In this document: piece by piece, positions 1-64,000 of the stretch
Position numbering within the stretch: the stretch's first letter is position 1
How the letters are laid out: the number at the start of each line of letters is the position of its first letter
Assembly (NCBI GenBank): GCA_018287875.1
Contig: JAGVVL010000013.1
Location: 868,001 to 932,000, forward strand
Source of the DNA: Nigrospora sphaerica
Taxonomy: Eukaryota; Ascomycota; Sordariomycetes; Amphisphaeriales; Apiosporaceae
DNA: 64,000 nt
Reading direction: 5' to 3'
Notes under the pieces: generated by a model
The model's input: only the letters and a program-made list of their open reading frames with translations
What the model was told of the DNA's origin: nothing
Database searches by the model: none
Made by a program: the position numbers and the translations under genes

Positions 1-400
1 CTGGAAGGCAAGCCGGCAAGCTACAGTCACCACGTCGACGACGGAAGCAGAGCTTCTAGCGCTCAGCGAGACAGCTAAAGAAACGATCGCTTTACAGCGG
101 TTCTTCGAGGCGATCCAACTAGTGCTTAAAACGCCGTTTAGCATAGGCTGCGACAACCAACAGACCATCCGCCTGGTCGTAGGTAACTCGGAAAGGATAT
201 CCACGAAGCTACGCCATGTGGACATCCACAACCTATGGCTACGCCAGGAGCACGCTAAAGGCCAGTTCCAGCTTACCTATGTGCCCACAGCTGACATACC
301 AGCCGACGGTTTAACGAAGAATCTATCCAGACCAAAGTTTGAACACTTCAGGAGTCTTCTTAACCTACAGGACATCAGACAAGCGGTAGAGAAAGCGTGA
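1..400 (+). CDS. Copia pol C-terminus (RNase H), partial
   Basis: This is the 3' end of a Ty1/Copia polyprotein, read in frame from base 2 to the TGA at 398-400; the 5' part lies outside the window. It carries the end of the RNase H domain, which degrades the RNA strand during reverse transcription. Visible landmarks are TEAELLALSETAKE (the Copia 'STEAEY' position), CDNQQTIRLV, the RHVDIHNLWLRQE block and the ADGLTKNLSRPKFEHF tail, all in the order usual for Copia RNase H. The same protein, with many stops, is encoded on the minus strand near 39000-39380, so both belong to one family. This fragment has no internal stop, so it has suffered less RIP than that copy. Downstream lie an antisense gene remnant, a polypurine tract and the 3' LTR. 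Confidence 0.9.
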   Translation, partial: WKASRQATVTTSTTEAELLALSETAKETIALQRFFEAIQLVLKTPFSIGCDNQQTIRLVVGNSERISTKLRHVDIHNLWLRQEHAKGQFQLTYVPTADIPADGLTKNLSRPKFEHFRSLLNLQDIRQAVEKA

Positions 401-544
401 GAGACTCGATTCAAGACGTCAATTCAAGGGGAGGGTCCGGGATTCGAACCCGGCGCCCGCCAGGATGACCAGCAGCCGAGTTTTCAAAGCAACAAATCGG
501 AGAACCAGGAAGACGGCTTCCAGAGGGCGCGAGAAGCGACAGGG

Positions 545-1125
545 CTACTCATCCTGCTCCTCTCCGTCTTCCTCGGGGTCATCGGGGCCCTCAACCTGCT
601 CAAGGAACATCTGTAGCTCCTCGTCCATCGCGGAAAGCGAGGAGCTCTCCTCCTTGTCTCCCTCGTCTTCCCCTCCTCGTCCTCCTCTTTCTCCAAAGAG
701 CCCTCGGCGGCATCAGTGCGCTTCTGGTTGCCCTTGGTGGGCGTCGCCTTCTTGCGCTCATCAACGTCAGGAGGCGTGGCAGGCTCCGGAGAGCCCATGA
801 AGCCCTCCGGGGTCCCGCCACGCCCCGGCCAAGAAATGAGACGGGCCGAGAGCGTCGATATCTAGGAGCGTGCGCACGGTGGCGCGGAGAGAGTCGACCA
901 GAGCCTATAGCCAGTCAGCAACCGCCACAAGCGACATAATAACATGCAGAGACTTACTTGGCGGTACTGGCCGCGAGGGCGCGTCATAGCGCGGAAGAGG
1001 TGGCGAGCCGGCACCAAAGCGACGGCGGGGACGGGCGTGCAGCTACAAGACAGCGTCAACAGGCTTCCAATGGACAATGGACAACAATCGATCCGGTGAC
1101 ATCTACGGCGGAAGACATGCCTCAC
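545..1125 (-). pseudogene. Antisense accessory gene remnant inside Copia element
   Basis: Between the Copia stop (400) and the polypurine tract (1173) lies a degenerate gene on the opposite strand. A GT-AG intron is readable on the minus strand at 957-905 (GTAAGT donor, GCTGAC branch site, CTATAG acceptor). The exon before it ends in a segment where C-x3-P-x4-L-x2-AR-x-L-x-R can be read. The exon after it begins ALVDSLRATVRTLLDIDALG and aligns with RIRATVKGLRDLHGLPDD in the antisense gene of the Copia element at 37213-44688, where an intron occupies the same place. The tail is acidic (EELQMFLEQVEGPDDPEEDG) and ends at TAG 545-547. At least one frameshift separates the middle part (SPEPATPPDVDERKKATP) from this tail, and the cysteine-rich N-terminus is missing. 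Function unknown; homology with the other copy is judged by eye. Confidence 0.5.
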
Positions 1126-1172
1126 AAGCTACAACTAGCGAGGCTAGGTCAGGAAGCAGGCCGACTGCTTCC

Positions 1173-1182
1173 TGAGGGGGTG
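1173..1182 (+). other. Polypurine tract of Copia element
   Basis: The purine run TGAGGGGGTG sits directly before the LTR start. The same CTGAGGGGGTG-TGTCGCG junction occurs, inverted, at the 3' LTR of the minus-strand Copia element near 37402. Its expected role is priming plus-strand DNA synthesis. Confidence 0.7.
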
Positions 1183-1369
1183 TGTCGCGCCGTGAGGCCA
1201 TTCCCAAGGTCGACAACCTATTAGTGGGATCACGTGAGAAGCTCCACAGGAGTCTTGGCAAGCTTCAGTATATAGTCTGCCATGTCTGGCATCTTTCCTT
1301 GCGTTGGTTTCCTTTAATGAACAACCTTGAAGTCCGTTTCTATCCTGCCAGTGCCGCTGTGGTGCGACA
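1183..1369 (+). repeat. Copia 3' LTR
   Basis: The 187-bp LTR begins TGTCGCGC and ends GGTGCGACA, giving the inverted ends TGTCGC/GCGACA. It follows the polypurine tract and contains GATCACGTGA and a TATATAGTCTGCCATGTCTGGC block that recurs in the LTR-like sequences at 13264-13403 and 60582-60780. Immediately after it, at 1370, sequence homologous to the middle of LINE ORF2 begins (compare 50346 onward). The Copia element therefore appears to have inserted in a LINE copy, with TATAT as the likely, partly mutated, target duplication. Confidence 0.8.
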
Positions 1370-4300
1370 TATATTAATAAGAAGTTCCCCTTAGCACAGT
1401 GGACCTACAAGGCGCAGCCAGACAGGTGCCATATCACGATCCAGCTGCTAGACGGTCCTATAACGGTTATCTGCATATACTCGCCTCCCCTTAGGTCCAC
1501 TAGCAGATCGGACCTACCCGCTATCGAAGCCCTCTATACCGAACCCCAGCTAAGACAAACAGTCCTCGTGGGAGACTTCAACGTCCACCACCCCGTCTGG
1601 GGAGGATATAATGTCCAACCCTATAATACAGCCAACACGCTGCTCCAGCTAGCAGAATCCTGGAGACTCTAGCTGATCACCCCCCTTAGAACACCGACAT
1701 AGACTCGAAGAGGGTACATGGACTCCACAATCGACTTAGCGTGGACCACGGACGATCTCCGAGCTGCCTACGACGGGTATGCCCCTTTTTCTGGATCCGA
1801 TCACCTCCCCCAGGTGATACGCGTGGCTGGACTCTATACAGACCGCCAAGACAGGCCACGACGCAGCTGGAAAACAGCTGACTATAACTAGGCGAAGGTA
1901 GAAGCGGCACACCTACCACAGCCAGGGCGACTCGAGACACCAGAAGAAATCGATAGCTACACTGAAACGTTAACTAAGGAGCTAACTCGGATAGCCGACT
2001 TAGTTGCCCCCCTCCGCTACTTTAAAGGGAGAGGTAAAGCCTAGTGGAACCGCGAGACAGAAGAAGCTATAAAGAAGGAGCGAAGAGCCTAGCGGATATA
2101 GCTTTCCAACAGGACGGACGTAGCTTGGCGAGCCCTCCGGCAGTCAACTCTTTTAAAGAAGAAAGCAATCCGAGAAGCTAAGACGGCGTCCTGGAGACAT
2201 ATGCTCTATAAAGCGTCTAGCCAGCTAGCTGGCGTTTGGAATATTGCGAGATAGGTAAGAACGGAAGGAGCAGCACCGCCGTTACCCCTGGCAGTCCCTA
2301 CACTCTACACACCGCGTGGCGAAGCAACGACCTATAAGGAGAAAACAGAGGCCTTCCGAGAGAGGTTCTACCCCCTCCCTAAGGCTACGTACACCGGCTT
2401 CCGAATAACGAACCGGCTCGCAGTGCCTCTCGATATGGATAGCAAGGTGACAACAGAATAAGTCCAAGATGTCCTTACTAAGGCAGGCCAGTGGAAGGCA
2501 CCTGGACCGGACCAGCTTCCGAACGGATTCCTTAAACGCTTAGGAAAGCCCCTCTTCCAGGCCTTAGCCTCCCTAGCGGAAGCGTGCTGGTATATAGGAT
2601 ACTATCCAAGAGCGTTCCGGAAAGCAGTCACCGTCATCCTCCGGAAGCCAGGAAAGCAGCCAAACGAGTATCACCAAGCCGGCGGATAGAGACCTATCGC
2701 GCTACTCAACACTATAGGGAAAGCGATCGAGAGCTTACTAGCGCAACGGCTAGCTAGCTTTACCGAAGAGAATGGACTGCTCCCGGACGAACAGATGGGC
2801 AACCGGAAAGGCCGCTTTATAGAAACGGCTTTACAGTTGCTAACGGACCTAGTCCGCATAGCCTGGAAACATGGAGGCGCAGCAACCCTTTTATCGCTGG
2901 ATATCTTAGGCGCTTTCGACTCCGTCGACTATAGAAGGCTCCTCGCTAACCTACGAGCGCTAAGGGTCCCTATATAGACTATCAGCTGGATCCGAAGCTT
3001 CCTATTTAACCGGTCCACTATGCTACTCTTCGATAGCCAGGAATCGGACGAGATCCCAGTCCCGGCAAGCGTCCCGCAAGGCTCACCCCTATCGCCTATC
3101 CTCTTCTGCCTGTATACAGCCGGTCTCTATAAGGCTCTCCGCGCTATACCGGGGATAGCTACTATAGCCTTTATAGACGACACAAACCTCGTGGGCTTCG
3201 GCTTAAACCTAAAGCAGACCTACGAGCGGCTAAAAGCCGCTTATAGGGTCTGCAAAGAATGGGCAGTCAGCCACAGCATAACCTTCGCAGTCTAGAAATA
3301 TCACCTAGTCCATTTCTCTCGAAAACGTAAAGGTCCGGACACGAAGATAGCCTTAGAAGGTCACGAAATCGAACTAGAAGACTCCTGCCGCGTCCTTGGT
3401 ATCCAGGTGGATAGACGTCTCCGCTGGGACGTCCATATCCAATCGATATTAAAGAAGATAGCGACGCAAATCTATGCTCTAGACCGGATAGCCGGCTTAA
3501 CATGGGGCGCGTCTCTCCAGCGAGCCCGCTAAGTCTATACAGCCGTCGTACGGTCTACGATAGGCTATAGAGCTTCAGAGTGGCACCGCCAGATCTCGAA
3601 AAATAGAGCCAAGGCACTCAACGACGTCCAGATAGAGTGCCTCCGAAAGGTCACAGGAGCTTTCAAAGCCACGGCCACTGCAGTATTAAAAACGGAAGCT
3701 TACGTGTCCCCCTTAAACACGTGGCTCAACAGAAGGGTGGCGGCATCGGAAGAGAGGCTCCAACAGCCGCGTATCGCATCACTTATCCAAGCGAGATGCA
3801 ATAGCGCAGCTAGATGGATCCTAATAAGACCGACTCGCCGGCGCAAACCGAAAGGCCCCGACGCTCCCGATCGTAAGAGGTGGCTAAACGAATGGCTAGC
3901 TGGAGACTCAGCATATAAAGCTGAGGAGAGAGACTGGCTTTAAAGATGGCAACAAGCGTAGCAAAATCGAACAGCACGAACCCCAGCAGCAACTAAGATG
4001 CCGCCAGATAAGCACGTCCTCAAGCTCCATAAGGGACTCCATAAGGCCGAGAGCTCCATCCTTGTCCAAGCGAGGACTGGCAAGATTGGGCTGCGAGACT
4101 TCCTTTTTAAGCGTAGGGTCCCAGGCTTCGATAGCCCCTGGTGCGTCTGCGGTCAGGGCAGGGAGACCGTCCGGCATATCCTCGTTTTCTGCCCACGTGA
4201 AAGAGAAAGACGAGAGCATCTCGTCCAAGCTCTAGGAGGACCGATAGACACAGACAGGATGCTCGACACCCCAGGAAAAGCAGGAATTATCGCAAGATGG

Positions 4301-4551
4301 CTACTCCGCTCCGGAAGGCTGGACATGTTCCAGCTAGCGAATCAACTTATCAGCTAGGAAGCGGGCGCGCTAAGCCCGATCTCGGTATGGCAGGCCAAAG
4401 AGTAGATAGAAGCGGTACGACGCAGCGGAACCTAGGTTTTTCACCCGGCCGGACGTTAGCCCGGAACGGTTTTCCTAGGCTAAGATGCGCAGGGGGTCCT
4501 CATGGCCTAAATAGGTCGCTAGGTGTAAGAATAATAATAATAATAATAATA
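1370..4551 (+). mobile_element. RIP-mutated non-LTR retrotransposon (LINE) ORF2, 5' part absent
   Basis: This region is collinear with the LINE ORF2 at 50346-53528, from inside the endonuclease domain to the TAA-repeat tail at about 4530-4551. Recognisable blocks are the endonuclease GDFNVHHPVWGGYN-like segment, the reverse transcriptase PQGSPLSPILF and FIDDTNLV motifs (3050-3190), and the C-terminal C-x-C-x7-H-x4-C zinc motif near 4140-4190. It is not translatable. Against the better copy it shows numerous TGG to TAG, CAG to TAG and CAA to TAA changes, all explicable as C to T in CpA on one strand or the other, the pattern left by RIP. Its 5' portion is probably to the left of the window, displaced by the Copia insertion ending at 1369. 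Confidence 0.9.
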
Positions 4552-5640
4552 CCACTTTCTCATCCTGTTTAGGGTGGATCACCTAACACACTGGCTTGTA
4601 CGTCTGAGCGACATGGAGTGGACCTCCGAGGTAACTAACGGTTTCTGCACCGTGTTGATAGGAGTCGCCCGAACTTCCAGGTCCTTGAGGAGATTCAGTT
4701 ACAGAGCCTGGGTAGTAAGTAGTTCATGGCAGAGCGACCTGTGAAATCTCCATTCTACGATTGCCTCTTCCTGAACTCAAGAAGAGGACGTTGGGTCCCC
4801 TCCGGGATTAGGCCGTCCTTCCTTGTGTCTTCCTCCTTGTCCACCCAAACTCTAATGATACCAGGCTTCCTTGCGTTGAGCTTGTTTTCGTAGCATATTA
4901 GGGGGAGGAATCAATGTACGGGAAGTTAAGGGGGCTTCGCTCCATTCTGCTGGCAAAGGCTCAGCAGATGGTCCACTAGCCCCTGGGTCTCCTCTCCTTT
5001 TTCTCGAGCCCTTCGCTCCGACCTTTCCGGAGGTCTGGATGTCTTATGCACAATCTCTGACATACCACTGCCCCGTGAGGTAATTCAAATGGTGACCAGG
5101 TTGTCTGTCGATTATATGTATTGTTGCGCTTAGCTATTCAATTAGTGAAGTACTCCCCTGGGTTCCAGTTAGCATCATTGTCCTAGTATGTCTCATCAGC
5201 CCAGCACTGCTCATGTCCCCCCATGAGGCATTTATCATCAAGCTCCCGATGAGGCTCCCCACGGAGGCTCCCACCGTTTAGCGGAGCGCTTGCGGAGACC
5301 GTCGTGAGACCACTCGTGGCGTGAGCTGGTGTTGCGCCTGTTGTCCTTCTTCTTGCTGCCCTTCTCAGCAGCAACGCGAGGATCCTGCTGGGCCAACAGC
5401 GCCAGCGCCCCAGCGTCTAGAGGCTCCTCACGAACGCACCAGCGGGGTTCTAAGATACAATCAAGAAATAGACCTTAAATAAAATGGAGAGAAGGAAAAT
5501 GTCTGATACCATTTAACCTCCAGCACAACCTGCTTCTTCCTTAAAGCTTCAACAATATCTAAGTGCCAATTCTCGCTTACACTTAGAAAAGCACTTTCCT
5601 CGCATATTTCAACCCGGCACCTCTGGTTTGCATTTCACAT
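4552..5640. other. No recognisable gene
   Basis: I see no convincing coding region, RNA gene or terminal repeat here. Open frames are short and without recognisable motifs. The stretch may be degraded intergenic or old transposon sequence. Confidence 0.5.
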
Positions 5641-6468
5641 CTAAGGAATGACACTCGTAAAGCCCACTGCCATAGCCGGGAAGCCGACTGTCTCGACGTA
5701 AAGTATCCCAGCCGGACAGCGGATGCAAGACCACGAATTCGTAAACACGTCGCTGTGGTTACGGAACGTCAGCCCCGACGCGTAATGGCCGCGGTAATCC
5801 CAGTTAGCCTTTAATTGGGTCGTGCCAGCCTGCTCCTCGAGCCGCCAGTGGGCATTCAGTAGGTCGCGCGTCCACACCTCCTCCGGCATGGCCTTGTGGC
5901 CTTCGTATACGGGCACGAGCTGGATCCCGTCCGTGGCCGGCTGCTGAATCGGGAGCTTTTCGGCGCAGTACGGTAGGCGCGCAAGATTCCCGAGGAAGTT
6001 CGTGACGGTCATTCTAGCGCACACCCGCCGGTAGAGATCGCATGACAGGGTCGTTGTCCGCGGGCGTTGGTCGGGTTGGTGCCTGTCGGTTGGCTTGCAC
6101 GTCCACTGCATGCGATGGGTTGCTACTGAGCAATGGCCCGAAGTGGCACGGTACCCGTCGCCGAAACGTGCAGCACACTGATTCGATCGATCCTCTACCA
6201 CAGTTTGTTGCACTGGGGTGTTGGCGCTTTCAAACCCCACAGGATCGCGCTTGCTGAGAAGGGCCGAGGTGCCGGCTGTGCCGCCATGCTCGGCAAGCTT
6301 GTTGACGAATCCTTCTAGGGTTAAGCCATAAAAGATGAGCGGCTCCTCTATGGTGTTGCCGTCATCCTGGGCGAGGACTGGGCCGAAAGTCGGACCGGCT
6401 AAGACGGAGTGCAGGTAGCTGATAGTGAGAATACTGACGGCAGCAGCCGAAAAGGAAAGAGGCGTCAT
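5641..6468 (-). CDS. Secreted cysteine-containing protein, function unknown
   Basis: This is an uninterrupted 275-residue reading frame without an evident intron. Residues 1-24 form a typical signal peptide (hydrophobic run SAAAVSILTISYLHSVLAG), so export is likely. A KR dibasic site near residues 74-75 (LLSKRDPVG) could be cut by a Kex2-type protease. The following region has eight cysteines, an even number compatible with four disulfide bonds, the last pair as C-x2-C near residue 250. I do not recognise a catalytic domain. Length, export signal and a transposon-rich setting fit the broad class of fungal candidate effectors, but that is inference from architecture alone. The ATG at 6466-6468 is the only start giving a signal peptide. 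The upstream 400 bp are AT-rich with no recognisable gene. Confidence 0.6.
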   Translation of the reverse strand: MTPLSFSAAAVSILTISYLHSVLAGPTFGPVLAQDDGNTIEEPLIFYGLTLEGFVNKLAEHGGTAGTSALLSKRDPVGFESANTPVQQTVVEDRSNQCAARFGDGYRATSGHCSVATHRMQWTCKPTDRHQPDQRPRTTTLSCDLYRRVCARMTVTNFLGNLARLPYCAEKLPIQQPATDGIQLVPVYEGHKAMPEEVWTRDLLNAHWRLEEQAGTTQLKANWDYRGHYASGLTFRNHSDVFTNSWSCIRCPAGILYVETVGFPAMAVGFTSVIP

Positions 6469-6879
6469 GGTAACAGTGAGTTTTCGTACTATTCAAGCGT
6501 ACGTGATAGCAGGAAAAATACCGCAATTTGTGTGAATTCTGTTGCTCGCGAGCTGTAATGGTTTGTGTGACGTAAAACATGCGGGGAACTGCTAAATAGA
6601 GATGGGAGCACTAAACTCCGTTGTACCCTTAAGTCGATTTGATCCTTTACTAAGATTTTATCTAGATGCTGTATTAGTAAACATAGCCATTTACCCTGCT
6701 GCACTTAGTTTAGTATGTGAGCTATTAAAGACGCCGCATAAACGTTTATGTTAAGGGGAGATTTATCCATAACGGGAAGTAAAATTTAGTAAAGCTAATA
6801 AGGCTTCTTGAAAATGTAGGGTATATTCCATGAAGCAAAGTTGCGGAAATGACCGATAACGTTTTTACCCCCGCAAGAT

Positions 6880-7263
6880 CTAATACAATAATGGGCTGTG
6901 ATATCTTAAACCTTGCTTTAAATATGTGGACTCGATGTTACTAACTGGTAGACGGACGAGTTTCGCAGCAAGTTTGTCTGGAAGGCGCAAAGCAAACCTA
7001 CCGTCGGTACTGCCCACAGCTCGCTCGCCTTTTACCTTGTCGACGGGGGTCGGGGCCATGGAGCACGTATACTCGGACTGCCTCTCCCTTCCGATATTGC
7101 CGCAGCTCCCGAAGCTACCCGTTTGTCCATCGTGTCCATTGTACCGTTCGCCGAAGGCGCTCGCCACGTCCTCTTTGAGGTCGCATTCCTCGTACGAGAT
7201 GTTCTCGGCAGCAGCCAGGATGGGGTACAGAATATCCATGGTTCCGTCTCGGCGCTCCTCCAC
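6880..7263 (-). CDS. Hypothetical protein, doubtful
   Basis: A 127-codon open frame on the minus strand partly overlaps the 5' flank of the phosphotransferase pseudogene on the plus strand. Its composition (acidic N-terminal part, then KLAAKLVRLPVSNIESTYLKQG) looks protein-like rather than random. I recognise no domain, signal peptide or membrane segment. It could be an exon of a larger broken gene or chance, since the region is GC-rich and open in several frames. Confidence 0.2.
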   Translation of the reverse strand: MEERRDGTMDILYPILAAAENISYEECDLKEDVASAFGERYNGHDGQTGSFGSCGNIGRERQSEYTCSMAPTPVDKVKGERAVGSTDGRFALRLPDKLAAKLVRLPVSNIESTYLKQGLRYHSPLLY

Positions 7264-7298
7264 ATCTCCCAGCCCGAGGCACTATTCCATCGGCTTGA

Positions 7299-8228
7299 AA
7301 GCGAAGTGCCACCTCGACGTACGCGCGGGACATTCCCGCCCCGCGGACCTTCAGCTTTGACTCGTCGGACCAAAAAGCCCTCGGCCTGGAATGGACCCTC
7401 GTCGAGAAGATGCTCTAGGCCCTGTTCGCCGTCGAAATGGCCCACATGCCGATGAGGACGAAGGACGACATCATGGACGACATGGTCTTTGGCTTCCCGC
7501 CCCGACACTGGCGGGCGCAGTTCGACCACGTCTTTGCCGAGGTCGGCAGCCTATACATCGACTGGGACGCCTACGCCCTCACGACGGGCCCCGTCGTCGC
7601 GCCGTTCTTTTATTGTCGCCGCCGGTTACTCTGCCCGCATGTGCGCCGGGGGCCGTACGCGATGGCCGGCGACTACGTCGGGGCGCAGCTGCAGCTCCTG
7701 GGCTGGGAACTGCTCGAGCGTGAGCGCGAAGGTGAGGACGTGCGCGAGCGGCGGCGCGCCCACGGCCGGCTCGATGCCGTCGCCGCTTGGGCCGAGGCAT
7801 TTTCCGCGCCGCCCCGGGCCGGCCCTGGCCTGCGCACCTTTATCTCGCACCAGGAACTCCGGCCGGGCAACATCCTCATGGGCGCCCACTACGGGCTCAC
7901 GGCGCTGCTGGACCGGGAAGAGGTCGTCTGCCTGTCCCTCGCCTTCTATGCGTCGCACAGGGACGCCAACAACGGCCACGGCCTCGGCAACTGCCGGCCC
8001 GAGCGCGAAGCGACGCTGGAGCAGCTTCCACGCCTCGGCCAGGTCCCGCTCGCGCTCCTCTTCGCCGACGACGAAGCGCAGCCGCCGTCGCTGGCACACT
8101 ACTACCGCCGATGCACGGCGCGGCTGCGCGCGCGCGCCGGTGAGGAGGATCTCGATGGCCTTGACATATTTCTTCCGTTCCCTCATGGGCTCCAGGTAGA
8201 TAGTGTCGAGGTATGTGAGATTGATTGA
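7299..8228 (+). pseudogene. Aminoglycoside-phosphotransferase-like kinase pseudogene
   Basis: In the frame of 7437-8228 the sequence matches the fungal phosphotransferase (APH-like) family: LGLEWTLVEKM corresponds to the hinge segment, GDYVGAQLQLLGWELLERE to the family's middle region, and HQELRPGNIL...ALLDREE to the Brenner motif and the metal-binding DxE segment. The usual catalytic motif is H-x-D-L-x4-N; here the Asp is Glu (HQELRPGN). A TAG at 7416-7418 interrupts the frame just after LVEKM, and the N-terminal lobe cannot be read continuously upstream, where several frames are open. Such proteins phosphorylate small hydroxylated substrates or act as uncharacterised kinases. This copy is very probably inactive. 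GC content and codon use are markedly richer in G/C than in the flanks. Confidence 0.6.
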
Positions 8229-8394
8229 AATGATGAATACAGAGCGTAGCTGGACGGAAGGGGTTTGGTCTTTGTAGGCACTTGAGCCGGGAGGGGAGTG
8301 TGTCTTGTTCTATCGAAGCAAAGCGATGTCAACTATGAATTCCAGAAGAATCCTTCTACATGATTGCCGGCGGCAAAAAGCATAGAGTGCGAAA

Positions 8395-8466
8395 TGCCCA
8401 CTACCCGAATCGAACGAGTGATCTTGTCATTACGAGTGACACGCTTTACCACTAAGCCAAGCGGGC
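8395..8466 (-). tRNA. tRNA-Thr (anticodon CGU)
   Basis: The minus strand folds into a standard cloverleaf of 72 nt including the discriminator base: acceptor GCCCGCT/AGTGGGC with one G-T pair, D-arm GGCTTAGTGGTAAAGC, anticodon stem TGTCA/TGACA around the loop CTCGTAA (anticodon CGT), and T-arm ACTCG-TTCGATT-CGGGT. There is no intron. The CCA end is not encoded, as expected for a eukaryotic nuclear gene. Confidence 0.92.
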
Positions 8467-8573
8467 TTTACCATCTGGTGATGATGGCATGTGGCTTATT
8501 GGCAGCTGTTGTATAACACTGGGTCAGGGTCGGAATAAGCAAATAAGGGTGGCGTATCGAGTTCTTAGTATAT

Positions 8574-8796
8574 CGTGCTTTCCCCATGGGAACATGACGA
8601 GATGCTGTTTCATCCACCGGGGTCATGATGCCCTTCCCTGAGCACAAGACGGCTCTCTTATCTCCCATGCGTTGTGTCTCTTCGGCGCTGTGTATGCGTG
8701 CTTTCCATATCCTGGTCCTGGTGGTGGTCGTGGTGAGCGGCGAGATGTCGTTTCACCCACTGTGGCCACGGTGTCCTCTCCCGAGCATAAGACGGA
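8574..8796 (+). repeat. Degenerate direct repeat
   Basis: Two diverged copies follow each other: about 8574-8650 and about 8697-8796. Both contain GTGCTTTCC, a GACGAGATG/GGCGAGATG-TGTTTCA block and CCCTGAGCACAAGACGG/CCCGAGCATAAGACGG. No coding function is seen. It may be an old tandem duplication or remnants of terminal repeats. Confidence 0.35.
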
Positions 8797-9610
8797 TGTA
8801 TGAGCGTTTGTTCTATTACCTTGCCTTGGAGGCGGTGGGCGAAGAGTAGACGGTACATTGCCATCGACATCTATTTGCTTTCGAGAGCTTCCGCCTAATC
8901 TTTTCGGCAAGGGGCTCGCCTTTAAGTATGGGCGCCCCCGCCCGGGACGTCGGCGTTGTCGTCAATCGTTGGGTGATGGAATAGGCCCGTGGTCGCTGAG
9001 GAACTGTCTCTTCTGGTGAGGCTAGTGACACGTGGCACCACCATCGTAAGCGGGGCGTCGAAACCCTGGTATTGGCCAACCGGCGTGTCCTCGACGTCCA
9101 CGACCTGGCGCTCGTCTTTCATGGGGCACGGAAACTCGCTGCAGGAGACGGCGGTGGACCCGTTGTCAACTTGCGTGATCCAAATTCTTAGCCATAGCCT
9201 TCGACTCCTCGTGCTGCTGATGACGGTTCAGGTAGTATTTCCTGAAGTGGGCCTGTTCAGCAGAAGGATTTGGCATGGACCAAGGATGTCTGGTGGACAA
9301 TATCGCTGCCGCGACTCAATCATTATAGGCCGCTGACGGAGCCGCCGGGGTAGCCCTAGTCGTAGGTTGGCTTTTTATCTTTTGCTATGAGACTTTCACC
9401 GGAAAAAGAAGGCCCAACCTCCTCACTTGCGCGAACACGACATACCGGTAAAAGATGGCGCCAGTAGAGGACGAAGCCGGTAGGGCCTGTCTGACAGGGC
9501 CGCCAGCGGAGTAGTGAACGGTGTGCACCGAAGAGGCGCGTCCTGTAACAGCGGTGGAAGGGGCGAGATACATGCGAGGGAACGAATGTGCCCGAGTTCC
9601 GGGTGTATAG

Positions 9611-9817
9611 GAGCAAGTGCTCGCGAATATTCAGGTCTTAGCGAACCGACTGCGCGAGTCCAAAACTAACAGCGGCCTTGGCTACGAGATTGTGAGTGGC
9701 GACACCGACAACCATCTAGTGCTGATGGATCTCAAGCCTCACCAAATCGACGGTGCCCGCGTCTAGCGCGCCCTAGAGCTCACCGGAGTGGCCAGTAACA
9801 AAGAGCACGGTACCGGG
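9611..9817 (+). pseudogene. Serine hydroxymethyltransferase fragment
   Basis: One frame from GAG 9611 encodes about 69 codons matching the C-terminal domain of serine hydroxymethyltransferase, the PLP enzyme interconverting serine and glycine with tetrahydrofolate: [14 protein letters not shown], then [17 protein letters not shown], then IDGARV and ALELTGVASNKEHGTG. A TAG at 9764-9766 stands where the family usually has Glu or another residue after DGARV. The rest of the enzyme, including the PLP-lysine region upstream and the GGIRLGTPA-type segment downstream, is not visible on either side. It is a gene fragment, not a functional gene. Confidence 0.75.
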
Positions 9818-10925
9818 CGAGAGATTCGCCATGATGCCAGGCGATTCTTTGTGTTCCGGGCGGTTACCGCGCTCTCAAGCCCCCATGTGGCTCACGTCGC
9901 CGTCGAAATAGGTATCGCTTAGCTTGGGCTTGATGACTGAGTGCGAGGGCGATGACTCGCGGGTCGCGTTGATGGACGATGGATACAACATCCGACGGCT
10001 CGAGTCATATCCTCCAACACAGGGCATGGTCATTCCGCATATGTCTTGAGGGACCAAGGCGGCGTCACAGTACAACCCCAGCATGTCCAAGAGCGGCAAT
10101 AAAGACTATAGCTCCGTGTGTTGCCCTTAGACCTCAGTGTATGGGCCCCCGTCCCAATGGGCGTGCGTCGTGTGAAGCAAAAGGCAGGCGTCTGGAAGAC
10201 CAGATACGTGTCGGCGTGGGCGTAGTAAGAGGGCTCGTAGAAACTTCCAGCCTCTAAACGTCCGATGACCAGCGAAAGGGTAAGTTTTCAATGCAAGTAA
10301 CAATCGGAGGGCCGCATTTCAATATGTGCTAATCCCCCCCGCTAGGGTTTGCTTCTTCCGTATAATTACCCACGCTAAAACGCGGTCATCTTGCGTGCGT
10401 TCCCGGCGGAGAGAAAGAAAAGGCTTTATTCAACCATTACTGCTCATCTGCCGTGTTGGCGTGTGTTAGGCTGGCGCGGGTCCTTGTTCTCTCTCCCTCC
10501 CAACGTCGCGCATAAGTCCAAACGAGGAAAGAAAACATACACATGGCCAGTAGTGAGGTCGACTACTTCTGACACCCCCCATAATGTGCCTATACTGATG
10601 CAGGCGCTGGGTAAGATCTCGAGCCGCTTTAAACGCCTGGGAGTATTCAGTTACATTAATCTCGCTTCTTCACATCGGTGGGAAACACGTTTTTCGAAGG
10701 GTGAGTGTTAATAGGAGACTAAGACTAATGTTTAAATTAGTATACTTATTAATATAGATTCTTCGTTGTGGCCTTAGACCCTATGGCGTTTTCCCTTACT
10801 TATACAAAACTATAGCTTAAAAAACATGGACGGTCTTTCTATTTATGATACTAAGAGCCGATCGCTTTGAGCTTTCAGAGCTTGACTATAGAGTCACTGT
10901 GGTATATGATAAGAGACAATTGTAT
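9818..10925. other. No recognisable gene
   Basis: Only short open frames without recognised motifs are present, for example a 74-codon minus-strand frame at 9875-10099. Nothing can be assigned. Confidence 0.4.
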
Positions 10926-10930
10926 ACATT

Positions 10931-10990
10931 TGTCGCATATAAGGCGCAATTACTGCAGGGAAATTAACGGGTTTGTGTTTTCATGCCACA
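10931..10990 (+). repeat. TRIM 5' LTR
   Basis: The 60-bp repeat begins TGTCGCATATAAGGCGCA and ends TCATGCCACA. ATATAAG could serve as a TATA box. Its partner is at 11267-11325. Confidence 0.85.
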
Positions 10991-11004
10991 GTTATGAGCC
11001 CGGT
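10991..11004 (+). other. Primer binding site, half-tRNA initiator Met type
   Basis: GTTATGAGCCCGG is the reverse complement of CCGGGCTCATAAC, the anticodon stem-loop of initiator tRNA-Met with anticodon CAT. Copia-type elements of this kind prime from an internally cleaved half tRNA rather than from the 3' end. The same site follows the 5' LTRs at 44484-44498 (minus) and 60781-60795. Confidence 0.8.
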
Positions 11005-11266
11005 TCGCGCTCAGTAAGATGCCGCAGTGGTAGTTATTACGTTCTCCTCGCGTACACGCACACCAGCCATTATTATCTAGTGGAATTCGTGGCCCCACTA
11101 AACGATTCGGCGACTGAATAGTTAAAAGGACTGACCTTAGGCCGATTACGGTAAAGGTAGACTACTAAATAGTAATAAGGTCTCGAGTTCAGATCCTACT
11201 GAAAGAGCCCTCATAAGGAGGGCCTAAGAGCTCTAGGAGCTCACCGTCAGTAAGATCTAGGGGGTG

Positions 11267-11325
11267 TGTCGTATATAAGGCGCAGTTACTGCAGGGCAAT
11301 TAACGGGCCCGTTTTTTATGCCACA
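11267..11325 (+). repeat. TRIM 3' LTR
   Basis: The 59-bp repeat runs from TGTCGTATATAAGGCGCAG to TTATGCCACA and is followed directly by the duplication ACATT. It is preceded by the polypurine tract at about 11258-11266. Confidence 0.85.
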
Positions 11326-11330
11326 ACATT

Positions 11331-12250
11331 TGATTTTTTTACCTGGTTGGGGTCATCAATAGTTGAAGCCATGATGTACATGCAAGCCGGTGAAAAAGAC
11401 AGCCTGCCCCAGGGGAATAACGGCGAGTAAAAGAAGGCCAGTGAGGAGAAGCCGTACGAGAGGGTGAATGGATGGAATAGAAGACGGCTTATCGACGGCC
11501 ACCGGACTCGTCGCGAAACTAGCCCTGTTGAACCTAGCCGTCCGCACACTCACCCATCCTGGACAATGCGCCAAGGACTGGAACGATCTATAAGATGACG
11601 TCAGTCGGCCTCGGGCCTCTGTGGATAGTTTCTTTAATGCAGCTCTTTATTTCATCACGGCACTATACGGCGCGGAATTCGCGGGACCAACCGCCGCACC
11701 GTGCTTTGCGGGTGTAGTGTTCCATGAACCCCTTGTAAGAACCGCCGTTACGCCAACGCGCTTGATCCTCATTTAGGTCCTGGCCCCGTTGTCAGGATGC
11801 CTTGGTCATGCCTACGACGACGCCGAATTATAAAGGAGTCATGGAGGCCTCAGAATGATGCGACAAGTAGTTCGTTCCGTGTTTCTCGACTTATTAAATG
11901 TAGCGAAAAATTACTTAGACCCCGCCCGAGCATCTAATGTCTCAGCTACGTGATTGCCTCGTCCACCATGATGGTTGCCATTTTCAGCGAAACGGACTGG
12001 GAGCATGTAAGACGTCTGTGCTTATTAGTCTTTCCGCTTCGCTAGACTAGCCTACATAAACTAATGGCTATGTTTCATGTTAGAAACTTAATTAAGCTAG
12101 CAGGGTCTAATACAGTGCGGCATTATTTATTTTTCTGTTATTACGAGCCGCTGTTCTATGGTTTCTATTTAAGGTAGGAGTGTTGGGTGACAGGTTAAAT
12201 CTCAGGCGGGTTCTCGAAGCATTTACTTCACATCTATACTTTCGAATATC
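11331..12250. other. No firmly supported gene
   Basis: Minus-strand open frames of 72 and 77 codons at 11316-11574 contain one hydrophobic stretch (VRLLLTGLLLLAVIPLGQAVFF), but nothing else supports a gene. The remainder holds no recognised feature. Confidence 0.35.
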
Positions 12251-12255
12251 CATAA

Positions 12256-12445
12256 TGTCGCACTTCAGGGGACGTGAGGAACGAGGTTCTGGTTGTTCTA
12301 TTAGGAAAAACAAAGGAAAACTATCTGAGGATCCAGACGTAGATATAGTAGCTCCGTAGCCTGCCTGACAGGCTAGGCTCTTGAGCTTACATAAATTCAC
12401 GTGATCTGGTAGGCTTGTTAGTGACAATAGGCTCGTCTCGCGACA
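12256..12445 (-). repeat. Solo LTR of the Copia family
   Basis: This 190-bp copy matches the LTRs at 37213-37402 and 44499-44688 almost base for base, including length. On the plus strand it runs from TGTCGCACTTCAGG to CTCGCGACA. It is flanked by a perfect 5-bp duplication CATAA (12251-12255 and 12446-12450), so it is a genuine insertion that lost its internal part by LTR recombination. The right-hand duplication overlaps the A of the ATG of the next gene. Confidence 0.92.
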
Positions 12446-12449
12446 CATA

Positions 12450-13205
12450 ATGAAGTCTTTTTATTTTCAACTGTTAGCCCTGGCGTATTTTAAAATGTGC
12501 GGGGCTATAATCCTTGGAAGAGACGCGCAGCCCCACGAAATTCCTTCAATTGCCTCCCTCGTGTCAAGCGGATGGTTCGGAGATAGCCATATTTGCGGCG
12601 CAACAATCATCAGCCCGACGACTTGCTTAACTGCAGCTTCATGTTGCGATGGATCCTCTGCCTCGAGCCTCAGGGTCCGTGTTGGATCCAACAACCGCAA
12701 CACTGGGTGCTCCGTAATACAAGTGACGAAGGTTATGAAGCACCCCAACTGGAACACCAACACAATCGATAACAATTACTGTCTACTACGGACTACGGGA
12801 ATTCCCATCCAGGAAGGACGGATCGAAATCGCGCTCCTTCCGTCGAGTGAAACGGCTGCCGATCATTCCCCTGTCTTGGTTTCTGGCTGGGGGAAAACAG
12901 ACAAGGCCGCGGATACATTGCCTATCCAACTTCAAACGAATAATTTCAGCGTCGTCGACAAAAGAAGGTGCAACAGTATCTGGGCAGACGAGAACCCGAT
13001 CACTCATCAGATGATGTGTTTCGAGCCGACAAGTGCCGAAAAGACCTCCTCTATCTGCAACGGGGATATGGGAGGCCCTGTGCTGCGAATATCCGACGGG
13101 ACGGTTCTAGGCGTCATTAGCCATGCTAAGGAATGTTCCTTGGCGCGCCCTAATGTGGCAGCCGATATTTCATCTAAAGTCGATTGGATTGAACAAAACA
13201 TGTAG
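12450..13205 (+). CDS. Secreted trypsin-like protein lacking catalytic His and Ser (pseudoprotease)
   Basis: This intact 251-codon gene has no intron. An N-terminal hydrophobic segment (FYFQLLALAYFKMCGA) serves as signal peptide, followed directly by an IILGRDAQPHEIPSIA start resembling the IVGG N-terminus of active S1 proteases, so no long propeptide. The fold landmarks are clear: ICGATIISPTTCLTAA, NNYCLLRT around the catalytic-Asp position, VSGWGKT, and the C-terminal VDWIEQN helix. However, the motif TAAHC reads TAASC (His to Ser) and GDSGGP reads GDMGGP (Ser to Met), so two of the three triad residues are gone. Neither change is a single RIP-type transition. The open frame is otherwise undamaged, which suggests a retained non-enzymatic role such as inhibitor decoy or binding protein (inference). 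A solo LTR ends four bases before the ATG. Confidence 0.85.
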   Translation: MKSFYFQLLALAYFKMCGAIILGRDAQPHEIPSIASLVSSGWFGDSHICGATIISPTTCLTAASCCDGSSASSLRVRVGSNNRNTGCSVIQVTKVMKHPNWNTNTIDNNYCLLRTTGIPIQEGRIEIALLPSSETAADHSPVLVSGWGKTDKAADTLPIQLQTNNFSVVDKRRCNSIWADENPITHQMMCFEPTSAEKTSSICNGDMGGPVLRISDGTVLGVISHAKECSLARPNVAADISSKVDWIEQNM

Positions 13206-13263
13206 AGTTGGGAATGCTAGAAGATGGTTGGGGATACTAGCCGGGCGAAGTACTGAAGGAGGG

Positions 13264-13403
13264 TGTTGGATAGAAATGATCACGTGACTTTAGGGTTGCA
13301 CTCATGTCCATAGTTTGCCACGTCTGGCACATTTCCTTCCATCAATTCCTTTAGAAAGAAAGCCATGAATAATCCAGCTTGGCAGCGCCTTTGGGGTGCG
13401 ACA
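13264..13403 (+). repeat. Diverged Copia LTR relic
   Basis: Sequence from TGTTGGATAG to GGGGTGCGACA contains GATCACGTGA and the block AGTTTGCCACGTCTGGCAC-TTTCCTTC seen in the LTRs at 1183-1369 and 60582-60780. A purine run GAAGGAGGG precedes it like a polypurine tract. No target duplication is visible, so the left boundary is uncertain. Confidence 0.5.
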
Positions 13404-13459
13404 AATATCCTTAAGTATAAAAAGCCTAGGACACCATCTTAGGTACGGTGTGAAATTCA

Positions 13460-15226
13460 TCACTCCTCTGTTTGTTGCGACGGGCAGTCGCACGGTGGAG
13501 GGCTGCGTATGTGTGGCGGAAAAGGGACCAGCCTAGGAGAACTAAAACCATCTATCGAAACGCTGTTCAGTATTCTTCCGATGTCTCCTGGAGAAGGTGT
13601 ACCTACCAATGGCACTGCAGCTATGAACCACCTGGCACCGATAACGTGTAAGTGAATGGACGAACGACTTCTTTCAGAAGCGCAACGCACCATTTGATAG
13701 ACGGGTTCTCGGCAAAGGTATCCACATTCATGCCGAAAATGCCGGTGATGAATGTCAAGGGTAGAAAGATGAAGGTGATCCAGCTCAGACGCCAGAGACT
13801 CTCGTTGAGCATCAGCGAGTGGCGCGCGTCCCTAATGGCGATCCGCTTGTAGATCTACCGGCGGCACACTTGCGGTCAGTCCTTACCCCCCTTGCGTGCA
13901 GGCCCGTGGAAGGGGGCAGCTGGGACATACCATGTCGAGCATGTGCATCGTGGGATGCACCAGGCACTGTTCCATCTCGGTCTGATTAGCGACAACGCCG
14001 CCCTTGTGAAGTCGCCCGAACAGCAGGAAGTCCCCTATCCGGGCTTTGTAGTCGTCTGCCGGGGCGGGGGCCCGGAGCGTCTCCCAGTAGAGCCGGAGGA
14101 ACCGCTGGCCTTCGTGATCGAGATACTCGAGAAGCCGTGAGTGCAGGGTGAAGAGGCGGTTGTACGCGTTCCAGTGGCGCGAGTACTCCCACAGGGCTTC
14201 GCCCCAAGCCTCGTTCTCGGGGTCACGAAAGATTTCCTTTTCCTGTACCGCCCGAAGTTTGCGCACATGGCACGCCTGATCAGTTTCGGCACGTCACTAG
14301 TGCTGCGTGGGAGGGCGCGCCGGGGCCTTCCCCCCCCCCCAACCCGGCACGGAAAACTCACGAATCGGGCAAAATGCGTCTGCGAGCTGCGGACGATCTG
14401 GAACCAGCGCTGGGCCGTGCCACGGATGGCCCAGTACAGGACATGCTCGAAGAAGCGGTGCGAGAACTTCAGGGGGTCCAGCCGCGCCTCGCGGCGCCAG
14501 TTGACGTCGAGCGGGAACTGCCAATCCGGGGGGCAGGGGGCGCCGACGTGGTGCAGGACGACAGCGACGGCGGGGCCGGCCTCCTCGCGATAGCAGATGA
14601 CGCCCAGCTTCTGGAGGCAGACGTACTACTCAGAGGCTGACCCGCCGCCGCCGCCGCCGCCGTCGAGCGTCAGGTTGGTCAGGTGGCCCGGCGCGGCGGC
14701 GCAGCGGTCGTGGCCCGGCGCTGCGGCCACCCGTGGGTGCAGGGCGAAATAGTCGAAGACGAATTTGAGCTCGATGCGGCCGTCCTCGTGCGTCGCGTAC
14801 CACACCTGCTCGCGCGGGTTGCTGGCCATGGCTGGCGCCTCCATCCAGGCGCTGAAGCCACCGTAATTGCGGCCGCTGCGGTGCGTGATGATTGGGAGCG
14901 CCCAGGGGACGCCCCGGATGTGGCTGTGGCATCTTTCGTCAGAGGGCATGCTGGCGTCTCGTGGTCGTGGCCGGGCGTACTGACATGAGACGGCTCACGA
15001 CGTTGCGGGAGTAGGGCTAAAAGGATGTACCCTTTCTTAGAGGATCACTAGCCCTGGATGCGCGAAGGGGTTTGCGATGACCCACCTGGGAGAGGAACTC
15101 GGAAAAGCTCTGCGCATCGTGGAACACGAGAGCCTCATGCGCAGGCGGGCTGGCGTCTTCGCTCAGATCGGCTCCTGGACACAATACACAGGTGAGCAGA
15201 CGGACGGGACGACGGTCTGGGTGCAC
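13460..15226 (-). pseudogene. CorA-like Mg2+ transporter family gene, interrupted by one stop
   Basis: Spliced exons on the minus strand give a fungal CorA-like protein. A probable first exon near 15226-15090 (SEDASPPAHEALVFHDAQSF) is followed by an exon from about 14949 (SDERCHSHIRGVPWALPI, HRSGRNYGGFSAW, LKFVFDYFALHPRV). Introns are readable at 14361-14276, 13930-13855 and 13690-13632, each GT-AG and phase-consistent. The membrane part reads SLWRLSWITFIFLPLTFITG followed by FGMNVD, where GMN is the CorA signature, then a second hydrophobic stretch WFIAAVPLV. A TAG at 14626-14628 interrupts the second exon after a glycine run. CAG to TAG would fit RIP, but a sequencing error is possible. If functional it would be a membrane cation channel or transporter. 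The N-terminus is not settled. Confidence 0.6.
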
Positions 15227-15246
15227 GTCTTACCCAGTGGATAGTA

Positions 15247-16900
15247 TTAGTCCGCGACAATCACACCGGGGGGTACGAGATTGTTCTTGCCCGGGAATAT
15301 AGGGCCTACTTCCACGTTGTCGTCGTTGTCGCCGTCGCTGGCCTGGGTCCCGCGCTTGCGCAGCGAGGGCATGGCGCTGGCTGACAATGTTGCGTCCATC
15401 TCGGTCAGCGCCGTGGCTGGTTCCAGCGTGGTGGGATCAGGGCGGAATTGAACGGCGTCCAGACAACGCCGGCGCATGGGGGAAGCAGGGTTTATCTTGC
15501 AAGATTTTGCTAGGAGTGACTGGGTGAAGTCCCTTAATTGTGTCAACTCTGTAGAATAAGCTTACTGTACTGTTCTGCTCCCCTCTCTTTCGATGGTGCA
15601 CATAGGTACTGAGATACATGTAAATGTGCCACGGGATATAGTTGGCGGTTCGCGTGGAGACTGCCTGGCTCAGCCCCTCTTTAAGTAGCATCTTCGCTGG
15701 ATGTGACTAGTGGTGGCACAACCAACCCCCCTAGTGCTCTCGCTTTCTACCAATCGCCGATTTCTTTCTAGATAAGAGCCAAGACCGACCCCTCAATTTG
15801 CGTAGTAAGCTGACAACCTACTGTAGTCTTGCCTTCGACGAGATCATCTTCAGCCGGCATGTCGCTTTTCCAGCCCCTCTCCATCGGGCTGCCGGTATTT
15901 ACGTCAATTAGGGGAGTGCGCTGCATATACGCATCGCCCTATTAAGCATCGAGGCGGCGGCGTTTCGCACGCCGTCGCGGTTTGGGGAACTCCTTGGCTG
16001 GGAACTCGACCCATTCACCAGCCAGCGCTGCGTTGGAGGCTATATCAACGCAAGGCAATGGCGAATGCGTGTCGCCTGTACCATAGCCGGCCGGGAAGGG
16101 TTGGAGCTGCCGGTATAAGCGGCTTCGGCTCCATGAAGCTGCGGGTGTGCAACGTCGCGAAGGTCGCCACATTTATGGTCAGCAGAGCGACGCCTTGGTT
16201 AAACATGCAGGCTATATTTCTTTCTTTGGCCGCATAGACTATAGATCAAAACAAGTGACCCCCCGTTCATCTAATACATGCATGCATATGCAGCCGCTCA
16301 GTCAGTTACGCAGACTAAGACTTGCCATGTGGCTGGTTGCATTCCTTAACCACCTGGCATGGAAACCTTGAAATGATGCTCTGGTGGTTTTAAAATAGAG
16401 TCACGTACGTGATCAGTGCCGGAAATGGTCACCTGAACAGTTTGTGGCGCATGCAATTATTTAAAGAGCCTTGGCAGGCTGGCGCAAATGGCGGCATTAA
16501 AACGCAGGTACAAAGCCCCGATGAGCCCGCGGGTCCGGTCGAACTCTCATCATGCTATATCATATATGTTTCCCTCTTCCTTCTAACGCCAGTTATAGAT
16601 GACCGCAAGTTAGGTTTCTATTCAAAGTCTACTCCTCTGCACCCCAGTCAGAAAAATCAGGAATGATCTATCAAAAGCTACACATTTCCACGCACGCGAA
16701 CTGATTTCGGGGCGCAGTGAAGCAACACCTGGTGAGCGATTTATGCCTATTCTTGTAACCCTCCGCCACTTTGAACAACATTTATGTTTCGTTTTACCCC
16801 TTTATCAGAAAACCCGGTTCGTATTTCGAGGGCAATCGAAGGAGTCATCAATATATTTATTCCATCGTGGGTTTTCGGATACTTTCATTCTTGTTCTCTT
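15247..16900. other. Little recognisable content
   Basis: A minus-strand 99-codon frame at 15247-15546 (TALTEMDATLSASAMPSL, acidic DGDNDDN) could be an upstream exon of the CorA-like gene, but no splice path was established. The rest, including several 60-85 codon frames, shows nothing I recognise. Confidence 0.35.
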
Positions 16901-16913
16901 CTTCTTCACAACC

Positions 16914-17566
16914 ATGCAGTTTCTCCTTTTTACGTCTTACGTGGCCTTGATGTGGCGCGCTGTGGCCTCACTGGCTAAATTAGAAGGCCGCGCGAACGTC
17001 CCTCTTATACCGCTCGTGGTGAGTGCGAAGGTTCATGTGGCCAGCCTATACTGACGCCCGGCCTACAAGATTGCAAATTTACCTGAAGAGAGCGCAAAGA
17101 TGTTCTGGTGTGGTAGGTAGAGAAACTTTGATTGCAAAGTTCATCTCAAAAAGGCAGTGAGCTTAAAGGATGCGGCTGATTATGACAATTTCTAGGCGGA
17201 AGCCCATATCGAGTCCATGATGTCTTCCTCGCAATACAGATGGCCGTTTCCCTCCAAGAAATACATGAGATGCGTGGATTGGGACGATACCCACACCCCT
17301 TCGATGGCCGTGGTGGGAATGAGTTCATTCCGCTCCCAGCCGACTGCCCTGCAGACCCTGATCGCAATCTCTATCCGCTGAAGCGTAACCAAGCGTACGA
17401 TGTCGGTCCAAATGCGAGGAAACATGGACTAGAGCGCGTCATCTACTACCGCGAGAGAGAAGAGGTTGACGCCTCTACTGGGCAGGCCAAGGCTTATTTT
17501 TGCGCCGTCGTAACGCACCATGATGCTGGCAGCGGGAAGTTTAAACATTGCTACGTGCCACTATAA
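16914..17566 (+). CDS. T1/N1-type microbial ribonuclease-like secreted protein
   Basis: Exon 1 from ATG 16914 encodes a signal-peptide-like start (MQFLLFTSYVALMWRAVASL) and reaches a GTGAGT donor at 17019. A branch-like CTGAT and the acceptor TTCTAG at 17195 precede exon 2, which ends at 17566. Exon 2 matches guanyl-specific fungal ribonucleases: YPHPF aligns with the YPH containing the first catalytic His, ERVIY with the Arg segment, and FCAVVTHHDAG...FKHC with the VITHTGAS...FVEC end carrying the second His. The catalytic Glu of the EFPI/EWPI segment seems replaced (NLYPL), so activity is doubtful. The simple GT-AG join leaves the exons one base out of frame, so either the gene is broken or the junction differs. 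Family assignment is from motif order only. Confidence 0.5.
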
Positions 17567-17675
17567 TGATTAAGCAAACGAAAAAAAAAACATGAGATGA
17601 TAAGTAAAAAGAATGCGCACTGCAATTATAAAGATAAAATTTATTAGTGATAAATTGATTTAAGATAAGACGATA

Positions 17676-19535
17676 ACGTAGGTGCCACCCATGTGGCGCA
17701 CCCAACCAAGTGGCGCACCTACTGCTAAATCGCGATCGATCAACTTCACGACATTACACATCCACAAATAAAAATGGCTGCCTCTTCTCAAGAAGCTCAA
17801 TTAATCCTTGCTATCCAATCTCTTAAAAATAACCCTCAAAGTAGCCGCCGAGCGACCGCGAAGATCTACAACGTCCCAGAAACCACCCTACGTCGAAGAA
17901 TAGCCGGCACGCCTTCGAAGGCCGAGTAAGGCAGCGTAACTTCTCGATTAACGAGATTAAAAAAAAAGGTGATTATTCAATATATAATTGACCTGGATTC
18001 GTAAGGGTTCTCACCCCGGCTGCGCGACATGGAAGATATAGCTAATGTTATTGCCAAGGCACGTGACGCGTTATATATCGGAACGTATTGGGCCTCGAAC
18101 TTCATCAAGCGATAACCATAGCTGAAAACGCGTCTTTCGCGTGTATACGACTACCAGAGGGCCCTCTGCGAGGATCCTGAAAAGATTGCGGCTTAGTTCG
18201 AGCTTTTCCGCAGTATAAAAGCAAAGTTCGGCATCCTCGACAACGATCTGTACAACTTCGACAAGACCGGCTTTATAATAGGCCAGATCGCGTCCTTTAT
18301 AGTCATTACAGGTGCTGATTACGGCGGGAAACGAAAGAAGATCCAGCCTAGCAACCAGGAATAGGCTACCGCGATTTAAGGCGTATATGCGGATAGCTGG
18401 TGCGTCCCGCCGTTTATAGCGGTAAAGGGCAAGACTTATCTCGCGAACTTGTACACCGATAGCACCCTACCACGCGACTAGGTAATCAAACCGACCTTGA
18501 ATGGATAGACCAGCAACGAGACAGGCTTAGACTGGGTTCGGCATTTCGATAAACACACGGCGTCGCGCGCAAAAGGTCAATATCGGTTATTAGTGATCGA
18601 CGGGCACGAGAGCCACGTTTCGGCCGATTTCTAGGCTTTCTGCAGGGAGAAGAACATTATCACGATCTCTATGCCTCCGCACTCGTCGTATCTTCTCCAG
18701 CCACTTAACGTTGGGTGTTTTGGTCCACTAAAGCGGGCGTACGGTCGCGAGATCGAAGGGTTTATGAAATCGTATATAAACCACATCACGAAGGCTGAGT
18801 TCCTTATCGCCTTCCAGGCCGCATTTTTAAAGGTCTTTACACCCGACAATGTTAAAGCCGGATTTAAAGGAGCCGGTATAGTTCCTCTCGACCTAGATAG
18901 GGTTATATCGAAGCTCGATATGAAGTTGTCGACGCCTTCGCCGATAAGGAGCCTCCTAGCCGCGACTATCCTATAGGCCTCTTAGACGCCGCATAACCCG
19001 ACCGAGGCGACTTTATAGACGGACTTTATTAAAAGCCGAGTCTGCTGTTACTAGGGAAGCTCACCGACACCGATTTTATCGGCAGTTAACTAGATTACGA
19101 AGGGTACGATAGCGATTATACACGAGAATGCCCTCTTAAAGGCTGAGATCCGTTACCTTCGAGAAGCAAATATTGGCCTCGTTAAACGTCGTAGGGCAAA
19201 GAAAACACATATAAGGTAAGGGGGAACACTTACTATCGCCGAAGGATAAGATCTTATAGATCAAATGGATACGGATACACAGTTAAGGGAGGAAACGCGT
19301 GCGGGTAGTAGTCGTGCAAGGATAGCGCAGCCGCGCGAAAGGCGCTGTGGCATCTACGGAAAGACCGGTCATAATGCGCGCACCTATGTAATGGTTGAAG
19401 AAACATCCGAAGAGTAGGATTCCGATCAGTTTGGATTAATTTAAGGCGGTTTGGTTAAGTAATCGATTAATTAGTCGCGAGAGTGCTCTGAGGTGCGCCA
19501 CTTGGTTGGATGCGCCACATGGATGGCACCTACGT
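17676..19535 (+). mobile_element. pogo/Fot1-type DNA transposon, RIP-degraded
   Basis: The 1860-bp element is bounded by inverted repeats of about 45 bp (left ACGTAGGTGCCACCCATG..., right end ...GGATGGCACCTACGT) and flanked by TA dinucleotides at 17674-17675 and 19536-19537. Only a few C/T differences separate the repeats. The interior carries one transposase gene in the plus orientation, beyond repair. Confidence 0.9.
17774..19256 (+). pseudogene. pogo-type transposase pseudogene
   Basis: Reading from ATG 17774 gives a pogo/Fot1 transposase: an N-terminal helix-turn-helix (RRATAKIYNVPETTLRRRIA), a CENP-B-like DNA-binding region, and the DDE domain with LYNFDKTGF (first Asp), LLVIDGHESH (second Asp) and PPHSSYLLQPLNVGCFGPLK (third acidic position Asn here instead of Asp). 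A coiled segment (NALLKAEIRYLREAN) lies near the end. At least a dozen stops, mostly where Gln or Trp is expected, interrupt it, in keeping with RIP. The enzyme would catalyse cut-and-paste at TA sites; this copy is dead. Confidence 0.85.
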
Positions 19536-19537
19536 TA

Positions 19538-20940
19538 TATACAACGTAATTCGTAAGCTCAATATTTAAAGATTGAGTGAATAAAACTTATTGGGCTTTA
19601 GAGAAGAACTTAAAATACTTTTTTATAATAGATTAATGTCGCACTGAAGAGAATGTAAGAGACTAAGGGTTCAAGTTATGCATTATGGAATCTAGAAAAG
19701 GAAAGGTCCGGTGTGGTAGATATACGCGGTAGCCTATGGGACCCCTCCAGGGGTACGGCAGCTTGTCACGTAACCTGACAGATGGCAGGGGGTAACATTG
19801 GAGTAGCCTCTTATGCGACAATAAAATTTATAAAATATTGATAAAAGCCTCGAGCCGCCGGAAGCTGGCCACTTGGATTCGAAGACTTTCATTCTTACGA
19901 GATATCCACTGGGAAACTAATGTAGGCATATTTACTCGTGATGGCCGCCTAAGGAATAATAGAAAGGTTATTATGTGACACGTGCAAGGCGTGGAAGCCG
20001 AGATCACGTAGTGATAATGCAGTCACTCACATATCAATCCGTTTCGTACTATCCCGGCCGGCACGCCCGGAAGCATAATAACGAATCACGCTTAGGCGAA
20101 CCACGAAAGCGGCCACGGTACTCCTAGGTGTGGTCAGCAATGCATGATGGCGCTTCATTCCCCGTTGTCCGCATCGGGGTTAGCCTTTGTTAGAAGTGCA
20201 TGCTGCATCTGTTGCTGCTTGCTTTACGAAAATGCAGGGCATGGCGGATGTAGGCGGATATACGCCTGAAACTGCCCTCCTCGCTGCTTCTCTCGGCGCA
20301 GCTCTTCTTAGCGGCGTTCCTCCCGTGGCATCTCTTGCAAATGGCCCTTATCCGCTCGCATACATTGTCTCAAAGGCTCACCACATTATAATGAGGCTAT
20401 AATATACGGAAGGGCAAGGCGACTTCTATTTAATTTTAGGGCTTAATGGATGGCTCAGTGATCCTCAGGTCTCATCTCCTTCTTTTAACTCCTCCGGTCC
20501 TTATATACACTAGGCCCCTTTCGCCTAACCTCCTCTGGCGAGCACTTTACCCCAACCTTTCTCAAGGTCTAGGTATCTCATACATGAACTCTGACACGAA
20601 GTAGAATAACTCCACTATTTATGAAATTGTCGATTCCACCGTACATCAGCAAACGAGCACGACGATGACACTACGTTGCTTTCGTGGTAGCATCCGCCTG
20701 TAGTCATCTCATAACATATTTCGGTAGCTGTTACCGACCGCGGTAGCCCTAGCTCTGTCTCGTAACGGTACCGAAATATATCTGGATGGAATTTATAGCT
20801 TTCAAGGGTTGCATCCAGCTGACTTTAATGTCACAACAGTAACTGAATGAATCATTTAGTAAAATGGCACTCATGTAACTAAAGAGGCATTAAGTGCTAC
20901 TTGAATAGTTTCAGTCAAAGGATATCCGGATGTATAAACT
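19538..20940. other. No recognisable gene
   Basis: Short frames only; a 71-codon plus frame at 20187-20402 (alanine-rich, AALLSGVPPVASLA) has no supporting feature. Nothing is assigned. Confidence 0.4.
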
Positions 20941-20949
20941 TACTCAATA

Positions 20950-21390
20950 TCACCATGCCGCACAGTTGCGGTAATGCGGGCTATTAATATTGGGCTTATT
21001 CTGCCGCCTGAACTTTCGAAAGGCCAAGACACTGCAGTCCCGTAAGGTACATACACGGAATTGATATCGTGAACTATGTTCTAGGTTAGCATGCTCCCGT
21101 AAGGAAAGGCTCTTTCCCCACATACGAACACGGAGGACTTCTAGCGAATGGCTCTCTTCGATGATTTTGGATTTCACAACGATGCCGCGGCTGCGCCTGC
21201 CGAGGATCTGGCATAATACCCGAGCAGTACCATGAAAAATACGTTCACGGACCGCACGGGGTGAGATGCTGCGATCAGAAAGGGTGCTTTCCATACTCCC
21301 TTCAGTCGAGTTGCGCCCTCCGGCATCTGCCGGTAAGACTCGCGCAGACACTGCCAAGAATAAGCAGGAGAACAGCATCCATCGAGTCAT
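20950..21390 (-). CDS. Small secreted protein, function unknown
   Basis: A 146-codon uninterrupted frame starts with a clear signal peptide (MTRWMLFSCLFLAVSARVLPADA). The mature part is basic with four cysteines (VLCQ, RVCTLRDC, NCAAW at the C-terminus), an N-glycosylation site (NST) and no recognised domain. The start was chosen because the signal peptide begins at the first ATG. It is isolated among old repeats. It could be a fungal secreted effector-type protein or a fortuitous frame; no homologue is recognised. Confidence 0.4.
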   Translation of the reverse strand: MTRWMLFSCLFLAVSARVLPADAGGRNSTEGSMESTLSDRSISPRAVRERIFHGTARVLCQILGRRSRGIVVKSKIIEESHSLEVLRVRMWGKSLSLREHANLEHSSRYQFRVCTLRDCSVLAFRKFRRQNKPNINSPHYRNCAAW

Positions 21391-21957
21391 TCTAGTAATA
21401 AAGTGAGAAAGAATACACGTAACCTCGGCAATTCTTAAAGTACTGGGGCTGATATCCCATCTACAGCGAGAGAAAGGAATAGAGAAAAGTGTGCAGCTTT
21501 AAAGTCGAGGGGTGTCCTTATAAGATATGGAAGGAAGAAAGTTGAAAATAAACACACCACAATCTTCGTAGCATTGAAGTTCATACAACGATAAGGAACT
21601 GTACGTCCCGTGGCATGTGTTGTCTTGTTATTTAATCTCTTTGACTAATAAAATTTAACTTTAATAACGGTTGGCATGGAAAGACCGTGCGGGGTAAAAG
21701 AAATACTCGACAAGCAACCCCACACTTTAGACACTATATTAGTACATGTAAGGTTTGAATTGCATGGCTTGATTAATAAAGGATAGTTCTTAAAGTGTCG
21801 TTTACAATTAAGTGCTAATGGATGAGCAATCTCTTCTTCCTTATGATCATTTTACAACGACTCAATGTTAACCTTATTAGGCCGTGAAGGCGAGAATGCA
21901 TACTATTTTTAACTGTTTATAGGTAGACTTATCAATGGCAGCAATGCCTTCATAATC

Positions 21958-22700
21958 GTGGCCGCGTTCTTTATGGTACCCCTCCCCATGACCTCTGGCG
22001 ACGCCGCTGCCTTACCGAGCATCGGCTCCCTTGAAGTAGTTGACCTCTCGCTCACCGTGCACCAGACGCCGCGCCGGTGTTCACTTTACCGCTGCTACGG
22101 AGTCGGCGGTTGCGCGGCTACATATGCAGCCTCTTTATTTGCTTGCTCTACGCGCGCGCCCGGCCTCACACACCTTGATCTCGGCCTTCTCGGGATGCCG
22201 GCCGACAGGGCGGCGCATGGCTAAGTGATGCTGATGGACAATTAAAGGAATGTCGAGTAGGTGGCAAGCTGCCCTGGTCGTCTCATAGTGGCGTTTTGCT
22301 TCCCGCCTTGCTACTGGACCGGATATCGGCGCTCACGCATCTACACCTCGTGCAGCCTTCATGTCGGACCACGACTTTTACTATAAGCTATATTACATGC
22401 TGGACGTGCATAAGGCCGCCTTTCACACTCAGTAGGTGGTGATACACTGAAGCGTCGCCGGCTTCTCCACTGTGCTCGTGCTCGACCACTGCCTGCCCGT
22501 GTGTAAGAGTAGCGTGTGACGCCGCGACGGCCCGGGCCCCATCCCGCCCGGCGACGGCTACAAGCAGCTCGACGATGACTTTACCTTTTATTAGACGTAG
22601 CTGCGCTTTCCCACCGCCTACGCCGGCCGCCTCTCGTACTTACGGCGCCTCCAGCTAGGCGGCATCTTCATTAATGACGTATCTGCTTTGACTTATAATC
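21958..22700 (+). pseudogene. Leucine-rich-repeat (F-box/LRR-like) gene relic
   Basis: Fragments in different frames carry leucine-rich motifs: LPSIGSLEVVDLSLTV, GLTHLDLGLLGMP, ISALTHLHLVQPS and GRLSYLRRLQLGGIFINDV. They occur in the order and spacing expected for an LRR domain of the kind found in fungal F-box/LRR proteins, but no F-box is visible and several frameshifts and stops intervene. The stretch is GC-richer than its surroundings. Assignment is tentative. Confidence 0.4.
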
Positions 22701-23351
22701 GGCGTCCGTGGGAAACTGTAATACAGGGTACGACGCACTCCTACGCGGCTTTTCCAGCTTGTCAGGTCAGTTTGTAGCAATCGCCGTACCTGATCTACGT
22801 TTTCCTGTGGCTAGTTCTTTAACCCAACCCCGACGCGGTAATTGTATTATGTTGCACGACGACAGCCATGAGTTATCAAAGAGCGCCATGAGTTTATGAA
22901 TACAAAATACTAGTTATGACACTCGGGAAGGACAAATGTCCGAGATACAGCACCGCTAGACTCTCAGCTAAAAGTAGGACGTTCTTGCTAAGCCTGGTGT
23001 CGTCTTCTCGTCCGAGACTTCGCGTGACACGGCATGAACTACATACACCACCTACCATTTCTTATCGCAACTACAGTAAGAATCGGTTTGAGTCGAGACC
23101 GACCTCACTTTTAAGAATAGGCGCCTACTTCTTTATGGCGTCTTCCGTGATAGTACGTTCATAGCCCGCTCCCCCTCTATCCTCCCCACCACAACGAAAG
23201 GAGGGCGACGCTTCACCACCACTACTGACACACTATCACGGCCTTTTCGACTAGTAACCCACCTGACCGTCACCTCGTAATGTAGCATTTAGTTTTCCTC
23301 ATTAACAACAGCAATAAGTCGCAGTTTCTACAACAAACCATCTCAATACGC

Positions 23352-23435
23352 GCCCGGTTAGCTCAATCGGTAGAGCGTGAGACTCTTAGCTTCCCAGCAA
23401 TCTCAAGGTTGCGGGTTCGACCCCCGCATTGGGCT
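23352..23435 (+). tRNA. tRNA-Lys (anticodon CUU) with 11-nt intron
   Basis: The cloverleaf reads acceptor GCCCGGT/ATTGGGC (two G-T pairs), D-arm AGCTCAATCGGTAGAGC, anticodon stem TGAGA/TCTCA with anticodon CTT at 23385-23387, and T-arm TGCGG-GTTCGAC-CCCCGCA. An 11-nt intron (23389-23399, GCTTCCCAGCA) sits one base after the anticodon, the canonical place for eukaryotic tRNA introns. Confidence 0.93.
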
Positions 23436-23439
23436 CAAT

Positions 23440-24250
23440 TCCTGATGCATCCCGGTTACCGGGACCCAATATTTTTTATAGATTACTCCTCTTTATCGGC
23501 GTCTTATTTTCTCAGCTGGAATCATAATGAAGCGTAATTATAAATCGATTTACACGAGGCGATGGACGGAATACTGAAAGATTCGGGTAGAGATGCAGGC
23601 TATTTATCTACAACACGGTCTGCAGCTTCCAAATTTCGGGTGCTCGGCGGCGGCTGTCCCCCGATCCTCTGTAATCAGCGAGACTCCAAATATGCAACAC
23701 CCGGGAGAGTAGTTAGGTGTGCCAGTGTCATTGTGGGCTCCAGCTAGTGTTGATAGGAGTTCTTTACTAAAGAGAGGATAGTACGTAGGTAAGTCACATA
23801 AAGTAATAGATCAATATATACAGATGGGCCCTAGTTAAGCGAACAAGGCTCAAGTGAGCCTGCGTATCGCAACTGCTAGGCAGCCGAACTCTCTCCGGGC
23901 CAACACCAGCAGGACAATGATAGGCACGGGGTGCAGAAAAGTTAGAGGAACAGTTTCAGTTGATAGCCGCAACACATGATACGGTGGGTAAGACAAAGCT
24001 AGTCTTTGACATATAGCAGCTCTCTGTGCGGGTTATACAGAGTCCTCGATATAAAGCACTGGGACAATCCTGGCCGATAGTAGCGACGGCAAGAAACTCG
24101 GCAAATCAGTCTGAGGCGATACAACCTATATAATGTAAGAATATGCTTAACGGAGGTAAAGGGCTGATTGGAGAGCGAAAGAAACATTGATTCGGACGAA
24201 AGGTAGAGTGTGTATTTTGTATACAATTGGTGTCCACATGCAGTCTCATG
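23440..24250. other. No recognisable gene
   Basis: Only short frames without known motifs separate tRNA-Lys from the nested transposon complex. Confidence 0.4.
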
Positions 24251-24602
24251 CAGTTAAGTTAGAGGACCCCCATTTCGGCCCCCCCCCCACATTTCGGCCC
24301 CCCAGCAACACCACGCTTAAAACCAACCCTATCAATAGAACTTTAAGTGCAGCCTTAATTAATGACAACTCTAATATAAGAACCAGCCTCACTTAGGCTT
24401 TCGCTATCGCTCTCTTCATCTAGACCACTTTCAATCTCCCCGACCGCCAACTGAGCCCGGTGGATGTCTTCAATGTTCGCGAACTTCGAATTAGGGTTTA
24501 AATCCACCTTCCTCTTCCTTAGTCTTATAGTCTCAATCCTAGCTTCGAGAGCCTGAATCTGCCTTTAAGCAGTAGCTAATTGGACATTCTTCTTATTAAA
24601 GG

Positions 24603-24891
24603 TGTTAAGGAGCGGGCAGGCAGGTGGATAACAGAGTCGATTCAGGTTCTATGCTACAGGTCCAGGTTCCTATTCTGTCGGTACAGGTCAGGCTTGGTGG
24701 ACAGGACGTAGCTTGAAGAGCTACAACTGAAGTCTTCTCGGTCGCAGACTTCTTATCTAAATCCCCAACGGAGGTCCGTACCAAGCGGTCTTGACAGAAC
24801 TCCATCGCGAGACGACTAATCCGTAGCTAGTTTAGGATGTCTCAGAGGCTGCCCTGTGCCGGTACGGCCTGTCACGGTCCACCCCGTGACA
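24603..24891 (+). repeat. Solo LTR (289 bp) of another LTR family
   Basis: The segment begins TGTTAAGGAGCGG and ends CCCCGTGACA and is flanked by the perfect 5-bp duplication AAAGG (24598-24602, 24892-24896). It splits the C-terminal coding part of the pogo transposase. No internal retroelement sequence is left. Strand is arbitrary. Confidence 0.75.
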
Positions 24892-25348
24892 AAAGGCCTT
24901 TTGAATCTTCTAGAAGAGTAGCTATTAAGTAGTTGAGTATTCTGCTAACTAGTTCAAAAGCTGTACTTGGTCTTTAAAGTCCAACGTCTTCTTTAGAGTG
25001 GACTACACTACTGTAGAAGTATAAGATCTCTTTTAAGGCGTTAGTAAGAGTCCGTTTAAGTATAATTGCTTCGATTTTGTCGTGTCGGGTGCTGTTTAGT
25101 GCGTATTTTAAACTAAATTCCAGCTTAAAAGCGGTTTAGCTATATTAACTAGTTAAAGACCGGCGTGTCACGGTTCAAGGAACGAGGGATCTGTTGATAA
25201 CCCAAGGGTTCTATTGAGATGCGAAAACTACAGGTGAAGAGGAAAAGAAGAGGAACAGGCTCCTCTCAGTCACTGTTTGCCAGGAATATATCCAGCCAAA
25301 CGCGGTACGTACCACCGGCCAGAGGTCCATGCGTTCCCATGCCCTTGT

Positions 25349-25561
25349 TGTAAGGGAGGAGGCGTTGGAGAGGTGCATCTGCAGGCTGGTCACCTGACCT
25401 GCGGCACAGACCCACCGGCAGCCTACTAGCGAGGAGCGGGCGCACTGCTGGCGCCCGACCTGAACTTGGATTCTGCAAGAATCAGTCTTGCAGTGGAATT
25501 GAGCCTGCCCTTCGCTACCCTATACCTGACGGTGCCATTGTGATTCCTTCGGATCCTTACA
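25349..25561 (+). repeat. Gypsy 5' LTR
   Basis: The 213-bp repeat runs from TGTAAGGGAGGAGG to CGGATCCTTACA. It contains a perfect 8-bp hairpin, CTGCAAGA-ATCAG-TCTTGCAG, around 25474-25494. A further related solo copy, inverted, lies at 33179-33391. Confidence 0.95.
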
Positions 25562-25576
25562 ATTCTGATTCTTCTC
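25562..25576 (+). other. Candidate self-priming site downstream of 5' LTR
   Basis: No tRNA 3'-end complement (TGG...) follows the LTR. Instead CTGATTCTT (25565-25573) is the exact reverse complement of AAGAATCAG (25477-25485) inside the LTR. This is the arrangement used by Tf1/sushi-type chromoviruses, where the 5' end of the transcript folds back as primer. The nine-base match is seen directly; the mechanism is inferred. Confidence 0.45.
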
Positions 25577-25608
25577 TTAACGTCACCTATACGGTAGCGA
25601 GCGGCAAG

Positions 25609-26634
25609 ATGGTAAGGGGAAACAGAACTACCCCGGCGACCGCCGCCCCAAGCGAAACACCCGAAAGCATCGCGGCCATTCAGCCTACCGCCGACCTCTC
25701 GATAGAGGAACGACAGCTCGAAGATATCAATGCGCGTATCCGCCTCTTAGAACAGCTCCAGCAGCAAAAGGAAAAGGAGCGAGAACTCCGCCTCGCCCTT
25801 GGGCTCGACACCAACAGCATGTCGACACCGGCGCGACCGCGACGCGACTCCTCCTCTTCTTCCGACCAAGGCCGCGACCTCCGCACGCGCAACATCGATA
25901 CTTTTAAATGTTCGTGGGGGTTCCGACAACGCGAGGAATGGCTAGGCGACCTCGAGCTAGCCTTCATGCGCGCCACGAAACGCTTCAAGAAACATAGAAA
26001 GCGCATCCTATTTGCACTCGACTATATGGAACAGGAGGCACGCACGCTATGGAAACGACGGCTAAGCGACTACGAGTCACCAGAGGAACGAGATGCTGTT
26101 TACAACGACTACCCAGCCTTTGAGGAGTGGACACTCTCCTTATTACGCAATGCGGAGAACCAAGAGTACATCATCGCGAACCAACTTAACAACGCCGCCC
26201 AAGGGCCTACGCAGAGCCCTCGAGACTTCGATATCTACCTCGCCGGCCTCGAGAAACAGCTACAGCGAACGAGTGAAGAGGAGCGTATGCGCTGCTTCTT
26301 CGCCAAGCTTGAACCCCAGTTCCAGTCGTACCTTAACATATACGGTGGTGCAAAGCCAACGAGTCGGGCCCAAATGGTCATCTGGGCTCAGAGCCGATGG
26401 GATGAATGGGCTAGGTCAGACAGCCGGAATAAACGAAGAGCGGACACGCACTTTGAGCGACCATCGAAACGCTATCAAGGAGGCAGAGAATTCCCGCAGA
26501 ACCGCCCACGCACGGACCACTTTGAGAGCAGAAACTCGATTACGCCCGACCCGCGCCGACCTTACGAGCCCCGCCGACCGCAAGCCCCGAGAGCTGGAGG
26601 AGGAACCCTATCGGACGGAACGGACGAGTCCTAA
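25609..26634 (+). CDS. Gypsy Gag
   Basis: The frame is open from inside the LTR, but the first ATG beyond LTR and primer site, at 25609, is the likely start, giving about 341 codons to TAA 26632-26634. A coiled-coil-like acidic/basic stretch (ERQLEDINARIRLLEQLQQQ) precedes the retrotransposon gag domain (RQREEWLGDLELAF..., TLWKRRL...EEWTLSLLRNAENQ). The tail is rich in Arg and Pro and suits nucleic acid binding. Gag assembles the virus-like particle in the cytoplasm. The CCHC zinc knuckle [14 protein letters not shown] follows directly but in another frame (from 26637), so either frameshifting or an indel joins the two. Confidence 0.85.
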   Translation: MVRGNRTTPATAAPSETPESIAAIQPTADLSIEERQLEDINARIRLLEQLQQQKEKERELRLALGLDTNSMSTPARPRRDSSSSSDQGRDLRTRNIDTFKCSWGFRQREEWLGDLELAFMRATKRFKKHRKRILFALDYMEQEARTLWKRRLSDYESPEERDAVYNDYPAFEEWTLSLLRNAENQEYIIANQLNNAAQGPTQSPRDFDIYLAGLEKQLQRTSEEERMRCFFAKLEPQFQSYLNIYGGAKPTSRAQMVIWAQSRWDEWARSDSRNKRRADTHFERPSKRYQGGREFPQNRPRTDHFESRNSITPDPRRPYEPRRPQAPRAGGGTLSDGTDES

Positions 26635-26636
26635 CA

Positions 26637-29600
26637 TGCTATACCTGTGGGAGCGAGGAGCACCTGTCCCCTAACTGCCCAAGAGCCAGCGCACAGGAGG
26701 CGCATCACCGCCGAGGCGGCCGCGAACACCAGGCAAACCAGGGAAAGCCCGGGCCCTGTAGAGGCACCCTACTCTACAGAGCCTCCGCTGTTAAGGGTTA
26801 CGACCCGCCTACACACTCGTGTCACGATAGAGAATGGAACGAATCTCCAAACTCATGCCGACTTAGACACTTGTGCCGAGGTGGACTGCGTAAGCTTCGC
26901 TTTTGCTCAGACCGCAAACCTCCAGCGAAGCAGTGTCGAACCACCGACTATCCACGCCGTTGGGCAGCTACGTTGCCCTACTTACGGTGTTTACGAGGTC
27001 CCCTTTCGTATCACGGATGACCGGGGCACCACGCGGACTTGTCGACGCCTCTGCGTCGCCATTGATCGAGACCCTCGCACTGAAGGGAGCCCTATCCTGT
27101 TATCCCGCACATTCCTGAACGAGCACCGTGTGATCCTCGAACCTGCTAGCGATAGGTGGCTCTTCGGCTTAGAGATAGCGAAGAGCGAGCTCCTTACTGC
27201 GCCGCAGTTCCTGGACCAAGCGCGTGGTTCAGCGCATGTGTATGCGGTGACAATGCTACCAACCCTAGCTCTGCCAGACGAAGACGAGCCTGTGGCTAGC
27301 CAAGATCTCGACAGCATTCCGGCAGAGCTCCGCTCGTTTCTCGACGTATTCAGCGCCCAAGAGGCCAACCAGGTTCCGGACCACAAGGCCTCGGACCATG
27401 CCATCGATCTCCTGCCGGACACCTCCCCACCTTACGGCCCTATCTACCCTCTCGCTCAAGACGAATTACGAGAACTTCGCGAATACCTAGAGACAAACCT
27501 ACGAAGCGGCAGGATCCAACCGTCGAAGAGCCCAGCTGGCGCTCCCATTTTATTCGTCCCCAAGAAGGACGGTACACTCCGCCTTTGCGTTGACTACCGG
27601 GGCCTCAACCAGGTCACGGTGAAGAACCGGACGCCTACCATAGGATTCGCATCCGGCGAGGAGACGAGTGGAAGACAGCCTTTCGCACGCGTTACGGTCA
27701 CTTCGAGTATGTGGTTATGCCTTTTGGGCTCACCAACGCGCCAGCCACCTTCCAAGGGTATATCCATGAGGCGCTCCAAGGCCTACTCGACGTCGTCTGC
27801 GTCGCATACCTCGACGATATCCTTATCTTCTCTAAGGACCGCAACACCCATGCTCAGGACCTCCAAAGCGTACTACAGCGCCTCCGTGAGGCCGAGCTTT
27901 TCGCTAAGCCCTCCAAGTGTTCCTTTTTCCAGGACCATGTCGAGTTCCTAGGATTTATTATCTCGCGCGACGGCATATCGATGGAGCCTAGTCGGGTGTC
28001 CACTATCCAGGAGTGGCCGCTTCCTCAGAGCTTCCATGATATCCAGGTTTTCCTTGGGTTCTGCAACTTCTACCGACGATTCATTTACCGGTACTCCCAT
28101 ATTGCTCGCCCCTTACATAACCAGCTTAAGGGGATGGTTCGAGGCAGGAAGCCAGGCTTAGCCTCTATGGGACTTAAAGAGGTCCAGGCCTTTAAGCAAC
28201 TCCAGGATGCTTTCATTAAGGCACCGTTACTCCGTCACTTCGATAGCCAGCGGCTCACCCGAGTGGAAACTGACGCATCGGATTTTGCAATGGCAGGTGT
28301 GCTAACGCAAGCGGATGATAGTGGGCGATTCGCCCCCATTGCGTTTTGGTCTCGCAAGTTCAACGCCGCTGAACTGGCGTACTCCGTACCGGATAAGGAG
28401 ATGATGGCTATCGTGGAGTCCTTCAAGCACTGGCGGCACTACCTCCAAGGTAGCCTGCAGCCAGTGGAAGTACTTACAGACCACCAGAACCTCCAAGTGT
28501 TTATGAAGCAGAGTCGACTTAACGGGCGTCAAGCGCGGTGGTGCATGTTCTTGGCTCCTTTTGACTTCAACATCAAACATAGGCCTGGCAAGAGCAACCC
28601 CGCGGACGCGCCGTCGAGAAGACCAGACTTTAAGGGCGAAATGCCGCCGAGGACTGAACTCCTCGACACCTTACACGCTAAGGTAGTGCATATCCAAGGG
28701 GCACGGGCTAGTGCACCCCTACCTCAGTTGATCGCAACGTATGTTGGCGCCACCGGCGCGACAAAGTATCGCCAGGCGAGAGGTGCCTTACAGGGCGAGA
28801 ATATTTATTCAGACGAAGGGTCGGCTAAGTTTAAGGAACTAGTCAGACAGGGCCAGAGAACGGACCCAGAGACGCGAGCCCGTCTTGATGCCTGGGAAGC
28901 GAGCAGAGCCCCAGATGCCCGAGGAGCAAAGGTGCACTCGGATGCCCGAGGGGCTAAGGAGCCCTCGGAGGATGAGCCAGAGACGCGAACCCGTCTTGAT
29001 GCCTGGGAAGCGAGCAGAGCCCCAGATGCCCGGGGAGCAAAGGAGCACCCGGATGCCCGAGGGGCTAAGGAGCCCTCGGAGGATGAGCCAGAGACGCGAT
29101 CCCGTCTTGATGCCTGGGAAGCGAGCAGAGCCCCAGATGCCCGGGGAGCAAAGGAGCACCCGGATGCCCGAGGGGCTAAGGGGCCCTCGGAGGATGAGCC
29201 GGCTAGATCGAAGAGACTAGTTAGGCTGGGCTACAAATTAGTCCCAGGGACACAACGTCGCCTTGATGCCTGGGAAGTGAGCAGAGCCCCAGATGCCCGG
29301 GGAGCAAAGGAGCACTCGGATGCCCGAGTGGTTAAGGAGACCTCGGAGGATGAGCCGGCTAGATCGAAGAGACTAGTTAGGCTGGGCTACAAATTAGTCC
29401 CAGAGACGCAACGTCGTCTTGCTGGAGAGACGGACGCGTCCTCGCAGCGAAACGCAGGTGACTGGTCAGTGGTTGGCAGCACGCTGTTGTTTAAAGGCAA
29501 GGTGGTGATACCGGCCTCGAAGGCTCTAAAGGATACTATCCTAGAGACCTACCATGACGACCCCTTGCAGGGCACTTTGGACGAAAACGGACAGAAGAAC

Positions 29601-30866
29601 TGATCCGTAGGAAGTACTACTGGAAGCATCTCGCTATCGACGTCGCCGCGTGGGTGGATAGCTGCGAGGTATGCCAAGGAACAAAGGCGAAGAGACATCG
29701 ACCTTATGGCGAGCTACAGTCGTTACCGCTACCACAAGGACCATGGCAGGAGATCACAATGGACTTCATCACCGGCCTGCCTGAAGCGCAGTTCCAGGGG
29801 ACCCGGTGAATGCCATCCTGGTCGTGGTAGACAGGTATACGAAGATGAGTCGGTTCTTCGCTGTCAATACGTCGATGACGAGCCCGCAGCTTGCAGAGCT
29901 ATTGCATAAAGAGATCGAACTGCGATACGGAGCCCCAAGAGGGATTGTGTCAGACAGGGGCAGCCTATTCACTAGCGAGTTCTGGTCGAACCTTTGCTTC
30001 TACTCGAGGATTAAACAGAGGCTATCTACAGCCTTCCATCCCCAAACAGACGGCCAAACAGAAAGGGCTAACCAGGTACTAGAGGTATACCTACGGTGCT
30101 TCACTGGCGACGAACCAGCGGCATGGCCACGACTCCTCGGCGAAGCAGAGTTCGCAGTTAATAACGCGACGAGCGCAACAACGGGCATCTCCCCATTTTT
30201 AGCACTCTACGGATACAACCCCGAAATCCGTGAGGGGATCGTGGACGAACCCCGGGGAGGGAGGTGCCAGCCGCTAAAGAACGGATCGAACGCCTACAAG
30301 CCATTAGGGAAAAGCTACAGACTCGCTGGCAAAACGCCACAGCGGCACAGCAGAAGTGGTATAACCGGAGACACCAACCCCTACACATGAGGACAGGCGA
30401 CCTCGTAGGGCTATCGACAAGGAACCTGCGGTTAAAAGTGAACAATAAGCTAAAGCCTAAGTTCCTCGGACCGTTCAAGATCACCGAGAAGGTTGGCCGT
30501 GCCGCCTACCGCATCGCATTACCGACAAAATACCAGCGACTCCACGACGTTTTCCCGGTGTCCCTCCTTGAGCCATGGAATATCCGTCTTGGAAGCCGGG
30601 CCGAGGACTTCTTACAAGGCCCCGAGCTTGAGGACGACGAAGAAGAATGGGAAGTCGAAGACATCTTAGCGAAACGCAAGCGACACGGCGGGTACCAGTA
30701 CCTAGTGAAGTGGAAGGGCTGGCCTGCAGAATATAATCAGTGGGAGCCAGCAAGACATCTACAGCACGCACCTATATTAGTGCAACGGTTCGAACAGCAA
30801 GCAAGAAGGCAAGGGACAAGACAGGCCTATGATCCATTACAGGCCCAGAGGGCAGAGAAGAACTAA
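26637..30866 (+). pseudogene. Gypsy Pol (protease-RT-RNase H-integrase-chromodomain), frameshifted
   Basis: Order of parts: CCHC knuckle (26637), protease with [10 protein letters not shown] at the active site, reverse transcriptase start ([20 protein letters not shown]), a gap, then [14 protein letters not shown] and [13 protein letters not shown] (about 27800), RNase H (ETDASDFAMAGVL, TDHQNLQVF), a linker with tandem repeats, integrase zinc motif ending C-x2-C (near 29670), the integrase triad in MDFITGLP, SDRGSLFTS and HPQTDGQTERANQ, and a chromodomain (EVEDILAKRKRHGGYQYLVK) before TAA near 30866. At about 27640 some 30 codons including RT motif A, with its catalytic Asp, are missing and the frame changes. 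Further frameshifts lie near 29570, 29808 and 30262, several beside short G or C runs. The enzyme set would copy and integrate the element; the chromodomain targets integration to modified chromatin. Confidence 0.9.
28876..29440 (+). repeat. Tandem repeat in the RNase H-integrase linker
   Basis: Units of 111 bp (37 codons), with cores SRAPDARGAKEHPDARGAKE, repeat from about 28890, 29001 and 29112; a variant unit starts near 29268 with a spacing of 156 bp. A second motif, ARSKRLVRLGYKLVP, occurs twice (about 29208 and 29359). The repeats stay in frame with pol. Chromoviruses normally have no such array here. A role as flexible hydrophilic spacer is possible. Confidence 0.85.
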
Positions 30867-31017
30867 AGCAAAGCTGCCGAAAAACCATCATCCTAACAGC
30901 GCGTCGCCAACAACATGACAGCAAAAGGCCCAGCCAGAACGAACACGATAAACAGCCGTCGCCACGACAACGGCGCGCCTGCAACATGGTGGCGTATAAC
31001 AAACAACTAGTCGACCC

Positions 31018-32007
31018 CTACAGGGCCAGCTCGCTGAAGGAAGAAGGGAAGTGTCTTAAGACACCCACCCACTCGCTATCACGCCACTCCTCGGCCTCCT
31101 CCGAGATTTCGCCAGCAGGCAGCTCGTCCTGCGGCACCGAGTCGCTATCGATGATATGCTGGGGGCGCGTGTCCTCCCAGACGTGGTCGCACCAGACCTG
31201 CTTGCAGTCACGCATGAAAGCACGCACGGCAATGTGCCAGACATTGGCGCCTGAGTCGCCACGGCGAAGGCGGACCTCGTTCTTCTCAGCCCAGGCTTGA
31301 AGGGCATCCTCGTCCTATAGGGCAGCCGCAAGTCAGCAAACAGACAGTGTCCCGACAGCGATAAGATAAGTACTCACAGCCCCATAGCCAGGGTGTGGGA
31401 ACTGGGTGGCCAACAGCTGGGAACGGCTGGCGACGTACTGGCTGTACGCCACCGCACGGTCCTAGCATTGTCAGCGAGTCGTCACCAAGTCACTGGCCGA
31501 TATCACATACCACACCGGTAGCCTTGTCCCCAGTGATGCCAAAGGGTGAGCCATGGGCCGTGACAGCTGCCATGAAAGCAGCAACGAGACGGTGGTAGGC
31601 CTGGTTCACCTCGCGGCGGCCGGCAGCGGGCACGAGGTACTCTCCCTCCTCCTCGTCCTCCTCGGGCTCATCGCGACCGAAGAAGGTGGCCTTCAGAATG
31701 GCCATGACCCTCTGCAGGTCGGACTCGTCGCCGTTCATCCCGGCAGGCGCCTGTTACGCGTTAGCGAAGCTATGGCGACACGATGGAAAATACTCGCCAG
31801 CTTGCATGGCTTGCTGCGCTCGCAACAAAGGCGGCATCGGTCTACCGAGGCGGCGAAAAAGACGCACTCGGGCTGAACGAAGTATAGGGCGCCGGAAGGC
31901 CAATTGTCCAGCAGGTGACCCTAGCACCGCCGACAAGGCCGGATTGCACCCTCAGGCTGGTTGTAGTTGAGCTCGCCATTCGACGAGAGATGGGGAGCGC
32001 GCGGCAT
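31018..32007 (-). pseudogene. Antisense spliced cysteine-motif gene within Gypsy element
   Basis: The gene runs opposite to gag-pol. From ATG 32007, after a pyrimidine-rich leader, it encodes MPRAPHLSSNGELNYNQPEG and a six-cysteine segment C-x2-C-x19-C-x9-C-x2-C-x6-C. A TAG, probably an altered Trp codon, follows the second Cys. Two later introns are clear: 31510-31462 (GTATGT...CTAG) and 31377-31315 (GTGAGT, TGCTGAC branch, CTATAG), both joining phase 0 exons. A first intron near 31790-31751 (GCTAAC branch) is likely, but its donor is unsettled. Downstream exons contain an acidic patch (DEPEEDEEEGEYLVP), NQAYHRLVAAFMAAV, and end with ...SSFSELAL and TAG 31018-31020. The protein is hydrophilic without signal or membrane segment and may bind zinc. 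I recognise no named family; related genes lie antisense in the Copia elements here. Confidence 0.65.
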
Positions 32008-32410
32008 GGTGACAAACGGGACGGTATCGCGACGTCGAGATGATGGTGAACTGGCGCAGAGGTGACAGCGACACAATGGAGACGCGTCGGGACCGCGTTT
32101 GAAGAATGAGGACACGTCTAGAAGACGATGAGAGGATGGCGCTCAGCGGCCGAGGAACTGACGATTGAGGATGAGGATACACTCTCGACCGAGAAGAGTA
32201 GAGGGCTGGAGATGAAGAAGGTTGGCCAGGACTGGACTGGCAGCTGGGATTAATTGCTCTGATTGTTTGGCTGCCTGGTTGCCTAGCTACGGGGACCCCG
32301 CCTCCGATCTAAGCTGGAGCTCTTACTGAGGAGGGGTAGCTTCCCCTCTTAATGGGTATGGCACCAGTGAGGTTGGCGATGCCGCCTGAGGCACCGGGAC
32401 GGCTGCCTCA

Positions 32411-32420
32411 TGAGGGGGGG
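32411..32420 (+). other. Gypsy polypurine tract
   Basis: TGAGGGGGGG lies six bases before the 3' LTR and is the expected plus-strand primer. Confidence 0.7.
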
Positions 32421-32426
32421 CATAAT

Positions 32427-32639
32427 TGTAAGGGAGGAGGCGTTGGAGAGGTGCATCTGCAGGCTGGTCACCTGACCTGCGGCACAGACCCACCGGCAGC
32501 CTACTAGCGAGGAGCGGGCGCACTGCTGGCGCCCGACCTGAACTTGGATTCTGCAAGAATCAGTCTTGCAGTGGAATTGAGCCTGCCCTTCGCTACCCTA
32601 TACCTGACGGTGCCATTGTGATTCCTTCGGATCCTTACA
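32427..32639 (+). repeat. Gypsy 3' LTR
   Basis: 213 bp, read as identical to 25349-25561, and followed by the duplication CTTGT. Confidence 0.95.
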
Positions 32640-33178
32640 CTTGTACCTATGTACCCATGTCGTAACACGGCGGTTTTCTACTTATTTCGGATATTCTGAC
32701 TAGTAAGCCCAGCTAAACAAGCCTTTTAATAGCAGGTAAGGAAATTCCGCTTATTAACTATTATTAAGTCCGTTAATTAAGTTAAAAACCTAAGCTTTTT
32801 CTGGTACGCCAATTCTAAAGCGCTAAAAACGGCTAAATCGAGAGGTTAAAGGATATAAGAGGTATAAGGGGGTAGAAAAAGAAGGTAAATATAATAAGAG
32901 AAGCACTGATATATAAAATCAGTTATTATATAGCTACTATAACCGTCTATAATAAGTAGGCGGTACTCGAAAGGGTCTTTAAAGGCAGTATTCAGGATAA
33001 AGACTTTCTTTAGCCACTCGAGCGCTGTTTAGTCTGTAATCTATCCGTTTTCGGTTACAGTAAACTGCTAGCCTTTAAATTGGCTTAAATCAACCGGGAA
33101 CCATTACTGTTAAACCGTCTTACTCTTAAAAATAACCAATGGGGGCAGGGCACGGCTTTAAGCGGAGATATATTTAAT

Positions 33179-33391
33179 TGTAAGGATCCAAAGGAACCAC
33201 AATGGCACCGTCAGGTATAGGGTAGCGAAGGGCAGGCTCAATTCCACTGCAAGACTGATTCTTGCAGAATCCAAGTTCAGGTCGGGCGCCAGCAGTGCGC
33301 CCGCTCCTCGCTAGTAGGCTGCCGGTGGGTCTGTACTGCAGGTCAGGTGACCAGCCTGCGGATGCACCTCTCCAGCGCCTCCTCCCTTACA
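33179..33391 (-). repeat. Solo LTR of the Gypsy family, inverted
   Basis: The 213-bp segment is the reverse complement of the Gypsy LTR with several differences, so it is older than the neighbouring full element. Flanks TTAAT (33174-33178) and TTAAC (33392-33396) form a 5-bp duplication with one C/T difference. It splits the pogo transposase relic. Confidence 0.88.
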
Positions 33392-34139
33392 TTAACGAAG
33401 GACGCCTAAGCACGAGAACTAGGCTGTTTCTTTCGTACGGAGCGTTTTTTTAAACCTCCAAGTACTAGACCGTTCGATCTAGCACCTTCTAAGAGTCCTG
33501 CTTTATCTATGTTGTGGTGGTTAGCCGGCTTTACCCTTTAGATCTCCGGTAGTTGAAGATATTGGAACTATAAGCTAATTACCTCGACTGAGGCGCTATT
33601 AATACGCTGCGAGTCGATAGACCGGCTCTTCTAGACCCGTATAGCTGGGTTCCTGTATAGGAAGGCCTGCAGCCACCTCTTTCCAAGTGGCTCGCTGTCG
33701 CCCTAAGCCCGAAGGATAAATTTAGTAAACTCCTTAACTTGGGCGTGTGAAGGCGGAAGCCTCAAGGCAGCTTAGGTCATAATTTAGGTCGTAAGTAACT
33801 CTTTCTAGACTAGTCTAAGTCTCTATTGGTTTACGAAGGCTTCGGGTTTAGGTTAGTGACCTTTAATTCGGCTCTATAGTGTTAACTTCGGTATACCGTA
33901 ATCTCGAGAGGTTTGCTTAATTTTACCCCCAGCTATAATAGCAGCTAAGGCTTGTCGAAGTTCTGCTTCCGAATACTGCTTCATTTTAAGGAAAAGAATA
34001 TAGAAACTAAGTTTCGGATAGATTCAAATAAGTTTACGGAAGTATATATAAAAAGAAGTCGAGGGGCTGGAAATTCGGTGGCTGGTTTTTGGGGGGCCGA
34101 AATGTGGGGGGGCCGAAATGGGGGTCCTCTAACTTAACT

Positions 34140-34899
34140 GGAGTAAATATATTAAGTGATGTGGGTGCCATATTTGTAATACTATGGTTTGTGTGAGCTT
34201 GAGTATATTAAAGAAAGGCAAGTTGTTCATTCCTGATGTGGGAGGACACTCTTTTATACACATTTCAAAGCATGGCTAGTGGGTGAGACTGAGAACTTCT
34301 AATAGAGTAGGGAGAGTAGGGAGAGTACCATGAAATTGTGAAGTGATGGAGGAGAGCTCCGTATATATGTGGATAGCTGAATCATTCAGTGGACAGAAAA
34401 GCTCTTCCAGTATCTTGACTCTGACTTAATTCGTAAGTCCCAAGATGTGATCTGAAGGTTTAGGCATCCCCACGGAAAGATGCGAGCCTAATTCGGACCC
34501 CTAGATTGACTTGATTGCTATACAGACCTTCCATCTCTGTAAAACGTTAATGTTTAGGCAGCGTGTTAGGTTTTGTTAGCGAACATGGATCGGTAGCTAT
34601 ATGGATATCAAAGCGGCCGCCGGCACGAGGAATCTTGTCAGAAGTATGGAATTTGAGTCAACAGGCGAAGTGCCTGTCCGGGCGAATATAGGACATCGTT
34701 TCAGGATCGGCACGTAAAAAATATCTAACTTGCAAGGCAGCAGAGCACACCGGAATGCTGGGTCAAGAGATGATTTCTTGATAATCCTACCAGGTATATC
34801 TCCACGGCTCGACAGTACATGTTACCGCAGAGGGTTGGCCTACAGCAGGTTTATATGTTCGAGGGGACGACGTAGCTGGGTGGCTGCCGCGTAAAGCTG
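34140..34899. other. No recognisable gene
   Basis: The AT-rich spacer between two pogo elements has no supported feature. Confidence 0.4.
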
Positions 34900-34901
34900 T
34901 A

Positions 34902-36828
34902 AGTTGGACCACCACTGCTCGGGCCACCCCCTTAATGGGCCACCTAAAAAGTATCACCAACCTCAACAACCCCAACACAGTCACTAATAAATAGCACGGT
35001 AACCAGCGCTCGTAAAAATGAATAGAATATACCATTCTACTCCTCTTTCAATTGCGCATCTTATAACATGTTGTCCGACCACGAAAAGAACCTGCGTGCA
35101 GCCGCTAGAGCCCACCGAAATGGCTTATCTGTGCAAGCCGCGGCCATCAGACATGAAGTATCCAGAACCACCCTACAGCGCCATATAGACGGCGGTGTTT
35201 CGCGCCGTGAGGCCTCTCAGAAGCGTCAGAACCTATCCCCAACCACTGAGCGCTTTTTAATGCGCTGGGTTAAGTTACAGACTAAGCTAGGCTATGCTCC
35301 TCCACACTCAAGGTTCCGTCTGTTCGCTATAAGGCAATCCCAAGCTTCAGGGGGCCCTCAGACCCTCGGAATATACTGGGTCCGGAGATTCCTGCGGAGA
35401 CATCCAGAGTTGAAGACTTTGCGAAGCGTACGGTATAACTGGAAACGTGCTAACGCTGCATGTTCCGTCAATATCGTTGAGTTCTTCGACCGGCTGGATG
35501 ACCCCCTTATGTCGGCTATCCCTCCTGCTCACACTTATAATGCCGACGAGATAGGGACGATGGTCGGTATCGGAGACGCTCCTTTAGTTATTGGACCTTT
35601 TGAGCTTAAGGAGGTCCTTATTAACGACCCCCTTAACAGAGATTGGGTGACTATTGTGGAGTGTGTGTCTGGCGATAGCCGAGCCCTCTTCCCCTTAGTT
35701 ATCTTTGGTGGCAAAAACGTTTAACAGCAGTAGTTTAACGACGAGATGTTTAACGACGACGACCTTAAGCAGTGGAAGTTCGGCTTTAACGGCTCCGGCT
35801 GGTCAAGCAACGAGATAGCGCTACGTTGGCTACGTGAGGTGTTTCTTCTGTAGACGAAGCCCTAGGATTCTCGACAGTGGCGCTATCTGATTATCGACGG
35901 CCACAACAGCTATATTAACGAGCCTTTCCTTTTAGAGTGCCTCCAATCGAAGGTCTGGTTGAATTTCCTTCCGGCACACTGCTCACAAATTCTCTAACCA
36001 CTTAACGTCGGCCCTTTCTCAGTGTTAAAGCGGCGGTTCCGGTCTATCCTACGTGCCACTTGCTATTCTATAATGGCCACAGTTGCCGGCAAACCAGAGT
36101 TCGTGGCAGCCTGGAAACGGGCTCGGAGTGAAGCCCTCACGAAGGAGAAAATCCTTCGGGGCTGGGAATCAACTAGCATCTATCTAAGAGACCGATCTAA
36201 GGCGCTTAACAGCAGGTTAGCTATACAGGCTGATACCATAACCGCAAACGCACCAGACCGGCCGAAAACACCAGACAAATCCCTCCAGGCTTCAGAAAAC
36301 TATCTCCAGACTCCCAAGAACAGCAAGGACCTAAGGGAATTGGAGACATCTATGTTGGCAGAGGATGGTCTACCGTAGACTGCCGGGGTCCGCCGCATGA
36401 GCCGTCAGGTCTAGAAGGCTCTTGACACTCTTAACGCCACTATCGTGGGACTGCAGTATAGCCAGGAGCAATTGAAGGCTGCATTAGAGAGACAGAGACC
36501 TCGAAAACAGCGCAGAGTTCTCCCTAGGGCCCAGCAAGCCTTCGTTGACATAGCAGACATCCAACAAGCTAAGGATCAGCTGCAGGACGAGGCTGAGTCT
36601 CAGCGCCCGCGGCGCTCTATGCGCCGCCAGCCAAATAGACGGTCGGAATTGCCCCAAATTGAACCAAACCAAGACGAGGAGATAGAGCATGTCGAGGAAG
36701 AGATACGCGTTCAGTTTTAGCTATAGAGGCCTCATGGTGGCTGCAAAACACCATAGTGAATAGAGTGGTGTTGATATTCTAGTGACGTGGCCCATACAGG
36801 GGGTGGCCCGTTCAGTGGGGTGCTAACT
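34902..36828 (+). mobile_element. pogo/Fot1-type transposon
   Basis: The 1927-bp element is flanked by TA (34900-34901 and 36829-36830). Imperfect inverted repeats of about 45 bp share GTAAGTT, CACTG, CGGGCCACCCCCT and ATGGGCCAC. It belongs to a different subfamily from the other copies, judged by repeat sequence. Confidence 0.88.
35068..36720 (+). pseudogene. pogo-type transposase pseudogene
   Basis: From ATG 35068 the frame encodes a helix-turn-helix (LSVQAAAIRHEVSRTTLQRH), a CENP-B-type DNA-binding domain (RFLMRWVKLQTKLGYAPPHS, YWVRRFLRRHPELKTLR), and the DDE catalytic domain with YNADEIGTMVGIG, LIIDGHNSYINE and PAHCSQIL-PLNVGPFSVLK. The third acidic residue is Asn, as in the 17774 copy. 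A basic and Gln-rich C-terminus follows, ending at 36720. The N-terminal 218 codons are open. Then come stops after GGKNV (35722 onward), in the LREVFLL region, at QILQ (TAA/TAG for Gln) and twice near 36376-36413. Most fit CAG/CAA to TAG/TAA. Dead copy with moderate RIP. Confidence 0.85.
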
Positions 36829-36834
36829 TACTAT

Positions 36835-37207
36835 AGCGGGATTGCGGCGTAATTCGAGCCTCGGGATACATGTCTCGAGAGTGGTGCAAGTGCAGGAGAA
36901 ACTCTTTTATTACACACCGCTGTCAATTATCCAATCTTTCGCATCCAATACCACCTGTTAAATAATTCCGCACATTTACCTTATAATGCCGGCAAAATCA
37001 GCTAATTCTCTTCCAATATATTTAGTAGCACAGCATGTCCACGGATTCAGTGCTTCGTCATACTATGCGAGCCACTTAAGATCAGAATACAAGCCGTCTG
37101 TTAGAGACTGATCAAATCATTTGATGTCCAATCTCCCCCTAGTTACGGGATAGCGAATATGCAATGTCTGGCTAGGGATATGTACCCGTGTTCCCGTGAC
37201 GTGTTAA
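36835..37207. other. No recognisable gene
   Basis: Short spacer between a pogo element and a Copia element; nothing seen. Confidence 0.4.
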
Positions 37208-37212
37208 CAATG

Positions 37213-37402
37213 TGTCGCACTTCAGGGGACGTGAGGAACGAGGTTCTGATTGTTCTATTAGGAAAAACAAAGGAAAACTATCTGAGGATCCAGACGTAGA
37301 TATAGTAGTTCCGTAGCCTGCCTGACAGGCTAGGCTCTTGAGCTTACATAAAGTCACGTGACCTGGTAGGCTTGTTAGTGACAATAGGCTCGTCTCGCGA
37401 CA
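37213..37402 (-). repeat. Copia 3' LTR (minus strand)
   Basis: 190 bp; on the minus strand it begins TGTCGCGAGACGAGCC and ends CCTGAAGTGCGACA. It pairs with 44499-44688 and with the solo copy at 12256-12445. Confidence 0.95.
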
Positions 37403-37851
37403 CACCCCCTCAGCCGAACCGATCCGCTCGGTGTGGCTGAAAATCGCTTAGTAAGGGTCCTGTGAAGCGATCCTTTTAAGTTTTCGCTTGCGGGCTGCGA
37501 TCATCCTTAAGATCGGACGATGAGTTGTTGTAAGTAACAGCCGCGTATTGAGATCAGACGATGAGTTGTTCTGATCAATAGCACGTCAGAACTCCTCGCA
37601 GCCGTAACTTATGCGAAATCACAACTCCTCTCTTTAAATGCAGCACGTCCGCATCTTGACTCCTTTCGTCGGTGAGAGCCGCTATGCTGCTTCACTGCAC
37701 GCGTTGCTTAGCGATATCTTAGTCGTCTAAACTCTCGCGCTGCTTCTAAGTGAGTCAGTGTCCCGTCACTCGCTGCCTAGGTGGATTCATCGCGAGTCTG
37801 GCAGCTTCGGTGAGCAACTTCGAATAGGGCGTGTCCTTAGAGGCTTAAGGG

Positions 37852-37857
37852 TATAAA
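37852..37857 (+). promoter_or_regulatory. TATA box of the antisense gene in the Copia element
   Basis: TATAAA lies 130 bp before the ATG at 37988. A long CT-rich stretch (CTTCTTCTTCCCC..., about 37875-37980), typical of fungal leaders, separates them. It faces opposite to Copia transcription, so the accessory gene seems to have its own promoter. Confidence 0.5.
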
Positions 37858-37987
37858 GGAAGCCCTCCCCCGGCTTCTTCTTCCCCTTATTATCATCATT
37901 GCGCTTCCCACTGTCTTCTGCACTTCTTCTCTCGCCTTTCAGGCCATCCATCTAGCTTCTTCTCGCTATTTTCCAGTATCATCAGCA

Positions 37988-38885
37988 ATGTCTGCTGGTT
38001 TGTTCGCACCTTGCCTGTTCTCTGGTGCTTATTTTGCTAACTTTTCGCTTCATAACGGTTGGCCAGGGCAGTGGCGGGCGTGCGCCTTTCTAGGGCAGCG
38101 GCAAGCCTAGCCGCGATCACAAGGATAGCGAGTCCGATATAGACCCCAAGGAGCTCAAGCGTGCCAGAGAGCTCATTAAGCACGCCAGGGCCAAGGATAA
38201 GGCTCGCAAGGCCGCCAGCTTGTCTCGCGTTAAGATGGCTATTCTGCGGCGCCAGAAAGGTGACTTGCGCTTCGCACCCTGTCTCCCCTGTTTGCGTGGT
38301 GCCGAGCGTCATTCTCGTGGCCATTGCCACGATACTCGCTTGCCAGGTGCCTTAAAGTGTTACGAGTGCACTTTAAATAACCATCAGTGCGAGGAGGTGC
38401 CCGAGTAGCTTACCCTAGCTGCTCGTTCCCTATTACGTGAGCTGAACCGCCTAGTCCAGAACGTTGTGAGTATCTTTTTGCTGCTGATTCTCCTACTGGC
38501 TGTTCTAATAGGCTTGAAGCCTCAGATTCGTCGCATAAGAGCAACCGTGAAGGGCTTGCGCGACCTGCATGGCCTTCCCGATGACCACACGCTTCTTGGA
38601 GGCAACGTGGGCTCTCTTAAGCCTTGCAGCGCTCCTGCGTCCGACAGCTCTTCGCCGCTCTCTTCCCCTCCGCCTTCTGAGTCTTCTCTAGTGCCCGAGA
38701 CGCCTACGCCTGGCCTTAGTGCGTATACCAAGCTGCCTAAGAGGCGTGGCGAGCGGAGAAAGTAGGACTTAAGCTCGAGCTCCAGTTCCTCCAGTGTTTC
38801 CGGCGACAATCCTGCAGAGCTTGGCCCTATTATGGAGCTAAGGGAGCGCGCTCCTCGCGTGCAGTACCACATAAAGGAGGCTTAG
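37988..38885 (+). pseudogene. Antisense spliced cysteine-motif gene within Copia element
   Basis: The gene lies between pol and the 3' LTR, on the strand opposite to Copia. After ATG 37988 an intron with the perfect branch site TGCTAAC is likely (about 38025-38064), though its exact join is unresolved. The next exon carries a basic, charged region (PKELKRARELIKHARAKDKA) and a six-cysteine segment, C-x2-C-x11-C-x10-C-x2-C-x6-C (38270-38397), followed by EEVPE-stop-LTLAARSLLREL. A second intron fits 38466-38525 (GTGAGT, CTAAT branch, CTCAG acceptor, phase 0). The last exon reads RIRATVKGLRDLHGLPDD, then a long Ser/Pro-rich region and KLPKRRGERRK, and ends with TAG near 38885. In-frame TAGs stand where Trp is plausible (38406-38408, 38763-38765), as RIP would give. 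No known family is recognised; possible zinc-binding, nucleic-acid-associated protein (inference). Confidence 0.65.
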
Positions 38886-38984
38886 AGGAAGGGAAAGTAG
38901 GGTCGGTGTGTTTATAGATATTAAAGCCCTGCTCTTAATAGCAGGTAGTATCTTATCTACGATGCTTTAAGATTCTTCAATCTA

Positions 38985-41900
38985 TATACATTGTTTTCCA
39001 TTCTCTACTTCCTTAATCGCTTGTCGGATGTCCTGAAGGTTGAGAGTCGCTCTAAATTGCTTAAATTTCGCCCGTGGTAGATTCTTTATTAGTCCGTTAG
39101 CTGGCATGTCCTTTATAGCGAGATAGATCAATTGAAATGAGCCCCTGGAGTATTCTTAGCGGAGCCAGAGGTTGTGTATATCAACATGCCTTAGCTTTGT
39201 AGATACCCTCTCTTAATTGCCGATAACAAGGCGTAGCGTTTGCTGGTTATCGCAGGAGATACTAAAAGGCGCGTCTAAGACGAGTTGGATGTCTCTAAAT
39301 AGCCTCTAAAGTGCTATAGTCTCCTTAGCTGTCTCGCTGAGCGCTAAAAGCTCTGCCTCCATAGTGGAAGTGGTAACTGTCGCTTATCGGCTGGCCTTCT
39401 AAGCTACTGGTCCTCCGAATAGCTGGATAAGGTATCCTTGGGAAGAACGACGCGTCTCCGGATTGTCTGCAAATAAAGCATCCGTTAAGATAACTAGCGC
39501 CTATGGGATAGACTGCACTGGTTTCTTCATTCCGTAGCGTATCGACACGTATCGAGTGCTAAACGCGTACTGTATACACCAGTCAGCTGCCTCGAGATAC
39601 TGTTAACTTGGATTCGTGAGGAAGCGAGATAGCTGTGAGCAGGCGAAGGAAAGGTCCGGCCTGATTATAATAGCGCTATAGAGGATACTCCCAACGCGTT
39701 CCTAGTAAGCTTTAACTCGGTGAGCTGGAGCAGTGTCTTAATAAACTTCTAAGGCTGTGGATAGGAGTGGCGTTGCTGGTGACTTGTCGTCCTGGAGGTT
39801 AAAACGTCTCGCTATCTTCTTAAGATAGCTATCATACGAGAGCCAAAGTAATCCCTCGTTTCTCTTATAAGTGACCCTGACCCCCAAGTAGTAGCCCATA
39901 GATCCTTGGTCTTTTAGCTTATAAATCCCCTTGAGGGCTTCGATTAAGGCGAGTGCCTCCTCTTTAGCTTATGGGCTATAACAGACTAGGAAATCGTCTA
40001 TATAGAACATAACGAAGATCGTGCGTTTCTCGTTATAGAACAGGCAGGGTTCCTTAGGTGTGCTGACAAGCCTAAGTCTTCGAAGTGAGCTCGAGAAGTC
40101 TCGGAACTATAGTTGAGGTGATTCCTTAAGTCTATAGAGTGCTCTGTTCAGCTTAAGACAGTATCCTGGCCTTTTATAGCCTGGTGGATATTCCATAAAG
40201 ATTAGTTCGGAGTTTTCTGCGAAAAGTGCGTTCAAGAATGCGTTAATAACGTCGAACTGTCTGACTTCCTAGTCGAAGTAGGCTGCTAAGGCTATGATAA
40301 TCCTAAAGGACTTCGAGGCTAACGTAGTAACGTACGTGCTAGCTAATAAAGTGACAATCTGCTTATCTCCTCGCACGCAGATCCTTGCTTTATAGCGAAG
40401 GTGCTTATTATTCTTATCGAATTTATCGGTGAAAACCTATTTTAAGGGCAGCTTGAAGAGTGAGGGAGCGTCTAAAACCTCCTCCCAGGCTTTCATAGCC
40501 ACTGCTTTATCGATCTCGAGCTTAGTAGCTTATCTGAACTGCTCTCCTTTAGGGTGAGTAGCTAATTCACGCTAAGACTTAGGTGGAGGTGCGAAGCCCT
40601 GCGGTCCGTTTGGTTCGTCTAGCTCCTTAAGTGCTCTTTAAGACTGTGTTAACGCGAATATTCACGTATGAATGGTTCTTAGGAGGTCCTCATCTTGGTT
40701 TATGGCCTCCTTAGTAAGACAGGTGCTTAAGAGAGCATCGAGATGATCAGTCTCTTGTTGGGTTATCTCCTTGAGCCCGAATAGCAGCGAAAGGAACGAC
40801 TGCTGATCCGTTTCCTGTTCTCTCTAGAGTCTCGAGCTCCTTCTCGCCAGTTGCGTCGGCTGTGAGGCTCGGGATCTCCTACCCTTAGTTGCTCTGCGGC
40901 TCTTAGGCGGTCTCTGGTCTGTCTCTTTGTTAAGAGGCCGAACAATAATTTCGTCATGGATCTCTTCTTGTAGATCCGTCTTTAAAGTCTGACCTTGCAG
41001 TCTCTGAGGAGTTATCCTCTGGTCTGGAGACTGACTATGCAGTCTCTAAGGAGCTATGCTCCGGTCTGGTGTCCCAATTAAGCTTGTCGGCCTGCGCGCC
41101 GAGATGCCTGCTGGTTCTGACACTTCGGGTGAGCCTAAGAGTGGCCGCTCTACTGCTCGTCCCGCGTTTTCTAACCCTGACTCTCTAGCAGTTGCAACTG
41201 GCTGGTGATCACTGGATCTATACCGTGGTTCGCTTGTGAGGTGTTCCGTAGGGTAAAGTATGCTGTTTTCGCCCTCTGGCTCACTTAACTAGCGACTAGG
41301 TGTAAGAAGTCCTATCTGTACATCCGATATCCTAGGCTTATGAATTCCTTAGATGTTTTCAGGTGCGTATCTCACCCCCGAGTTCTTATCGACTGGTCCC
41401 TTAGGTGTGTCCGGCACCCCCGAGTCCACGAGATGAGCCTCTCGAGTGGAGTCGGGATGTGTTTCAGGACTTATAGCGTCGTCTAGCTCCTTAAGAGCTT
41501 CCTAGAGCGGCATCGACTCGTTTGTAAAGCCTGCTTCGCTCAATGGGATCTCTAAGGGCTGAACTTCCAGATATTCTATCGCCTCTGGCTTAAGACGTTA
41601 CGAGTCTCAGCTAGAATAGAACTGCGTCTCGTTAAAGGTAACGTCTCGCGTTGGAATAACTCTGCTATACTTAGGCAACCAGATCCTGTAGATATTCCTA
41701 GCGGCGTAACTTACTAGATAACCGATCTAAACCCTTGGTTAAACTTTGAACGCTCGTCGGTCCAGCCTAGCCGCTCGTCTCTAGTGTAACGTATACGCTT
41801 TACAGCCGAACACGTATATCCCAGACTAGTCTGGCCGCAGGTTTATATGGATGTCACGCACTTAAGCTGGGCTATACTGCTCCTTATTCTGTAAAAACCA

Positions 41901-44349
41901 GGAGTCTAGCACCTTATCTAGGCTTCGGAAGCGTTGCGCCTATAATAAGTATATATTGATAAGCTTGGTTACCGCTCTCGTTGCTTCCAGCTAGAGCGCC
42001 TCGGGTAGCTTAGCGTGCTCCCTTAACTTCAGTGCCCTATTGATAACCTCTTGACCTGCTTTTTTTAAGCCCCCATTCGGCTTATAGGTGTTCGGAGGGG
42101 ATATCTCTAGTTCGATTCCTTCCTCCTCTGCCTAATGCTTATATTCGGTTATGCCCTAAATTGCTATCACCCCTTTCTCCTCGTTGTGCTTAAGGATTGC
42201 GATGTAAAGGTTGTAGCGCTTAAGGACATGCCTTTCGAAGCTTCGTAGTATTCGAAATAGCTACGTATGTGACTTAGTAGGCGAAGTGAACGACTAAAGC
42301 TTTCCGCTATAATCATCCTTCAGGACTATTAACTAGCGAGACCTATTATACCTATATGGATAGTTAAATAGGTCCTAGAGCACCTTAAAGAATAGTCTTA
42401 GGGCTCTTTCTGCTAGAATTCGACTGATAAGTCGTCTGGTGTCTGTAAGTTTATAAGTCTCACACTTTATAAGCGTCTCGCCTTTAAAAGCGACATTCTA
42501 TCCTCTCTTAGCGAGTTTTCTAAGCGTATCTCGGCTTAGGTGTCCAGCCCTAGCATACTAGAGTGCCTTAGAATCCATCTGTATCCTTAGTCTTGTTTAT
42601 TGAGCTTCACCTGTAGGTGCTTTTCGTATAGCGGGAAACGCTCTCACTGTCCTAGCCAGTGCGGAGATGACTTAAGAGGCGAAAGAGAAATAGGAGTAAA
42701 GAGGCTTGTATTCGAAAAACATAAGGTTGCCTACTCTTTCCAACTTTCGCACTAGGACGCCTTCTCCGTGCTCACTATAGTATAGAGAGCACTCTCTACT
42801 ATAGTACTAGATCCCTACTTTCAGGAGTTTCGCTTTTAAGATAATGTTAGTGTGGAATCCTTCGACTAGTTGCACGTTATATAGCACCAGGTCTACCTTG
42901 CCACCCTTAGGACTGTTCAGTAAGCCCCTTAGGACCCTTATACCTGATCCTTTAATGGAAAAAGCCAACGACCCTGCCTCCACAACTGATCCAGGACGCG
43001 CAGGAGTGAAGCTTCCCTCCTTAAGTAGCTCTATGGAGTTGATAATATGCGAGGAACCGCAACTGTCAACGACAGTCGACTATGAGAGGTTATGCGGGCC
43101 GATTTGAGCAGTAACAGCCAGGTTAATGTTGGCAGGTATAGGAAAGGTCTTAGGGACGATAGTAACCGCGACAAACGGTTCAGCGGTGGTCTGTCCTGCT
43201 CCCTTACCTGGCTTCTTCTCCTCGATGAGCTTGCGGAGTGTGCCCCAGTGATTGGACATGGCTCTTTCTCGTATTTCCTTTGCCTTAGCGTTGGTGAGGC
43301 CTCGGAACTTGACTCCGTTAGGTAGGAGGTCCGCAAAGCCATTCAGGGCAAACTGGAGACGTCTGCACACCCTGGGTTCCTATTGGTGCTTCTCTCTGCG
43401 AGGCAGGCAGGGACAGGCGTGTAGAGTGCCATTCTTCCGCTTTCTCGCCTGTGAGGTGGTCTAATAGGCTTCTCCTTAATCTCCTAACATGGCGAATGAC
43501 TTGTGACGTCTATTTAGCGTGCTAGAAGAAGTCACCTGCTTAAGAAAGATGGAGCTCAGCTGAGTTAGTATAAGTAGTTCCTTTCCTATTACTTCAGCTT
43601 TAAGGATATCGTTTAATTAAACCTAAGCCCATTGTGGAGCTATACGCTCACGAACTGCCTTTAGAAACGCCTTTATTGTAAGTGCGCCTTGCACTTTAGG
43701 GATCCTATAGGTATTGGCGAGAGCGTGAATAGCAGTAAACTCGGCGTGCTAGGCTTTTGGAGAGATTCCCCCTTTTGACGCGCTTATCAGGACTCGCTGG
43801 TAGCGTTCTTGTATTGCGGAGAGGATAGAGGAGTCCGCCGGCTGATACTGCTTCCTTAGTTCCTTAAGAAGCTTCTGGAGCGTGTTAGTCTTACTTCGCT
43901 CGACAGTCGTGGTCGTTCCGCTCTTAATAGCAGCGGTGGCATCGGTAGCTATTCTGATAAGCTCGAGTTTCTTCTCCTGGGCTTCGATATATCCGTAAGC
44001 TGCTGTGAGATACTCCTTTTTGACCGTCTGCTTAACTTATTCGGTCAGAAACAGATAATGGTTGTTAAGAGTGTTCCAAGTGCTTATATCGGCAGCAAAG
44101 GTTCGCAGTTCTTATTAAAAGCGCCTCTCTGCTGCGTCCAGTGCAGTCGGAGAGTCTGAATTCGCTCCTTAAGGCTCCTAGTAGGCTGGCCTTTCTAAAG
44201 GATTGTTAATATAGCTGTTAAGCTCCGCGTTTAGGTTGATGTAGTCCCAGATACGTCGATCTTCAGCTCCTCTCCGAAGCGAGTTGTACTAATCAGGCCA
44301 GTCGTACTTGCTGACGAGCAGGACCTTCGTGAGCGTTTAGTCGGACATG
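38985..44349 (-). pseudogene. Copia Gag-Pol pseudogene
   Basis: On the minus strand from ATG 44349, the sequence collinear with the Copia at 60940-64000 encodes gag (KYDWPD-YN-LRRGAEDRRIWDYI), protease (VVDSCGSSHII near 43070, at the position of the usual D-[ST]-G), integrase (about 42700-41500), reverse transcriptase with FYIDDFLVCY near 39970-40020, and RNase H with EAELLALSETAKETIAL and RHVDIHNLWLR (39370-39090). It ends near 38985 with NLQDIRQA. It would encode the particle protein and all enzymes for copying. Scores of TAG/TAA codons at Gln and Trp sites make it non-functional. RNase H is close to that at 1-400, so both belong to one family. Confidence 0.9.
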
Positions 44350-44483
44350 TTAAACAGGGTTCGCAGTGAGGCTAGTCTTAGCTGCGAGTAAATAGATAGA
44401 TAGATAGAAATGGGGTTTAAAGAGAGTCCTCACGATCCTGAGACTTATACAGCGTTTTAAGTGCGTTGAGAGACGCAAGTAAA

Positions 44484-44498
44484 GGCCGGGCTCATAAC
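44484..44498 (-). other. Primer binding site, half-tRNA initiator Met type
   Basis: On the minus strand GTTATGAGCCCGGCC directly follows the 5' LTR; it complements the anticodon stem-loop of initiator tRNA-Met. Confidence 0.8.
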
Positions 44499-44688
44499 TG
44501 TCGCACTTCAGGGGACGTGAGGAACAAGGTTCTAGTTGTTCTATTAGGAAAAACAAAGGAAAACTATCTGAGGATCCAGACGTAGATATAGTAGTTCCGT
44601 AGCCTGCCTGACAGGCTAGGCTCTTGAGCTTACATAAAGTCACGTGACCTGGTAGGCTTGTTAGTGACAATAGGCTCGTCTCGCGACA
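44499..44688 (-). repeat. Copia 5' LTR (minus strand)
   Basis: 190 bp, the partner of 37213-37402 with only a few differences seen, followed on the plus strand by the duplication CAATG. Confidence 0.95.
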
Positions 44689-44693
44689 CAATG

Positions 44694-45560
44694 TTTTGAA
44701 AGTATTGGAAAAAAAAAACAAGTTCCAATGAAAGAGAAATGCCCCTTTTAATATATGGTGCGGAACGCGGTATAGCGGGCAGGAAGGGTAACTCCTCCAT
44801 GTATATAGCAAGTTGCTGATCGAAGCCAAGTGTAAATCTTGAGGGGCGAGAGTAGTCAGAGGCTAGATGCTCTTAGTAATTACTGTATTTAATCAAGGGA
44901 CCCTCGTACATGCACATGGTGTGCAATATTCGATCCAGCATGTGTTCACGTCCCGCGTGTGTGCGATTGTGTGTATCGGTCGGATTGTGCCCCTTAGGAC
45001 AGCTGTTATGAATACAAAGTGGGTCTCTTCCCTCCACACAGAGGCCAAAGTGAAGAGGAATTAAGGAAAATCATCTCACTCTCTCTTTCTCAAGTATGGG
45101 GGTCCATTATAGCAATGTAGGTTTGGCTTATATTACGGCCCGGATGCGGGAGTGACGATGATGGGGAGTTGCGGGAACGTGGAGCCAACCGTTTTCAAGG
45201 GCGACAGCTAGCGATACAACGAATCTGTGCTATCGGATCCGACATCTGAAACTCGCAGTGTGAGGCTGGTATATATCTAGCTGATACTCACACTTAGGTA
45301 TGCTGTGTAGAGTAAACCAAATTTATTGAACGTCTGGATATCTGGGGAACTAGCTACGCGTAGCATGTAGCGCTTTCCGTCAAGCTTTCGAGTCCTCCTG
45401 CTTTACTTCCTTGCCCAAAAGCATATCTGTTACGCCCTTCACCGTTCTAAGTTCCCGTGCTTGAGTAATGCGAGAGATCGACGCACTGTTGCAGTCGTCT
45501 ACATTTAGCTTCGCGCGCCTTTTCCGCGCCCTGCACTATCTTGCGGCTCCACGAATCCTT
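44694..45560. other. No recognisable gene
   Basis: A poly-A run (44710-44718) and short frames only; nothing assigned. Confidence 0.4.
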
Positions 45561-45699
45561 CACCAGTGCTAAGGCGTCGCTTCGGTGATGGAGCCGCGGG
45601 CGAGACGGCTACAGAGCCAGAAGCCAGCTCTTCCCGCTTCGGAAGGCTCCCTCGGCGGGCCAAACGTTGCGGTAGGGGGACACGTTGAGGCGACGCTGG

Positions 45700-46283
45700 T
45701 TGTCGTCAATGGCGAACTGGGCACGGAGGAGGCGGCCGAGCGTGCAACGGACAAGGCCGGACTGGTCCGCTTAGATTTCTGGGGGAGGCCGCGCTGATCC
45801 TCAGCATGAGGCGGGACGCGGCTTCGACAAAAGCACGCAAGTCTCGGACGAAATGGAAGGCGTGATGCAGAACAAAGTCACCACAGTCCACACCGTTGGA
45901 CTGCTGCGTCGCCGAGCGCAAGAGACGCCACGAGAAGTTGATGACGACGGTGCTGCTGGGCGTCTGTTCAGGGGCTCGTGCGGCTGGTGGAGATTTGGCC
46001 GCCACGGCTGGGAAGTAGCATCGCCGGTAGTGGTGGTGGCGATGAGGGAGATCATGCGCGACAGTTGGGTGGCCAGCGGGCCCAGGTGGGATTTGTAGTC
46101 CCTCAACGGGCAAAGATGGAACTGCGCGAGCGAGTCCCACAAGTAGTACAAGGTGCGCCGGGACAGGGCGGCGACGTACAAGATCCAGTGGCCGTGCAAG
46201 CAAAGGCCCCACTGGCGTACGCTGTTCCGACGCGCGGGTCCTTGTAATGGGGGACGGACAACGCCGCCGGGGCCGGGCGACAC
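45700..46283 (-). pseudogene. Ulp1-like (C48) cysteine protease pseudogene
   Basis: Two frames on the minus strand together resemble the catalytic domain of Ulp1/SENP-type SUMO proteases. The first (46283 to about 46020) has VRQWGLCLHGHWILYVAALS followed by RTLYYLWDSLA, the usual place of the catalytic His (GHWILYV) and Asp (LWDSL). The second (to about 45706) has QQSNGVDCGDFVLHHAFHFV, the usual Gln and catalytic Cys block (Q-x3-VDCG). A frameshift lies between them. The enzyme family removes SUMO or related modifiers from proteins and, in fungi, also occurs near NLR-type genes and in transposons. This copy is probably inactive. The neighbouring NACHT-ankyrin relic points the opposite way. 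Confidence 0.6.
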
Positions 46284-46479
46284 GTCGGTCCCGACGATGG
46301 CCTGTTGCTAACCGTCGGCCGCCGCCGTGAACTTGACGGTGCCCGTGGGCATCTCGTGCAGCTACAGGACGGACACGTAGAGCGGACGAGCTAGGCGATG
46401 CTGGGGGAGGCGCCAACCCCGATGTTCGACATCGTGGGCGAGGATCGGAGTCCGACGCGCGCCGACGGCACCTGCAAAT

Positions 46480-48912
46480 GATTCACCGACCACCATCTTT
46501 TTCCAGCAATGGCAAAATAAGACTTCGGCCCTGCTTTAGGTGGCGGTCGACCGCGGATGTGGCAAATCAGTGCTCGCGAGATACCTGGTGAACGGTTTTC
46601 TCCGATCTGACACTACCAGAATGACATGTTACTTCTTTTTAAAAGACGACTTCGAACATCAGAAGGTACTTGAGGGTGCTATCTGCTGCATACTCCACCA
46701 GCTCTTCATCTAGGAACCTCTTCTACTTAAAGACACGTTCTTGAGAGCTTTTAAGAGAAAGGAGATCAACTCATCACATCCTTTAAGGGGCTCTGGAGAA
46801 TACTCTTTAAGGCGGCTGGTCGCCATAAAGGTCAGATTGTTTGTATCCTCAATGCCCTCGACGAATGGGTGGACCAAAACCCCTCGCTGCCGCTCTAGTG
46901 CAACTGTTCACCCAAGGGACGGGCACTTCTTCCCTCAAGTTCCTCGTGACTAGCCGTTCTTACCTTCACATTCAGCGAGGTTTTCAAGTCCTAAAGGAAT
47001 CTTAGCCTACCATCCACCTTAGTTAGGAGGACCAGGAGGAGGCCGACAAGATCGCACTTAAGATCGACATCTACATACGGCACCGCATCACAGAGTTTAA
47101 GCAAGACGCTCCGACTTACCGCAGAAGACGAACAGCTTCTTTACGAAGAGATTACTACTAGCGGCAACCGCACGTACCTGTGGGTACATTCGGTGTTTGC
47201 TAGCATCGAAGACGCCGTTATCCTTGCCCGAAGTGATTTGCGAGCCGCGGTCCGCGAGATGCCCCACTCGGTTGACGGGGGATATAACAATATTCTCTGT
47301 AAGGGCCGGGACACCGAGAAAACCCGAAAGATCCTACACATTATTGTTGCCGCCGAGCGGCCGCTTTCTGTCCCTGAGATGGCTGAAGCACTAGCTTTCC
47401 GATTTGAGCAACACCAACTTCACAGAGACCTCAAGTGAGACCTCCAATCATGCGAAGGCTTGAAGATTTCAATCCGTGAAACATATGGCCTTTCATCGTT
47501 GTCCAAGGCTCACAAATTACAATTCTTCATTAGACAGCGAGCGAATTTCTAGTCAAGTCACTGAATAGGCAATCGGAAGCCCACTCTCATTCATTAGCAT
47601 GGAAACACGCGCTCGGCCTAGCAGATTCACATCGTTTACTTTCCAAGATTAGTGTTCGATACCTGCTGCTATCCGGCCTCGGACCGAGAGACGAATCTGG
47701 GGCGATTCAAGACGAAAGAATCGACCACATCGATAAGCCTTTTCTCGCTGAATCTTCCAGCGAGGGTGAATGTACTTTCTTAACTACGTTGCCAGTTACT
47801 GGGGCCACTATTACCGACTTGCACACAAACCGTCCGGCATCGAGCTCGAACTCCTGGCCTTGCTGCTTTGTAACACCAACAGCGCCGCTGTCTCCAAATG
47901 GCTGAATTTGTGTCAGACGGCCCTAGCAAAAACTGGGAAGGAGATTACGGCCTATGTAGCCCATTGCCAGTGGCTTCATACTTCGGCTTGGACGACTTAG
48001 TGCGCATCATCCTTCAAAAGGATTCGATGTGTTACAAAGAAGTAGACGAAACTAGCGGACGAACCGCGCTCTCATGGGCCAGCGAGAAGAGACACGTCAA
48101 GGTAGTCCAGGAGCTCCTGAACTGCGTTTCCAAATTTAAGGTCTTCGTAAGAGACTAGTCGCAAAGTTCTACCGTCGTCAGCTTGGCAGATCGTGCCGGA
48201 AAAACGCCACTTTTGAATGCTGCGGTAAGTGGACACCATGTTATCGTATAGCTATTGATTGACAAAGGTGCAAAGGCAAACATCAAAGACAACGGTGGTG
48301 CGGCACCCCTTTGGTGGGCAGTTCTTAGCGGTCACGATAAATTTATGGCAATCCTGCTCCATAGGGCTCACCGGCAATACCCTGAAGCTAGGCATCGAGA
48401 GGTACGGAACGGACTAGGCCGAACCCCTCTTATCACAGCTGGGTTCGGCGGCAACGAGACTGCGGTAAGGCTCTTACTCGACCGAGAGGCCCAGATTAAT
48501 GCTCTGGGGTAGCTTGACAACACATCTTTGATTTTGCGCCTTAAATGCAGGTCATGAACCAATTGTGAGGCTACTGCTCGACTGAGGGGCCCAGATTGAG
48601 GCATCGGGGTACCATGGCTCAACGGCTTTAATATCGGCCCAAAAGAATGCGAATGAAGTTTTAGTAAGGCTACTGCTCAACAAAGAAGCCAAGATCGAGG
48701 CATCGGATGACCGTGGCTCAACGGCTTTAACGTGGGCCTCAGAGAAGGGGGAGGAAGCTGTCATAAGACTGCTGCTCGACCGGGGAGCCCAGATCGAGCC
48801 ATCGGATAAGGATGGCGACACAACTTCCATTCGGGCTTCAAAAGGGGAACACGAAGGGATCATGAGACTGCTGCGCGACCGAGGGTCGAAAAGAGGAGAC
48901 CTGGTTGAGTAG
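46480..48912 (+). pseudogene. NACHT-ankyrin (NLR/STAND) gene relic
   Basis: Collected from several plus frames: a P-loop DRGCGKSVLARYLVNG (about 46548-46590, equivalent to GDPGCGKSVL), CYFFLKDDFEHQKVLEGAIC, Walker B region GQIVCILNALDEWVDQ (about 46830), LVTSRSYLHIQRGF, a helical part TYLWVHSVFASIEDAV and RPLSVPEMAEALAF (47190-47430), and C-terminal ankyrin repeats (GKTPLLNAAVSG-like, RTPLITAGFGGNETAVRLLL, STALTWASEKGEEAVIRLLL) to TAG near 48912. Such fungal NLRs act as signal-sensing switches in non-self recognition and programmed cell death. Many frameshifts and stops make the gene dead; several stops replace Gln or Trp codons as after RIP. No effector domain is discerned upstream. Confidence 0.75.
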
Positions 48913-49664
48913 TCTACTCACAATGTATAATAGCTTGTTGGTATCGGCAATTATTCAATGAGAGGAGCTGTCGAAGGCATCCTGCCCGGCCCTGTCACCC
49001 TTCTAAACATTCCCGTGGCGGTCACCAGCCTAAAAGCGTGGTAAACGGCTCTCTTCCCTTTACCCCTGTGCGCACAGAGTGCCAGCCGCGTTCTAACCAC
49101 GTAAATGGCACCAAGCTCGCACGCTCACCATGAACGTGGGTCTTGATATTCAATTACATTATGATTAATTCGTGCTATATTATATGAAAACACCCGTTTC
49201 GGGCACGTCTGAGTTGCCATTATAATCGGATATTGGAAACATGCCCAACGGGACTGGTTGACTGGCGCATCTACGGGGAATACCATGGGCGTGACACCAT
49301 AACGTGTACCCTGCCTAGCACAAGGCAATATAGCGAACGTGAAATTGTAGAGACCATGGCATTATCTCCCATAAGGTCGCTTCAGAGTCTAGACCAAAGG
49401 GAGAGACGAGCGGAGTAAACTGTTACTAAAGGTGAACTAGACGAATATGATCTAAGCCAGCCAGCTGTACAGTAAACCCTCGTGGATGGAAAACAATCAG
49501 CTCGATATTGGGAAAGCTCACAAACTGCAATATCAGGTCGAGAATTAGCATCAATTACCACCTTCTATTGCATGCAGTAGCATGTGGGGCTTTTGGTAGA
49601 TGCTGGTGTTGTGGAAAGCGGTCGTACAGGCTCAGGGTAGTCAAATCAATTTGTTGTCGCTACA
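48913..49664. other. No recognisable gene
   Basis: Short frames only, up to the 5' junction of the LINE. Confidence 0.4.
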
Positions 49665-50146
49665 TGTACCGCAGCGCGCCATGCGAGCCTTTCGCTGAAG
49701 GAGCGCAGCTTAAGCAGTGTTACCGCTGCTATCGATATGGACACATTGCCCGAGTCTGCCGCCATGCACGACGATGCGGGCTCTGCTCCTCGACTAAGCA
49801 CGAGGAAAAAGAATGCCCGGAAACAGAGAACCAGAGCCGATATTGCTGTCCAGCATGCCGAGGACCACACACTGCGTGGTCTAAGGAGTGTCCAGTCCGC
49901 CAGGAGCAGGTCCAGATCGCTAAGGCTGCTTATGCCACGAGGCCGAAGGGATTCGCACTGCCCTCACAAGAACCCCCTAAGCCAACAGCCGAAGACTGGC
50001 AGACAGTACAGCCGCGGAAGCGTCGAGCAACCAGCTGCCGTACTAGAAGCACTGGCAGAGCCCGCAGCAGAGCCCACGAAGAGACAGACGACATGGACAT
50101 CGAAACGCCGGAGTCAACACTGGATAGCATCCACGCTCGACCATGA
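49665..50146 (+). CDS. LINE ORF1 C-terminal part with three CCHC zinc knuckles
   Basis: The preserved part of ORF1 (gag-like RNA-binding protein) has three zinc knuckles in a row: CYRCYRYGHIARVC, CGLCSSTKHEEKEC and CPACRGPHTAWSKEC. A basic tail with GRARSRAHEE follows. The frame ends with TGA at 50144-50146, overlapping the ORF2 start as ATGA, which suits coupled termination-reinitiation. Upstream codons in the same frame reach 49508 but look unrelated, so the element probably begins near 49665 and lacks the N-terminal half of ORF1. It coats element RNA and binds nucleic acid. Confidence 0.8.
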
Positions 50147-53100
50147 CAGCGCTAAGGATCCTACACTGGAACACGCAGAAAAGCAAGAAAGCACAGATAC
50201 CGGTAGTCGACGCTATCCACGAAGAATACGACGTCCTAGCCATCCAAGAGCCGTGGAGAAACCCACATATGCCGACCACCTACTGCCCGAGATCCTCTCC
50301 ATACTACCTCCTATACGCTGCTAAGGGAGGCAGAGCATGCATTTACATTAATAAGAAGTACTCCCCAGCGCAGTGGACATACGAGGCGCAGCCAGATAGG
50401 TGTGACATCACGATCCAGCTGCCAGACGGGCCTATAACGGTCATCTGCGTGTACTCGCCTCCTCCTGGATCTATCAGCAGACTAGACCTGCCAGCTATCG
50501 AAGCCCTCCATGCCGAACCCCAGCTAAGACGAACAGTCCTCGTGGGAGACTTTAACGTCCACCACCCTGTCTGGGGAGGATACAACGTCCGACCCCATAA
50601 TGCAGCTAACAAGTTACTCCAGCTAGCAGAACACTGGAGACTCCAGCTGATCACCCCCCCTGGAACACCAACATGGACTCGAAGAGGGTGCATAGACTCT
50701 ACAATCGACCTAGCCTGGGCCACGGACGACCTCCGGGTCGCCTATGACGGATACGCACCGTACGCAGGATCCGATCACCTCCCTCAGGTGATACGCGTGG
50801 CTGGACCTCATATAGACCGCCAAGACAGACCACGACGCAGCTGGAAAACAGCTGACTACGACCAAGCGAAGGCAGAGGCGGCACACCTACCACAGCCAAG
50901 GCGACTCGAGACACTAGAAGAAATCGATAGCTACACCGAGACGTTAACTAAGGAGCTAACTCGGATAGCCGACCTAGTTGCCCCCCTCCGCCACTCTAAG
51001 GGGAGAGGCAAGGCTTGGTGGAACCACGACACGGAAAGAGCTATAGAGGAGGAGAGACGAGCCCAGCGAACATGGCTTTCCGACCGGACGGACGCAGCCT
51101 GGCGAGCCCTCCGGCAGTCATCCCTCCTTAAAAAGAAGGCAATCCGCGAAGCAAAGACGGCAACCTGGAGACATATGCTCCACGAGGCTTCTAGCCAGCC
51201 AGCTGGCGTCTGGAATATTGCGAGATAGGCTAGAATAGAAGGAGCGGCGCCGCCGTTACCCCCAGCAGTCCCTACTCTTCACACACCGTGTGGCGAAGCA
51301 ACGACCCATAAGGAGAAAACAGAGGCCTTCCGCGAGAGATTTTACCCTCTCCCTAAGGCTAGGCCGAACGGCTTCCAAATAACAAACCGGCTCGCAGCGC
51401 CCCTCGATATGGACAGCAAGGTGACAGCAGAACAAGTCCAAGACATCCTTACTAAGGCAGGCCAGTGGAAGGCACCTGGACCAGACCAGCTTCCGAACGG
51501 ATTCCTTAAACGCCTAGGAAAGCCCCTCTTCCAGGCCTTGGCCTCCCTAGCGGAAGCGTGCTGGCATATAGGATACTATCCAAGAGCGTTCCGGAAAGCA
51601 GTCACCGTTATCCTCCGGAAGCCAGGAAAGCAGCCAAACGAGTATCACCAAGCCGGCGGATGGAGACCTATTGCGCTGCTCAACACTATAGGGAAAGCGA
51701 TCGAGAGCCTACTAGCGCAACGGCTAGCTAGCTTTGCCGAAGAGAACGGACTGCTCCCGGACGAACAGATGGGCAACCGGAAAGGCCGCTCCACAGAAAC
51801 GGCCTTGAGGTTGCTAACGGACCTAGTCCGCACAGCCTGGAAACATGGAGGCGCAGCAACTCTTCTATCGCTGGATATCTCAGGCGCTTTCGACTCCGTC
51901 GACCATGGAAGGCTCCTCGCTAACCTGCGAGCGCTGAGGGTCCCTATATGGACTATCAGCTGGATCCGAAGCTTCCTATCTAACCGGTCCACCACGCTAT
52001 TCTTCGACGGCCAGGAATCGGACGAGATCCCAGTCCCAGCAGGCGTCCCGCAGGGCTCACCCTTATCGCCTATCCTCTTCTGCCTTTATACAGCCGGTCT
52101 CTATAAGGCTCTCCGCGCTGTACCAGGGATAGCCACTATAGCCTTCGTAGACGACACAAACCTCGTGGGCTTCGGCTTAAACCCAGAGCAGACCTGCGAG
52201 CGGCTGGAAGCCGCTCATAGGGTCTGCAAAGAATGGGCAGTTAGCCACGGCATGACCTTTGCAGTCCAGAAATATCACCTAGTCCACTTCTCTCGAAGAC
52301 GGAAAGGTCCGGACATAAAGATAGCCTTAGAAGGTCACGAAATCGAACCAGAAGACTCCTGCCGCGTCCTTGGCATCCAGGTGGATAGACGTCTCCGCTG
52401 GGACGTCCATATCCAGTCGATATCGAAGAAGATGGCGACGCAGGTCTACGCTCTAAACCGGATAGCCGGCTCGACGTGGGGCGCGTCTCTCCAGCGAGCC
52501 CGCCAAGTCTATACAGCCGTCGTACGGTCTGCGATAGGCTATGGAGCTTCAGAGTGGCACCGCCAGATCTCGAAAAATAGAGCCAAGGCACTCAACGACG
52601 TCCAAACAGAGTGCCTCCGAAAGGTCACAGGAGCTTTCAAAGCCACGGCCACCGCAGTACTAGAAACGGAAGCTTATGTGTCCCCCTTAGACACGTGGCT
52701 CAACAGAAGGGTGGCGGCATCGGAAGAGAGGCTCCAACAGCCGCGTATCGCATCACTCATCCAAGCGAGATGCGATAGCGCAGCTAGATGGATCCTAACA
52801 AGACCGACTCGCTGGCGCAGACCGAAAGGCCCCGACGCTCCCGATCGTAAGAGGTGGCTAGACGAATGGCTAGCTGGAGACTCAGCACATAAGGCTGAGG
52901 AGAGAGATTGGCTTCAAAGATGGCAACAAGCGCAGCAAAATCGAACAGCACGAACCCCGGCAGCAACTAAGATGCCGCCAGATAAGTACGTCCTCAAGCT
53001 CCATAAGGGACTCCATAAGGCCGAGAGCTCCATCCTCGTCCAAGCGAGGACTGGCAAGATTGGGCTGCGAGACTTCCTTTTTAAGCGTAGGGTCCCAGGC

Positions 53101-53331
53101 TTCGAAAGCCCCTGGTGCGTCTGCGGTCAGGGCAGGGAGACCGTCCGGCATATCCTCGTTTTCTGCCCACGGGAAAGAGAAAGACGAGAGCATCTCGTCT
53201 AAGCTCTAGGAGGACCGATAGACACGGACAGGATGCTCGACACCCCAGGAAAAGCAGGAATTATCGCAAGATGGCTACTCCGCTCCAGAAGGCTGGACAT
53301 GTTCCAGCTAGCAAATCAACTTATCAGCTAG
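50143..53331 (+). pseudogene. LINE ORF2: AP endonuclease and reverse transcriptase, two stops
   Basis: About 1060 codons. Endonuclease domain: LRILHWNTQKS, IQEPW (catalytic Glu), VGDFNVHHPVWGG, and the GSDHLP motif with catalytic Asp-His. Reverse transcriptase: KAPGPDQLPNGFLKR, LSLDISGAFDSV (motif A Asp), VPQGSPLSPILFCLY, and AFVDDTNLVGFG in place of the usual FADD. C-terminal zinc motif C-x-C-x7-H-x4-C (CVCGQGRETVRHILVFC). I see no RNase H domain. A TAG at 51226-51228 follows NIAR where TGG is expected, and a TAA at 53200-53202 stands where CAA is expected; reading continues to TAG near 53331. Both changes are CpA to TpA on one strand. The protein nicks target DNA and copies element RNA. Confidence 0.9.
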
Positions 53332-53499
53332 GAAGCGGGCGCGCTGAGCCCGATCTCGGTATGGCAGGTCAAAGAGTAGATAGAAGCGGTACGACGCAGC
53401 GGAACCTAGGTTTTTCACCCGGCCGGACGTTAGCCCGGAACGGTTCTCCTAGGCTAAGATGCGCAGGGGGTCCTCATGGCCTAAATAGGTCGCTAGGTG

Positions 53500-53528
53500 T
53501 AAGAATAATAATAATAATAATAATAATA
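53500..53528 (+). repeat. TAA-repeat tail of LINE
   Basis: A run of about eight AAT/TAA units ends the element instead of poly-A. The copy at 1370-4551 has about seven. Confidence 0.85.
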
Positions 53529-54350
53529 CCGCAGCGTGACAACAAGTGGTATACCACATCTCCCAAATACCCGTCCGTGCGCTTCGCTCTCGAGGAGGAA
53601 CCGCCGAGCAGGTATTGGACCTTCCATGGGTATGTGCTTGTCGCAACGAGGGAACCAAGCTCTCGACAGTAACACCCTGTACCTCCTACTGCTGTGTGTT
53701 CCTTTTCGCCCTGAAGAATAGAGGGGCATAGCGGTGGGGGTTGCAGTACCGTACGAAAACCGCGGGTAGAGGTTGGATGCATGCATAGATGTATAACTAC
53801 TCCTCTGTTTGTTACTCGTGGGTGTCTATTTCGTATTACTTTCCTAGATGGGTTTACCAGTCACTCTTACTCTTCTTTCTCTGGCGCGGATCCTGTAAAA
53901 ATCTTGGATTCCATCTTATCCTTACAAGCGGTGTTGAAAAGGGGGTATGAAGGAAAAAGTTGTTGTTGGAAGACTTTATCTCTCGCCTGGTCTCCCAATT
54001 GCCACAACACGTAATTTTCCCGATCACGTAGCAAAAAGAAGCTAGGTTTCATTTTGTAGATACGTTAGCAGACCTAATAGCCTTCATTGATGGAATAGTA
54101 GGTTTAAAGTTAGTAAACGAGTGACGAAGAAGGGAAAACATCCCCAATAAGCAGTGCCACAGATCCCCTTTTGTCCAACCCTCATTGCTAAGCCCAGCAC
54201 TGGTAGCTAGCCACCCTATCATTTGGACTGATTCCACATGTGTGAGAAGCATAGACGGAGTCAGCTAAGTTGGTCCATCCTGGAGGATAAGCCAAGTCGA
54301 AATGCTGGCACGGAGGGTTGTAGTCGGTACATCCAGTGTTACTATACGTC
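53529..54350. other. No recognisable gene
   Basis: Short open frames in both strands without motifs. Confidence 0.35.
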
Positions 54351-54352
54351 TG

Positions 54353-54834
54353 TTAGCACGCGTGTTCACGTAGGTTCGAAGGTACGTCAACTCGGGACCC
54401 TGTTGAGACGCACAAGAAGAATCGGCAGTACGAGCCTGAGTCGGGTCCAGCAGAGGATATCTTTTTATACAAGTCTTCTCCAAGCGGTACTACACATTTG
54501 ATATTAGCTTAGGTGGCTCGCAGACGCCGTAGATGATAGTAGGTCAGGCAATACCGCAAACGCCGCTGGGTGAGGTAATGTGACGGCAATGTCCACCCCA
54601 GTAGGCGTCGGTGCACACATAGACACCGGCATCGGCACGCTTATCGAGATCGCGCCTATAGATGGCAGTTGCGTTCCTTTGGTCGGCAGTCTCAACCTTG
54701 TACGACGCCGGGATGTCCTCGGGCGTGATGGGAGTGTAGCTCACGCCGTCGGGGACCGGAGCCTTCAGTGAGTCGGGAATCGTAGCAGCGCTCGCCGAGG
54801 CTGTGAGGCCGAAGAGAATGATAGTGAAAAGCAT
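54353..54834 (-). CDS. Small secreted cysteine protein with Kex2 site, one intron
   Basis: Two exons on the minus strand, 54834-54555 and 54489-54353, join across a 65-nt intron (GTATTG donor, CTAAT branch, TGTAG acceptor) to give 138 residues. The first about 17 residues are a signal peptide (MLFTIILFGLTASASAA), followed by a propeptide ending at a dibasic site (RRDLDKR) and a mature domain: GVYVCTDAYWGGHCRHITSP, then across the junction VCVPL...KKISSAGPDSGSYCRFFLC. This GVYVC-WGG-C-ISS-GPD-C pattern recurs in small secreted fungal proteins of beta/gamma-crystallin-like appearance; that label is from memory of the pattern. Frame, splice sites and even cysteine spacing make it a convincing intact gene. 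Role unknown; an exported structural or host-interaction protein is possible. Confidence 0.75.
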
Positions 54835-54849
54835 GATGGAAGGAGATGG

Positions 54850-57700
54850 ATGTGTAAGAGGAAGTAGTTCAGAGGCTAGTGATTAGGTCTGATGAAGTGC
54901 TTAGAACGAGCGTAAAGGTAGAGAGAATATTGCATCATTTTATATTCCTCCCCGCCGTTTCCACCTTTGGCTTATTATGGCTAAGCTTCACTTCATTCTC
55001 CCGTCTTCAAGATCCAGTTATTGGCCCAGTCAATTCGGGAGCACTCAGCCAACGACGAGCGCCAGATGTTTCCTTTTAAAACTAATTATCCATCTCAGCT
55101 ACGCCACGTTCTTTCCAAAGTGCAGATATCACCTTGGCGAGTTTTCAGCTTTTCACGGATGGCGAGATGATTGTACGCGTCGTAATTAGTGTGAACGGGT
55201 AGAGCCGTGTGGCGATGGACGAGCCGTCCCGTTCCCGTTCCACAGCTGACTAGCCGTACTAAGCTATAAATAGAATTCGCACCGGAACGTATGCAGCCGT
55301 TAGGAACCATGAAGACAAGCAATCGCTATTCATAGCAGTGGCTCGTGTAAGACACTCCACGACCGGCTTCACGTCTTCCTAGACATTTGTCCCTAGGATC
55401 AGGAGCCGCCGTATTCCGGTACCAATCCGCGACGTCCAGGAGATATGGCGCACCTGCAGGCTGGAAGGCGTCATTGTGTTAGCATGGGGCCTCTGCCTGT
55501 CGCCAGTGATAGTGGCTTTAACACCGCTGTAGTCTATCTATTCTGATTGGGTATTGTGCCCTGTGCGGCTGGGGAGCTTGCGGACACAGCCTCGGACACT
55601 CATTTCATCCGCCGCACTGGTGTTGTCGGCTTACTGCTGACTGGACGACGATGGCATGTCGTGCGTCCCTATTGAGGCGACAGGTCGCTCTGTGGTCCGC
55701 TCCATGTGACGCTATCAGGGGCCAACACTCCCGGTGTCTCTCGACGTAGCAAGGGGCCGCCGGCGCTACCCATGCTGCTCATCATGGTCACGTGGTAATC
55801 GAAATTGCGGTCGCCCATGCCTTTAGTGCTTTTATCGTTAGCCCGTCGGCGACCCTTTTAGTGTACGCTCCCGCAACCTTTCCGTCCTTTTCTTGCATTT
55901 TATCGAGCCTGCTAAGTTCCCCTGGGGCGCGTGGCAACTCAAGCTTTGCGTTGAGCTCGAGCGCGGCCTCTTCTGTCACTTCAACAAGCAGCATGGCGCT
56001 ACACACATTGCCATCGTCGTCCCAAACGGCGGCCAAGTGGCGCGCCTGAATAACGTCAGGTTCACTGCCACAGCACCTTCGAACCGTCAGCCCTGTGTCT
56101 TCAGCCGTATGCCACGTCTGGTGGTGTTCTGGAATGGATGTGTCGAGACGGGGAGACACCGCCTGCATGACGTGTGTGAAGAGCAGCCAGCCCAAATGTC
56201 ATTACCGTCGACGTCGGGCGCGTTAAAGGGCGAGGTGGTGAGGACAGAGGCCACTAAACCGGCGTCGGGAGTGGCAGAACGTGTGGTTGGCGTCGCAGAC
56301 GCTGCGGTTGTGCCACGCGGTGTATTTCCATGTTCTCTCTCTCCAGGGCCCGTGGCCCGTATCGAGCCTGCCCGGCATTAAGAAGAGGAGGTGGGAGAGA
56401 GGCAAAAGAAGGACGGCAACGCTAAGGACCTTTGCTGCGTCCCACGTCGCAGCAGGAAGAGGCCACATAATAGCAGGCGAGAACATGGGCTTCGGGCAAG
56501 GGCAGGAGCTGAGTTGACCGAGACCACCGTCCGAATTTGATGCATGAGCCAAGAGACTTACAGGCGTCGCCCCGTTGCAACGGCATTGCCATACCCGCCA
56601 TATCAGGCAAATAGCTTGGACGGCCTTGGCCATCGCCGCTTGCATCGCTCCCATAGCTTCGCGGTTTTATTTTCACTAGATCCGGGGCCGGCTGGCCGGT
56701 GAAGGCTCTCTCTAGAAAAAGTGCGTAATCTGGTCGTTTGGTCGTGATCCTCTTGGGCCGTTTCAGATATCCGTGACGGGGGTCGAGGTTAGAAAAATCC
56801 TCGATCGACGTGCATGATAGGGAGTCCCCCATTTTCTCCCGCCGCGACCTTCTCCTTCTATTCTCTCAGGAGTCAACATGCACCTAAATATTATGCGCTA
56901 CATACACCGTAATCAAGTGTCCAATCCAGATGGCCGTCATCTCGGCCATTTCCTGGTGCTCTTGGCTAGGAGAGGGCAAAAACCACGCGGCTACAGGCAG
57001 TCAGGGCGTGTTTTGTACCTTTTGCATCTGAGCCTGCTGCGTGAAGCGTAAAAAACGAGAATGGCCATTGTATATCGGTTGTAAGCCGGGGCTCGCGGCG
57101 CTTCGCTCTTGTGTTTCGGCGTTTCTTTCCCGTCCGCTCCAACCGTCATGAATCGCTCTCACAACACTGACGCCCCGAATACATCCTTCACGGGGGCTCA
57201 TTCATGCAAGTCTGGCACCTTGTGTTATCTTAAGTGTGGAAATGAAACCCGGCGTCCGCTTCTACCCATTGCAGGTATTTAAGGGGTAGTTTTCCGGCTA
57301 TTGAAGAAACCGCTTTCCGCTTATTGAAGGGATAGCTTTTCGGCTGTTAGGGAAACAAACTTCCGCACATTAAACAGGGATTTTAAATAAGACTATAAAC
57401 TCAATGTAGGTGTTAGGTGGTGACTGTGCCTTTATCGCGTGCTAAGATCTGTGATATCCCCTGTCCCGTTCATCCTAGCTCCGCTGGCGCCTCTTATTTT
57501 TTTTTTATCGATGATTGTCTCTAGATCGGGAACGACGCTCCGCGGTCCGGGTTAAGCTCGCGCAATCGTACAAGGAAGGCTTCCTTCGACGCCGGCGCCG
57601 TTACCGATATGCCCCTCGGCACGACCGACCGACTGGCCTGGGCGCATTGCATCAGCCCTGACGGCCCCGCATGTCCGCTCCATGTAGGTCAACTTAAAGA
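54850..57700. other. Weakly supported coding region
   Basis: Minus-strand frames at 56832-56422 (136 codons, MGDSLSCTSIEDFSNLDPRH...), 56654-56223 (hydrophobic stretch VLSVAVLLLPLSHLLFLMPG) and 56195-55788 (ending ...KALKAWATAISITT) may be exons of one gene, since they follow each other on the same strand. I could not establish splice joins or recognise a domain. The remainder of the stretch has no feature. Confidence 0.25.
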
Positions 57701-57702
57701 TA

Positions 57703-59635
57703 AGCTAGGGGGTCGATCAAGGGACAGGCCCATCAAACCGCCACGCGTTTTAAGACATCGCCATGTAACATTAAAGCAAACAAAACCAATTATCTTAACA
57801 ACCACAATAGATACAGACAGACCGATTAGCTCAAAGAGACTGTTATCTCCTCCTCTATGTCAGAAATGCTTTCTGCAACCGAACTTCCCGACGCGATCGA
57901 TGGCGACTGCGCAGTGACCGCACCAGTCTCACCACCAGGTGTCGCCAAGTCCTCCTTGACTTTGCGAACGTCTAGCATGGTCACGAATCGCTCTTGAGCA
58001 GTTTTCTGGACCTTGCGACGTTTTTAGGGCTTTTGGAGATCCAGCGCAGCAGCCAATTGGTCGCGTTCATGCTTAAGGCTGGAGATCTCGGCGCTTGCAA
58101 GGTCTAAGGCCTTTCCGGTCTTCCTGAAGACCTGGCGTAAGGTGGCATTGCTGTATACTGAGTTAACCACACGCAATTTGCGATGGATGTGCTGTATCTG
58201 CCTTGAAGACCTTGGGGTCTTAACGTCCATAGCGGACATCTCCGATAGCAGGGGGTCCTCTGGCAGCTGCAGAACGCTCCAAGTTGACCCCTCCGGCCTG
58301 TCCTGGTCCCTTTGCCTTGCCAGTCGGCTGTTAATGGCCTTGAGGGGGTCCCTTGGATAGATACCGGTCGCTTTCCAGCCTGTGGCAATGTGCTCTGGAG
58401 TCAGGGCTTCCTTCCGAGCCTTTTTCCAGGCCTCCAGGAACTCCGGTTTCTTTGGCGTCATTGTTAGACTAGACACGCAGGCCTGGCGAAGGTGTTTCCG
58501 GTACGCGCGCTTCAACACCGAAAAGGGGCCAAGGTCTAGAGGCTGGAGGACCTACGAGGTGTGTGCCGGAAGGAAGTTCAGCTAGACCTTAGCCTTAAAA
58601 CACTCCAATATGAACTCCTCGCTACAGTGGCTGGCATGGCCGTCGAGTATAAGGTGGCGCCACTACTTGGGGTCGTCTGGAGTAGTCTGTGGCAAGAACA
58701 CCTGTCTTAGCCAGCGCAGGGCAATTAAATTGGAGGTCCAGCCGGCCTCTAAGGCTTCAAATTGCCAGTTTGCGAAGTCCTTGTCGTCTGATTGAGTGGT
58801 AAACCATTGCTGTTGGACCTGCCTTCCCTTAAAGATGACTAGGGGAGACAGGGCTCGGCCAGCTGCAGAGACAGACTCCAGAGACGTCGTCCACTCGCCT
58901 CTCGTGGTGTCTAAAGTGAAGACCTTCGTGAGAGCAGATAGTCCGATAACAAAAGGGCAGTCTCCAAGGCCGATCTGAGCTCCAACCTCGTCAAAGTTCC
59001 ATGTGTGCTCCTTAGGGATATCGCGGATGCGCTCCTCGTTCAGCCTCGAGAAGAACTCCTCGATGTTTTCGCGTGTGGCGCCGTTGACGCGCTGGAAATC
59101 CATTCCCCTTGAGAGCATGGTCTTCAGCTGCGGCCAGCGCCTAAAAAACCGGCGATGCCACCTATCTCCGATGGTGTGGCTGCTGCCGGACTGACAGATA
59201 ATTGACTGCGCGAAGAGCTTGAAGCGGTTGTGCTGAGGAGCCCAGCCAAGTCTGACCTGGAGCAACACCCACTGGACCAGCCAGTGCTCCTGGACCTCAC
59301 TGAGGGCTTGACGATGCCTTTGAGCAGTGCGTTTAAGAGGCTTGCACTCGAAACGAGACGTGAGGTAGTATCTAGAGACTCTGTATTGCTTGGCGACAGA
59401 CCGGATGGAATCTCCTTGGCAGACTTGGAGGAGAGCGGCAGCCAGCTGCGATTCATCCATAATAATAGATATCAAACGAAAGAACAGAATGTGGCAATTC
59501 GAATGGTATGACTTCTAAATAAATGTAACCGTAGGTGGTTGATATATTCGGTGTTGAAGCAAAAAAGAAACACCTTAAACTGTCGCCAGACGCGTGGCGG
59601 TTTGATGGGCCTGTCCCTTGATCGACCCCCTAGCT
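57703..59635 (-). mobile_element. pogo/Fot1-type transposon
   Basis: The 1933-bp element has perfect 46-bp inverted repeats (57703-57748 and 59590-59635, AGCTAGGGGGTCGATCAAGG...) flanked by TA at 57701-57702 and 59636-59637. Perfect repeats and few stops point to a fairly young insertion. Confidence 0.93.
57826..59475 (-). pseudogene. pogo-type transposase, few stops
   Basis: The minus-strand frame has a helix-turn-helix (GDSIRSVAKQYRVSRYYLTS), a CENP-B-like domain (VQEHWLVQWVLLQVRLGWAP, RWHRRFFRRWPQLKTMLSRG) and the DDE domain: TWNFDEVGAQIGLG, HLILDGHASH and PLDLGPFSVLKRAYRK with all three acidic residues present. A C-terminal coiled segment (ASAEISSLKHERDQLAAALD) follows, ending at TAA 57826-57828. 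Stops occur after DDPK, after FKAKV, before VLQPLD and after LDLQKP. They fit CAG to TAG or similar, hence light RIP. ATG 59475 or the one five codons later can serve as start. The enzyme would move the element at TA targets. Confidence 0.9.
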
Positions 59636-59756
59636 TACTCAAAGCGGAAAAAAACCTTTTCGAAACCGACCCCACACGGCGATAACTTCACAACCACGAC
59701 TCTATAAGCTACCGGATAGCCCGGAAACCGTTCCTAGGGCTTCATTTAGCCTAGAA

Positions 59757-60578
59757 ATGGTCGATTCTCTACCCTCGAGGCAAAGCGCGGGTGGTGGGAG
59801 CCGCCATAGGCCCGCCCCACCCCCCGAGCCGTCACCCCCGGACTCAAGAACACCATCGCCAGACAGCATTACAGCACCTGGACACAGTCCAGAGGATATA
59901 CGTAGCACTATAGACGACTTTAAACGCTTCCTAGCTGGTGAAGTTAATATTATGGCCTTAGCTACAGCAGTTTAAGCCGCTATTCCGGTTTTAAAGACGG
60001 CGGCTAAGGAATCGGACAACCAGCCCAGCGTCGAAAAACGTATTAACGCTATCGAGAACACGCTGTAAGCTATTTATAAGGAAATTAAAGCTCTTAAGAC
60101 GTACGCTACAGCCGTTACTGCCTTTACCGCCGCCCCAGCGCCCAGGGCCCCCCAGGTAGCTAAGACTTTGCCTCCTCGACACGAACGGGAGGTAATAGTT
60201 AAGGCTATAGGAATTAAAGGCCGCACCTATAAAGAGATCGTGCGAAAAGTTAACGCAGCAACAGGTAAAGAGATAGCAATAGCCGTATAGAAGCTTCCCA
60301 GCGGAGACTATGCTATTACCTGCAAGACAGTAGAAGAGAAGCGACAGTTAAAAACTGACCAGGCCTGGACTACCGAGGCCTTCGGAGAGAACGCCTCTAT
60401 CCAGAAGAGAAAGATCCTAGTGGTGGCCTATAGCATCAATAAGGAGGCCATAGAGACGAACTAAGGGCAGCTAGAAGTCCAACTCCAGAACCAGCCCGGC
60501 GGCCCTATCGACGTCTTAGAGGCCAAGCTCCCTCGTAACGCTAAGACCTCGTCTAGGAAGGTCACGGCCCTATATATT
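59757..60578 (+). pseudogene. LINE ORF1 (gag-like) N-terminal relic
   Basis: A single frame with several stops at Gln positions encodes a Tad1-like ORF1 N-terminal half: a Pro-rich start, coiled KRINAIENTL, then HEREVIVKAIGIKGRTYKEI and VRKVNAATGKEIAIAV, KLPSGDYAITCKTVEEKRQL, AFGENASIQKRKILVVA and LEAKLPRNAKT. It is cut at 60581 by the Copia LTR, so the zinc-knuckle half and ORF2 should follow that element outside the window. It is the region missing from the truncated LINE at 49665-53528, but whether both are the same family is not testable here. Confidence 0.7.
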
Positions 60579-60581
60579 GCA

Positions 60582-60780
60582 TGTGGCAATATGAGGCTAT
60601 CACTAGTTTCGCCCCTGAGATCACGTGAGGAGCTACTGGTACCTGCAGTAGGTCCTATGGAGCATGTGGGGAGCGGTCCCCAGCTACGAGTATATAGTCT
60701 GCCATCTCTGGCACTTTCTTTTGTCCTTTCTAATGGATAACCTTGAACCTTTCGCTTCCCACGCCTCCTTCAGTGCGACA
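60582..60780 (+). repeat. Copia 5' LTR
   Basis: About 199 bp from TGTGGCAATATG to CAGTGCGACA, containing GATCACGTGA and GTATATAGTCTGCCATCTCTGGC shared with 1183-1369. The left boundary is inferred from the TG and the end of LINE homology. Confidence 0.7.
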
Positions 60781-60795
60781 GTTATGAGCCCGGCT
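60781..60795 (+). other. Primer binding site, half-tRNA initiator Met type
   Basis: GTTATGAGCCCGGCT follows the LTR and complements the anticodon arm of initiator tRNA-Met. Confidence 0.8.
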
Positions 60796-60939
60796 TGCAT
60801 GCATACCTCTACTTCACAATAGAGACGCTGCGCAGGACGCCTGAAGAGCGTGGAAATCACCTTATACCCCCTTTCTCACTGTCCAACTCTTTTCAAATCC
60901 CCTAAAGCAGTCCAGCCAGCCTGGCAAGCTACGTCCACC

Positions 60940-62564
60940 ATGGCCGACTTTAGGATCCAACGGGTCGCTCTTGTCACAAGATACGACTGGCCTGAATGGT
61001 ACAATGAGCTTCGCATGGCCGCTGAGGAGCGACGCATCTGGACATACATCGATCCTGAAGCCTCAACCTCTGAATACCTCCTGAACCCCCTGAGATGCCT
61101 ATCTACAGAGCCCCTCCAGAGAGCGAGACGAACGACACGAAAGCTCTTGACGCTGCAGATCGCACGTACGCACGCGAACTAAGGACGTACTCCGCCATGA
61201 TCAACGACTGGAACGCTCTCCAACAGCACTACATCGCTCTCAGTCAGTGGGTCAAGAACACTGTCAGGAAGGAGTATCTCTGGGCTGCTCACAGCCGTAT
61301 CGATGAAAGCCCAGACACGAAGAAGTCGCTCCAGAACGTCCTCAAGGAGCTAAAGAAACAGTACGAGCCCTCGGACACCTCTATCAAGACAGCTGTTCGC
61401 GAACGCTACCAAGCGGTCCTGGCAAGCGCTTCAAAAGGCGGTGTCGCTCCAGAAGCATGGCATCAGGAGTTCACAGCCGCCTATGCGCTGGCCAAGAACC
61501 ACAAGATACCAGAGGTGGAGGGCAACCTGGCCGCCAAAACATTCCTCAAGGCCATCGGGGAGCGACTCGCTCCCCAGTGGGCCCAGAACCGACTAGACGA
61601 CTTCGTTGCAGATGAAGTCACTGGCAAGGAGCCCCTGAAGCTAATCGAGCTGAGCGCCATCTTCATGGAGCAAGTCAGTTCTGGGACGCTACCAGGAGCT
61701 AAACAACGATCGTTCGCAACGCTAGGCGGAACCGGCATCGCAGACCAAGACTCCTCGTCAGCTAGCGGAAAGTCAAAGTGCCCTTGCAATCTAAGATGGC
61801 CTCATAAGTGGAGGCCCACAGATTGCAGAAGACTGGAATACGCCGTCAGGGGCTCTGCAGGCCCCCTCAGAGACGGTAGGGCCTTCAACCCAATTCCACA
61901 GTCGGAGGTCAGGAAGATCCTCGAGCGCCTGAAGGACAACAAGTGGAAGTCGCTCAGAAATGAGCTCGACAAGCTAGGATGGACCAACAACTCCTCGGCT
62001 GGACTCACGAGTCACGTCTCAGCTGTTGGCATCAATCCAAGGCTATTCCAGATGGATACGCACATCAACCTGGCAGTAGCGTCGCTTACGGGCCCTCACA
62101 CGCTATCGCAATCCACGGTCGTCGACAGTTGCGGGTCATCTCACATTGTGAACGACATCTCCATGCTTCAGGAGGGATCCTTCGTTCCGGCACCTCCTGG
62201 GAGGGTGGTGGAGGCCGGGTCTTCGGCCTTTAGCATCACAGGCACCGGCACACGCGTCATTAAGGGGGCACTCCTTGGTGTTGGTGGTGTCAAGCTGGAC
62301 CTCACGCTACGCAACGTGGACTTGGTCGAGGGTTTCCACACCAATATCATCTCGGAGTCCCTGCTATGCGACGCAAGTGTCTGGTACTGCGGCAAGGACT
62401 GCACACTGAGGGTCGGTTCGCTCACGAACAGTGCTGTGGTGCGGCAGTTACAAAGAATAGGCAACCTAGTCTTCATGGAATACAAGCCCCTTTATTCCTC
62501 CTACTCTATCGCTCCACAACCCCCTCAGCACAGCCAGGAACGATTCGATCGTTTGCAGTCGTGA
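60940..62564 (+). pseudogene. Copia Gag and protease, frameshifted
   Basis: From ATG 60940 (ACCATGG context) the Gag start MADFRIQRVALVTRYDWPEW runs to a frameshift at the C-run near 61088 and continues from PIYRAPPESETND. The Gag core includes LSQWVKNTVRKEYLWAAHSR, LKELKKQYEPSD and LAPQWAQNRLDDFV. A zinc-knuckle-like CPC-x6-H-x6-C (near 61780-61830) follows. The protease active site reads VVDSCGSSHIVND, where D-[ST]-G is canonical; the degraded copy has the same residues, so this is a family trait. The frame ends at TGA 62562-62564 because of a second shift near 62520, beside a C-run; integrase continues in the next frame. Gag forms the particle; protease matures the polyprotein. Confidence 0.85.
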
Positions 62565-64000
62565 GAAGAGCCCCTACGGGCTATGTGCAGGTTAAGAAAC
62601 CGGCAGTGAGAAAGGACTCAGAGGCTATGTGGCACGCCAGGACTGGACATCTTGGTGTGACGGCTCTGAGGATGCTTCCAGAACGAAGCAAGAACGTTGG
62701 TATCGCGGGTGAACCCATGGGGACCTGTGAGGTCTGCAGACTGGCGCATGACAGTAAGGTTGTCAGTCGACGGCCTACGGAAAGAGCCTCAAGACCGTTC
62801 TTTAAGGTCCTCTGGGACTTGTTCGATTTTCCCAGAGGATACGACGGTTCCCAGTGGCTACTGGTACTGAAGGACGACTACAGCGGCAAGCTTTGGTCCT
62901 TTCCGACGCCCTCGAAGAGCCATACCCAGCTATTCAAGATCATCAGAAGCTTCGAGAGGCATGTCCTGAGACGCTACAACCTTCACCTCTGTGTTCTAAA
63001 GCACGACGGGGAGAAGGGCGTGATAGCGATCAACGGCATGACCGAATACGAGCGCTGGGCAGATTCTGAAGGGATAGAGATTCAGACCTCACCCCCATAC
63101 ACACACGAGCCGAACGGAGGCCCTGAGAGAGCTGGTCAGGAGATAATTGTTCGATCCCTGAAAATGCTATCGCATGCCAGCCTCCCTGAGGTGCTATGGC
63201 CAGAGTCAACCACCGCTGCGACGAAGCTCATCAACATGAGCCCAGCTCAGTCGCAGCGCTTCCGAAGCCCTAATGAGGTGCTAGACGAATGGTTCTCTCT
63301 CAATCAGACGCACTACAGCCCTCAGGAGCTGCGAGAGGCTCAGGCAGACCTCCGACCGGACTGGAGCGGTATATACGTCTTCGGATGCAAGGCTTTCGCC
63401 CTTCACCAAAGACGCGCCGCTGGGGCAGACCGCAGAGCGTTCAAGGTTCAAAACAGGGCACAGATAGGATATCTGGTAGGCTATGCCGCTAGCAATATCT
63501 ACAGAATCTGGTTGCCAAAGCACGGCAAGGTCATTCAGACGCGAGACGTCACATTCGACGAAACGCAGTTCTATAAGGGAGGAGAGTCAGAACGGCTGGA
63601 CCCTGAGGCGCTAGAGTACCTACAGGTTGAGCCAGGAGACATCCCTTTGAGCGAGACAGGCTTCACAAATGAAACACTGCAGCTCTGGAACAGGCTCGAG
63701 GAGCTAGATGACATTGTCGGTACAGCATTGCGTCCTGAAAGCTCCCAAGAAGCTCACCTTGGGAACTTAGGGGAAGGCAACGCTCCCGAGGGACCAGTCG
63801 ACAAGAACTCGGGGGTGGATGTCGCTCCTGAAGGCTCGTCAGGTGCTCATGAGCCTGGCGGACTGAATGCGCATGCTGCACCCCTCACACCTGAGTCCAC
63901 ACCAGGACCTGGGACTACAGGAGAGGGTGCCAGCGATCCACAAGTCCCATCAACTGCGACTAGTGGAGGTGTAAGCCAGGGAATAGCTGACGAAGCGCCC
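62555..64000 (+). CDS. Copia integrase and following linker, partial
   Basis: In the frame from 62555 to the window end without a stop: the integrase zinc motif MWHARTGHLGVTALRML...CEVCRLAHDSK (H-x4-H, C-x2-C), a catalytic-core segment LWDLFDFPRGYDGSQWLLVL with the first Asp, GMTEYERWADSEGIEIQTSP, and THEPNGGPERAGQEIIVRSL with the catalytic Glu. A C-terminal region follows (FGCKAFALHQRR, KVQNRAQIGYLVGYAASNIY, RIWLPKHGKVIQTRDVTFDE). After it comes a Gly/Ser/Pro/Glu-rich linker typical of the spacer before reverse transcriptase. Integrase inserts element DNA into the genome. Confidence 0.85.

Follow-up and report, generated by a model that had tools for sequence, protein, structure and literature searches.

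The window, i.e., the whole stretch of 64,000 nucleotides of Nigrospora sphaerica DNA that was analysed, harbors two LTR retrotransposons belonging to two superfamilies. The first one is a Ty3/Gypsy chromodomain element, whose LTRs (217 nt) are 100% identical and whose flanking repeat, read by eye, is CTTGT. RT, RNase H, integrase core, SH3, and chromo domains can be recognized in it, and its pol is broken across several frames in this copy. An accessory gene is located on the strand opposite to gag-pol, with the following predicted organization:

25349..32642, gag-pol on the + strand: Ty3/Gypsy chromodomain LTR retrotransposon, recognized by LTRs and domains
31018..32007, - strand: Gypsy antisense accessory gene, four exons, with an internal UAG among the 276 codons that precede the end stop
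31798..32007, - strand: exon 1, carrying the six-cysteine motif
31751..31797, - strand: intron 1, GC-AG, GCGAGT..GCTAAC..CAG, 47 nt
31511..31750, - strand: exon 2
31462..31510, - strand: intron 2, GT-AG, branch site CTGAC
31378..31461, - strand: exon 3
31315..31377, - strand: intron 3, GT-AG, branch site CTGAC
31018..31314, - strand: exon 4, including the end stop

The cysteines of exon 1 are spaced as C-x2-C-x19-C-x9-C-x2-C-x6-C. Exons 1 and 2 are joined in frame only by the GC-AG intron, the 43-nt GT-AG alternative breaking the frame; the phase-0 join is backed by a relative (L059) in which an intron GTATGT..GCTGAC..CAG separates the same two exons. Four near-identical copies of the gene, a divergent subfamily, and decayed copies are present in the genome, and pol is detectable on the strand opposite to the gene in 8 of the 13 Gypsy-type loci. 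The dN/dS ratio between subfamilies is about 0.25 (275 codons); judged by this ratio, the gene is under purifying selection across subfamilies.

The second element is a Ty1/Copia retrotransposon with 98% identical LTRs of 192 nt, flanked by CAATG. Its RVT_2 and Pol_BBD matches lie under their cut-offs; a relative (L064), with LTRs at both ends, exceeds the RVT_2 cut-off. This element also carries an antisense gene, whose exon bounds were set by comparison with undamaged copies:

37213..44690, pol on the - strand: Ty1/Copia LTR retrotransposon, RIP-damaged, recognized by LTRs and weak domain matches
37988..38765, + strand: Copia antisense accessory gene, damaged copy, exons 37988-37997, 38056-38465, and 38526-38765
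37998..38055, + strand: intron 1, acceptor lost in the window copy
38280..38390, + strand: six-cysteine motif
38466..38525, + strand: last intron, 60 nt, equivalent in position in subfamilies B and C

In the window copy, in-frame stops end at 38093 and 38408, and the acceptor of intron 1 reads CATAA against CATAG in the other 11 of the 12 copies aligned. All three lesions are transitions of the C>T or G>A type, as expected of RIP. Seven of the twelve copies are open up to the end stop, three are frame-shifted, and two (the window copy and L020) contain stops. The gene matches 14 places that are 92-100% alike (including the window copy), one that is 85% alike, and one in two pieces. At least three subfamilies in the 51.6-Mb genome carry it (in one query of the genome search, the frame of exon 3 of subfamily C is doubtful, owing to a homopolymer shift), with intron 1, like the last one, at an equivalent place. 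In one element of subfamily B, the LTRs are 99% identical, and both gag and pol have long open frames. The cysteine spacing is C-x2-C-x11-C-x10-C-x2-C-x6-C, the sixth cysteine coming from the next exon in subfamilies B and C; the cluster is preceded by a putative basic helix and followed by an acidic or Ser/Pro tail. The gene is antisense to the Copia RNase H/RT in 29 of the 30 Copia-type loci (two of which, L035 and L039, overlap), and its dN/dS ranges from 0.41 to 0.51. The segment VSTFLLLILLLAVLTGL of the Copia frame, which resembles a transmembrane stretch, was not accepted as coding sequence: it corresponds to the last intron (60 nt), found at the same place in subfamilies B and C.

All copies of both genes were retrieved with the antisense gene as the query, a search that sees only the elements carrying it. 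The preliminary description, which had placed an intron-containing gene with a six-cysteine pattern antisense between pol and the 3' LTR of each element, was correct in position, strand, spacing, and presence of splice signals, and the homologous copies and the purifying selection that it proposed to look for were found in both families. Splice signals together with codon-wise selection mark these accessory ORFs (aORFs) as protein genes, so that each element carries, as far as can be read from the genome, an antisense protein gene between pol and the 3' LTR. It might be argued that the antisense transcript rather than a protein matters, forming double-stranded RNA or masking the genomic RNA and thus tuning silencing, as suggested for plant antisense ORFs in the accessible text of PMC7264820; however, selection acting codon by codon and in-frame introns conserved across subfamilies speak for a protein and make such a role very improbable.

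The preliminary description had also proposed that both genes derive from a common ancestor captured or exchanged by the two superfamilies, and that their protein might assist the element or its escape from silencing. The pattern occurs at these two places only in the six frames of the window and never in 20 shuffled windows; these counts reveal rarity rather than kinship, because the pattern was derived from the two genes themselves. The similar position and orientation, the equal spacing of the last cysteines, an hhalign E value of 0.006 for the single pair, and a p value of 0.02 when all residues are shuffled favor a single capture of an ancestral cysteine gene, followed by its exchange. 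On the other hand, the hhalign probability is just 6%, with only the cysteine segment (47 columns) aligned; when the cysteines are held fixed, 8.9% of 2000 shuffles score as well as the real alignment (p = 0.089); and no intron position coincides between the two genes. The exchange was thus not borne out and is considered unlikely, and the two genes may have a very old common origin.

As far as known domains are concerned, no Pfam family exceeded its cut-off for either protein, and DUF3716 and the other curated cysteine domains were discarded as candidates on the same basis. The PDB search gave nothing better than E 0.23. In the protein database, one match was found for the Copia protein (the query retained the translated last intron) and none for the Gypsy protein, while the Copia profile gave three matches among the best 7996 candidates scored; absence from this collection says little, since it appears to be poor in fungi. 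The Gypsy query used in the protein-database, PDB, and hhalign comparisons contained one extra residue at the join of exons 1 and 2. The structure predicted for the Copia protein (P0001, last intron included) has a mean pLDDT of 57.8, and of less than 50 in the cysteine region; since this prediction is poor, we only infer that the cysteine cluster likely binds zinc.

An unexpected feature of the Gypsy gene is a stop codon within the motif:

31921..31923, - strand: in-frame UAG, conserved, directly after the C-x2-C of the cysteine motif
31905..31935, - strand: core of a predicted RNA hairpin, with the A of the UAG in the loop

A stop is found at this codon in 12 of the 13 loci, in both subfamilies (eight TAG and four TAA), the exception being L059 (ATT), and the UAG is retained in the two subfamilies at a dS of about 1. 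The possibility that an intron removes the TAG was rejected, because codon-wise selection flanks it on both sides and the L059 alignment runs through it. Exon 1 might also belong to a dead or two-part gene, being a simple leader of a protein that starts at an ATG near the beginning of exon 2. This ATG is conserved in L051 and L056, and GT-AG splicing of intron 1 would lose the frame; yet, in the comparison of exon 1 with L056, dN/dS is 0.24 before the TAG and 0.16 after it, and L059 runs from CRRC into GHLLENWP without a stop at that point and joins exon 2 in phase, which renders a start in exon 2 quite unlikely.

The sequence around the stop is CUAGGG in both subfamilies, with U at -1 and G at +1 and +3 of the A. 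The two subfamilies differ at five positions of the 31-nt hairpin, all of them third-position synonymous and all keeping or adding pairing; the two hairpins are not independent, because they have a common ancestry. Among the 1977 TAGs on both strands of the window, three place the A in a loop closed by at least 17 pairs, and just one of the three has, in addition, a folding energy of -19 kcal/mol or lower, as the Gypsy UAG does. L059 has no such hairpin (-8.2 kcal/mol), but it is a weak control since another in-frame stop shows that its gene is damaged. Compared with dinucleotide shuffles, the fold of L056 has z scores of -3.4 (31 nt) and -2.3 (50 nt), while that of L051 is not unusual (-0.6 and -1.2, respectively); synonymous randomisation gave 1.2-5.4% for the L051 hairpin.

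This context and the hairpin loop agree with the preferences of A-to-I editing given in the accessible text of PMC11156358, where sites are expected to have U at -1 and a purine at +1 and +3. Regarding the host machinery, the available part of PMC11087585 reports that MV instead of KN is a Sordariomycete change critical for editing. An Ame1-like host protein (DUF726, L081) has MV where, in an alignment by eye, two paralogues have RN and KS. The MV lies 30 residues before the nucleophile position, where the published numbering gives 31; at the published offset, L079 has AR, and no readout was obtained for L080 and L081. The context of the UAG, the loop, and an Ame1-like protein with MV at what may be the critical position together fit a sexual-stage A-to-I editing that would change UAG to UGG. 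The class of the host was judged from one enzyme, trehalose phosphate synthase, for which the best match is 6jbi (791 bits), a Pyricularia entry, followed by 5hvm (725 bits), from Aspergillus.

The same conservation data (12 of the 13 loci, dN/dS on both sides) would also be expected if ribosomes read through the UAG at all stages, yielding a short peptide and a minority of full-length protein, and stop-codon readthrough is often used by retroelements. However, the hairpin is not positioned downstream of the stop but surrounds it, the stop being in the loop, and a context of the CAR-YYA type, the motif associated with readthrough, is absent; this reading is regarded as rather improbable, and A-to-I editing appears to be the best-supported recoding mechanism for the Gypsy UAG.

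It can be proposed that the aORF proteins regulate their element as small nuclear proteins that bind nucleic acids, in a way comparable to HBZ (HTLV-1) or gene23 (Grande). To make the full-length Gypsy protein, the conserved UAG, which falls within the first half of the motif, would have to be recoded; in sexual tissue, the Tad2-Tad3-Ame1 system would turn it into UIG, which is decoded as Trp. The complete cysteine domain would then be made only at the stage when the element can reach the progeny and RIP acts. As a whole, the proposal of regulatory aORFs, with a full-length Gypsy protein obtained by A-to-I editing of the UAG, has in our opinion an even chance of being correct. It is also possible, with a probability falling somewhat short of even, that host sexual-stage editing gates the gene, the UAG blocking the full protein in hyphae and being edited in fruiting bodies, so that the regulator would be restricted to the germ line.

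LTR retrotransposons are known to carry antisense accessory ORFs, a kind of gene still unexplained. The closest case is perhaps brtn, reportedly an antisense gene of the Boty-like Gypsy elements of Botrytis cinerea (Zhao et al. 2011). Compared by description rather than by sequence, it is likewise an extra gene antisense to gag-pol in a fungal Gypsy element; the cysteine motif, the internal UAG, and carriage by Copia elements are features of the present genes that do not appear in the accessible part of the description of brtn. Boty is listed among the elements with ORFs between pol and the 3' LTR in the available text of PMC7264820. Plant antisense aORFs include gene23 of Grande, RIRE2, Retand TRP28, and PvRetro13 (PMC7264820 and PMC11963269, accessible parts), and resemble those described here in position, orientation, and high copy number, a nuclear or DNA-binding role being suspected there as well. 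They differ in their domains (TRP28, PF04195, and SMC, against no Pfam match over the cut-off) and in that the fungal aORFs have a multi-intron structure. Here, two superfamilies within one fungus carry multi-intron aORFs, and the Copia form is maintained over three subfamilies.

HBZ is spliced and has a basic region and a bZIP, in place of which a cysteine cluster is found here; the comparison concerns the type of gene. It is an antisense gene encoding a nuclear regulatory protein (PMC11963269, accessible part). If the UAG is truly an editing switch, a mobile element would time its own gene by host developmental RNA editing; our literature search, with most subscription papers outside its reach, disclosed no such case. 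Sites at which A-to-I editing corrects a premature stop are described in Fusarium and Neurospora, i.e., PUK1, AMD1, FgRID, and FgAMA1 (PMC11156358, accessible text). These are host genes with RNA proof, whereas the Gypsy site, a candidate read from the sequence, belongs to a retrotransposon gene; in both cases, a UAG lies in a conserved coding frame, is preceded by U at -1, and is placed in a hairpin loop.

The host genome comprises 51.6 Mb in 33 contigs, and two LTR retrotransposons lie in the window, flanked by the short repeats CTTGT (Gypsy) and CAATG (Copia):

25349-32642, + strand: Gypsy element, 217-nt LTRs identical
37213-44690, pol on - strand: Copia element, 192-nt LTRs 98% alike

RT, RNase H, integrase core, SH3 and chromo domains were recognized in the Gypsy element by domain search. 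Its pol contains, at 28866-29399, tandem repeats of 111/156 nt located between RNase H and integrase and coding for repeats of about 37 residues (DARGAKEPSEDEPE...); similar repeat-like matches are present in L060, another Gypsy-type locus. A solo or inverted LTR (33176-33391), 97% alike to the Gypsy LTR, lies 533 nt from the 3' LTR, and the stretch 35068-36720 is a stop-broken transposase relic with Psq and Tc5-type HTH domains. A 99-nt unit is directly repeated at 48554-48850, where the first of the three repeats is 61-74% alike to the others; these may be ankyrin repeats, which is a guess. The PDB entries closest to a trehalose phosphate synthase exon of the window are 6jbi (791 bits) and then 5hvm (725 bits); these would be Pyricularia and Aspergillus entries, respectively, which would put the host closer to the Sordariomycetes.

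As claimed in the preliminary description, both elements harbor a spliced antisense gene, i.e., a multi-exon gene with splice signals on the strand opposite to gag-pol or pol. Homologous antisense genes exist in other copies of both families. The Gypsy gene is organized as follows:

31798-32007, - strand: exon 1
31511-31750, - strand: exon 2
31378-31461, - strand: exon 3
31018-31314, - strand: exon 4

Introns 2 and 3 are of the GT-AG type with CTGAC branch sites. For intron 1, only a 47-nt GC-AG version (GCGAGT..GCTAAC..CAG) preserves the reading frame, which a 43-nt GT-AG alternative breaks. The phase of this intron is supported by a relative, L059, where the same two exons are joined in phase 0 (donor GTATGT, then GCTGAC..CAG).

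Four near-identical copies of the gene were found, including that of the window (L001-L004), one of which (L004) carries a 1-nt deletion in exon 2. Four others (L005-L008) have diverged, mainly through C>T/G>A changes where these were counted (L005, 107 to 29 to 13; L006, 271 to 33 to 20). A separate subfamily is represented by L056, 81% alike over the 42-residue motif and 54-69% over the later parts. Gag-pol is located on the opposite strand at 8 of the 13 Gypsy-type loci; around the other five, no Gypsy match occurs in the stretch examined. The dN/dS test proposed in the preliminary description yielded purifying values, amounting here to 0.25 over 275 codons between L052, a window-type copy, and L056 (dN 0.27, dS 1.09; segments 0.16-0.35).

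The codon following the first C-x2-C of the Gypsy gene is TAG at 8 of the 13 loci, TAA at four (L060, L061, L062 and L063) and ATT in L059. Since the window-type copies L051-L054 are near-identical, the independent evidence for the stop amounts to two subfamilies. Selection is purifying on either side of it, dN/dS being 0.24 before (28 codons) and 0.16 after (41 codons), a condition that a frame no longer in use would have lost at a dS of about 1. Around the stop, both subfamilies are predicted to form a hairpin whose loop holds the A and whose stem encloses it with 17 pairs (45-nt stretch; -20.0 and -19.4 kcal/mol, respectively). The 31-nt cores differ at five sites (CGG/CGA twice, GGT/GGG, CAC/CAT and CTG/CTC), all of them third-position synonymous differences that keep or add pairing; in one case both partners change, turning a G-C pair into A-U.

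A caveat is that the two hairpins share descent. Among 2000 synonymous randomizations, 1.2-5.4% (L051) and 0.3-0.8% (L056), depending on the stretch length, folded at least as well while placing the A in the loop. As a further caveat, dinucleotide shuffles do not set the L051 hairpin apart (z -0.6 and -1.2); the values for L056 are z -3.4 and -2.3. Of the 1977 TAGs counted over the two strands of the window, three place their A in a loop closed by at least 17 pairs, and one of these also folds at -19 kcal/mol or below; the conserved stop site of the window, identical there to L051, shows both the loop and this energy. The ATT-bearing L059 folds at -8.2 kcal/mol and lacks such a loop; it is a weak control because of another in-frame TAG. 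This Gypsy-type cysteine exon (L066:2387-2600, G000:C12:5123886; 58% alike) has no recognized flanking LTR element; an integrase-like stretch (33% alike) in the same orientation precedes it by 1.4 kb, and long ORFs adjoin.

According to PMC11156358, A-to-I editing occurs in sexual tissue of Fusarium and Neurospora, preferring U at -1 and hairpin loops, in Fusarium also purines at +1 and +3, and UAG-to-UGG editing is needed for the full protein in some 70 Fusarium genes, including the RIP gene FgRID. As a candidate editing site, the C-U-A-G-G-G of the Gypsy gene, in its predicted loop, fits each of these points. According to PMC11087585, editing is enabled by an interaction that emerged in the Sordariomycetes, where Ame1, a DUF726 protein, carries MV instead of KN. 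Five rows matched DUF726 proteins in the host genome, three of which were read; in one (L081), MV occupies, as judged by eye, the position of RN (L079) and KS (L080) in the other two. This MV is only suggestive of an Ame1-like state, since it lies 30 residues from the nucleophile position versus 31 by the published numbering, and a computed check at the published offset missed it. In L081 (G000:C12:3644047-3645096), GYGLG stands for GYSLG, the nucleophile serine thus being replaced.

Among the best-matching titles and abstract openings, mostly outside the subscription literature, neither a fungal retrotransposon with a stop codon subject to editing nor a fungal Copia element bearing a spliced antisense gene was described. 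Antisense accessory ORFs of LTR retrotransposons have been described before (PMC11963269), and PMC8365987 cites brtn, the antisense gene of Boty-like Gypsy elements of Botrytis cinerea. PMC10648671 deals with noncoding antisense transcripts of transposons in barley powdery mildew.

The Copia gene of the window is broken by in-frame stops ending at 38093 and 38408, and its intron 1 acceptor is CATAA. With respect to L011, it differs by 52 C>T/G>A, 3 T>C/A>G and one transversion, which is the mark of RIP; with respect to L020, itself RIP-like, the counts are 29, 36 and 3, respectively. A DNA search of the genome returned 17 rows, namely 14 places near the full query length (92-100%, window copy included), one place at 85% and two pieces of one further place. 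Of 12 aligned copies, seven are open up to the end stop, three are frame-shifted and two contain stops, and the CATAG acceptor is retained in 11. In the open copies, the protein starts with MSAAVGQ..., intron 1 is GTTTGT..GCTAAC..CATAG, the motif is C-x2-C-x11-C-x10-C-x2-C-x6-C and the last intron has 60 nt (GTGAGT..CTGAC..CAG).

A protein search of the genome with the motif, in which 39 rows had an E of 10 or less (some of them overlapping pieces), revealed, besides this subfamily A, subfamilies B (L037, L038 and L064) and C (L041, L042 and L044-L050). In B and C, a second intron (GTATG..TTGAC..TAG; donor ATATG in L044) separates the fifth cysteine of the motif from the sixth, the latter coming from the next exon (HNHT|C). 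Intron 1 and the last intron occupy equivalent positions in A, B and C. The L064 element has 99% identical LTRs (1519-1712 and 8609-8802), and its gag and pol parts are long open frames on the - strand rather than a single uninterrupted one:

2139-3143 of L064, + strand: antisense gene

Copia RNase H or RT lies on the opposite strand at 29 of 30 loci (L021-L050, L035 and L039 overlapping), with the only exception of L040 (G000:C13:4068288-4068587), near which no Copia RNase H match was found. This Copia-type relative has lost cysteines 5 and 6 and retained the last intron; a fragment resembling Gypsy-gene exon 4 (63% alike) lies about 1 kb upstream.

Selection on the Copia gene is purifying but weak (dN/dS 0.45 for A-B, 0.41 for A-C and 0.51 for B-C; dS 0.9-1.7), with protein identities over the aligned lengths of 48% (B-C) and 38% (B-A). 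Frameshifts, frequently through homopolymer length, affect several copies of subfamilies B and C and could reflect decay or assembly error. Two protein relatives (P0002 and P0003) stem from sources other than this genome.

The six-cysteine pattern is rare in the window. A profile comparison of the Gypsy and Copia genes gave a weak match (probability 6%, E 0.006), cysteine-fixed shuffles match or beat the observed score in 8.9% of cases, and intron positions differ between the two, so that a common origin appears rather unlikely. Neither protein has a Pfam family over the cut-off or a relative in the PDB. The structure predicted for the Copia-type protein P0001, modelled with its 60-nt last intron still translated, is of high confidence solely in a basic helix ahead of the motif. 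This build, i.e., a basic helix followed by paired cysteines and an acidic or Ser/Pro tail, suggests a putative nuclear regulator, by analogy with antisense genes like HBZ and gene23.
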